Shown here piece after piece: positions 1-37,113 of a DNA stretch of 37,113 nucleotides. The stretch lies in the NCBI GenBank assembly GCA_009779355.1, contig WREK01000006.1:1-37113 (forward strand), written 5' to 3'. The notes beneath the pieces are model-generated. The model worked only from the letters and a program-made list of their open reading frames with translations, did no database searches and had not been told where the DNA came from. A program made the position numbers and the translations under genes. This stretch comes from Betaproteobacteria bacterium. GTDB taxonomy: Bacteria > Pseudomonadota > Gammaproteobacteria > Burkholderiales > Rhodocyclaceae. Each line of letters opens with the position of its first letter. The stretch's first letter is position 1.

Positions 1-27
1 CTGAACAATTCCTGAGCGTTCTGGCAT

Positions 28-123
28 CGCAGGTGCGGGTTTCAAACCCGCCCAAAACATAGCCTGACACATGGCCTGCAAGCCGACGAACGGACATGGA
101 CGTGTTTGAAACCCGCACCTGCG
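28..123. repeat. Perfect 20-bp inverted repeat with a 56-bp spacer
   Basis: Bases 28-47 and 104-123 are exact reverse complements (left arm starts CGCAGGTGCGGG). The left arm runs into its own small palindrome, GCGGGTTTCAAACCCGC. No gene is visible in bases 1-215, so this is intergenic. It could be a transcript hairpin, a dispersed repeat or the edge of a lost mobile element; the sequence does not decide between these. Confidence 0.75.
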
Positions 124-215
124 CTGCACGGATGGAATAAATCAACGTTTCCTTATGCAAATTTTGGTAACATTTTATTTTTTGTTTATTCACAAATAAT
201 AACAAGGAGGCATCA

Positions 216-851
216 GTGGGTATTTTTCGGCAACTCGGGCGCATAGCGAAGCATTCCGTAACAACTTTGCCTTTGTGGGTGACCGGATTCAGACACTACA
301 AGCATAACGGCCGCTATGTAGGCATGATATGGCGCTCTGTCCGCAACCCGGTTTGCCCGGACTGCGGCGGCGACATACTGAAACGCAGCGACGGCAAGAC
401 CGACCCGGAAGGCAGCCCCGACATCATTGACCAGCACAAGGACGGCAAAAACGAGATATTGTTTGCCTGGGCCTGCGACAAGTGCGGTTTCCAACTACTA
501 GGGGAATCCCGCCCCGAAAAAATCATGTCGCGCGTGATCCGCTACCGCAACGAACATATCAAGGAACAGCGTTCCAAAATACCCGACCCCGAAGCGACAC
601 GGCTCATAGCCCGTCACCGCCTCGCTTCCCGTTTCTACTTCCTGCTTGGCGTCTGTGTCTTTGCCGGTTCCATCCACAAGTTTACGATGGGTGCAGGCAT
701 GGTCATCTCGCTGGCGTGGATGGGGGTCTCTGCCATATTCTGGCTCTTCGGCATGAAAAAGTCGTACCACGCCTGGCTGGTCACGACCTCCAACCTGTTT
801 TCCTCGGGTGTTTTCAAATTTTGGCTGTTGAACGAAAAATGGCTGATCTGA
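216..851 (+). CDS. Zinc-ribbon, two-pass membrane protein of unknown function
   Basis: I do not recognise this 211-residue family. The GTG start is supported by a strong AAGGAGG five bases upstream. Two CxxC pairs (Cys47/Cys50 and Cys87/Cys90), the first in CPDCGG and the second in CDKCGF, would form a zinc ribbon split by a charged loop. Two hydrophobic stretches follow at about residues 138-155 and 158-180, so the N-terminal zinc domain probably sits in the cytoplasm on a membrane hairpin. The gene overlaps the downstream lytic transglycosylase gene by 13 bases, which suggests coupled translation and a shared envelope role. No conjugation or secretion gene is visible nearby to name the system. 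Confidence 0.75.
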   Translation: MGIFRQLGRIAKHSVTTLPLWVTGFRHYKHNGRYVGMIWRSVRNPVCPDCGGDILKRSDGKTDPEGSPDIIDQHKDGKNEILFAWACDKCGFQLLGESRPEKIMSRVIRYRNEHIKEQRSKIPDPEATRLIARHRLASRFYFLLGVCVFAGSIHKFTMGAGMVISLAWMGVSAIFWLFGMKKSYHAWLVTTSNLFSSGVFKFWLLNEKWLI

Positions 852-1426
852 GGCATGCCCTTTTTACCATCGTTGCCGGGGCTGCGCTTGCAGCCACCGT
901 GCCGGCGCACACTCAGGAACACGCGCATAATCGTGCCAATGTTTCGGAGGCGGCCGCGCCACAAGAAGACTTCTACGACATCCGTCCGGCAACGGTCGAT
1001 TGCGTAATCAAGGCCGCACAGCGGCAGGGTGTGCCGGCCAATGTGCTGCTCGCGATTGCCAGCGTGGAGGGTGGCAAAAACGGACAGGTCGTCGAAAACA
1101 AGAACGGCACATATGACCTTGGGCACCTCCAGATCAACAGCATTCATTTCACGCCCAACGGGCGTTTTGGGAAACTTCCAATCACAAAAGAAGACGTGAC
1201 TTGGCGAGGCTGCTACAACGCGGAACTGGCCGCATGGATGCTGCGCCAGCACCTTGAGGAACCCGATTCCAGGCAGGATTTCTGGACACGGGCGGCAAAT
1301 TACCATTCGCACACCCCGGAACTGAATGCCAGGTACCGGCAAAAACTCATCCCCCTGTCCGTAGCATGGGGAGATTGGCTACAACAACGGTACGCCAAGC
1401 AAGACGCGCCCATTGCAAATAAATGA
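839..1426 (+). CDS. Secreted lytic transglycosylase (SLT domain)
   Basis: This 195-residue protein probably cleaves peptidoglycan glycan strands in the periplasm. The ORF track opens at 482, but the part before 839 is only a shadow of the preceding gene. ATG 839 gives a signal-like N-terminus (residues 1-23, ending VPAHT). The SLT fold is recognisable: CVIKAAQRQGVPANVLLAI, the catalytic glutamate Glu77 in ASVEGG, then DLGHLQINS and the AAWMLR helix. This domain order resembles the small VirB1/TrbN-type enzymes that open the cell wall for secretion or conjugation machines. The 13-base overlap with the zinc-ribbon gene ties it to that protein. A general cell-wall role is the alternative. Confidence 0.85.
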   Translation: MADLRHALFTIVAGAALAATVPAHTQEHAHNRANVSEAAAPQEDFYDIRPATVDCVIKAAQRQGVPANVLLAIASVEGGKNGQVVENKNGTYDLGHLQINSIHFTPNGRFGKLPITKEDVTWRGCYNAELAAWMLRQHLEEPDSRQDFWTRAANYHSHTPELNARYRQKLIPLSVAWGDWLQQRYAKQDAPIANK

Positions 1427-1495
1427 GAAACCGCATCAAGCGGCGGCCAAAGGCTGTCGTCAGCGTGAAATTTACGGGGCGTTGGATTGGTCGTT

Positions 1496-1523
1496 GTAGG
1501 GGCGAATAATTATTCGCCCCTAC
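1496..1523. repeat. Perfect 28-bp palindrome
   Basis: Half-site GTAGGGGCGAATAA is followed directly by its exact reverse complement. It lies just past the transglycosylase stop region and could work as a transcript hairpin, but there is no U-tract. It looks like a dispersed palindromic unit rather than a dedicated operator. Confidence 0.85.
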
Positions 1524-1555
1524 GGGTGGCTATTTCGGGATACAACTTGTCCGAA

Positions 1556-1608
1556 GCCCATCGGGTGATACGTCCGTCGGAGGGCGCCGCTTCGCGGCTT
1601 GTTCTGCA
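1556..1608 (+). repeat. REP-like element, solitary copy
   Basis: The core CCGTCGGAGGGCGCCGCTTC, continuing into a CGCGGCTTGT-type arm, matches the repeats at about 35390-35450 and 36050-36110 that flank the RAYT transposase, with a few mismatches. It also keeps the preceding CCATCGGG-like arm. It is probably a member of the REP family mobilised by that transposase. Confidence 0.65.
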
Positions 1609-1673
1609 CCTGGACGAGCTTCGTGCTTTTGTATAGAATCAAGCTAGATATTTTAATCAGGAGCCTAGCTATT

Positions 1674-1916
1674 ATGAACGTTCCGCTTGCTGAAGCCAAG
1701 AATCGTTTGTCAGAACTCCTCCTTCGCGCCGAAGGCGGCGAAGACGTAACCATTACCAAGCGCGGCAAACCGATGGTGCGGTTGGTTCCTGTGGCAGAAC
1801 CCGCCCTGGATCGGCGAGTTGAGGTTGCTGAAATTTTCCAGCGTTTGCGTTTGCTGTCGCACGGGATGCGTCTGGAAGGCGATCTGAAAGCCATTGCACG
1901 CGAAGGGCTGGATTGA
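1674..1916 (+). CDS. Antitoxin, Phd/YefM family
   Basis: This 80-residue protein would bind and neutralise the adjacent PIN toxin and repress its own promoter. ATG 1674 is preceded by an AGGAG-type site; the ORF-track start at 1599 is an upstream extension. The N-terminal pattern AEAKNRLSELL followed by VTITKRGKPMVRLVP is the classic Phd/YefM DNA-binding fold. The C-terminal part (about residues 45-80) should wrap the toxin. Its TGA overlaps the toxin ATG by one base (TGATG), typical of a coupled TA operon. Confidence 0.9.
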   Translation: MNVPLAEAKNRLSELLLRAEGGEDVTITKRGKPMVRLVPVAEPALDRRVEVAEIFQRLRLLSHGMRLEGDLKAIAREGLD

Positions 1917-2326
1917 TGGCTTTCGTACTCGACAACTCCGTGGTTTGCGGCTGGATTCTGGAGAATCAGTCCTCGGACTACAGCGCCGCCATTGCCAGGC
2001 GACTGGAACAGGAAAGTGCGGCCGCGCCGCCATTGCTGCGGCTGGAGACCGTCAACGTATTGCGTACGGCCTGTAAGCGCCAGGTCATGATTGCCAGCCA
2101 GGCACAGGAATTGTTGGCGCAATTGTCCCGGCTCCCCATCGAAGTCAATTCCAATTCCCCCGAACCCGGCCTGCTGCTGGCGCTGGCACTGCGCTACGAT
2201 CTGACAGCTTACGACGCGACCTATCTCGAATTGGCATTGCGCATGCAATTGCCCATTGCCACGCAGGATGTGGCGCTTGCCGAGGCGGCGCGCATTGCGG
2301 GCGTAGGCGTAGTGGCGCACGAATAG
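1916..2326 (+). CDS. vapC: VapC-like PIN-domain ribonuclease toxin
   Basis: This 136-residue PIN-domain protein is probably a metal-dependent RNase toxin held in check by the upstream Phd-type antitoxin. All four expected acidic residues are visible: Asp6 (FVLDNS), Glu44 (RLETVNVL), Asp100 (TAYDATYLELA) and Asp118 (ATQDVAL). ATG 1916 is chosen over the TTG at 1913 because it makes the TGATG overlap with the antitoxin stop. Length and motifs are intact, so the module should be functional. It sits directly upstream of the APE operon. The specific RNA target cannot be read from the sequence. Confidence 0.9.
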   Translation: MAFVLDNSVVCGWILENQSSDYSAAIARRLEQESAAAPPLLRLETVNVLRTACKRQVMIASQAQELLAQLSRLPIEVNSNSPEPGLLLALALRYDLTAYDATYLELALRMQLPIATQDVALAEAARIAGVGVVAHE

Positions 2327-2443
2327 CTGCAAGGAAATCGGTTAGAATTCTAGAATTTGCAACGGCTTTCAGTTCAAGAGGGGTTCTTCGGATCCCATCA
2401 AGCGTTGCCCCATGGAGTGCTGCATTGCGTTTCCCGACCCGTC

Positions 2444-3205
2444 ATGGCTTCGTTACCTGAGTTTTCATTTCGCCGCTGGAGTGCTTGGGCGCCCGCCATG
2501 GCCGATGCCGACAGGTGGCTGGCTTGGGCATGCGAGGAAACGTCACTTGCCGATCATGAAGAAACTGCCGCAGTGCGAATGATGCCGCCACTGTTACGGC
2601 GTCGGGCGCATCCGCTAGGCCGCGCCGCGCTGGAAGCATTGTATGCGCCGACGTTGGACTACTCCGATCAACCCATCGTCTTTTGCAGCCGCCACGGCGA
2701 GGTCGGCCGTTCATTGGCAATTCTGCAGGCGCTGGCGGCAGGAGGGCAGGTCTCGCCGCAAGAGTTCAGCGTGTCGGTGCACAATGCCATTCCCGGCCTC
2801 TTCCTGATTGCGAAGCAAAGCAGGGCGCCGGTTGTTGCGCTGGCTTCAGAAAACCGGCTGGCGCTATCCGGCATCCTGGAAGCGCTGGCTCAAATTGCCG
2901 ATGGTGCGTCTTCCGTGATCCTGGTGTTTTGCGATGCGCCGTTGCCGACGTTGTTTGGCCCTTTCATTGACAACGAACCAACCTGCTTCGCCTTCGCGCT
3001 CGAAATGACAGCGGGCACGCAATACCGGCTTGCCTACGATGATGAAGTGGCTCTCGCGCACGGAAAAACCGCTTCCGCACTGATCCCCGGCTCCGCGTTG
3101 CCGTTACTGCGCTTCGTCCTCGATGAAACGCGCAATGCCTTGCCGCTGACTGAAATGGCAGGCTGGCAATTGCTGCGCCTTGCGCCGGAGCCGGGCCATG
3201 CCTGA
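2444..3205 (+). CDS. apeC: APE beta-ketoacyl synthase-like chain-length factor
   Basis: This 253-residue protein matches the short ketosynthase-like (Ketoacyl-synt_2 type) subunit of APE clusters. That subunit pairs with a full ketosynthase and sets chain length. It has FSFRRWSAWAP at the N-terminus, FCSRHGEVGRS and a thiolase-like core, but no catalytic cysteine motif like those of the two full ketosynthases downstream. ATG 2444 is chosen because family members begin close to the FxxxxWSAWAP motif; the ORF track adds 29 unlikely residues from a TTG. It is the first visible APE gene and overlaps the acyltransferase by 8 bases. Confidence 0.85.
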   Translation: MASLPEFSFRRWSAWAPAMADADRWLAWACEETSLADHEETAAVRMMPPLLRRRAHPLGRAALEALYAPTLDYSDQPIVFCSRHGEVGRSLAILQALAAGGQVSPQEFSVSVHNAIPGLFLIAKQSRAPVVALASENRLALSGILEALAQIADGASSVILVFCDAPLPTLFGPFIDNEPTCFAFALEMTAGTQYRLAYDDEVALAHGKTASALIPGSALPLLRFVLDETRNALPLTEMAGWQLLRLAPEPGHA

Positions 3206-4034
3206 GCGCCTGCTGTCAATGGAACCTGCACATATTGATGACGTGCGGCGGTTTTCGCTGGAACGGTGCTGGCGCATTGTTGCAACCGCTTTCTGTTTCG
3301 CGGTGTTCGGTTTTGGCGGGCTGGTCGTGCTGTGCCTGGTGTTTCCGTTGCTGCGGTTGCTGGTATGGCGGCGGCCACTCCGTCAGGCGCTGGCACGTGA
3401 CATCGTGAGCCTGAGCTTCTGGTTTTTCTGCAAACTGATGACGACCGTCGGTGTCATCAGCTATGAAGTGCGCGGCCTCGAAAAGTTGCAGCGCCGTGGC
3501 CTGCTGGTCGTCGCTAACCATCCATCGCTGATTGACGTGGTGATGCTGATTTCACTGTTACGGCAACCGGACTGCGTGGTCAAGGCTGCTGCCTGGCGCA
3601 ATCCGTTCATGCTCGGCCCTGTATCGTTATGCGGGTTCATCCGCAATCAAAATGGCCCGCAACTGATCGAGGACTGCATCGAGTCGATCCGCCGCGGCAG
3701 CAATCTGATTATTTTTCCGGAAGGCACCCGTACCAGGCTGGATGCGCTGCTTCAACGGCAGGTCAATCCCTTGCAGCGCGGTGCGGCCAATATTGCGGTT
3801 CGTGGGCGACTGCTGTTCACGCCGGTTATCATTACCGTCACCGAGCCGATGCTGTCCAAGCAGCAGCCTTGGTACCAGGCACCGCGGCGGCGTCCGCACT
3901 TCGTGCTGAATGTGCTTGACGATATAGACCCTGCACGCCTCGTTTTTGTTGACGCTGCACCGGTGCGGGCGGCGCGCGTCGTGACGGAGCACCTTTCCGA
4001 TCTTTTTAACAGTGAGTTGAAAAAAGATGCCTGA
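3198..4034 (+). CDS. Lysophospholipid acyltransferase family protein (PlsC-like)
   Basis: This 278-residue membrane-bound acyltransferase probably helps attach the polyene or fatty acyl group to its lipid-like anchor at the inner membrane. The HX4D catalytic motif is His108-Asp113 (NHPSLIDVV) and the phosphate-binding motif FPEGTRT is at about 173-179. A hydrophobic helix spans about residues 29-55. ATG 3198 overlaps the chain-length factor by 8 bases and is preferred to the ORF-track start at 3180. By order it corresponds to apeD of described APE clusters (inference). Confidence 0.85.
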   Translation: MPERLLSMEPAHIDDVRRFSLERCWRIVATAFCFAVFGFGGLVVLCLVFPLLRLLVWRRPLRQALARDIVSLSFWFFCKLMTTVGVISYEVRGLEKLQRRGLLVVANHPSLIDVVMLISLLRQPDCVVKAAAWRNPFMLGPVSLCGFIRNQNGPQLIEDCIESIRRGSNLIIFPEGTRTRLDALLQRQVNPLQRGAANIAVRGRLLFTPVIITVTEPMLSKQQPWYQAPRRRPHFVLNVLDDIDPARLVFVDAAPVRAARVVTEHLSDLFNSELKKDA

Positions 4035-4287
4035 CCTGATTGATGAAATTAAAACCCTGATCATCGAAACGCTGAATCTGGAAGATATTTCCGTTGCCGA
4101 TATCGACACCGACGCACCATTGTTTGCCGAAGGTCTTGGCCTCGATTCAATTGATGCGCTGGAACTCGGCGTTGCCCTACACAAACGCTACGGCCTGACG
4201 CTATCGGCGGAATCGGAAGAAACACGAAAATACTTCGCCTCGGTTCGTCATCTCGCTGATTATGTCGCGGCTCACTGCAATCGCTGA
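4027..4287 (+). CDS. apeE: Acyl carrier protein 1 of the APE pathway
   Basis: This 86-residue carrier holds the growing chain on a 4'-phosphopantetheine arm. The attachment serine is Ser41 in GLGLDSIDALELG, with the usual acidic helices around it (LIDEIKTLIIETLNLE at the start). It overlaps the acyltransferase by 8 bases and joins the second ACP through TGATG. Tandem ACPs of this kind are typical of APE loci. Which of the two carries starter or extender units cannot be told from sequence. Confidence 0.9.
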   Translation: MPDLIDEIKTLIIETLNLEDISVADIDTDAPLFAEGLGLDSIDALELGVALHKRYGLTLSAESEETRKYFASVRHLADYVAAHCNR

Positions 4288-4565
4288 TGCCTTGGGAAAA
4301 TGCAATGTCCACAACAATGTCAAAAGAAGAGATTTTCGACTGGGTACGCAATGTCCTGCATAAGCATTTCGAAACTCCTGTTGAGCGTGTGACTATGGAC
4401 GCCAACCTGTATCAGGATCTCGATATCGACAGCATCGATGCCGTCGATCTTCTGATCCATCTAAAACAGTTGACAGGGCAATCGATTTCGCCGGATGTTT
4501 TCAAGCAGGTGCGCACCGTCAGTGACGTGGTAGATGCTGTCCATGCCCATCTGCAAAACGCCTGA
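4287..4565 (+). CDS. apeF: Acyl carrier protein 2 of the APE pathway
   Basis: This is a second phosphopantetheine carrier, 92 residues from ATG 4287. Ser49 in DLDIDSIDAVDLLIHLK is the modification site. ATG 4305 is an equally fair start, preceded by a GGGAAA-like site and giving MSTTMSKEE; 4287 is kept because it overlaps the previous stop (TGATG), a habit of this operon. It differs clearly from ACP 1, so the pair is not a recent duplication. Its own stop overlaps the next ATG by one base. Confidence 0.9.
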   Translation: MPWENAMSTTMSKEEIFDWVRNVLHKHFETPVERVTMDANLYQDLDIDSIDAVDLLIHLKQLTGQSISPDVFKQVRTVSDVVDAVHAHLQNA

Positions 4566-5131
4566 TGGCCGTCATGCGCTTAAAACCGGTGTTTGCCGTC
4601 CCGCTGCTTGGCATCATTCTGCCGCTGCTTTTCTGGTTGTGCTATTGGCAAGGATGGCCCCTGTGGCTGTGCGGTGTCTTGTTGCTGCCCCTGGCGTGGC
4701 GCCGGGATGGCTTTGGCGGCCTGCTCGGCTGGCTTGGCCCGTGCGTGACGCTGCTTGGGGCGATGGCGTTGCTGCTGCGCTCTTCGTCGTCGGTTCTCTA
4801 CTATCCGGTGCTGGTCAATGCGGTGTTCCTGCTGGCATTCGGGGGCAGCCTCTTTCAGTCGCAAACGCTCATTGAGCGACTGGCCCGCCGCTTCAACCCC
4901 GATCTGCCGCCGCAGGGCGTCCGCTACACCCGCAAGGTCACGCTCGCCTGGTGCGCGTTCTTTGTCGTCAACGGGGGCATCGCCTGGTGGACGACGACCC
5001 AGCCCATGTCTGTCTGGGCGCTTTATAACGGCCTGATCGCATACGTGGCAATGGGTGTGATGTTCAGTGGCGAATGGTTGATCCGTCGGCGTGTAACGCG
5101 CCGTTACGCTTCGATAGTCTCCCATGAATGA
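4565..5131 (+). CDS. APE-cluster integral membrane protein (COG4648-like)
   Basis: This 188-residue polytopic inner-membrane protein is of the kind found between the ACPs and the ligase in APE clusters (apeG by position, an inference). Hydrophobic segments are at about residues 10-29, 32-45, 55-71, 77-95, 127-145 and 149-170, with a basic C-terminus (IRRRVTRR). No enzyme motif is visible. It may anchor the biosynthetic complex at the membrane, but its role is unknown. The TGATG overlap upstream and 8-base overlap downstream place it firmly in the operon. Confidence 0.8.
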   Translation: MAVMRLKPVFAVPLLGIILPLLFWLCYWQGWPLWLCGVLLLPLAWRRDGFGGLLGWLGPCVTLLGAMALLLRSSSSVLYYPVLVNAVFLLAFGGSLFQSQTLIERLARRFNPDLPPQGVRYTRKVTLAWCAFFVVNGGIAWWTTTQPMSVWALYNGLIAYVAMGVMFSGEWLIRRRVTRRYASIVSHE

Positions 5132-6818
5132 CCTGCCGTTGCTGCCGTTGCCGCTGTTGTCGGCATCAAAGGACGCTGTTGCCTTTTACCGGAATACGGA
5201 GCCGGTGTCCTATGCGGCGTTGCGTGCAGATCTCGCTGCCGCCCGTCAGGCGCTGGCGCGGCTCGAAGTGCCGGAAGTCGTTCTGCACGATGCCGATACC
5301 GATGCCTATGCGTTTCTTGTCTGGCTGATTGCCTGCTGGCAGAACGGCCAGACTGCCCTGTTGACGGCTGACGATTTGCCGGCGACGCGCGCAATCTTTC
5401 CGCTTCCCTGGGTTGGCCGCTGCGAGGGCAGCACGTTGCCCGATTGGTCGGACGGTGCGGCCGATGCGGCTATGTTCCCCGGCCCAGGGCCACAGTTCGG
5501 TTGCCCCGGCATAGTGGTTTTTACGTCCGGTTCCGGCGGCACGCCAAACCGCATCTTCAAAGCCCCGTGGCAGGTGTACCGCGAAGCGGCGATACTGCAA
5601 CAAATGTTTGGCGACGCCCTGCCGTTGGGTACCCGTTTTGTCGGCACTGTGCCGCACCATCACATGTTTGGTGTGCAATATCGGTTGATATGGCCGTTTT
5701 GTGCCGGTTATCCGATCATCAGCGAACTCTTCCACCACCCTGAGGAACTGGGGCGGTTGGGGGGCGGCCCGCATGTACTGATCAGCAGCCCGGCCACGCT
5801 GAAACGGCTTGCGCAACTGGAAACATTTTCGTCAGCGGCCACCTTTCTCTTAACGCTTTCTGCGGGCAGCCCGCTGCACGACAGTATTGCCGCTGCCTGC
5901 GCATCGCGGCTGGCAACGCGGATGGTCGAAAGCTATGGCAGTTCCGAAACCGCCAGCATCATGTACCGCAACGCGCCAGGCGGTGCTTGGTATGAATTGT
6001 TGGGCCTTACGCTGGCGCTCGACGGGCGCGGCTGCCTGAAACTGCGTTCTCCGCTCCTGAATGACGACGATTGGTTCCAGACCCAGTATACTGCTGTACT
6101 CACTGCCGACGGTTTGCAGTTGACAGGCCGTGCCGACCGCGTCGTCAAGATCGAAGGGCGCCGCGTGGCGCTCGATGCGCTTGAACAAGCCCTGATGGCA
6201 TTGCCCGAAGTGGCTGAGGCGCGCACCGCGCCGCTATACCGGGAGCGCGACGAGATCGTTGCTGCCGTGGTGTTGAGCGGCATTGGCCACGCCCAGTTGC
6301 AGGCGCTCGGCAAGACCCGTTTCGATCACTGGATGCGGCAATGCCTCGCGGTATCGCTCGACCGCATCGCCTTGCCGCGCCGCTGGCGTTATTTATCGGC
6401 GCTGCCTTACAACACAATGGGTAAAGTCACTGCTGCCGATATCGTGCAGTTGTTTGATCGGCAGGCGTTGCCGCCGCTCGCCGTCGCTACCCGGGCAGCG
6501 CATGAGATGGTGCTGTCGATAGCGCTACGCGATTGCATGCAGGCGTTCGATGGGCATTTCCCGCAACTGGCAGTCCTGCCGGGTGTCGTCCAGATCGACT
6601 GGGCATTGCGGTTGGCGCAACGATACTTTCGCATCGAAGGGCGTTTCTCCGATATCCGTCAGCTCAAGTTCCTACGCATCCTGCGCCCTGACGATGACGT
6701 GTCGCTGACGCTTCGCTTTTTCCCCGAGAAAAAAGAAGTGCGTTTTTCTTACGCTTCGGCGCATGGCGAGCATTCGCAGGGGCGGGTCTTGTTTGCCCAT
6801 CCGATTGGCGCGCCATGA
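5124..6818 (+). CDS. apeH: Adenylating acyl ligase fused to a hotdog dehydratase (ApeH-ApeI type)
   Basis: This is a 564-residue two-domain protein. Residues ~1-440 form an ANL-family adenylation enzyme that would activate an aryl acid and load it on an ACP. Visible are the ATP-loop VFTSGSGGTPNR (about 132-143), the YGSSETAS signature, GRADRVVKIEGRR and the catalytic lysine Lys434 (YNTMGK). Residues ~450-564 form a FabA/FabZ-like hotdog domain with the His478 motif FDGHFPQLAVLPG, expected to dehydrate 3-hydroxyacyl intermediates. In clusters I know these are often two genes (apeH and apeI), so this looks like a fusion. It overlaps the glycosyltransferase through ATGA. Confidence 0.88.
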   Translation: MNDLPLLPLPLLSASKDAVAFYRNTEPVSYAALRADLAAARQALARLEVPEVVLHDADTDAYAFLVWLIACWQNGQTALLTADDLPATRAIFPLPWVGRCEGSTLPDWSDGAADAAMFPGPGPQFGCPGIVVFTSGSGGTPNRIFKAPWQVYREAAILQQMFGDALPLGTRFVGTVPHHHMFGVQYRLIWPFCAGYPIISELFHHPEELGRLGGGPHVLISSPATLKRLAQLETFSSAATFLLTLSAGSPLHDSIAAACASRLATRMVESYGSSETASIMYRNAPGGAWYELLGLTLALDGRGCLKLRSPLLNDDDWFQTQYTAVLTADGLQLTGRADRVVKIEGRRVALDALEQALMALPEVAEARTAPLYRERDEIVAAVVLSGIGHAQLQALGKTRFDHWMRQCLAVSLDRIALPRRWRYLSALPYNTMGKVTAADIVQLFDRQALPPLAVATRAAHEMVLSIALRDCMQAFDGHFPQLAVLPGVVQIDWALRLAQRYFRIEGRFSDIRQLKFLRILRPDDDVSLTLRFFPEKKEVRFSYASAHGEHSQGRVLFAHPIGAP

Positions 6819-7546
6819 AACCTGTCGCGCTCGTGCCGGTGTATAACCACGCCGCCACGGTCGGTGCTGTGGTGGAGGCGCTGCACGGCCTGGCGTTGCC
6901 AGTCATCCTGGTCGATGATGGTTCCGATGCCGAATGCGCGGCCGTGCTCGACGCGCTGGCAACGGCCCCGGAAACGTCATTGGTGCGCCTGCCGCGCAAC
7001 GTCGGCAAAGGCGGCGCGGTAATGAAAGGTTTGCGCGAAGCGCACGCGAAAGGGTATAGCCATGCATTGCAACTGGACGCCGACGGCCAGCATGACGCCA
7101 CGTCGCTGCCCGCATTTCTCGACGCGATGCGTGATACGCCGCAGGCGGTGATTGTCGGGTTCCCGCGCTACGATGCCAGCGTTCCAGCCAGCCGCTTGAT
7201 TGGCCGCTACGCGACGCACGTCTGGGTTTGGATCAACACCTTGTCGCGCCGCATACGCGATTCGATGTGCGGGTTGCGGGTTTATCCGCTTGCCGCTACG
7301 TTACGGGTTCTCGATTCGATGCCACGGCAGAGCCGGATGGAGTTCGATACCGAGATCCTGGTGCGGCTGGACTGGGCGGGCGTGCCGGTTCGCAATTTGC
7401 CGATTCTCGTGTGCTATCCGCCGGGTGGCGTGTCGCACTTTCGGCTTATGCGCGACAACGTGCGCATAAGCTGGATGCACACCCGCCTGTTCTTCGGTAT
7501 GTTGCGGCGCCTGCCAGGGCTGCTTGGCCGACATTTTTCGGGGTAG
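6815..7546 (+). CDS. Family 2 glycosyltransferase of the APE cluster
   Basis: This 243-residue GT2 enzyme probably adds a sugar during assembly of the polyene anchor. The nucleotide-sugar motifs are plain: LVPVYNHAATVG at the N-terminus, LVDDGSD, and the metal-binding LDADGQHD. A C-terminal amphipathic part follows. It ends with TAG at 7544, only five bases before the acyltransferase ATG. In several APE loci the glycosyltransferase and acyltransferase form one long protein (apeJ), so here they appear as two separate genes. The two ORFs are in different frames, and both ends look natural. Substrates are not readable. Confidence 0.87.
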   Translation: MKPVALVPVYNHAATVGAVVEALHGLALPVILVDDGSDAECAAVLDALATAPETSLVRLPRNVGKGGAVMKGLREAHAKGYSHALQLDADGQHDATSLPAFLDAMRDTPQAVIVGFPRYDASVPASRLIGRYATHVWVWINTLSRRIRDSMCGLRVYPLAATLRVLDSMPRQSRMEFDTEILVRLDWAGVPVRNLPILVCYPPGGVSHFRLMRDNVRISWMHTRLFFGMLRRLPGLLGRHFSG

Positions 7547-7551
7547 CGCTA

Positions 7552-8493
7552 ATGCATTGGGCGCAAATGCAGGAAGCGGGAGGTCTGGCAGGCATGCGTT
7601 TCCTGCTGCGCATCTATCGCCTTTGCGGGCGCTGGCCGTTCCGCTTCTTTCTGTTTTTTGTCCTGTTGTGGTTTTACGTGCGCCGGCGCGCTGCCCGTGA
7701 AGCGTCGCGCGAATACCTGCAACGGCTGCATGCCTTTAGCGGGGGGGCTACGCCGATGCCTTCACCACGCAACGTCTTCCGGCATTTTCTGGCATTTTCT
7801 GAAATCCTGCTCGGTAAGCTGCTGGCCATGGGCGCTTCCGATTTACAGGCCGATTACCGTGTCGATGGCACTGAGTGCATCGATCCGCTGTTCGAACAAA
7901 AACGCGGCGCCCTTTTCGTCACAGCCCACTTCGGCAACATCGAACTGTGCCGCAAGCTGGCGGAACGTTATGCCGGCGTGCGCCTGACAGCTTTCGGGTA
8001 CACAAAAAATGCTGCCCGTTTCACCCGGTTGATGAAAGAACTCGACCCCGGCTACGACGTCGACCTGATCCAGGTAGCCAGCGTCGGTGTCGATACCGCC
8101 ATCGCGCTGGCGCAGAGGGTATCTGCCGGGGGTCTCGTCGTCATTACCGGTGACCGCGTTCCAGTGGATACCGCCACGGCCACTGTGCGGGTTCCGTTTT
8201 TGGGGCATGAAGCCAGTTTCCCGGTTAGCCCCTACGTACTCGCTGCGGCGTTGCAATGCCCGTTGTTCGCTGTTTTCGGCGCCTGTCATGGCGATGGCTT
8301 TGTCATTACAGTGCGGCAACTCGCCGAATCGATCTGCCTGCCGCGCCGTGCCCGGGAAACGGCCGCCGTACCCTACGCCGCCGCTTTTGCCGGGCTGTTG
8401 GAAGCGGAGTGCCTGAAAACCCCTTTCCAGTGGTCCAACTTTTATCCGTTTTGGGCGCTGCCGGAACCCACCAAAACCGAGGAGGCTTGCTGA
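7552..8493 (+). CDS. Lipid A biosynthesis-type (HtrB/LpxL family) acyltransferase
   Basis: This 313-residue inner-membrane acyltransferase has an N-terminal membrane helix (about residues 27-43, FRFFLFFVLLW) and the HX4E catalytic motif His126-Glu131 (TAHFGNIEL). A second conserved block lies around VVITGDRVP. It probably acylates the glycosylated anchor made by the preceding GT2 enzyme. The ORF-track start at 7228 runs over the glycosyltransferase in another frame; ATG 7552 is the first sensible start, five bases after that gene ends. The stop overlaps the thioesterase ATG by one base. Confidence 0.85.
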   Translation: MHWAQMQEAGGLAGMRFLLRIYRLCGRWPFRFFLFFVLLWFYVRRRAAREASREYLQRLHAFSGGATPMPSPRNVFRHFLAFSEILLGKLLAMGASDLQADYRVDGTECIDPLFEQKRGALFVTAHFGNIELCRKLAERYAGVRLTAFGYTKNAARFTRLMKELDPGYDVDLIQVASVGVDTAIALAQRVSAGGLVVITGDRVPVDTATATVRVPFLGHEASFPVSPYVLAAALQCPLFAVFGACHGDGFVITVRQLAESICLPRRARETAAVPYAAAFAGLLEAECLKTPFQWSNFYPFWALPEPTKTEEAC

Positions 8494-8903
8494 TGCCGCT
8501 AACCGCCCGCGTCGACTGGGTCGTGCCCTTTCACGATCTCGACCCGATGGAAATATGCTGGCACGGGCACTATGTCCGTTATTTCGAACTGGTGCGAACC
8601 GCGCTGTTGCAGCGCATCCACTACGATTACCCGCAGATGCGCGCTTCCGGTTACGCCTGGCCGGTAATTGAGTTGTTCATCCGTTATGCGCATCCGCTGA
8701 TGTACCAGCAACGCCTCCATCTCGACGCCCGTCTCGTCGAATGGGAAAACCGGTTGAAAGTTTCCTACGAGATCCTTGATGCGGCAACCCAAAAACGGCT
8801 GACGTATGGCCATACCGTGCAGGTTGCCGTCGACATCCAAACCCGCGAAATGTGTTTTGTCACCCCCGACATATTGCATGAACAATTAAAGGGCTATCTA
8901 TGA
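8493..8903 (+). CDS. apeK: Hotdog (4HBT) thioesterase of the APE cluster
   Basis: This 136-residue 4-hydroxybenzoyl-CoA-type thioesterase would release or edit acyl groups on the ACPs. The signature region FHDLDPMEICWHGHYVRYFE (about residues 13-32) carries the expected catalytic aspartate (Asp17) and the NHY-like GHY. ATG 8493 is preceded by GAGGAGG at about 8479-8485, one of the clearest ribosome sites in the operon. The ORF track opens far upstream at 8256 in the acyltransferase gene and should be ignored. It overlaps the LolA-like gene through ATGA. Confidence 0.87.
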   Translation: MPLTARVDWVVPFHDLDPMEICWHGHYVRYFELVRTALLQRIHYDYPQMRASGYAWPVIELFIRYAHPLMYQQRLHLDARLVEWENRLKVSYEILDAATQKRLTYGHTVQVAVDIQTREMCFVTPDILHEQLKGYL

Positions 8904-9541
8904 AAAATACGATGTGGCAGACGCTTGCGCTGCTGATGTGCTTCATTTCGTTAGGGCTCGCCCCTACCAGTCCGGCGCAGGCCGCCGACGATCCGGCCCT
9001 GCTGCGTGCGATTCAATCTCAATTGGGCGTCGATACAGTGATTCGCGGCGACTTTATCCAGACCCGGCAGTTGGCTGGCATCAAAAAGCCGCTGGTAGCG
9101 AACGGCGTGTTCGTCGTCGAAAAAACGCGGGGCGTACTGTGGCGCACCCTCACGCCTTTTCCGCAGACGATGAGGGTCACCCAGGGGGAAATCCTGCAAA
9201 AGGACGGCGAGCGCGTGCTGATGGTCTTGCGCGCCGACCAGGAACCGGCGGTCAATGCCATCAGCCGCGTCCTGTTTTCGCTATTCGCTGGCGATATATC
9301 GGCATTGGCTGAATTTTTCGATTACACAGGCCGAACCGGCAGCGGTGGCTGGCAACTGTCTTTCACGGCCCGCAACGACGGGTTGCGGGCGGTCATCGGT
9401 TCGCTGTCGCTGGAGGGCGACAGCGTCGTCCGTCAGGTGATGCTGACCAGTGCTGCTGGCGACATCACACGCATCGCCTTTTCCAACGTCGCCACCGCTG
9501 CCGCGCTGACCGCCGATGAACGCGCCCAGTTCGACGAGTAA
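8900..9541 (+). CDS. LolA-like periplasmic lipoprotein carrier
   Basis: This 213-residue periplasmic protein has a clear signal peptide (residues 1-29, ending SPAQAA). The body has a LolA-type pattern: an early GDFIQTRQLAGIKKPL strand, VLWRTLTPFPQTMRV and the ILQKDGE turn. It probably shields the hydrophobic polyene conjugate on its way to the outer membrane, together with the MMPL exporter and the lipoprotein. It is a paralogue type found in APE loci (apeL by position), not the housekeeping lolA. It overlaps the exporter gene by 26 bases. Confidence 0.85.
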   Translation: MKNTMWQTLALLMCFISLGLAPTSPAQAADDPALLRAIQSQLGVDTVIRGDFIQTRQLAGIKKPLVANGVFVVEKTRGVLWRTLTPFPQTMRVTQGEILQKDGERVLMVLRADQEPAVNAISRVLFSLFAGDISALAEFFDYTGRTGSGGWQLSFTARNDGLRAVIGSLSLEGDSVVRQVMLTSAAGDITRIAFSNVATAAALTADERAQFDE

Positions 9542-11849
9542 AGCGCTTGCCGACGATTCCCGCTATGCCCGCCGCCACCGCACGCTGGCCTGGGGTTGGC
9601 TGTGCATCCTGGCATTGCTGGCTGGCGTGCTTCTTACGCACATACTGCCCTGGCGCGGCCAGATCGATACTGACCTGCTGGCGCTGCTTCCCGTCGACGA
9701 ACGCAACCCGCACGCCGAAGCCGCGCTGAAAACCCTGACGCAGCATGGCGAGCGGGAACTGGTGCTGCTGCTGGCGGCAAAGGATGCCGCCACGGCGCAG
9801 CGCGCCGCCCGCCACGTGCGTGAAAGCCTGCGGGAGGCGCCACTGACGCCGCAAGCGCCCCAGGCGCAAATCGAGGCCATGCGCGACCTCTATTTCCCCT
9901 ATCGCGCTGGCTTCATCACCGACCAGGATCTGCGCTGGATTGGACGCGCCGACCATTCGGCACAGGTGCAGCGCGCCCTGGCGCTTGCCTATCAGCCGTT
10001 CGCGGGCGGCACCCTCAATTGGCGCGATGACCCCTTCGGTTTCTTCGGCAACTGGATGATGCAACTGGGCGCTGCCAGCCCGGCACGCCCCTACGGCGAC
10101 ACGCTGATGGTGCAAACGGCGGAGCGCCACTATGCGGTGTTGCTCTATCAACTGACGCAAAGCGCGTTTTCGTCCAACCTTCAGAAGCGCCTTGCTGCTG
10201 ACCTGTCGGCTGTCCGAAATGAACTGGCGCAGCAGTTCCCCGACGTGCAATTGCTGCGGGCAGGCGTCGTCCTGCACGCCACAGCGGCGGCGCAACAGGC
10301 GCAGTTTGAAATGTCGCTGATCGGCAGCGGTTCGCTACTGTGCTGCGTATTGCTCACGTGGTTTGTTTTCCGAAATTTCAAGGCATTGCGGCTGATCCTG
10401 CTCTCGCTTGCCGCCGGCGCGCTGGCGGCATTGTCGCTGACGTGGCTGATGTTCGACCGCCTCCACGCGCTGACGCTGGTGTTCGGCGCCAGCCTGATCG
10501 GGGTTGCCGTTGATTACGGTGTCCTGGTGATGGCGCAGCATCTGAATGACCCCGAACCAGGCTGGCCGCGTTTCCGCCGGCTGCTGCCGACGTTGTCCCT
10601 GGTGCTGGTCGCACCGGCGCTGGCCTACCTCGGCCTGCTTCTGATGCCGTTCCCGGGCATGCGGCAAATGGCCTGCTTCGCCGTCTGCGGCATCATTAGC
10701 GCTTGGCTGACGATCATGCTCTGGTATCCCTATTTGTTGCCTCCGTCACTGCCGGTCACACCGCTTGCCGGATGGTTGATGAAAATGCTGCAGCACTGGC
10801 CGCGTTGGCGCGCAACCCCCGCGCAATGGGCCATCGCCGCACTGGCCGCCATCGCCATCGGCGTGGGCATGTCGCAACTGAAAACGGACGACGACATCCG
10901 CAACTTGGTCAATAGCGACCCGGAATTGCTGCGCGAACATCTCGATGTTGCCAGGGCGCTCGAACTGCCCAGCCCGGCACAGCTTTTTCTGATTACCGGC
11001 ACGGATCCCGAAGAAGTACTGCAACATGAAGAAGCATTGCTGGAAAAACTGACCCCGCTGCTTGCAACCGGCAAACTCACCGGCTTTGATGCAATCAGCC
11101 GCTGGCTGCCGTCGCGCGAGCGGCAACAGGTTGCGTGGGAGGCGCAGCAAACGCTGACCGGTGCCCGTGCCGCGCTGGCGGAAGAACTGGAGCTCCTCGG
11201 CGACTGGGCCACTGCCACGCGCCAGGCATCGCTGACGGCAGACGAATGGCTGGCGCAACCGGCAACAAAGCCACTGCGTTACCTATGGCAGGGCCGTAGT
11301 GCGGACGGCCGCTATTCGAGCATCGTCCTCCTGAAAGGGCTGCACGATGCCGACACCGCGCGTCAACTGGCGGCACTCAGCGACGCCCATACCCAATGGG
11401 TCGACAAAACTGCCGAAGTTTCGTCATTGATGGGGCGTTACCGGACGCTGCTGTCATCCGTGCTGGCCGCCGCCTATATATTGGCCCCGTTGGCGCTGCT
11501 GGCGTTCTTCCGTCGCCAGACGTGGCGTGTCGTCATGCCGTCGCTGCTAGCCACATTGGGCACACTGGCGGTTATGGGCTACGCTGGCGTGCCGCTGCAG
11601 CTGCTCAACGTACTGACGCTCCTGCTAGTGTTTGGTATGGGTATCGACTACGGCCTGTTCCTGGTCGCGCAGCGCAGCGATGCCCGCGCTTTTCTCGCCA
11701 TCTGCGTTGCCGCCTCGCTGACGCTGGCAGCGTTCGGCCTGCTGGCCGTGAGCAGTACGCCGGCATTGCAGACGATAGGGGTGACGACCGTGCTTGGGAT
11801 TGGGCTGGCGTGGTTGTTTACGCCGCTGTTCAGGGAGCATACGGGGTGA
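9516..11849 (+). CDS. MMPL/RND-family exporter of the APE cluster
   Basis: This 777-residue transporter has two halves, each a transmembrane bundle after a large periplasmic loop. Hydrophobic helices include one at about residues 25-44 (GWLCILALLAGVLL), a cluster at ~265-425 and a second cluster from ~640 to 770. The D-Y motif of RND/MMPL helices is seen in GVAVDYGVLV and GMGIDYGLFLVAQR. It would use the proton gradient to extract the polyene-lipid and hand it to the LolA-like protein (apeM by order, an inference). The start overlaps the preceding gene by 26 bases. The run of tightly packed APE genes breaks right after its stop, where a TA module is inserted. Confidence 0.88.
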   Translation: MNAPSSTSKALADDSRYARRHRTLAWGWLCILALLAGVLLTHILPWRGQIDTDLLALLPVDERNPHAEAALKTLTQHGERELVLLLAAKDAATAQRAARHVRESLREAPLTPQAPQAQIEAMRDLYFPYRAGFITDQDLRWIGRADHSAQVQRALALAYQPFAGGTLNWRDDPFGFFGNWMMQLGAASPARPYGDTLMVQTAERHYAVLLYQLTQSAFSSNLQKRLAADLSAVRNELAQQFPDVQLLRAGVVLHATAAAQQAQFEMSLIGSGSLLCCVLLTWFVFRNFKALRLILLSLAAGALAALSLTWLMFDRLHALTLVFGASLIGVAVDYGVLVMAQHLNDPEPGWPRFRRLLPTLSLVLVAPALAYLGLLLMPFPGMRQMACFAVCGIISAWLTIMLWYPYLLPPSLPVTPLAGWLMKMLQHWPRWRATPAQWAIAALAAIAIGVGMSQLKTDDDIRNLVNSDPELLREHLDVARALELPSPAQLFLITGTDPEEVLQHEEALLEKLTPLLATGKLTGFDAISRWLPSRERQQVAWEAQQTLTGARAALAEELELLGDWATATRQASLTADEWLAQPATKPLRYLWQGRSADGRYSSIVLLKGLHDADTARQLAALSDAHTQWVDKTAEVSSLMGRYRTLLSSVLAAAYILAPLALLAFFRRQTWRVVMPSLLATLGTLAVMGYAGVPLQLLNVLTLLLVFGMGIDYGLFLVAQRSDARAFLAICVAASLTLAAFGLLAVSSTPALQTIGVTTVLGIGLAWLFTPLFREHTG

Positions 11850-11868
11850 GTCCCCGATTGACTCGCCC

Positions 11869-11896
11869 TTGTTTTCTGTACCAAATTTGGTACAAT
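11869..11896 (+). promoter_or_regulatory. Promoter with palindromic operator for the HigBA-like module
   Basis: A -35-like TTGTTT (11869-11874) and a -10-like TACAAT (11891-11896) are 16 bases apart. A perfect 18-bp palindrome, TGTACCAAATTTGGTACA (11877-11894), fills the spacer and overlaps the -10 box, seven bases before the toxin ATG at 11903. This is the layout expected of an autorepressed TA promoter bound by the XRE antitoxin. Confidence 0.6.
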
Positions 11897-11902
11897 CATC
11901 AC

Positions 11903-12248
11903 ATGAATCCCATAATCCTTGATGTTCGCTTCTTTCAGACGGAATCTGGCGCGGAGCCGGTGCGTGATTGGCTGAAAGCGTTGCCGCCGCCGACACGCCG
12001 AGCCATCGGCGAAGACCTGAAGACCGTGCAATTCGGCTGGCCTCTTGGAATGCCACTAGTGCGGAAAATGGAAAAGGATTTGTGGGAAGTGCGTGTTCAC
12101 TTGGAGAGGCAGGTCGCGCGGGTGATAGTTCACCGTGGCGGGCAGCGTGATGGTGTTGCTGCACGGGTTCATCAAAAAATCCGCCGCAACGCCGAAAGAC
12201 GATCTGGCACTGGCCAAGAGCCGACTCAAACAGTTAAGGAGTCAATGA
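11903..12248 (+). pseudogene. higB: HigB-like (RelE/ParE superfamily, Gp49-like) toxin, frameshifted
   Basis: The first ~75 residues read as a Gp49/HigB-type mRNA-interferase toxin (FFQTESGAEPVRDWL, KDLWEVRVHLE, ending RVI). After codon ATA (12125-12127) the family sequence continues only in the +1 frame: from 12129 it reads FTVAGSVMVLLHGFIKKS and ends SRLKQLRSQ with TGA at 12246-12248. One extra base near 12128 therefore breaks the gene; without it the product would be 114 residues. As written, the ribosome runs on in frame into the antitoxin, giving one long ORF. Either the toxin is inactivated or the base is a sequencing error; a programmed shift is less likely because no slippery site is seen. 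Confidence 0.8.
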
Positions 12249-12532
12249 TGAAGAACAAGTATATCGGCAGTAGCCTCGACACCTTTTTTAAAGAGGAAGC
12301 CATGCTGGAAGAGGTCACTGCTGTGGCGGTGAAGCGGGCGCTTGCCTGGCAGATCGAGAACGAGATGGAGGCACAGAAACTGACCAAGACAGCCTTGGCA
12401 AAAAGGATGCATACCAGTCGTTCGGCGCTGAATCGTCTGCTCGATGAGAGCGACACCAGCCTGACACTGACCACACTAGCCAGCGCCGCTGCCGCACTCG
12501 GTAAAACTGTGAAGATAGAGTTGGTGGCTTAG
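12245..12532 (+). CDS. higA: XRE-family HigA-like antitoxin
   Basis: This 95-residue helix-turn-helix antitoxin would bind the HigB-like toxin and repress the module. The HTH is visible at about residues 55-80: KLTKTALAKRMHTSRSALNR, followed by LTTLASAAAALGKTVKIEL. Start ATG 12245 overlaps the toxin's restored TGA (12246-12248); ATG 12248 is also possible. An AAGGAG site lies at about 12236-12241. The gene is intact while the toxin is not. It and the toxin separate two parts of the APE operon. Confidence 0.87.
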   Translation: MMKNKYIGSSLDTFFKEEAMLEEVTAVAVKRALAWQIENEMEAQKLTKTALAKRMHTSRSALNRLLDESDTSLTLTTLASAAAALGKTVKIELVA

Positions 12533-12748
12533 TTCCCGATAGTTGCCACTGCTACAATACACAATCTGTGCAAGTGTAAATTTCAATCCACGCCCGTACC
12601 CGGGCGACAAAAGCGCTTGAAAGAGGTTACGCCTCTCCCAAGCGAGATTATCCCCCTAAAGGGGGAGGTTTCTAACCGCGGTTTGTTTTTGATGAAACCT
12701 CCGACATCACCGTTTTCGACGCCTCCCAATGGTTGCTGCCACGCGTCT
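12533..12748. other. Non-coding gap inside the APE operon
   Basis: No convincing gene is present. It holds the CRISPR-repeat-like sequence at 12580-12608 and a small hairpin, TCCCCCTAAAGGGGGA (12651-12666), that lacks a U-tract. The ORF-track extension of the next gene back to 12617 has no ribosome site and no family match, so it is treated as untranslated. Confidence 0.6.
12580..12608 (-). repeat. Solitary sequence resembling a type I-C CRISPR repeat
   Basis: On the minus strand the stretch reads GTCGCCCGGGTACGGGCGTG followed by GATTGAAA. This fits the general form of type I-C repeats (GTCGCCC...GGGCGTGGATTGAAAC), including the terminal ATTGAAA, with one mismatch at the very end. There is only one copy in the window, no spacers and no cas gene. 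It is a relic or chance match, not an array. Confidence 0.5.
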
Positions 12749-13300
12749 ATGGGCTGGCGCGGTGCCCGTTTCGTTTTGCTGGCAGCGCTGGGGCTGGCTG
12801 GCTGTGCTTCTTTCTGGCTTTCCGGGGGTTTGCCGCTGCTGAAAATTTCTCCGGCGACATTCGGGTCGCGGATCATTGAGCAGCGGTCGGCCATCGTCTG
12901 GCCTGGCGAACAAAGAGTGCTGGAGATGGTGCTCGATATCCATGGCGGCACAATGACCGTGATCGGCCTGACGTTTGGTGCGCGCTTGTTCAGCTTTGAT
13001 TACGATGGCGAGAAAATCGTCGAAACGCAGCCGTTGCCCAGCGGTTTGTCTGCCAGGCGCATCGTAAACGACCTGTTGCTGATATACGCGCCGCTTGACG
13101 CCCTGCGTGTCGCGCTGCCAGCCGACTGGACAGTCCATGAAGAACAAGGGGGGCGGCAAGTATTTTTTGACGGAGCGCTCAACATTTCCATTCACTATGA
13201 CGAAGGCGCAAAGTGGCAGGGGCGTACCGTGCTTGACAACCATGCGTTGCACTATCAACTGACGCTCGATAGCCGTGAGGCGGAAGACGATGCGCCCTAG
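12749..13300 (+). CDS. Outer-membrane lipoprotein of the APE cluster (DUF3261-like)
   Basis: This 183-residue lipoprotein has a lipobox LAALGLAGC with Cys19 as the lipidation site when ATG 12749 is used; the longer ORF-track form would bury the signal peptide. The rest is a mostly beta-rich domain of the DUF3261 type seen in APE loci, probably helping deliver the polyene to the outer membrane (apeN by order, an inference). It lies about 0.9 kb after the exporter gene because a TA module and a non-coding gap intervene. It overlaps the ketosynthase gene by 11 bases. Confidence 0.8.
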   Translation: MGWRGARFVLLAALGLAGCASFWLSGGLPLLKISPATFGSRIIEQRSAIVWPGEQRVLEMVLDIHGGTMTVIGLTFGARLFSFDYDGEKIVETQPLPSGLSARRIVNDLLLIYAPLDALRVALPADWTVHEEQGGRQVFFDGALNISIHYDEGAKWQGRTVLDNHALHYQLTLDSREAEDDAP

Positions 13301-14477
13301 CCCGATCATACTGCTGCCGCCTGCGGTTGCCTGCGCGTTGGGCGACGGGTTGGAAAATGTCCGCGAAGCATTGTTCTCCGGGCGCAGCCCAGGTATGCGC
13401 CGTAGCAACGCCTACAGCCCGGGGCGGGTTCTGACGCTTGGGCATGCCGATACGCCGTTGCCCTCACTCGATGCTTTTCCGGTTCCCCAAAGGTCGCGCA
13501 ACAATGCCTTGCTGCTGGCGGCTTTCGCGCAGGTTGAACCCTCATTCCGGGAACTGGCGCGCGACATCCCGGCGCACCGTATCGCCGTGGTTCTTGGCAC
13601 CAGCACGTCTGGCATTGGCGAGAGCGAAACCGCCATCCAGCACTATTGCCGCGATTTTCCCGAAGGCTATCACTACAGCCAGCAGGAATTCGGTTCCCCG
13701 GCCCGGATGCTTGCCGGATATCTTGGTTGCACCGGCCCTACCTACAGTGTTTCAACCGCCTGCACATCGAGCGCCAAGGCGCTGATCAGCGGTGCACGGC
13801 TGTTGCGCGCCGGTCTGGCCGATCTGGTGGTTGCAGGGGGAGCCGACACGCTCACCCGTTTCACCATCGCCGGGTTCTCTTCGCTCGAAGCGGTTAGTGA
13901 AACGCCCTGCCTACCGTTTTCGGCTAACCGTTGCGGCATCAATATTGGTGAGGCAGCGGCGCTGTTTCTGATGCGGCGGCAAGCCGCCGGGGACGAACAC
14001 GCGGTCACATTGGCGGGCTGGGGCGAAGCGTCCGACGGCCATCACATTTCGGCGCCCGATCCCAACGGCGCCGGCGCGTCGAGCGCCATTCTCGAAGCGC
14101 TGGCCCGTGCCGATTGCCCGGCAGCCGATATCGGTTACATCAACCTGCACGGCACGGCCACGCGCCATAACGACGCGATGGAAAGCCGTGTCGTCTCAAG
14201 GCTCTTCCCCCATTGCCCGGCCAGCAGCACCAAGCCGCTGACTGGGCATACGCTTGGCGCCGCAGGGGCACTGGAAGCGGTGCTGACCTGGCTGACGCTG
14301 ACCGATAGCGCACATCGCCTGCCGCCGCACCTGTGGGACGGTATCCAGGATCCGGACGATCCGGCATTGCCGCTGGTCGCGCTGCATGCGCACGCCTGCT
14401 CGCCGGTACGGGCGGCGCTATCTACCTCATTTGCCTTCGGCGGCAGCAACACCGCACTGATACTCAAAACAACTTGA
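13290..14477 (+). CDS. apeO: APE beta-ketoacyl-ACP synthase (partner of the chain-length factor)
   Basis: This 395-residue ketosynthase extends the polyene chain by decarboxylative condensation on ACP. The full catalytic set is visible: Cys158 in STACTSSAK, His287 in LHGTATRHND and His320 in KPLTGHTLGAAGALE. ATG 13290 is preferred to the GTG at 13275 because it gives the natural MRPSPIILLPP start; it overlaps the lipoprotein gene by 11 bases. In the characterised APE system the ketosynthase acts as a heterodimer with the short chain-length factor, here the first gene of the locus. The gap to the dehydratase is only 12 bases. Confidence 0.9.
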   Translation: MRPSPIILLPPAVACALGDGLENVREALFSGRSPGMRRSNAYSPGRVLTLGHADTPLPSLDAFPVPQRSRNNALLLAAFAQVEPSFRELARDIPAHRIAVVLGTSTSGIGESETAIQHYCRDFPEGYHYSQQEFGSPARMLAGYLGCTGPTYSVSTACTSSAKALISGARLLRAGLADLVVAGGADTLTRFTIAGFSSLEAVSETPCLPFSANRCGINIGEAAALFLMRRQAAGDEHAVTLAGWGEASDGHHISAPDPNGAGASSAILEALARADCPAADIGYINLHGTATRHNDAMESRVVSRLFPHCPASSTKPLTGHTLGAAGALEAVLTWLTLTDSAHRLPPHLWDGIQDPDDPALPLVALHAHACSPVRAALSTSFAFGGSNTALILKTT

Positions 14478-14489
14478 CGTCTCCTTACC

Positions 14490-14972
14490 ATGAGCTATCG
14501 CCCAATTGTTGATTATTTGCCGCACCGGCCACCGATGGTGCTGCTTGACCGTGTCGTTGAAATCACCGGGACATGTGCCGTTTGTGAAGTCACTATTCGG
14601 GTCGACAGCCCGTTTTGTGACGGTTGCGCCGTCCCCGGTTGGGTCGGCATCGAATACATGGCGCAAACCGTCGGCGTCCTGGCCGGTTGGCAGGCGCAGG
14701 CGAAACAGTTGCCGGTCAAGGTCGGGTTCCTGGCCGGGACGCGCCATTATCAAAGTCATGTGTCACAGTTCCGTGTCGGCGACGTATTGCGCATCACCGC
14801 CGATGAGGAAATGATGTCCGCTGACAGCTTGTCCGCCATGCGCTGCATGCTGCACGACGCTGCCAGTACGCTGCTTGCCGAAGCTTCCTTGCTGGTGTTT
14901 CAGCCCGATAACCTGGAAGCTTCCCTGCAACAGGCTTCAACCCTCCCCGAGAATGCTTCGGCGCTACAATAA
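14490..14972 (+). CDS. apeP: APE hotdog dehydratase
   Basis: This 160-residue FabA/FabZ-like hotdog protein begins IVDYLPHRPPMVLLDRVVEI, the usual dehydratase N-terminus with an HRPPMxLLD motif. It carries a GWVGIEYMAQTVGVLAGW helix, where an acidic residue (Glu in GIEYMAQ) is expected at the active site. In the studied APE system two dehydratase subunits act together; the other is the C-terminal domain of the ligase gene. It dehydrates 3-hydroxyacyl intermediates to create the conjugated double bonds. Its TAA overlaps the ketoreductase ATG by one base. Confidence 0.88.
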   Translation: MSYRPIVDYLPHRPPMVLLDRVVEITGTCAVCEVTIRVDSPFCDGCAVPGWVGIEYMAQTVGVLAGWQAQAKQLPVKVGFLAGTRHYQSHVSQFRVGDVLRITADEEMMSADSLSAMRCMLHDAASTLLAEASLLVFQPDNLEASLQQASTLPENASALQ

Positions 14973-15736
14973 TGCACTTCCCCGATCAGAAAACCGGCAT
15001 GCCCCCATCTTCCCCCAGAACCGTACTGGTCACTGGCGCCAGCCGTGGCATTGGCCGTGCCGTTGCCCTGCGTCTGGCGCAGGACGGGTTCGATATCGTT
15101 GTCCATTGCCGCAACCAGCGCGCCCAGGCCGAAGCCGTTATCGAAGCCATCATTGCCCAGGGGCAGCAAGCCCGGCTGCTAATGTTCAACATCGCCGACC
15201 GCGAAGCGGCCCGTCAGGCGCTGGAAACTGATATCGCTACGCACGGTGTCTATTACGGGGTGGTGTGCAACGCCGGCGTAACTGCTGACAATGCCTTTCC
15301 GGCCATGCCCGCCGACGACTGGGATCGGGTGCTCGAAACCGATCTCGACAGCTTTTACAACATCCTTCACCCCTTAACCATGCCAATGGTACAGACGCGC
15401 CGTCCTGGCCGCATCGTCACGTTGTCGTCGGTTTCTGGCATCTCCGGCAACCGCGGGCAGGTCAATTACAGTGCCGCCAAGGCTGGCATCATCGGTGCTA
15501 CCAAAGCCCTGGCGCTGGAATTGGCAAAACGGCAAATCACCGTTAATTGCGTTGCGCCCGGCCTGATCGACACTGGGATGGTGTCGCCGGAAGTAGTCGA
15601 ACATGCTATGCCTGCTATCCCTTTGCGGCGCATCGGCCAGCCTGAGGAAGTTGCGGCTGTCGTCGCCTTTTTGATGCGTGATGACGCTGCCTACATCACC
15701 CGGCAGGTTATTTCCGTCGATGGAGGCATGCTATGA
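14972..15736 (+). CDS. apeQ: APE 3-oxoacyl-ACP reductase (FabG-like)
   Basis: This 254-residue short-chain dehydrogenase reduces the 3-keto group with NADPH. Motifs are complete: the cofactor loop TGASRGIG, NAGV, catalytic Ser in SSVSGISG, YSAAK with the catalytic Tyr-Lys pair, and the C-terminal ISVDGGML. ATG 14972 overlaps the previous stop (TAATG); an internal ATG at 15001 would drop the ten-residue leader MHFPDQKTGM. It overlaps the second ketosynthase gene through ATGA. A housekeeping FabG role is possible but unlikely given the location. Confidence 0.9.
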   Translation: MHFPDQKTGMPPSSPRTVLVTGASRGIGRAVALRLAQDGFDIVVHCRNQRAQAEAVIEAIIAQGQQARLLMFNIADREAARQALETDIATHGVYYGVVCNAGVTADNAFPAMPADDWDRVLETDLDSFYNILHPLTMPMVQTRRPGRIVTLSSVSGISGNRGQVNYSAAKAGIIGATKALALELAKRQITVNCVAPGLIDTGMVSPEVVEHAMPAIPLRRIGQPEEVAAVVAFLMRDDAAYITRQVISVDGGML

Positions 15737-16965
15737 ACCGCGCCCGAGTCGTCGTCACCGGCATGGCCGGCATCAGCCCGGTCGGTAACAACTGGGTGGA
15801 TGTCGAACGCGCCCTGCGCGCCCGCAAGAACGCTGTCCGTCATATGGACGAGTGGGACGATATCGCCGGGCTCAATACCCGTCTCGGTGCGCCCGCCGCA
15901 CCGTTTGAACTGCCGGGGCACTATTCCCGCAAGCGCACCCGCAGCATGGGCCGTGTTGCCCTGGTAGCGTGCCTTGCCAGCGAGTGGGCGCTTGCCGATG
16001 CAGGCTTGCTCAACCATCCGGTGCTGACGTCGGGACGAACCGGCGTATCCTACGGCTCCTCGATCGGTGAGCCTGCCGCAGTCACTGATTTCGCACAACT
16101 TATCAAAAACCGCTCGCTCGACGGCCTCAACGCCAACAGTTACCTGCGGATGATGGCGCACACCGCACCGGTCAATATCGCCGTCTTTTTCGGGCTGACC
16201 GGCCGGGTCATCACCACATCGAGCGCCTGTACTTCTGGCAGCCAGGGCATCGGCTACGCCTATGAGGCCATCCGTTACGGCCACGCCGACGTGATGATCG
16301 CCGGTGGCTCTGAAGAACTGTGCCCGTCGGAAGCGGCGGTTTTTGACGCCCTGTTTGCCACCAGCACCCGCAACGACGCGCCCGCTTCGTCGCCGCGCCC
16401 ATACGACCGCGACCGCGACGGGCTGGTGATCGGCGAAGGCGCCGGCACGCTGATCCTCGAAGAGCTTGAGCATGCCCGCGCCCGCGGCGCCCGGATATAC
16501 GCCGAAATCGTCGGTTACGGAACCAACTGCGACGGCGCGCACGTTACCCAGCCGCGCGCCGAGACCATGACCATCGCTATCCGATTGGCACTCGCTGACG
16601 CCGACCTTCCGGCTGAGGCCATCGGTTACGTCAACGGCCACGGCACGGCCACCGAATTGGGCGACATCGCGGAAAGCATCGCTACGCATACTGTTTTCGG
16701 CGAGAAGATGCCCATTTCGTCGTTGAAGAGCTACATAGGGCATACTCTGGGCGCTGCTGGCGCTCTCGAAGCATGGATGACGGTCGAGATGATGCGATCC
16801 GGCTGGTTTGCGCCAACGCTGAACCTGAATCAGGTCGACCCGCGTTGCGCGCCGCTCGATTATGTGCGTGACGATGGATGCACACGCGATTGCGAATACA
16901 CGATGAGCAATAATTTTGCGTTTGGCGGCATCAACACATCATTGATCTTCAAACGATGGGATTGA
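15733..16965 (+). CDS. apeR: Second APE beta-ketoacyl-ACP synthase
   Basis: This 410-residue ketosynthase has an intact triad: Cys166 in SSACTSGSQGI, His303 in VNGHGTATELGD and His337 in KSYIGHTLGAAGALE. It is clearly different in sequence from the other ketosynthase. In the studied APE system this enzyme is a homodimer thought to act early in chain building. It ends the enzymatic part of the operon; the ATGA overlap links it to the ketoreductase. No truncation is seen. Confidence 0.9.
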   Translation: MNRARVVVTGMAGISPVGNNWVDVERALRARKNAVRHMDEWDDIAGLNTRLGAPAAPFELPGHYSRKRTRSMGRVALVACLASEWALADAGLLNHPVLTSGRTGVSYGSSIGEPAAVTDFAQLIKNRSLDGLNANSYLRMMAHTAPVNIAVFFGLTGRVITTSSACTSGSQGIGYAYEAIRYGHADVMIAGGSEELCPSEAAVFDALFATSTRNDAPASSPRPYDRDRDGLVIGEGAGTLILEELEHARARGARIYAEIVGYGTNCDGAHVTQPRAETMTIAIRLALADADLPAEAIGYVNGHGTATELGDIAESIATHTVFGEKMPISSLKSYIGHTLGAAGALEAWMTVEMMRSGWFAPTLNLNQVDPRCAPLDYVRDDGCTRDCEYTMSNNFAFGGINTSLIFKRWD

Positions 16966-17009
16966 TTTTGCCATCTCGTTTTTTCCCTACTGCTATGAAG
17001 GTGAGTTTT

Positions 17010-17471
17010 ATGAAAGTACCTGTAAAAACGGCTGGTTTTGCCGCCCTGTTTATTTCTTTGTCATTGTTTTGCACTGCTGCCGCCCAGGCGCGTAATGAGG
17101 CGGTCTTTTTTTCGATCCAGGATGCCATCAAATCGGATGAAACCAATTCGAAGATCCGTGATGACGTCAGGTTTTACTTTGGCAACCAACCGTATTCCGC
17201 CGTCGAGGCAGTGCTGTCTCAACGTTACGTTGCCTACAAGAAAGGCTCCATATTGGACAGTACCGAATTGGAAGCGTGCAACAAAACCTTTCTGGCGGCA
17301 TTGGCTCAATTTCAGGAACATGCCCGCAGGTTAGGCGGAAACGCCGTCACCAACATCGAAAGTTTTTATAAGAAAATAAGTTTTAAGAGTAACGATAAGT
17401 ACGAATGTCATGCCGGGCGTTCCCGAACCGGGGTCGTGCTGAGAGGCGATATCGTCAGACTGAATAAATAG
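17010..17471 (+). CDS. Small secreted protein of APE loci (often mislabelled 'excinuclease ATPase subunit')
   Basis: This 153-residue periplasmic or exported protein has a clear signal peptide (residues 1-27, MKVPVKTAGFAALF...AAQA). ATG 17010 has an AAGGTGAG site six bases upstream; the ATG at 16995 and the track start at 16956 are less likely. Two cysteines (LEACNK and KYECHAG) may form a disulfide. GGNAVTNIESFYKK resembles a small family that database entries call excinuclease ATPase subunit, but no ATPase motif is present. Its role is unknown. It ends at the operon terminator. Confidence 0.7.
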   Translation: MKVPVKTAGFAALFISLSLFCTAAAQARNEAVFFSIQDAIKSDETNSKIRDDVRFYFGNQPYSAVEAVLSQRYVAYKKGSILDSTELEACNKTFLAALAQFQEHARRLGGNAVTNIESFYKKISFKSNDKYECHAGRSRTGVVLRGDIVRLNK

Positions 17472-17490
17472 TTCAAAGTTTTGGATGAAA

Positions 17491-17526
17491 GGCAGGCATG
17501 GCCGAGTGCCATGCCTGTCTCTTTAT
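17491..17526 (+). terminator. Rho-independent terminator ending the APE operon
   Basis: A 12-bp stem, GGCAGGCATGGC (17491-17502) with GCCATGCCTGTC (17508-17519), has a 5-base loop and one G-T pair. It is followed by a T-rich tail TCTTTAT. It begins 20 bases after the stop of the small secreted protein gene, a fitting end for the operon. Confidence 0.8.
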
Positions 17527-17897
17527 CGTATGGATCTGGCGCTGAACACGCGTCGCGCGCAATCCCCGAAATGAGTGACGGGGTAAGCGAGGCAATGGTT
17601 TATGGAGCCGAAGGCTCCCCTGAACCGCATCGAGGAATCCTCGGCCTTCAGGCCGAGGTGACTCAAAAATGACAAACACCTAATTGAGAGTCTTGTCGGG
17701 AAAAGTGCCCGTGCTTGCGCTGTTTACAGCTCTGGCATGTTATAATTCCCTATTGTGAGATGTGAAATACTCTGAATGAAGGCGGGGTTTCTGCTTCGAG
17801 CAGGTAAAGGAAGCGAGACAAAAAAGCCACTCGTTATGCTCCGCCAGGTTTCACTCATTTGAGAGCTTTCAGCTTTTATTTTGGACAGGAGGGTATC
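17527..17897. other. Intergenic region with two hairpins
   Basis: No gene is supported; the ORF at 17481-17672 crosses the terminator and has no family match. Hairpins are at 17604-17618 (GGAGCC-GAA-GGCTCC) and 17639-17658 (CCTCGGCCTTCAGGCCGAGG). The right end leads to the AGGAGGG ribosome site (17887-17893) of the CsgG-like gene. Confidence 0.6.
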
Positions 17898-18725
17898 TTG
17901 AAAGAATTATTATCACTTCCGGGAATGTTTGCCGCGCTTTTGCTGGTAGGGGGTTGTGCCAGCATGGATATGGGTTCGGAGGCGGCAAAGACGACAGCAA
18001 CCGGTTCTGCCGCCGGAGCCAACGCACAGGGAGAAAATCCCGTACTCGAAAAATGCGACAAAACATTTGGCACCGCAGAGGTCATTGAGGATCCCGATTC
18101 CGATTGGTACTGGGTACTCGACAGGTACAAACTGAAATCGACCGCGCCGGTGCTCAAATTGCTAGCGCAGCAATCCAACTGCTTCGTGATCGTCGAACGT
18201 GGCAACAAAGGCATGAGAAGCATGATGCGGGAACGCTCATTGGATCAATCCGGCGAACTGCGGAAAAGTTCCAACTTCGGCAAAGGGCAAATGGTGTCCG
18301 CCGATTTCGCGATAAATCCTTCAATCATCTTTAGCGACAAAAATGCGGGTAGCATAGGAGGGAACATTGCTGGCCTGCTTGGGAGCGGTACAGGCCGTAC
18401 GCTCGCCGGTCTGGCAGGCAACGCCAGTTTCAAGGAAGCCAGTACCATGTTGACGTTGGTTGACAACCGCTCCAGCGTACAGCTTGCTGCCGCTGAAGGT
18501 AGCGCCCGCAATACCGACTTTGGCGCGTTAAGCGTTATCTTCGGCAGGGATGCCGGTGGAAGCCTCGGCGGCTACTCGAAAACTGCTGAAGGCAAAGTGA
18601 TCGCTGCCGCGCTTACCGACTCCTTCAACAACCTCGTCAAAGCGTTGCGCAACTACAAGATGCAAAACGTCAAAGGTGGCCTGGGAACCGGGAACAGTGG
18701 CAGTTTGCAAGTGCAGCCGGATTAA
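17898..18725 (+). CDS. CsgG/HfaB-like lipoprotein
   Basis: This 275-residue lipoprotein starts at TTG 17898, supported by AGGAGGG just upstream and by the resulting signal peptide, whose lipobox LLLVGGC puts the lipidated Cys at position 20. The track start at 17859 would add 13 residues before this. The body has a CsgG-like pattern: CFVIVERGNKGMRSMMRER, followed by a GQMVSADFAINPSI strand. CsgG proteins form outer-membrane export pores, so this could be an envelope export component. The match is by motif style only; a different lipoprotein family is possible. It is transcribed after the APE terminator and before vgrG, so it may be an independent gene. Confidence 0.6.
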   Translation: MKELLSLPGMFAALLLVGGCASMDMGSEAAKTTATGSAAGANAQGENPVLEKCDKTFGTAEVIEDPDSDWYWVLDRYKLKSTAPVLKLLAQQSNCFVIVERGNKGMRSMMRERSLDQSGELRKSSNFGKGQMVSADFAINPSIIFSDKNAGSIGGNIAGLLGSGTGRTLAGLAGNASFKEASTMLTLVDNRSSVQLAAAEGSARNTDFGALSVIFGRDAGGSLGGYSKTAEGKVIAAALTDSFNNLVKALRNYKMQNVKGGLGTGNSGSLQVQPD

Positions 18726-18775
18726 GGCAGTTTTCGCATAATCGCGTATTCGCATATTCGTGTAATCACACACAT

Positions 18776-18826
18776 AATCAGGGACAGACCCAAATTACCA
18801 AGGGTAATTTGGGTCTGTCCCTGATT
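18776..18826. repeat. Perfect 24-bp inverted repeat hairpin
   Basis: Arms 18776-18799 (starting AATCAGGGACAGACCC) and 18803-18826 are exact reverse complements around a 3-base AAG loop. It is 50 bases after the CsgG-like gene and could act as a terminator-like hairpin, but the symmetric arms without a U-tract fit a dispersed MITE-like unit better. Shorter TGTCCCC-containing hairpins recur at about 22459 and 22574. Confidence 0.85.
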
Positions 18827-18866
18827 GCAATTTCCAGTTATACAACCATGTTTAATGCCGATTACA

Positions 18867-18932
18867 CTTTGACGAATCTGGATGAAATATGATGAAATCC
18901 GTACCTATTTGCCTTGGCAGAGCGAAGCAACA
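18867..18932 (+). promoter_or_regulatory. Conserved leader of the vgrG genes, copy A
   Basis: The 66 bases before vgrG1 contain TTGACGAATCTGGATGAAAT and continue ATGATGAAATCCG. The same leader stands before vgrG2 (copy C, about 22610-22674) and as an orphan (copy B, 22485-22532). The shared part suggests duplication together with the genes, and maybe a common control signal. TTGAC and TATGAT are 13 bases apart, too short for a normal sigma-70 promoter, so the function is open. Confidence 0.5.
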
Positions 18933-21059
18933 ATGAACCGCGATTTGATAGCGCACACCCCTTTGGGGGAAGCTTGGTGGGCGGTGAGCATGACTGGCCA
19001 CGAGGCGTTGGGGGAACTCTACGAATTCCGTGTAGGGCTGAAATCGGACGACCCGGACATTGACACCCAGTCACTGCTGGGGGAAGTGGCGGCGGTCGAA
19101 CTCATCGCGCAAGGGGGGCTTTCGCGTTACTTTTCCGGGCAGATCGTCAAGGTTTCGGCCCTTGGCCTGAGTGGCCGCCACTGGGCGTACGAAGTGACGC
19201 TGGCCCCGAAACTGTGGCTCGCGACCCGGCGCTCGGACTATCGGATCTGGCAGCAGCAGAGCGTGCGCGAGATTGCCAATGCGGTATTGCAAGCGAACGC
19301 GCTACGTTGCGAATGGCAGCTTAAGAACACCTACAAGACATGGGAATACCTGGTTCAGTATGGGGAGACCGACTTTGCCTTCCTGTCGCGCCTGTTCGAG
19401 CGCGAAGGCATCTATTACTGGTTCGAGCACGGGCTGGACGGGGAAAAGATGGTTCTCGGGGATCACTTCTCCATCCACGAAGCGTTTGGCGGATACAAGC
19501 AAATTCCCTTCTACATGCCGGGTTCCGAGGGGGTGTCTGATGAAGACCACTACGATGGCTGGGCCGCCTCGCGCGAACCGGAACCGGGCCGCTTCAAGCA
19601 CACGGACTACGATTTCCAGCATCCATCGCTGGACTTGACCACTGAATACAGCGACCCGCGCGGGCATCTGTTCGACCAATGCGAAATCTACGCCTACCCA
19701 GGCGGCTACACCGAGACATCCGACGGCAAGGCGTACGCCACGACAAGGCGCGAAGCCCTGCAAAAGGAGCAGGACGTCACCGAGCTAGAAGGCTCCGTGC
19801 GGGGGGCAATGCCCGGTTACAGCTTTACGCTCTACAACCATCCGCGCGCGGATCAGAACCGTGACTACCTGATCACGCGTGCGCGCTACGAAGTGCGCAT
19901 CCACGACTACGAAACCACGCCGGATGCCAACGAGCAGACCTGCCGGATGCGCATTGGGGCCATCCCGGCGGATCGGCAGTTCCGTCCCGGCGCCTGGACG
20001 CCGAAGCCGTGCGTGCGCGGCCCGGAAACGGCGGTGGTGGTAGGCCCCGAGGGCAGCGAGATCCACACTGACCAATACGGGCGGGTAAAAGTGCACTTTC
20101 CCTGGGATCGCTACGGGGCGCGTGACGGTTCCGACACGTGCTGGATACGGGTTTCCACGACTTGGGCGGGCAGGGGTTTTGGGGCGATCTCGATCCCGCG
20201 CGTCGGGCACGAAGTCATCATCGACTACGAGCATGGCAACCCGGATCGGCCCATCATCATCGGGCAGGTCTATAACGCCGAGGAGATGCCGCCCTGGGAA
20301 CTGCCTGCGAACAAAACCCAGTCGGGCGTCCTGAGCCGCTCCAGCATACTGGGTTCGCCTGACAACGCCAATGCGCTACGGTTCGATGACGCCAAGGGCA
20401 ATGAACAGGTCTGGCTGCATGCCGAACGCAACCAGGACATTGAAGTCGAAGCCGATGAGACGCACTGGGTCGGCAAAGACCGTACAAAGACCATCGACGG
20501 AAACGAAACGACTACCGTTCACAAGAACCGTACTGAGACCGTCGACGGCAACGAAACGATCACCATCCACCAGGATCGCACGAAAACGGTTGATGGCACC
20601 GAGACCAGCAAGATCAAGAAGAACAAGGCTGAAACCATCATGCTTGCCTCGGTACAAAGTGTCGGCGCTGCGCGGATGGACAACGTCGGCCTCGCCTACA
20701 ACCTGAACGTCGGCGCGGCGCAGGTCAACATCATCGGTGGCCTTTACAGCCTGGACGTCGGGCGGAAAATGATAACCATTGTTGGTAATGCTCAGGAAAC
20801 TATCGTCCAGAAAGGGGATCAGGAGGTTACCGTCCAGCAAGGGAACCAAAAGATTACCGTCGTGAGCGGAAAACAGACGACCTATGCCGCCAGGAAGATC
20901 CGGTTTGAGGCAGGCGATGAGGATATTACGCTGGTCTGTGGTGACGCCAATATCGTAGTCGCTCCGGATTCGATTGTCCTGAAAGCAGGGGGGGCTGAGG
21001 TGATGATCAACAAAGCGGGCGTTACAGTGAACGGCACCAAGATCCTTTTGAGTGGCTGA
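18933..21059 (+). CDS. vgrG: VgrG spike protein 1 (T6SS TssI)
   Basis: This 708-residue protein is a VgrG trimer subunit, the spike at the tip of the T6SS tube. The N-terminal gp27-like part opens MNRDLIAHTPLGEAWW; the gp5-like region includes GPEGSEIHTDQYGRVKVHFP and ISIPRVGHEVIIDYEHGNPD. A C-terminal beta-helix follows from about residue 500, with repeats such as TKTIDGNET and TETVDGNET. ATG 18933 is chosen because all three VgrG copies begin there; the track start at 18882 lies in the leader. Its C-terminal ~240 residues differ from those of copies 2 and 3, so it may carry different cargo. No T6SS structural gene is nearby. Confidence 0.93.
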   Translation: MNRDLIAHTPLGEAWWAVSMTGHEALGELYEFRVGLKSDDPDIDTQSLLGEVAAVELIAQGGLSRYFSGQIVKVSALGLSGRHWAYEVTLAPKLWLATRRSDYRIWQQQSVREIANAVLQANALRCEWQLKNTYKTWEYLVQYGETDFAFLSRLFEREGIYYWFEHGLDGEKMVLGDHFSIHEAFGGYKQIPFYMPGSEGVSDEDHYDGWAASREPEPGRFKHTDYDFQHPSLDLTTEYSDPRGHLFDQCEIYAYPGGYTETSDGKAYATTRREALQKEQDVTELEGSVRGAMPGYSFTLYNHPRADQNRDYLITRARYEVRIHDYETTPDANEQTCRMRIGAIPADRQFRPGAWTPKPCVRGPETAVVVGPEGSEIHTDQYGRVKVHFPWDRYGARDGSDTCWIRVSTTWAGRGFGAISIPRVGHEVIIDYEHGNPDRPIIIGQVYNAEEMPPWELPANKTQSGVLSRSSILGSPDNANALRFDDAKGNEQVWLHAERNQDIEVEADETHWVGKDRTKTIDGNETTTVHKNRTETVDGNETITIHQDRTKTVDGTETSKIKKNKAETIMLASVQSVGAARMDNVGLAYNLNVGAAQVNIIGGLYSLDVGRKMITIVGNAQETIVQKGDQEVTVQQGNQKITVVSGKQTTYAARKIRFEAGDEDITLVCGDANIVVAPDSIVLKAGGAEVMINKAGVTVNGTKILLSG

Positions 21060-21147
21060 ACGGTACCGTATGCCGATGGCTCCAGCCTAGCCCGCTGTCG
21101 CGAAGACCCGGAACCCGGTAGAAAAACGGATTGTCGTGCGCCTGGTT

Positions 21148-22428
21148 TTACCGTCGCGCCGGCGACCGGACGTCGATGATCTCCGCGCCTTTTTTGTGGC
21201 GCTCCAGATGCGCTGCTGCGAGCCAGCGTAAATCATGTGGCGATTCGCGCAACAGCGCCCGCAAATCGAGCTCGTTTACCGGGTGCCCCAGCAACACCTG
21301 TTTTCCAACGGGAAGCGGTGGCTCCGCTCCCACAACAGCCTTGGCGTTGGGCATGGGCAAGCCGAGGTCGATGTCATCGGTTTTCCATTCATTTTCATCC
21401 AGCACTTCATCATCATCGTCTCTGTCTTCGTCGAACAGTTCCAGCGGGCTGTTTTCGATGTTTATGCCGGTCAGCGATGACCATACCCATCCTGCATAAC
21501 GCGCGCAGCTTGGGACGTTCAGGTATTGGCGTACCCTGGGCAGCCATGCCGGATCGCCATGATGGAGGATAAGCAGCAGAACTTGACGGGAGGGCAAAAA
21601 ATCCAGCAGATCCTCGATTTCCTCACTACCTGGAGGTGACGCAATGCCCAGATAACGAATCCAGCGTTCTATCCGGCTTGGGGCCTGGGTGAGTGGGTCG
21701 ACGCGCAAGCCTTCGCTGGAACCGAACTCGCTCACAGCCTTGTGCAGCAATGGCAAACCTTTGAGATCGCCAGTACGCAGGAGCGCGATAGCGGCTTCTG
21801 CTGCAACCGTTGTTTCACTGTCTTTCAGAAGGTCTGTGACCCGTTCCGTTTGGCGAAGGCGGAAACTGGCGCGACAAGCTGCCGCACGGACGAACGCACT
21901 CGGATGTTCGAGCGCTAACGTCAATTGGGATGAAAGTGATTTGTCGGAGTCCTCGAAGAAGCCATCGCCGCGGGCAAGCACCCGCCATGCTGCGACCTGA
22001 CAAAGCTCATCATCAGAATGCCCCCACTTTTTGACGAGTTCGAGCTTGCGTTCCTGTGTTTGCCATAATGCTGCACCGATCAATGCGCGCAAATAGGTTG
22101 CGGGTTTGTCCTGCAACATCGACCATACCGGATCCAGTTGTTTTTCATACCCACGTTCAAGACCCAGCGTGGCGCAAACGAAAAGTTCTCCGTCTCTTTT
22201 CCAGTCGTCGAGCACTTCAATCGCCAACTCCCAACCCGCTTTCCCCGCCACGCGTACGCCTTCCAGATGGGCTTCGAGTGCGTTGTCGAAAAGAAGCTGC
22301 GCTTGCCAGTTGAGTATCGGCGAATGAGCGAACAAGTCGCGACGTTTCCAGTAAAACGCCGCATCGGTAATATGCTGTTCGACCAAGGGAGAAATGATTG
22401 CTCGCGAGAATTCGTCTATGACATTCAT
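21148..22428 (-). CDS. HEAT-repeat-like TIGR02270-family protein
   Basis: This 426-residue protein is convergent to vgrG1. It matches the TIGR02270 family, typical of T6SS cargo islands: a helical N-terminal half with repeated A-rich helices (LALEHPSAFVRAAACRASF, TVAAEAAIALLRTGD). A low-complexity acidic stretch, DEDRDDDDEVLDENE, lies around residue 333. It may be an adaptor for VgrG loading or an accessory protein; the role is not established. ATG 22428 has no clear ribosome site. The region between its stop and vgrG1's stop (88 bases) has no clear terminator. Confidence 0.78.
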   Translation of the reverse strand: MNVIDEFSRAIISPLVEQHITDAAFYWKRRDLFAHSPILNWQAQLLFDNALEAHLEGVRVAGKAGWELAIEVLDDWKRDGELFVCATLGLERGYEKQLDPVWSMLQDKPATYLRALIGAALWQTQERKLELVKKWGHSDDELCQVAAWRVLARGDGFFEDSDKSLSSQLTLALEHPSAFVRAAACRASFRLRQTERVTDLLKDSETTVAAEAAIALLRTGDLKGLPLLHKAVSEFGSSEGLRVDPLTQAPSRIERWIRYLGIASPPGSEEIEDLLDFLPSRQVLLLILHHGDPAWLPRVRQYLNVPSCARYAGWVWSSLTGINIENSPLELFDEDRDDDDEVLDENEWKTDDIDLGLPMPNAKAVVGAEPPLPVGKQVLLGHPVNELDLRALLRESPHDLRWLAAAHLERHKKGAEIIDVRSPARR

Positions 22429-22674
22429 ATTGGAATGGTACGGCGTAATGAATTAGAGCCTGTCCCCGATTATACCGGATTATTCTTTGACGAATCTGGA
22501 TGAAATATGATGAAATTCATTTCCATTTGTCTATTGCACAAAAACAATCGTGCTCAGATCGCAATCGCAGAATCGGGGGCTGTCCCCGGTCATGGATATG
22601 CCAAAAGATATTGACAAATTTGTATGAAATATGATGGAATCCGTCTCTGTTTGCCTTGACAAAGCGAAGCGACC
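22429..22674. other. Gap with an orphan vgrG leader (copy B) and the vgrG2 leader (copy C)
   Basis: No gene is visible. Copy B (22485-22532) keeps TTGACGAATCTGGATGAAAT nearly identical to copy A but has no vgrG after it. Copy C (about 22610-22674) is a diverged version (TTGACAAATTTGTATGAAAT) right before vgrG2. Two TGTCCCC hairpin fragments (about 22459 and 22574) lie around copy B. The layout suggests a lost or recombined vgrG copy. Confidence 0.6.
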
Positions 22675-24858
22675 ATGAACCGCGAATTGATAGCGCACAC
22701 CCCTTTGGGGGAAGCTTGGTGGGCGGTGAGCATAACCGGCCACGAGGCGCTGGGGGAACTCTACGAATTCCGTGTAGGGCTGGTATCGGACGACCCGGAC
22801 ATTGACACCCAGTCTCTGCTGGGGGAAGTGGCGGCGGTCGAACTCATCGCGCAAGGGGGGCGTTCGCGCTACTTTTCCGGGCATATCGTCAAGGTTTCGG
22901 CCCTTGGCCTAAGTGGCCGCCACTGGGCGTACGAAGTGACGCTGGCCCCAAAGCTGTGGCACGCGACCCGGCGCTCGGACTATCGGATCTGGCAGCAGCA
23001 GAGCGTACGCGAGATTGCCAATCAGGTATTGCAAGCGAACGCGCTGCGTTGCGAATGGCGGCTTAAGAACGCCTGCAAGACATGGGAATATCTGGTTCAG
23101 TACGGGGAAACCGACTTTGCTTTTCTGTCGCGGCTGTTCGAGCACGAAGGCATCTATTATTGGTTCGAGCACAGGCTGGACGGGGAAAAGATGATCCTCG
23201 TGGATCACTTCTCCATCCACGAAGCGTTTGATGGATACGAGCAGATCCCCTTCTACACGCCGAATTCCGGGTGGGTGTCTGATGAAGAGCATTACGATGA
23301 CTGGTGCGCCTCGCGCGAGCCGGAGCCGGGCCGCTTCAAACACACGGACTACGATTTCCAGCACCCGTCGCAGGATCTGACCACCGAATACAGCGACCCG
23401 CGCGGGCATCTGTTCGACCAATACGAAATCTACGCCTACCCAGGCGGGTACACCGAGACGTCCGACGGCAGGGCGTACGCCGCAACAAGGCTCGAAGCCC
23501 TGCAAAAGGAGCAGGACGTCACCGAACTCGGCGGTCCCGTGCGGGGAGCAATGCCCGGTTACCGGTTTACGCTCTACAACCATCCGCGCGCGGATCAGAA
23601 CCGCGACTACCTGATCACGCGTGCGCGCTACGAAGTGCGCATCAACGACTACGAAACCACGCCGGATGCCGACGAGCAGACCTGCCGGATGCGCATCGGG
23701 GCCATCCCGGCGGATCGGCAGTTCCGCCCCGGCACCTGGACGCCGAAGCCGTGCGTGCGCGGCCCGGAAACGGCGGTGGTGGTGGGCCCCGGGGGCAGCG
23801 AGATCCACACCGACAAATACGGGCGTGTGAAGGTGCACTTCCCCTGGGACCGCTACGGTGCGCGCGACGGTTCCGACACATGCTGGATACGGGTTTCCAC
23901 GACCTGGGCGGGCAAGGGCTTCGGGGCGGTCTCGATCCCGCGCGTCGGTCACGAGGTCATCATCGACTACGAGCATGGGGACCCGGACCGGCCCATCATC
24001 ATCGGGCAGGTCTACAACGCCGAGACAATGCCGCCCTGGGAACTGCCTTCGGGCAAGGTGCACTCGGGCCTGATGTCGCGCTCGACGCCGGGCGGCTCGG
24101 AAGGCAACACGCTGCGCTTCGACGACACGTCCGGGGCCGAGCAGTTCATGATGCACGCGCAGTACAACATGGACACCAACGTCAACAATGACGAAAGCCA
24201 CACGGTGGGGGCGAACCGCACGACGAGCATCACGGACGACGAAACCTGCGCAGTGGAGGGCAAACGCGACACAACGGTGACGGGCGACGAGACGCTGACT
24301 TGCTCGGCCAACCGGGATAAGACGGTTGTGGGTGATGAGACTTGTTCGACTACCAAAACACGCACCACCAACGTAACCGGCAATGAAACCCTGATTTGTG
24401 CAGCGGACCGGCAAAAAACGATCGATGGCGACGAGAGCAATAATTTTGTGGGAAACCGGGAGAAAAAAGTTGGTGGCTCCGAGGGCGTTGAAATTGGTGA
24501 AGATTCTTCGATTTTTTCCGGGCCGCTTACATATAAGGTGCTCGGTGGCCTGCGGCAAGAGGACGTGGGGGGAGGGCATCAGGTTGGAGTCGACGAAAAC
24601 ATGACTACGAAAGCGGCAAACTATACTGTTACAGCTACCTCGCATTCTGTTACGGCTAAGACCGCAGTTACGGTCAACGCTTCGGTCATTACGCTCAAGG
24701 CTGGTCCCGCGTTGATTCGGATGGATAACTCTGGCATCACGATTGTCGGTTTGATGGAAGATGGCGAGGCAATGGGTGCAAGAAACTTCCTTTCCAGTCT
24801 GGAAAGCGCCATAAGCAAATCGAACGATGTGCAGTCATCCGTGAACAGCGTCAACTAA
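22675..24858 (+). CDS. vgrG: VgrG spike protein 2
   Basis: This 727-residue VgrG begins MNRELIAHTPLGEAWW and is nearly identical to copies 1 and 3 through the gp27- and gp5-like parts (to about residue 460). From there it follows copy 3 (GLMSRSTPGGSEGN, then repeated TVTGDET-type units), and after about residue 590 it has its own tail ending SSVNSVN. The long minus-strand ORF 22909-24645 is a codon-bias shadow. It is followed 43 bases later by vgrG3. The shared part probably results from recent duplication or gene conversion. Confidence 0.93.
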   Translation: MNRELIAHTPLGEAWWAVSITGHEALGELYEFRVGLVSDDPDIDTQSLLGEVAAVELIAQGGRSRYFSGHIVKVSALGLSGRHWAYEVTLAPKLWHATRRSDYRIWQQQSVREIANQVLQANALRCEWRLKNACKTWEYLVQYGETDFAFLSRLFEHEGIYYWFEHRLDGEKMILVDHFSIHEAFDGYEQIPFYTPNSGWVSDEEHYDDWCASREPEPGRFKHTDYDFQHPSQDLTTEYSDPRGHLFDQYEIYAYPGGYTETSDGRAYAATRLEALQKEQDVTELGGPVRGAMPGYRFTLYNHPRADQNRDYLITRARYEVRINDYETTPDADEQTCRMRIGAIPADRQFRPGTWTPKPCVRGPETAVVVGPGGSEIHTDKYGRVKVHFPWDRYGARDGSDTCWIRVSTTWAGKGFGAVSIPRVGHEVIIDYEHGDPDRPIIIGQVYNAETMPPWELPSGKVHSGLMSRSTPGGSEGNTLRFDDTSGAEQFMMHAQYNMDTNVNNDESHTVGANRTTSITDDETCAVEGKRDTTVTGDETLTCSANRDKTVVGDETCSTTKTRTTNVTGNETLICAADRQKTIDGDESNNFVGNREKKVGGSEGVEIGEDSSIFSGPLTYKVLGGLRQEDVGGGHQVGVDENMTTKAANYTVTATSHSVTAKTAVTVNASVITLKAGPALIRMDNSGITIVGLMEDGEAMGARNFLSSLESAISKSNDVQSSVNSVN

Positions 24859-24901
24859 ACGTTTTTTTATCGATGCCTTTATTTTCGAGGAACAGCAAAC
24901 C

Positions 24902-27082
24902 ATGAACCGCGAATTGATAGCGCACACCCCATTGGGGAAAGCCTGGTGGGCGATAAGCGTCACCGGCCACGAGGCGCTTGGTGAGCTGTACGAATTCCGC
25001 GTAGGGCTGCTGTCGGACAGCCCGGACATCGACACCCAGTCGCTGCTTGGGGAAGTGGCGGCGGTCGAGCTCCTCGCGCAAGGGGGCCTGCCGCGCTGGT
25101 TTTCCGGCCAGGTCGTCAAGGTGTCGGCCCTGGGGCTGCGCGGCCTCCACTGGGAGTACGAAGTGGTGCTGGCCCCGAAGCTGTGGCACGCGACCCGCCG
25201 CTCGGACTACCGGATCTGGCAGCAGCAGAGCGTGCGCGAGATCGCCAACCAAGTATTGCAGGCGAACGCGCTGCGCTGCGAATGGCGGCTGAAGGACACC
25301 TACAGGACCTGGGAATACCTGGTCCAGTACGGGGAGACCGACTTTGCCTTCCTGTCGCGGCTGTTCGAGCGCGAAGGCATCTATTACTGGTTCGAGCACG
25401 GCCTGGACGGGGAAAAGATGGTCCTCGGGGACCACTTCTCCATCCACGAAGCGTTTGGCGGGTACGAGCAGGTTCCCTTCCGCACGCCGGGTTCCGGGTG
25501 GGTGCCCGATGAAGACCATTACGATGGCTGGGCCGCCTCGCGCGAGCCGGAGCCGGGCCGGTTCAAACACACGGACTACGATTTCCAGCACCCGTCGCAG
25601 GACCTGACCACCGAATACAGCGACCCGCGCGGGCACCTGTTCGACCAATACGAAATCTACGCCTACCCTGGCGGGTACACCGAGGTGCCCGACGGCAAGG
25701 CATACGCGACGGCAAGGCTCGAGGCCCTGCAAAAGGAGCAGGACGTCACCGAACTCGAAGGCCCCGTGCGGGGCGCGATGCCCGGGTACCGGTTTACGCT
25801 CTACAACCACCCGCGCGCGGACCAGAACCGCGACTACCTGATCACGCGAGCGCGCTACGAAGTGCGCATCAACGACTATGAAACCACGCCGGATGCCGAC
25901 GAGCAGACCTGCCGGATGCGCATTGGGGCCATCCCTGCGGAGCGGCAGTACCGCCCCGGCACCTGGACGCCGAAGCCGTGCGTGCGCGGCCCGGAAACGG
26001 CGGTGGTGGTGGGTCCCGAGGGCAGCGAGATCCACACCGACAAATACGGGCGCGTGAAGGTGCACTTCCCCTGGGACCGCTACGGTGCGCGCGACGGTTC
26101 CGACACGTGCTGGATACGGGTTTCCACGACCTGGGCGGGTAGGGGCTTCGGGGCGGTCTCGATCCCGCGCGTCGGTCACGAAGTCATCATCGACTACGAG
26201 CATGGGGACCCGGACCGGCCCATCATCATCGGGCAGGTCTACAACGCCGAGACGATGCCGCCCTGGGAACTGCCTTCGGGCAAGGTGCAGTCGGGCCTGA
26301 TGTCGCGCTCGACGCCGGGCGGCTCGGAAGGCAACGCGCTGCGCTTCGACGACACGACCGGGGCCGAGCAGTTCATGATGCACGCGCAGTACAACATGGA
26401 CACCGACGTCAACAACGACGAAAGCCACACGGTGGGGGCGAACCGCACGACAAACATTGGGGCTGACGATACCTGCGCAGTGGAGGGCAAACGCGACACA
26501 ACGGTGACGGGCGACGAGATGCTGACCTGTTCATCCAACCGGACGAAGACGATCGAGGGCGACGAGTCTTGTTCGACTGGTGGGACACGCACCACTACCG
26601 TAACCGGCGATGAAACCCTGATTTGCGAAGCGGATAGGGAAAAAACTGTTACGGGAAATGAAACGAGCAATATCACTGGCGACCGGGTAAAGATCGTTGG
26701 CGGGTCGGAAGAATCTACTATTACAGGCACTTCGGATGTCACGATCAAAGGTGCGAGCATACACAGTGTAGACGGTGACCGTAGCGATGAGGTATCCGGC
26801 TGTTATAACCTGACAATCACTGGCGACATGAGCACTTCAGCAGTGGATCACAGCGTGGAAGCCACCAACCACACCGTCAATGCCAAGACAGCTACGCTTG
26901 ACGGCAGTTCTTCGGTCACACTGAACGCGGGCATCTCAAGTATTTCGATCAGCCCTGTGGGTATTACTTTGTCGTGCCCGGTGCTTACGGTATTGGCCGC
27001 TACGGTGAATTACTCTGGCGCTGCGGCGAGCAGTTCATCCCTGATGAACATTATTAAGTCGGGAAGGGTCAGTTACAAGTGA
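24902..27082 (+). CDS. vgrG: VgrG spike protein 3
   Basis: This 726-residue VgrG has the same body and its own tail (SITGTSDVTIKG-like repeats, ending SLMNIIKSGRVSYK). ATG 24902 has GAGGAA upstream. The tail repeats include TTVTGDEMLTCSSNR and TTVTGDETLICEADR, a ~15-residue beta-helix period. Its stop overlaps the start of the next gene (GTGA), so it leads the cargo operon DUF6484-DUF2169-KS-like-PAAR-like-Rhs. It is the most likely spike for the Rhs toxin below. The minus-strand 525-residue ORF here is a shadow. Confidence 0.93.
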   Translation: MNRELIAHTPLGKAWWAISVTGHEALGELYEFRVGLLSDSPDIDTQSLLGEVAAVELLAQGGLPRWFSGQVVKVSALGLRGLHWEYEVVLAPKLWHATRRSDYRIWQQQSVREIANQVLQANALRCEWRLKDTYRTWEYLVQYGETDFAFLSRLFEREGIYYWFEHGLDGEKMVLGDHFSIHEAFGGYEQVPFRTPGSGWVPDEDHYDGWAASREPEPGRFKHTDYDFQHPSQDLTTEYSDPRGHLFDQYEIYAYPGGYTEVPDGKAYATARLEALQKEQDVTELEGPVRGAMPGYRFTLYNHPRADQNRDYLITRARYEVRINDYETTPDADEQTCRMRIGAIPAERQYRPGTWTPKPCVRGPETAVVVGPEGSEIHTDKYGRVKVHFPWDRYGARDGSDTCWIRVSTTWAGRGFGAVSIPRVGHEVIIDYEHGDPDRPIIIGQVYNAETMPPWELPSGKVQSGLMSRSTPGGSEGNALRFDDTTGAEQFMMHAQYNMDTDVNNDESHTVGANRTTNIGADDTCAVEGKRDTTVTGDEMLTCSSNRTKTIEGDESCSTGGTRTTTVTGDETLICEADREKTVTGNETSNITGDRVKIVGGSEESTITGTSDVTIKGASIHSVDGDRSDEVSGCYNLTITGDMSTSAVDHSVEATNHTVNAKTATLDGSSSVTLNAGISSISISPVGITLSCPVLTVLAATVNYSGAAASSSSLMNIIKSGRVSYK

Positions 27083-27603
27083 TTAAAATGGATCCCAAAC
27101 CAGAACGATCATCCTCTGTTGCAACTGACGAAACGCCGTTGGAAACCCTGTTGCAACGCCCTGCCGCTTTGCCGGAGCGGGTCGATGGCATTCTCGTTGG
27201 CCACGTAGACAAAATTACTCCGGACGGTTCTCCCTGTGTGGCCATCGAGGCGTTCGGACTTGCCGGAGTCCTTGCCGCCAGCCTGACACCCATCGCCGAA
27301 GAACACATCGGAAAAAAAGTTGCGCTCGGTTTCGAGGCAGGCAATCCGCGCCGCCCGATCATCCTCGGCCTGATGTTCGAACCCGCGCAGTGGGAAGCGG
27401 CCTCAAGTGATCCCGCGTCTTTGAACGTCACGCACGAGGATGGCCGCTGCGTTGTTTCGGCCGAGGACGAACTCGAACTGCGCTGCGGTGAAGCGCTCAT
27501 CCGGCTCCGCGCGGACGGGCGCATCTATCTGCGCGGCCAATACATTACCAGCCATGCCGACGTCGGTCAGCGCATACGCGGTGGCTCGGTGCAGATCAAC
27601 TAA
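27079..27603 (+). CDS. DUF6484-like T6SS cargo-island protein
   Basis: This 174-residue protein of unknown role is found next to vgrG in cargo islands. It is recognised by position and by the pattern VDGILVGHVDKITPDGSPCV followed by GNPRRPIILGLMFEP, echoing the VgrG gp5-like region. The C-terminus has short beta-rich segments (ELRCGEALIRLRADGRIYLRG) like a mini beta-helix. The GTG at 27079 overlaps the vgrG3 stop; ATG 27088 is an alternative. It may cap or extend the spike, but this is inference. Confidence 0.7.
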   Translation: MIKMDPKPERSSSVATDETPLETLLQRPAALPERVDGILVGHVDKITPDGSPCVAIEAFGLAGVLAASLTPIAEEHIGKKVALGFEAGNPRRPIILGLMFEPAQWEAASSDPASLNVTHEDGRCVVSAEDELELRCGEALIRLRADGRIYLRGQYITSHADVGQRIRGGSVQIN

Positions 27604-27614
27604 AGGGTACGTGC

Positions 27615-28655
27615 ATGGAGTGGACGATTCCTGCCAGGTTTCTTTTTGATGCTTTCACCGCGTATGACGTGAGTGGGTACGAGCATTTGGTGACCATCGT
27701 CAAAGCTACCTGGCAGATTCCCACTGGCGACCACCCACCTTACCCGATCATCCCGCCGCCGCCGTTCTGCATAGCCGACGAATTCCATGGAGAGGCGGGG
27801 CTGTCGCCCATGCGCTATGGCTCTGATTACTTCCGTTTTAAATCTCGTTGCGATGTGCTGTTCGACTCAGTCGCGCATGCCCCTGACGGAAAACCTGTAC
27901 CCAGGCTCGATGTATCCGTCCAAGTTGGCAACTGGCGCAAGAAGCTTCGTGTGCACGGCGACCGTAAATGGCAGCATGGGTTAGTGGGCCTGACACCTGG
28001 CGAGGCAGAGCCGTTCGTTTCCATACCCCTGCATTTTGGGCGCGCTTTCGGCGGTAGCCGCGAATACGGGAATGACAAACGGTGCGAGTCCCTGCTGTCC
28101 AATCCTTCCGGCATCGGCTGGGGGGGGCCGCACACTTGGCACAAACTGAAAGGAGAACCTGTCCCAAACCTGGAATACCCGAATGATCCGATACTCGATC
28201 CCCAGGGCGGGCATCGTCCCGCCGCGCTCAGTGCCGTGCCCGGTCATTGGGATCCACGCCGACGTTATACCGGAACCTATGACGATGCTTGGCGGCGTGA
28301 TAGAAGCCCGCTTCTACCTGATGATTTTGACGAACGCTTTTACCAGAGCGCGCCGGAAGATCAGCAACTCTCCTACCCCCATGGCGGTGAGCAGGTCGTT
28401 TTACGCAACTTGCTTGCCCGTGCGGAAGAAGTCAGTTTCAAGCTGCCGCCGCTGGCGGGAATCAAACTGCATGTGACGCGCAACGACGATAGCGTCCAGA
28501 CGCTCGATGCGTATCCCGACACGCTATTCTTTGAGACCGAATCGAACCGTTTTTCCGTGATCTGGCGCGCAAGCGCGCTGCTACGGAGAAACTTGATCGA
28601 GGTGGACGAAATTGAACTCGACGCGCCGGACGAGTTGTTGGAGGTGGCGGCATGA
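27615..28655 (+). CDS. DUF2169-family T6SS accessory protein
   Basis: This 346-residue protein has the DUF2169 hallmarks: HLVTIVKATWQIP near the N-terminus, DVLFDSVAHAPDG and the HFGRAFGG block followed by NPSGIGWGG. In known loci DUF2169 proteins sit between vgrG and toxin genes and are thought to act as adaptors that load the effector. It lies 11 bases after the DUF6484-like gene and overlaps the KS-like gene through ATGA. No catalytic motif or signal peptide is visible, so it probably stays in the cytoplasm. Confidence 0.85.
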   Translation: MEWTIPARFLFDAFTAYDVSGYEHLVTIVKATWQIPTGDHPPYPIIPPPPFCIADEFHGEAGLSPMRYGSDYFRFKSRCDVLFDSVAHAPDGKPVPRLDVSVQVGNWRKKLRVHGDRKWQHGLVGLTPGEAEPFVSIPLHFGRAFGGSREYGNDKRCESLLSNPSGIGWGGPHTWHKLKGEPVPNLEYPNDPILDPQGGHRPAALSAVPGHWDPRRRYTGTYDDAWRRDRSPLLPDDFDERFYQSAPEDQQLSYPHGGEQVVLRNLLARAEEVSFKLPPLAGIKLHVTRNDDSVQTLDAYPDTLFFETESNRFSVIWRASALLRRNLIEVDEIELDAPDELLEVAA

Positions 28656-29713
28656 GCGGACGCCAGACATTCCGGTCATCCCAACCCTTGCGCGTCGTAG
28701 CGCGAGGCGCCTGCTGCTCCCTGGGCTTTTCCGCACCATCCGTTGTTGCAGCGATGCGTGCCTGCCTCTGCCGCTATGCCCCCACAGATTTCCTGGACGA
28801 TGAGAAAGGGCGTATTCCCGGTGCCATGTTGTTTCAAGTCCCGATAACCGGAAGAGAACGGCTGTTGTACATGTACCGTTCGGCGGTGGGCGAATGCCTG
28901 TCGGCGCTGCCGCATGAGCCGGATCAACCCCTGCCGCCGTTCATCGTGCTGGGCGGCGAAGGCGATGGTGAACACGGCCGATGGCAGGCGGAACAGATGG
29001 ACTGGCTGCTGGATGCGTACCGCCCTGAAGATGGGCATGACCCGCGCACGCGGCACGTTTGCGCGGGCAAGGCGGGCATTGCCGAGGGGCTGCTTGCGGC
29101 GCGCGAGATTCTTACCGCGCCAGACGCGCCGGAATACGTGATTGTTGCGGGCGTAGACAGTTTTCTGGAGCCTGAAACGTTCATTCGTTTTATGAATGCG
29201 CGCCGGATATTCAGTTTCACGAATTCGGACGGTTTTGTTCCGGGCGAAGCAGGTACGGCCATTGCGCTGTCCGCCCGTTCCGATGGCACGCCCGGGTTAT
29301 GGATCGAAGGGGTAGGGCAAGGCCATGAACCGGCATCGCCCGAATCCAACGAAGTCCCTCTGTTCGCGCGTGGTTTGACCGACGCTTTGCGTGCCGCCGC
29401 TGATGATGCCGGCCTGCAACCGTGGGATTATGCTTTTCATGCCAGTGCAGTGACGGGTGAGCAGTGGTACTACAAGGAAACCTCACTCGCTGTCAGCCGG
29501 TTCTTTGCACAAAACGTGCCGGAACCTGCGCCGGAAATCGGCACAGGGCTGATTTGCCGGACGACGGGCGAAATCGGTGCGGCAAGCGGTCCGTTGGGGC
29601 TTGCCTGGGCGGAGCGCGAAATGGCGCATGGCACGCTGGGCACACGGGGGCTGCTGCATTTTTCCAACCATAACGGCCAGCGTGCGGCGCTGGCGGTGAA
29701 TTACCGGGTTTGA
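28652..29713 (+). CDS. Ketosynthase/thiolase-fold T6SS accessory protein
   Basis: This 353-residue protein has a thiolase-like fold resembling beta-ketoacyl synthases: VVARGACCSLGF at the N-terminus, an AGKAGIAEGLLAAREIL helix, YVIVAGVDSFLEPETF and NSDGFVPGEAGTAIAL. The CTS/CSS active-site motif of true ketosynthases is absent; only a CAGKAG cysteine sits near that position, and the HGTAT and GHTLGAAG histidine motifs are not seen. It is therefore probably a non-enzymatic adaptor, as seen with similar genes in T6SS cargo islands. It is unrelated in function to the APE ketosynthases upstream. The ATGA overlap ties it to DUF2169. Confidence 0.75.
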   Translation: MSGRQTFRSSQPLRVVARGACCSLGFSAPSVVAAMRACLCRYAPTDFLDDEKGRIPGAMLFQVPITGRERLLYMYRSAVGECLSALPHEPDQPLPPFIVLGGEGDGEHGRWQAEQMDWLLDAYRPEDGHDPRTRHVCAGKAGIAEGLLAAREILTAPDAPEYVIVAGVDSFLEPETFIRFMNARRIFSFTNSDGFVPGEAGTAIALSARSDGTPGLWIEGVGQGHEPASPESNEVPLFARGLTDALRAAADDAGLQPWDYAFHASAVTGEQWYYKETSLAVSRFFAQNVPEPAPEIGTGLICRTTGEIGAASGPLGLAWAEREMAHGTLGTRGLLHFSNHNGQRAALAVNYRV

Positions 29714-29728
29714 ATCGGAGAAACGAAC

Positions 29729-30187
29729 ATGGGAGCCAAAGTAACGATCAATGACCGGGACCTTGCCAGCAAGAGGACGAACGGTAGCGCGGTGGGATTC
29801 CCGAATCCCTGTTGGACGGTTCCACCCCCGCCGAAACCGATTACATACCCCAGCGCCAGGAATAACGCCACTATCAAGAGTGGCACCTGTACCGTCCTCC
29901 ACAGGGGGAAGACGATTGCCGTCTTTCCGCGAGCCTGCTGCGGCAAAAGCGTCGGGGACTTGGCTGCGCTGCCGATATCCGGCCCGAAGTGGGGGGTTGT
30001 GACAAGCGCCAACCAGGACAGCGGCTATTTTGGTGCCGGGTCGAACAACACGTTCATGGAATGCGGGTGTACCTGCCGGATGGGCGACATTTCGACGGGC
30101 AACCAAAAATGCATGGTGCTGACGAACGCGCCGCCAACGCCCTGGATAGCGGGCGGCGGCTGCCCGGATGGCAACTGTAAAGCCTGA
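29729..30187 (+). CDS. PAAR-like (DUF4150) spike-tip protein
   Basis: This 152-residue cysteine-rich protein matches the PAAR-like DUF4150 family, which sharpens the VgrG tip and carries effectors. Motifs include SAVGFPNPCWTVPPPPKP, FPRACCGKSVGD and the C-terminal CGCTCRMGDISTGNQKC. ATG 29729 has CGGAG upstream. It ends 21 bases before the Rhs start. Here the PAAR-like part is a separate gene, which explains why the Rhs protein begins directly with its core domain. Confidence 0.82.
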   Translation: MGAKVTINDRDLASKRTNGSAVGFPNPCWTVPPPPKPITYPSARNNATIKSGTCTVLHRGKTIAVFPRACCGKSVGDLAALPISGPKWGVVTSANQDSGYFGAGSNNTFMECGCTCRMGDISTGNQKCMVLTNAPPTPWIAGGGCPDGNCKA

Positions 30188-30208
30188 GAGCCCAAGGATA
30201 TTGAGACA

Positions 30209-33200
30209 TTGGACCACAATGTAGACGTTCTCAGCGGCGTGTACCGCCTCGATGGCGAGGACGAGCTCGACTTCACGCTGGATGCGCCGCTGCCGCTGGC
30301 GTGGCAGCGCACGTATACATCGAGCAACGCCAACACAGGCTGGTTCGGTCAGGGCTGGAGCGTGCCAGTAGCGGATCGGCTGGACATCACCAACGGCAAG
30401 GTTGACTACATTGACAAGAAGGGCAGCCGCACCCCATTCGAGGATCTGAAAGTTGGCGGCGAAACCTACTCGCAATACCGGCACATCACGCTGAAACGCA
30501 CCGCGCGGAATGAATACGAGATCCTCATCGAGGATGGCGGGCTGCGGCTCCTCTTCGGTTTACTGCCGCGCGACGAGAAGCGGCTGCGGGACACCGGCGA
30601 ACTTGAAACGGGCCTTGAGCCGGCCTCACGGCAAGCCCCTGCGCAAGCCGGGACGCTGGCGCTGGTGGCGCAGGTTGACCGCAACGGCAATTCGCTCAAG
30701 ATACGCTACGACGAACACAACATCCCTACGCGGATCGATGCCAGCACGGGCCGCTCGCTCGCGCTTGCCTTCGAGCGCCAGCCGCGCAGGAAGCCCCGCC
30801 TGACAAGCGTGCGCGAACTCCCCCGCGGCGATGGCGCGGGCCGCCTGCTCGTGCAGTACCGCTACAACCCGGAAGGCGACCTCGCCGAAGTGCTCGACGG
30901 CGAAGGCAGGCTGTGCCGCCGTTACCGTTGGGACAGACACATGCTCGTCGGGCATGGCAGCCCCGGCGGCGTCAGCTCGCGCATCGAATACACCCGGCTT
31001 GACCCGAACGGTTTTGTCGCCTCCGAGGCTGTCAGCACCGGGCAGAGCTGGCGCTTCGCGTACGACCTTGAAGACCGCTACATGCGGGTAATCGATAGCG
31101 AAGGGCGTGTTTTTGATACCTGGGCAGATAATGACCGCCGCCGCCCCCTGGTGGTCAAGGACCCGCTGGGCCACACCTGGCGTACCGAATACGACCAGTG
31201 GGGCGGCAATCCCACGCAGGAAATCGACCCGCTGGGCCGGATAACCGAACGCAAGTTCGACAAACGATCCCGCCCTGCCCTGATCGCCCTGCCCGATGGG
31301 TCTTGCTGGGCCATCCAGTGGCACGAGACAAGCGAACTACCGCTCTGCGTCACCGACCCGCTGGGCAACGTGACTCGCTACGAATACGACGAACGGGGCA
31401 ACCTCATCTGTGAGATCGACGCCAACCGCAACGAGACCCTCTATGAACTCGACGCGCGTGGCCTGGTTACCCGGATCACCGATGCCCGTGGCGGCATCCA
31501 ACATCTCGAATACGACCCGGACGGCCGCGTCGTCTCGCACACCGACTGCTCGGACGTGACCACCCGTTACCGCTACGATCAAGGCGGCAATCTCGCCTCG
31601 GTCACGGATGGGGAGGACAACGTCACCAGCTATGCTTGGGAATGGGTCAACCGGCAAGCGCGCCTGAGCGCCGTCCATCACCCCGACGGCAGCACCGAAA
31701 GGTTTGCCTACGATCCCCTGGGGCGCCTCATCGCCTACCACGACCCCCTTGGGCATGCCACCTGCTGGCGGGTCAACGAAGAAGGCGACCCCATTGAGCG
31801 CACCGACGCCCTCGAACATTCGCTCAAATACGCCTACGACCGCCACGGACGGCTGACCACACTCATCAACGAAAACGGCGCGCACTACCATTTCCAGTGG
31901 GACAAAGCCGACCGGCTCACCCGTGAACAAAGCTTCGACGGGCGCGAACAGCACTACACCTACAACGGCGCCGCCGAAGTCATCCTGAGCCGCGACGGAG
32001 CCGAAGACTCAGGCATCCTGACCCGCTACAGGCGCGACCCCCTGGGGCGGCTGCTCTTGAAGACGGCCATCCGGCAAAAGACAGAGATCGACAGCCACCA
32101 GGTTCGGCGCACACGATTCAGCTGGGACAAAGCAGGGCAACTCACCCTTGCGCGCAACCGGCACGCCACAGTCAGTTTCGGCTACACCCCCACTGGCGAA
32201 ATCGAAACGGAAACCACCATTCCCCAGGGCGGCAAACGTAGCGAACTCACCCACCGATACAGCCCGCTTGGGCACCGTATTGCCACCACGCTGCCCGATG
32301 GCAGGACAATCAACCATCTCACCTACGGCAACGGGCACGTCCACCAGATCAACATTGACGGGGAGATCGTCAGCGACATCGAGCGCGACGAGTTGCACCG
32401 GGAGGTCAAACGCACCCAGGGCAAGCTGGAGAGCATTTACACGCTGGACGCGATGGGCAGGCTGCTTGCCTCGCGGGCCAGCAGGCGGGACGGCACGGAG
32501 AGCAACACCACCACGGGGCAGAAGATCGCGCGGCGCTACACGTATGACCAGGGCGGGCGGCTCACACAGATAGAAGATGCCATCGGCGGCATCACCCGGT
32601 ACGGGTACGACGCGCTGGGCAGGCTGCTCGAAGCCGTCACGCCCAACAACACCGAACGTTTCAAGTTTGACCCGGCGCACAACCTGATCGACCCGGCAAG
32701 CGGGCACGGCGAGAAAGCAGGCAAAGAATGGACGGACGAAGAATGGGCCGAGTATGTGCGCGCCCACCTGGACGACCCAGGCTTCAGCCCGCTGAAGAAG
32801 CCAAAGACCCTGCCCTCGCTGTCGAACCGGCTCACGGTTTATGGGGAGCATCGGTACCAGTACGACGCATGGGGCAACTGCACCCAGAAGAAATCCGGCA
32901 AACACGTCACCAGGGACTTCAAGTGGGATGTGGATCATCGGCTGACGGATGCCACGATCACCAATACCACAGCCGGTACCACCGAGCACTGGCAATACAT
33001 CTATGACCCGCTTGGGCGGAGGATTGGCAAACGGAAGGTTGACGGGCAGGGGAACGTACAGGACGCGACGCGGTTTTACTGGGACGGGAACCGGCTGCTG
33101 GCCGAGGACAGGAACAACCGCAGGCAGCTTTACCTGTATGAGCCGGAGAGCTTCGTGCCGCTGGCGCTCGTGCGGTCGGAAGCAACGGACACCGCGCCGG

Positions 33201-34081
33201 AGCGCAAGCCTACGGCACTGCCTGCGAACCTGCCGGAAAACGTCGTTGCCGACCTGGCGCGCATCCGGGAGAGGATGCGCGTTGCCAAGGGGGAGAAAGA
33301 GCCGGAGCCGCTGAAAGGGGAAACCTTTTATATCCATACCGACCAGATTGGGACGCCGAAGGAAGTGACCAACACAGACGGGTGCCTGGTGTGGCGGGCG
33401 GAGTACCTGGCTTGGGGCGGGGTGAGGGAGATCGAGCGGCCTGACGTGCCGGTGACGGTGGCGGATGGCAACACTGCCAGAGTGGTCTGGGAGGGGCAGG
33501 CGGATCCGGTTGAGTGTAACATTCGGTTTCAGGGGCAGTATTGCGACGATGAAACGGGGCTGCATTACAATAGGTTTAGATATTATGATTCGGATGTAGG
33601 GAGGTTTGTTAGTCAGGATCCGATTGGGTTATTGGGGGGAGAGTGTCTTTATCAATATGCAGACAATCCCATATCTTGGATTGATCCGCTAGGTCTGACT
33701 ACTGGTTCACTATCAGGAATACCAAAAATTGGAGAAGTGTTTGGGGCAAGCGTAAATGCAGGCGGGGGGGGGTCTGTGCATCCTCTCATTAGAGATTTAT
33801 ACGGGGATATTGATTTTGAAGATCGTAGTAGATGGCATAAAAGACATTCTGCGAAAACAGACGGAAAGAGTTCATCTTGTGCTGAAGCAAGCGCCCTTAG
33901 TGATCTTGCATATAAGATTGAGCAAGAAAAAGGAATACCAGAAGGTATGCTTACGGAAGACATTCTTAAGAAATACACCGAAGGGGCAACGTGGAGATCT
34001 TATGATTTTTTTGGCGAAGTTATGCCTCCCTGTCCAGGATCGTGTTCAACGGTATTGAACAGATTAGGCATTATTTTCTAG
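30209..34081 (+). CDS. rhs: Rhs-family polymorphic toxin with deaminase-like tip
   Basis: This 1290-residue Rhs effector starts at TTG 30209 (AAGG 11 bases upstream); the first residues DHNVDVLSGVYRLDGEDELD are the DUF6531-type N-terminus. Many YD repeats (RYRYD, YEYDERGN, YAYDRHGR) form the shell, ending with the self-cleavage motif DPLGL at about residue 1159. The 127-residue tip is AT-rich and has a CAE motif (Cys1224) and a late PPCPGSC motif (Cys1275, Cys1279), similar to YwqJ-like nucleic-acid deaminases. The tip would be released into target cells; ankyrin immunity follows. The C-x3-C spacing, not the usual C-x2-C, makes the deaminase call tentative. Confidence 0.85.
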   Translation: MDHNVDVLSGVYRLDGEDELDFTLDAPLPLAWQRTYTSSNANTGWFGQGWSVPVADRLDITNGKVDYIDKKGSRTPFEDLKVGGETYSQYRHITLKRTARNEYEILIEDGGLRLLFGLLPRDEKRLRDTGELETGLEPASRQAPAQAGTLALVAQVDRNGNSLKIRYDEHNIPTRIDASTGRSLALAFERQPRRKPRLTSVRELPRGDGAGRLLVQYRYNPEGDLAEVLDGEGRLCRRYRWDRHMLVGHGSPGGVSSRIEYTRLDPNGFVASEAVSTGQSWRFAYDLEDRYMRVIDSEGRVFDTWADNDRRRPLVVKDPLGHTWRTEYDQWGGNPTQEIDPLGRITERKFDKRSRPALIALPDGSCWAIQWHETSELPLCVTDPLGNVTRYEYDERGNLICEIDANRNETLYELDARGLVTRITDARGGIQHLEYDPDGRVVSHTDCSDVTTRYRYDQGGNLASVTDGEDNVTSYAWEWVNRQARLSAVHHPDGSTERFAYDPLGRLIAYHDPLGHATCWRVNEEGDPIERTDALEHSLKYAYDRHGRLTTLINENGAHYHFQWDKADRLTREQSFDGREQHYTYNGAAEVILSRDGAEDSGILTRYRRDPLGRLLLKTAIRQKTEIDSHQVRRTRFSWDKAGQLTLARNRHATVSFGYTPTGEIETETTIPQGGKRSELTHRYSPLGHRIATTLPDGRTINHLTYGNGHVHQINIDGEIVSDIERDELHREVKRTQGKLESIYTLDAMGRLLASRASRRDGTESNTTTGQKIARRYTYDQGGRLTQIEDAIGGITRYGYDALGRLLEAVTPNNTERFKFDPAHNLIDPASGHGEKAGKEWTDEEWAEYVRAHLDDPGFSPLKKPKTLPSLSNRLTVYGEHRYQYDAWGNCTQKKSGKHVTRDFKWDVDHRLTDATITNTTAGTTEHWQYIYDPLGRRIGKRKVDGQGNVQDATRFYWDGNRLLAEDRNNRRQLYLYEPESFVPLALVRSEATDTAPERKPTALPANLPENVVADLARIRERMRVAKGEKEPEPLKGETFYIHTDQIGTPKEVTNTDGCLVWRAEYLAWGGVREIERPDVPVTVADGNTARVVWEGQADPVECNIRFQGQYCDDETGLHYNRFRYYDSDVGRFVSQDPIGLLGGECLYQYADNPISWIDPLGLTTGSLSGIPKIGEVFGASVNAGGGGSVHPLIRDLYGDIDFEDRSRWHKRHSAKTDGKSSSCAEASALSDLAYKIEQEKGIPEGMLTEDILKKYTEGATWRSYDFFGEVMPPCPGSCSTVLNRLGIIF

Positions 34082-34098
34082 TTATTTGGAGGTTAATA

Positions 34099-35097
34099 AT
34101 GTCAAGAAAGGAACATCCAAACAATTCAAACAACGAAGAGCAAATATATCAAGACGCTATGAATCATTTATCAGAACTGAAAAAATGTGTTTTTGTCTAT
34201 ACCATTCCATACAAAGATGTGGAGAACTTGTTTATTAGTTATTGCGAAAAAGTGCTATTATCCGATAATGCTTTGCATTTTCTTGGAATAAATCCAACAA
34301 TACATAGAGTTTGCAAATTTTTAGTACAACAAGCTAAAAATTATATGCAAAATGAAATTTCTGGGATAGAGCTCAAGAGGATGAGAAAGTTATGTTGTGA
34401 TTTGATGGATTCTGTAGAAAAAGGATGCAAAGAATGGGCTTTGCTGGATGTAGTGGATAATTTTTTATATGAAGATCTTGATTGCTATTGGGATCCTGAA
34501 ATGGGATTTATAACTTTCTATGACGCTCTCATTGGCTTGGATCAAAATCAGCAGTTCTGTAAACGGTTGACTGATTATATAATTACTGAGTATTATAATA
34601 ATACAAAGTTTTACCCGTTATTAAAAGAATCTAATTATGAAAATATTAATGCGTTTTTGAAAAAATATGGATTTGATAGTGCTGATGAAGATGGGCGAAC
34701 ATTTTTAATGTTTGCAATTATTACAGGGAAGGATCATGTCGTCAATTATCTTGTTAATGAAGGCTGTGATGTAAATATTAAAGATAGATATGGATTAACT
34801 GCATTACATTATGCAGCTTTTTATGATAACTATAATATTGTGAAATTTCTTGTAATTCGAGGAGCTGAAATCGATGCAGTAAATAATATAGGTTCTACCC
34901 CTTTATGGATGGCAGTGAAGGCGGTGATGAACGATGGTAACCCAACATTAACTATAAAATATTTATTAGAGAATGGGGCTGATCCTGATAAAAAAAATAA
35001 TCATGGAGTAACTCCAAATGATTTACTTAGGAAGAGACTTGAAAAAATGGGCGAAAAGGCAGAAACACAGCCCGATGGTAAAGCCAAGAAGCAGTGA
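34099..35097 (+). CDS. Ankyrin-repeat protein, probable immunity protein
   Basis: This 332-residue protein has an AT-rich gene like the toxin tip. ATG 34099 has GGAGG seven bases upstream; the track start at 34042 lies in the Rhs gene. The N-terminal ~190 residues are helical with no recognised domain. Ankyrin repeats follow: DEDGRTFLMFAIITGKDHVV, KDRYGLTALHYAAFYDN, NNIGSTPLWMAVK and NNHGVTPNDLL. Ankyrin proteins are a known immunity class for polymorphic toxins, and it lies 17 bases after the Rhs stop. It probably binds and blocks the toxin tip. It lacks a signal peptide, so it would act in the cytoplasm. Confidence 0.8.
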   Translation: MSRKEHPNNSNNEEQIYQDAMNHLSELKKCVFVYTIPYKDVENLFISYCEKVLLSDNALHFLGINPTIHRVCKFLVQQAKNYMQNEISGIELKRMRKLCCDLMDSVEKGCKEWALLDVVDNFLYEDLDCYWDPEMGFITFYDALIGLDQNQQFCKRLTDYIITEYYNNTKFYPLLKESNYENINAFLKKYGFDSADEDGRTFLMFAIITGKDHVVNYLVNEGCDVNIKDRYGLTALHYAAFYDNYNIVKFLVIRGAEIDAVNNIGSTPLWMAVKAVMNDGNPTLTIKYLLENGADPDKKNNHGVTPNDLLRKRLEKMGEKAETQPDGKAKKQ

Positions 35098-35122
35098 AAG
35101 CGGCAAGTCACCTACATCTGAC

Positions 35123-35140
35123 GCAGCAAAGCTTTGCTGC
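35123..35140. repeat. Perfect 18-bp palindrome after the immunity gene
   Basis: GCAGCAAAGCTTTGCTGC is 25 bases after the ankyrin stop, the right place for a weak terminator, though no U-tract follows. Confidence 0.6.
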
Positions 35141-35175
35141 TTGAGATAGGCATCATTGAATTCATTCCTAAGTTC

Positions 35176-35312
35176 TTACGCTGCGAATCGTTCCTGAAAT
35201 TCTTTGCGTTTACTCCACTCAATTGGCGTGATGTTATAGCTGCGTAAAGCATCCGGTACAGCGTTGGCTATCTGCCGTTCACGGTCGTTCAGAATAGCAA
35301 GCGTAGCCCGGA
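35176..35312 (-). pseudogene. Possible truncated gene remnant next to the REP repeat
   Basis: The minus-strand reading ends with NITPIEWSKRKEFQERFAA and stop at 35176. Upstream it runs into the left REP repeat at about 35313, where the coding-like character ends. It could be the C-terminal end of a gene truncated by REP/RAYT activity. I do not recognise the family, and a chance ORF is possible. Confidence 0.25.
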
Positions 35313-35453
35313 GTAGGGCGTGATAAGGCCGAAGGCCGCCATCCGCCGATCCAAACCCTCTGGCGCGAAGCGCCACCATTATCATATTGCGATGCTGCGC
35401 ATCGGTCGATACAATTGTCGGATGGCGCCGCTTCGCGGCTTATCCAACCTACT
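35313..35453. repeat. REP-like repeat unit, left copy
   Basis: About 140 bases made of nested hairpins: TAAGGCCGAAGGCCGCCATC, TGGCGCGAAGCGCCA, GCGATGCTGCGCATCG and the GGCGCCGCTTCGCGGC arm. It is a direct repeat of the segment at 35964-36112, so the transposase gene lies between the two. Confidence 0.8.
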
Positions 35454-35466
35454 TTTGTGTCTGTTT

Positions 35467-35967
35467 ATGCCGAATTTTCGACGTAACCGCGTTCCGGGCG
35501 GGACTTACTTTTTTACGGTCAATTTGCGTGACCGTAAAAGTAAATTGCTCGTGCAAAAAATTGAACTGTTGCGGGAAGTAGTCAAGAAAGTTCGCCAAAA
35601 ACAACCATTCCATATCGACGCTTGGGTGGTGTTACCTAATCATTTACACTGTGTTTGGACGCTCCCGCTGGATGATGCGGATTACCCGTCACGCTGGCAA
35701 AATATCAAAAAAACATTTTCCAGACAAATTCCCGCAACCGAAATTTTGTCCGAAACTCAAACTCGTCAAAATGAACGAGGTATCTGGCAACGCCGCTATT
35801 GGGAACACACCATTCGGGACGACCGGGATTACGAGAAACATGTGGATTATTGCCACATCAATCCACTCAAACACGGACTTGTCACAGCGGTTAATGATTG
35901 GCCATTCTCAACTTTTCACCGCTATGTGCAAACAGGAATTTATCCGCCGGATTGGGCAATTTCGTAG
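35467..35967 (+). CDS. REP-associated tyrosine transposase (RAYT, Y1_Tnp family)
   Basis: This 166-residue single-domain HUH-type transposase would cut and move REP hairpins as single strands. ATG 35467 gives the family start MPNFRRNRVPGGTYFFTVNL; the track start at 35320 lies in the REP repeat. The HUH site is His59-Leu-His61 (LPNHLHCVWTLP); the catalytic tyrosine is Tyr128 in HVDYCHINPLKHGL. A GIWQRRYWEHTIRDDRDY linker, typical of RAYTs, is present. It is intact and framed by REP repeats, which are its likely substrates. It is usually domesticated rather than freely mobile. Confidence 0.9.
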   Translation: MPNFRRNRVPGGTYFFTVNLRDRKSKLLVQKIELLREVVKKVRQKQPFHIDAWVVLPNHLHCVWTLPLDDADYPSRWQNIKKTFSRQIPATEILSETQTRQNERGIWQRRYWEHTIRDDRDYEKHVDYCHINPLKHGLVTAVNDWPFSTFHRYVQTGIYPPDWAIS

Positions 35968-36112
35968 GGCGGATAAGGCCAAAGGCCGCCATCCGCCGGT
36001 TCTAACCCTTTGGCGCGGAGCGCCACCATTTTTTATTTCATATTGCGATGCTGCGCATCGGGCGGTACAACCGTCGGACGGCACCGCTTCGCGGTTTGTC
36101 CAACCGACGGTG
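35964..36112. repeat. REP-like repeat unit, right copy
   Basis: It repeats the left copy in the same order and orientation: TAAGGCCAAAGGCCGCCATC, TGGCGCGGAGCGCCA, GCGATGCTGCGCATCG and a final GGCACCGCTTCGCGG arm. Differences are mostly point changes plus a short AT-rich insert near 36030. It begins at the transposase stop codon. Confidence 0.8.
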
Positions 36113-36240
36113 TTAATTTTTTTGAACTTTATATTTATCTTGTAAGCGTAGATACTGCCATTGCGGGGATCGTATTTATCGCACGAAACTCCCTGGGTAG
36201 CCTGCGTAGGATGGTACGAAATCCTTGGGTAGCTCCCAAG
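36113..36240. other. AT-rich gap with an imperfect direct repeat
   Basis: No gene is seen. Two related segments, ACGAAACTCCCTGGGTAGC at about 36182 and ACGAAATCCTTGGGTAGC at about 36218, form a short imperfect direct repeat before the toxin remnant. Confidence 0.5.
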
Positions 36241-36247
36241 TTACTTG

Positions 36248-36507
36248 CTAATCATCATAATGTCCTTTACAGGACAAAATTTCAAGGATGCCATCCTTGA
36301 TCCGATACACCAAACGGTTGACTTCATCAATTCGCCTGCTCCAAAACCCGCTGAATTCACCTTCAGGGGTTCAGGCTTTCCGATGCCGATGTAGCCGTTT
36401 CGCTTAATGTCTTTGATAAGATTATTGATTCTTTTAATGGTTTTTTTATCCTGTACCTGCCAATAGATATAATCTTGCCAAGCCTCATCAAACCAGGATA
36501 TTTTCAC
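36248..36507 (-). pseudogene. yoeB: YoeB/Txe-like mRNA interferase toxin, frameshifted
   Basis: From GTG 36507 the reading frame gives a clear YoeB start (SWFDEAWQDYIYWQVQDKKT, IKRINNLIKDI, IGKPEPLK). At about 36360-36361 one G is missing from a GGG; the next frame then continues GEFSGFWSRRIDEVNRLVYR and IKDGILEILSCKGHYDD with stop TAG at 36248-36250. With the base restored it would be an 86-residue YoeB, the usual size. As written, the protein loses its active C-terminus. The GTG start overlaps the antitoxin TGA, as in normal relB-yoeB operons. Confidence 0.85.
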
Positions 36508-36770
36508 TCGGATACCTCGATGAGGTCGTGTTCAACCCCTCTTCCGCTGTTGAGGGCGGCAGCGCCGCGACGAAGATGAGAAAGGTTGCTTTCGCTGTAA
36601 AACGGATCGGGTTCTGTTGTGACATCGAAAGGCAAACGCTTTTCGCGCAAAACGGCGCGCGCAAACATATTAAAAGCAACGGTTGTGTTCATGCCGACTT
36701 TTGCGCAGAAATCATCAAACTGTTTTTTTATTTCGGAATCCATCCGGACACTGAATGTTGTTTGAGCCAT
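36504..36770 (-). CDS. RelB/DinJ-family antitoxin
   Basis: This 88-residue antitoxin has the ribbon-helix-helix start AQTTFSVRMDSEIKKQFDDF followed by CAKVGMNTTVAFNMFARAVL. It should bind DNA at its own promoter and neutralise the YoeB-type toxin. ATG 36770 is used; the track start at 36776 is a TTG two codons upstream. A GGGG-type ribosome site is visible upstream. It is intact although the toxin is frameshifted. The operon is transcribed leftward. Confidence 0.85.
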   Translation of the reverse strand: MAQTTFSVRMDSEIKKQFDDFCAKVGMNTTVAFNMFARAVLREKRLPFDVTTEPDPFYSESNLSHLRRGAAALNSGRGVEHDLIEVSE

Positions 36771-36809
36771 AAACAAAACCCCATATTTACCAGGTGCAAT
36801 TTTCTTATA

Positions 36810-36838
36810 ATTATAACCTAGTAGGTGCGTTTTGTCAA
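36810..36838 (-). promoter_or_regulatory. Consensus sigma-70 promoter of the RelB/YoeB-type operon
   Basis: Read on the minus strand, TTGACA (36833-36838) and TATAAT (36810-36815) are both perfect and exactly 17 bases apart. An ACCTACTAGGT near-palindrome sits in the spacer and GCACCT recurs below the -10 box, so the antitoxin could repress here. Confidence 0.85.
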
Positions 36839-37113
36839 CAATAATAACACAATTGATGTGAACCAGCGTAGTCCAGAGTAGGGCGACTCAAGCCGAAGGT
36901 TGCCATCCGCTGGTCATGACCCATCTTTTCAAACAAGCGCCTTCAGCGCAGTAGGATGGGTAGAGCGTAAGCGAATGAAATGAACGCCTCCCCCCCGCAA
37001 GGGTTGGCATTTTCGTTGGCCGTACCAGAGGAACTACAGGGGTCATGTACCCGCTTTACCCACCCCCCCGTCTTGCTGCGCAAGCCGCCCTGTTGATAAC
37101 CCGCCTCTCGCAA
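36839..37113. other. Intergenic end region with REP-like hairpins
   Basis: No gene is supported. ACCAGCG (36862-36868) pairs with CGCTGGT (36908-36914), and ACCCATC/GATGGGT arms frame GCGCCTTCAGCGC downstream. The sequence AGAGTAGGGCGA followed by GCCGAAGGTTGCCATCCGC resembles the REP units around the RAYT in a diverged form. Confidence 0.5.

Follow-up and report, generated by a model that had tools for sequence, protein, structure and literature searches.

What happens to a toxin-antitoxin module when a single extra base carries the toxin gene out of its own frame and into that of the antitoxin? This question arises at a locus in the window (the whole stretch of DNA analyzed here, 37,113 nucleotides), where a Gp49-family toxin gene is followed by an HTH antitoxin. 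The toxin ATG lies at 11903 on the plus strand, and the first 75 residues of the toxin are encoded from there in the original frame, as far as 12127. The other 39 are encoded in the +1 frame, from 12129 to a TGA at 12246 to 12248 (Table 1). A first-pass annotation, made from the sequence, had placed the frame break at this point and had added that translation continues in frame into the antitoxin; we recovered both features. The open frame from 11903 to 12532 encodes 209 amino acids, consisting of the N-terminal part of the toxin, an out-of-frame linker, and the antitoxin, which is of the HTH_37 type. The program-listed ORF begins further upstream, at 11396, within the MMPL gene. Segmenting the window by codon usage did not reveal the frame switch, 39 codons being too few, and so speaks neither for nor against it.

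Three readings had been offered for this arrangement: a dead toxin, a sequencing error, or a fused regulator. We consider it probable that the locus is a recently inserted Gp49/HTH_37 type II module in which the toxin was recently inactivated by a net +1 change and the antitoxin was retained, the fused frame being a by-product.

Table 1. Positions in the window of the features of the toxin-antitoxin locus
Feature	Position	Strand	Remarks
Predicted sigma-70 promoter	11869-11896	+	TTGTTT 11869-11874, 16-nt spacer, TACAAT 11891-11896; read from sequence
Putative operator, perfect palindrome GTACCAAATTTGGTAC	11878-11893	unstranded	9 nt before toxin ATG; 9-bp perfect arms
Toxin N-part	11903-12127	+	PF05973 match; 72% identity to L012
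Net +1 frameshift site	12122-12130	+	Not a homopolymer; gap of 0 in relatives compared, 1 in window
Toxin C-part, out of frame	12129-12248	+	Contains catalytic lysine region HGFIKK; PF05973 match
Antitoxin ribosome-binding site AAGGAG	12236-12241	+	Inside toxin 3' end; read from sequence
HTH antitoxin (HTH_37)	12248-12532, or from 12245	+	PF13744, E = 8e-9; intact

Intact relatives of the module

Loci with related antitoxins were taken from congeners, from the wider order, and from GTDB genomes. The toxin ORF was long enough to score as intact in 34 relatives, a lenient score that includes three loci (L014, L058, and L073), each with a lesion of its own. The comparison with relatives that the first-pass annotation had proposed yielded intact toxins with zero-gap junctions: the two pieces of the toxin abut without any extra base in every relative where both were located, and only the window has +1 between them, as expected from the net excess of one base that had been claimed. 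The antitoxin of the relatives is a separate ORF, which in most cases either overlaps the toxin stop, by 1 to 11 bases, or starts a few bases after it, and no fused toxin-antitoxin ORF was present among the relatives found. The C-terminal piece of the toxin is 68 to 71% identical to its two counterparts in L012 and L011.

Lesions of other kinds were seen elsewhere in the family. The toxin has an early stop in L061, is truncated in L014, carries a deletion in L058, and is frameshifted near its end in L073, and the antitoxin of a related module carries a frameshift in L074; these five lesions are independent of one another. The closest relative of the antitoxin (87% identical; L040, positions 1134 to 2057) has no toxin of the PF05973 family upstream and stands directly after an unrelated TA-like pair, made of an addiction-module-like toxin and an HTH antitoxin. 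Because the Gp49-family toxin is missing and this unrelated pair takes its place, L040 looks like an orphan antitoxin.

Toxin family and the lost catalytic end

The two pieces of the toxin matched PF05973 independently and in the correct order. The N-terminal piece covers profile positions 1 to 55 (E = 3e-10, 40.4 bits) and the C-terminal piece positions 60 to 90 (E = 1e-6, 29.2 bits), each of them separately above the gathering score of 23.9 bits. Members of the Gp49 family have been named HigB, Tad, or RelE in the literature. The earlier label "HigB-like" is loose, since the protein does not belong to the classic HigB family of Escherichia coli and Proteus.

The AlphaFold2 model of an intact relative, L012 (pLDDT of 92.4), was used to locate the break in the fold. 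It falls within the strand of residues 71 to 79, and the strand 82 to 91 and the helix 98 to 114 lie wholly past it. A fold search with this model found HigB of Streptococcus pneumoniae (6af4; E = 1e-7) and HigB1 of Mycobacterium tuberculosis (7nbu and 7awk). A search of the PDB with a profile of the relatives returned the same HigB chains (6af3; E = 1.4e-16), and the search with the single sequence gave chance matches only. The lysine aligned with K92 of S. pneumoniae HigB and with K95 of M. tuberculosis HigB-TAC is encoded in the lost C-terminal piece, out of frame with the N-terminal part. Judging from the model, the frameshift would cost the toxin its last strands and final helix, together with the catalytic lysine. 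Because the lost piece includes this lysine and the K95A mutation abolishes the toxicity of HigB-TAC (PMC9098466), the ORF as written should be nontoxic, and both ribosome-dependent mRNA cleavage and toxicity are predicted to be absent. The dead toxin is hence the best supported of the three initial readings: the catalytic third is lost from the frame, and toxicity has probably gone with it.

Age of the lesion and the possibility of a sequence error

Apart from the extra base, the toxin gene is well preserved. We defined conserved columns as those at least 90% conserved among relatives (36 in all, 26 in the N-terminal piece and 10 in the C-terminal piece); the window retains 35 of them, the single exception being a change of I to V. 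Neither piece has a stop codon in its own frame, and the identities of both to the relatives fit the trend of intact genes. The dN/dS ratio is about 0.08 for the N-terminal piece against L012 and 0.14 to 0.20 for the C-terminal piece against the nearest relatives, values to be read with the caveat that most synonymous distances are near saturation. Taken together, the conserved residues, the absence of stops, the identity trend, and the low dN/dS indicate that the lesion is either very recent or not real. The nearest toxins, about 70% identical, are too distant to date the frameshift.

The second of these options, that sequencing or assembly introduced the extra base and that the true sequence is that of an ordinary toxin-antitoxin pair with both genes intact, is the most serious alternative, although we regard it as clearly less probable than a mutation. 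The genome is a draft of 255 contigs, with 91% completeness and 8% contamination, and an error of this kind would likewise leave the rest of the toxin undecayed. Against this, the frameshift site is outside any homopolymer, and frameshifts are rare in this genome (G000): the comparison with the congener G008 gave 3 in 274 kb of aligned coding sequence, and the reciprocal one gave 4 in 282 kb. This background, estimated from about 770 kb of the genome, gives about 0.004 expected frameshifts in a gene of the toxin's size. Five long frames of the window are unbroken, namely three VgrG-like frames of 725 to 727 amino acids, an MMPL frame of 777, and an RHS frame of 1,290. A true mutation is therefore favored over an error, which keeps a substantial probability because a stretch as long as the window is expected to contain about 0.4 such events.

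Promoter, operator, and antitoxin

The sequence upstream of the toxin carries a predicted promoter, which was not listed by a generic promoter scan. Its layout, TTGnnn followed after about 17 nt by a TACAWT that ends about 6 nt before the ATG, is visible in relatives. Transcription would then begin at the toxin ATG or a few bases from it, giving a leaderless message. The predicted -10 box overlaps the right end of a palindrome that is widely conserved: GTAYYN6RRTAC occurs within the 70 nt upstream in 29 of the 34 relatives and, with one mismatch, in 3 more, against a background of 0.023 per kb. The consensus among relatives is GTAYCAwwwwTGRTAC, and in 24 of the 32 relatives having the palindrome it stands, as in the window, 9 nt before the ATG. 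This arrangement suggests a promoter controlled by the antitoxin, with autorepression of the operon. For the branch of Gp49 modules to which the relatives belong, the layout predicts that the toxin message is leaderless and that the antitoxin is translated well.

The antitoxin has 94 amino acids when read from the ATG at 12248 and 95 from the ATG at 12245; the former suits the ribosome-binding site and many of the relatives better. The ATG at 12248 overlaps the toxin TGA, in the toxin-first order of the relatives, many of which have purine-rich sites resembling AAGGAG at the matching position. The antitoxin is 94% identical to part of L048, against which its dN/dS is about 0.04, and it is under purifying selection in its lineage. 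In the preferred reading, translation of the antitoxin could begin independently as well, from its own ribosome-binding site within the toxin gene; its expression would continue despite the frameshift, and most likely it still binds the promoter palindrome and represses the operon.

Origin of the fused frame

Translation from the toxin ATG would produce a protein made of an inactive toxin remnant, a linker, and the antitoxin. The linker, of 38 to 39 residues, comes from the 3' end of the toxin gene, translated out of frame. In the relatives, the antitoxin frame mostly stands to the toxin frame such that a net +1 would join the two, and in 5 of the 34, including the two nearest, the antitoxin frame happens by chance to stay open over 38 or more upstream codons. 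The fused ORF is therefore the by-product expected of such a shift, a side effect of the frame change rather than a selected design.

A selected function was considered in two forms. The first-pass annotation was right that the open frame allows a fused protein to be made, and promoter, operator, and antitoxin have all been left intact. Fusions of the same family are on record, with 69 gp49-HTH fused toxin-antitoxin genes (Gerdes 2025, Table 2, PMC11980606). A 209-residue protein selected as a functional single-gene regulator, in which a dead toxin domain is joined to the antitoxin, is nevertheless very unlikely in our view: the fusion has no counterpart among the relatives, its linker is simply displaced toxin sequence, its open frame needs no selection, and its toxin part is without the catalytic segment and retains residues that suit a catalytic toxin, not a linker. 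The window ORF does not contain a complete toxin domain in frame with the antitoxin and conserved in relatives. We give scarcely more credence to the broader proposal that the frameshifted operon has become a single fused autoregulator that still represses its promoter, and maybe protects against related toxins, as an early stage of fused or solitary antitoxin regulators. Programmed +1 frameshifting at 12122 to 12130, as a source of small, controlled amounts of active toxin, is the least credible explanation of all, since the entirely open and conserved +1 frame and an ATA codon at the site, a less used Ile codon here (32 of the 268 Ile codons counted), are set against a site that on inspection has no known slippery motif or stop codon and at whose matching place none of the relatives has a frameshift.

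Genomic setting and arrival of the module

The module is flanked by an MMPL-like transporter gene (a match slightly below the Pfam cutoff) and the DUF3261 gene of an aryl-polyene cluster. In 5 congeners, these two genes are separated by 44 to 263 bases, counted between protein matches, and the module is absent. A complete module was found in none of the 20 congeners searched, one of which (G003) gave a weak 31% match to part of the query. The G+C content of the module is 55%, compared with 64% for its neighbors. Its absence from the same spot in the 5 congeners and this lower G+C indicate that it was recently acquired. No second copy was found in the same genome, where the best match was a 35% HTH match only, and a DNA search of 60 related genomes revealed no second copy of the locus. 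Viral contigs held no relative of the antitoxin, and thus a phage origin was not found. A possible target-site repeat flanking the module (GTCCCCGAT / GTTCCCGAT) was short and judged too weak.

The preferred reading can thus be laid out as a series of steps. A type II module, with a PF05973 toxin and an HTH_37 antitoxin, would have been inserted between two aryl-polyene genes, and a net insertion of one base two thirds along the toxin gene would then have inactivated the toxin. If the locus is ordinary, it is of little import, being another case of a chromosomal toxin that has decayed beside an antitoxin that was kept. It does bring several stages together in one place: a recent arrival, a break in the toxin ahead of all other decay, and a still whole antitoxin and operator.

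Other features of the window were recorded. A 117-bp repeat at 12581 to 12698 has about 40 further copies dispersed in the genome and is found at the orthologous place in the congener G009, there without the toxin-antitoxin module. On the minus strand, the first 28 bases of this repeat are similar to a CRISPR repeat (RF01322), with a score of 20.9 bits that falls short of the cutoff, but the copy at this place is single, not arrayed. A gene for an IS200/Y1-type transposase lies at 35320 to 35967 (PF01797; E = 5e-5, barely above the cutoff); it is possibly REP-associated and could relate to the dispersed repeat, no copy of which was found beside it. Two VgrG-like genes stand head to tail at 22675 to 27082, with a third paralog at 18882 to 21059, and are accompanied by a long RHS-type gene (30209 to 34081) and an ankyrin-repeat gene (34042 to 35097). 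To judge from these genes, this part of the window looks like a region of type VI secretion effectors.

Comparison with known systems

The organization of the locus is that of known Gp49/HTH modules, such as tad-ata, HigBA of Acinetobacter baumannii, HigBA1 to HigBA3 of M. tuberculosis, and HigBA of S. pneumoniae, in which the toxin comes first and is overlapped by an HTH antitoxin. Both Pfam domains and the promoter operator are shared with these modules, and the nearest structures are S. pneumoniae HigB and M. tuberculosis HigB1. Unlike them, the window has the catalytic end of its toxin out of frame through a net insertion of one base. The fused gp49-HTH genes (Gerdes 2025) have in common with the window a single open frame in which a gp49 stretch is followed by an HTH antitoxin, but the toxin domain of the window is incomplete, its linker is out-of-frame toxin, and its fusion is unshared by relatives. 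Orphan antitoxins and decayed toxin-antitoxin loci, of which L040 is an apparent example, resemble the window in that the toxin is inactive or absent and the antitoxin is kept. In contrast to these loci, the window keeps the whole toxin gene bar one lesion.

What the first reader, a model, noticed from the sequence alone, without database searches (positions are those of the whole stretch)
18867..22674. Conserved vgrG leader with an orphan copy
Three copies of a TTGACRAAT..TGAAATATGATG leader exist: before vgrG1, before vgrG2 and one (22485-22532) without a vgrG, just before the minus-strand TIGR02270-like gene region. The orphan copy is closer to copy A than copy C is. This suggests loss or replacement of a vgrG, and a possible shared control element.
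Basis: partly seen in the sequence, partly recalled or inferred. Interest (0 to 1): 0.5.

Follow-up and report, generated by a model that had tools for sequence, protein, structure and literature searches.

The report
Duplicated vgrG upstream region, tandem copy
Two duplicated genes for the spike tip of a bacterial toxin-injection machine carry the same short upstream DNA, and a third, leftover copy sits beside one of them; it looks like ordinary debris of gene duplication and recombination, possibly a local promoter, not a widespread control element.

Summary
A 30-bp sequence (TTGACRAATYTGKATGAAATATGATGRAAT) occurs three times on the + strand (18869, 22487, 22611), with none expected by chance, and nowhere else in the 2.58-Mb assembly. 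Copies A and C sit exactly 64 bp before the ATGs of vgrG1 and vgrG2. They are the upstream end of one duplicated block that runs into the coding sequence. Copy B is a shorter relative (55 bp, 85% identical to A) with no vgrG remnant behind it. But B does not stand before an empty site: it lies in the 246-bp gap between the divergent TIGR02270-like gene (-) and vgrG2 (+), in tandem with C, 124 bp further upstream of the same vgrG2. The leader is absent from 398 other sampled genomes of the family (21 of the genus) and from the upstream DNA of the nearest named vgrGs, so a conserved vgrG control element is not supported. Relatives carry the TIGR02270-like gene last in a same-strand vgrG-DUF6484-DUF2169-ketosynthase cassette; here it is displaced and inverted, and the vgrGs are mosaic in identity. 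Best reading: a lineage-specific vgrG upstream region copied by duplication and gene conversion during cassette rearrangement. Any promoter role is local and unproven.

The parts
18776..18826 (.). 24-nt perfect inverted repeat with 3-nt loop (AATCAGGGACAGACCCAAATTACC), upstream of leader A
   Evidence: (I1)
18860..18914 (+). leader copy A; core 18869-18898 begins 64 bp upstream of the vgrG1 ATG (18933)
18933..21059 (+). vgrG1 (708 aa, TssI/VgrG; an in-frame ATG at 18882 inside the leader is probably not the start, since copy C has a stop codon in that frame)
   Evidence: TIGR03361 E 8.9e-174
21148..22428 (-). TIGR02270-like HEAT-repeat protein, below the family cut-off (109 vs 207 bits); in relatives it closes the vgrG cassette on the same strand, here displaced and inverted
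22478..22532 (+). leader copy B ('orphan'); core 22487-22516, 124 bp upstream of core C; 85% identical to A with a 32-bp perfect run
22602..22656 (+). leader copy C; core 22611-22640 begins 64 bp upstream of the vgrG2 ATG (22675)
22450..22593 (+). span holding the CTGTCCCYG boxes that precede B and C (24-nt repeats 22450-22473 and 22570-22593, 120 bp apart), related to the box preceding A (18805-18828)
   Evidence: (D4)
22675..24858 (+). vgrG2 (727 aa)
   Evidence: TIGR03361 E 7.4e-171
24902..27082 (+). vgrG3 (726 aa), no leader, 43 bp after vgrG2
27079..30187 (+). downstream cassette: DUF6484, DUF2169, ketosynthase-like and PAAR-like proteins

Best explanation
The leader is the lineage-specific upstream region of a vgrG gene, copied when vgrG duplicated. 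A and C are the left end of one duplicated block, kept similar by recombination or gene conversion between vgrG1 and vgrG2. B is a partial extra copy of that upstream region (CTGTCCC box, spacer, TTGAC...ATGAAATATGATGAAAT core) left in tandem ahead of C during local rearrangement of the vgrG cassette, which also displaced and inverted the TIGR02270-like gene. Shown: the copies, their positions, the mosaic identity, the displaced gene and the absence from sampled relatives. Inferred: the mechanism and order of events. A local promoter or operator function driving vgrG1 and vgrG2 is possible (fixed -64 position, A+T-rich, unusually well kept core in B) but unproven.
For: A and C are 90% identical over 150 nt from TTGAC into the coding sequence. 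vgrG1-vgrG2 identity is 95% over the first 300 nt while either against vgrG3 is 85-87%; vgrG2-vgrG3 identity is 97-98% over 1050-1500 nt, i.e. mosaic. B and A share the core plus weaker flanks and a CTGTCCC box. The leader is absent from the rest of the genome, from 398 other family genomes and from the upstream DNA of the nearest named vgrGs. Canonical cassette order with the TIGR02270-like gene last on the same strand in L147-L149.
Against: The 32-bp perfect A-B run inside flanks that are only about 65% identical is unlikely under uniform divergence (p about 0.003; run chosen by inspection), which hints at selection on the core or a separate short conversion. B shows no vgrG coding remnant, and the stretch between B and C does not carry a recognisable copy of the vgrG2 start, so a simple tandem duplication running through the gene start is not seen.
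Confidence: 0.6

Rival explanations
1. The leader is a functional local promoter or regulator-binding site under selection; vgrG2 has two tandem copies (B and C), giving stronger or different control than vgrG1 with one copy.
For: Fixed 64-bp distance to both ATGs, B in tandem with C facing vgrG2, 32-bp perfect A-B core; TTGACR and TATGAT hexamers in all copies and a 10-bp spaced ATGAAAT repeat in A and B (sequence); vgrG islands elsewhere share upstream sites, e.g. RpoN sites in P. aeruginosa (PMC8855297).
Against: The TTGAC and TATGAT hexamers are 13 bp apart, too close for sigma-70; no promoter-like site is called there on the + strand; best sigma-54 match 7 of 11. No other place in the assembly has the motif.
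Confidence: 0.25
2. B is the remnant of a vgrG lost or replaced when the TIGR02270-like gene moved in.
For: B is homologous to vgrG leaders and lies next to a displaced, inverted cassette gene; displacement of modules with orphaned remnants is known in V. cholerae T6SS clusters (PMC5361080).
Against: No vgrG coding remnant after B; B still lies upstream of an intact vgrG2.
Confidence: 0.12
3. The leader is part of a small mobile or REP-like element that inserted three times.
For: A perfect 24-nt inverted repeat upstream of A and CTGTCCC boxes before all three copies.
Against: The leader has no copies elsewhere in the genome; loosely matched CTGTCCC boxes are hardly more frequent than the reversed-pattern control (41 vs 31), and hits elsewhere do not share flanks.
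Confidence: 0.03

Closest known systems
vgrG islands with shared upstream regulatory sites (RpoN/Sfa2, Pseudomonas aeruginosa H2-T6SS; PMC8855297)
   Same: Several vgrG genes of one genome carry a similar upstream sequence.
   Different: No sigma-54 site here; the sequence is confined to one locus and is explained by duplication of the genes themselves.
Recombination-driven mosaicism and module displacement in T6SS clusters (Vibrio cholerae; PMC5361080)
   Same: Mosaic genes, displaced cassette parts and leftovers.
   Different: Here the leftover is a non-coding upstream copy and an inverted accessory gene, not immunity genes.

Membership tests
TssI/VgrG spike proteins (TIGR03361) | Score above the curated cut-off | tested here: met
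   579, 569 and 566 bits for vgrG1, 2 and 3 against a cut-off of 186
TIGR02270 family | Score above the curated cut-off | tested here: not met
   109.4 bits against 206.8, though the match covers nearly the whole profile: a divergent relative
sigma-70 promoter | TTGACA- and TATAAT-like hexamers 16-18 bp apart | tested here: not met
   No site called on the + strand at the leaders; the best pair is 13 bp apart and the 18-bp pair has a poor second hexamer
sigma-54 promoter | TGGCAC-N5-TTGCW | tested here: not met
   Best match 7 of 11 upstream of vgrG1 and vgrG2
conserved vgrG cis-element | Present upstream of vgrG in relatives | tested here: not met
   0 of 398 other family genomes; absent upstream of vgrG in L037-L047 and L055

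The most novel reading that the evidence does not exclude
The leader is a new, lineage-restricted regulator-binding site with 10-bp spaced ATGAAAT repeats that sets vgrG dose by copy number: one copy before vgrG1, two before vgrG2.
Probability: 0.08. Interest if true: 0.4.

Novelty: new member of a known kind. Interest (0 to 1): 0.2.

Why it matters
Modest. It shows how vgrG duplication, gene conversion and cassette rearrangement carry upstream regions along, so that repeated leaders need not mean shared regulation. If the tandem leader is functional, it would be a simple way to tune which spike protein is made.

Tried and rejected
Rfam scan of the window: no match. Search of viral contigs for the leader: none. 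Fuzzy search (up to 7 substitutions) in held relatives: none in the first set and one 6-substitution hit in L147, about 1 kb before its vgrG match and judged chance. REP-like or mobile-element reading: dropped because there are no genome-wide copies of the leader and the CTGTCCC box is near control frequency. Hcp family search of the own genome: no match, so hcp could not be used as a second promoter to compare; tssB, tssC and a tssA-like gene are present on contig C194. A literature search for TIGR02270 with type VI secretion found nothing.

Full report
Observation. The leader consensus occurs at 18869, 22487 and 22611 on the + strand, none expected by chance, and nowhere else in the 2.58-Mb draft assembly. 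Copies A and C each begin 64 bp before the ATG of vgrG1 (18933) and vgrG2 (22675). The gene names hold: all three VgrGs score far above the TIGR03361 cut-off. The genome has only these three vgrG matches to the query, and vgrG3 has no leader.

What copies A and C are. They are not isolated motifs: from TTGAC onward the two loci align without gaps for at least 150 nt at 90% identity, into the coding sequence, and a weaker gapped alignment extends about 20 nt further upstream. Identity between the three genes is mosaic: vgrG1 and vgrG2 agree best at the 5' end (95% over the first 300 nt, against 85-87% for either with vgrG3), vgrG2 and vgrG3 best at 1050-1500 nt (97-98%), and the C-terminal parts diverge. 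That pattern is what duplication followed by recombination or gene conversion leaves (inference).

What copy B is. B matches A over 55 nt (85%), with a 32-bp perfect run. A related CTGTCCC box precedes each of the three copies at a different distance. After about TTTGTCT the similarity to vgrG upstream or coding sequence is not above chance. B lies between the start of the TIGR02270-like gene on the - strand (22428) and copy C, 124 bp from C, and faces vgrG2. It is therefore better described as an upstream tandem copy before vgrG2 than as a leader without a vgrG. The perfect run is longer than expected if the eight differences were scattered at random (p about 0.003, permutation, run chosen by inspection); this can mean selection on the core or a short conversion from A, and the data do not separate these.

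Relatives. The nearest named homologues are MAGs labelled Azoarcus sp., with VgrG N-terminal identities of 63-70%. Where the upstream DNA is held, none carries the leader before vgrG. In 399 genomes of the family, 22 of them of the genus, only this one has it. The relatives G158, G222 and G081 show a regular order vgrG, DUF6484, DUF2169, ketosynthase-like, then the TIGR02270-like gene, all on one strand; weaker relatives in G165 and G187 fit the same order. In the window the first four follow in that order from vgrG3, while the TIGR02270-like gene is inverted between vgrG1 and vgrG2. The locus has therefore been rearranged relative to that order.

Regulation. No sigma-70 site is called on the + strand at the leaders; the good hexamers TTGACR and TATGAT are 13 bp apart. 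The best sigma-54 match is 7 of 11, unlike the RpoN sites before vgrG genes in P. aeruginosa (PMC8855297). A different regulator cannot be excluded. Contig C194 carries tssC (VipB family match) beside ORFs that read as tssB and tssA (identified by reading the translations), so a T6SS is present, but no Hcp match was found, possibly because the assembly is incomplete.

Verdict. A real repeat with a mostly ordinary explanation: copied upstream DNA of a duplicated vgrG, with an extra partial copy from local rearrangement. The conserved-control-element reading fails its conservation test; a local promoter role is open.

Noticed in passing
window 18776-18826: Perfect 24-nt inverted repeat with a 3-nt loop between the CsgG-like gene and leader A; on the - strand it is called terminator-like.
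   Followed up: partly
window 18933-27082: Three vgrG genes with mosaic pairwise identity, suggesting gene conversion among them; the C-terminal parts diverge.
   Followed up: yes
window 21148-22428: TIGR02270-like HEAT-repeat protein is a recurring last gene of vgrG-DUF6484-DUF2169-ketosynthase cassettes in relatives; its role is unknown and it is below the family cut-off here.
   Followed up: partly
window 28652-29713: Ketosynthase-like protein inside the vgrG cassette, conserved in that place in relatives (32-33% identity).
   Followed up: partly
window 2357-16965: Run of acyltransferase-, ketosynthase- and reductase-like genes with a large membrane protein, resembling an aryl polyene-type cluster (judged from reading the translations only).
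   Followed up: no
window 35320-35967: IS200-like (Y1_Tnp) transposase with imperfect flanking repeats of the type GGATAAGGCC...GCCATCCGCCG, REP-associated in appearance.
   Followed up: no
whole assembly G000: No Hcp (PF05638) match although VgrG and TssC are present; may be an assembly gap.
   Followed up: partly
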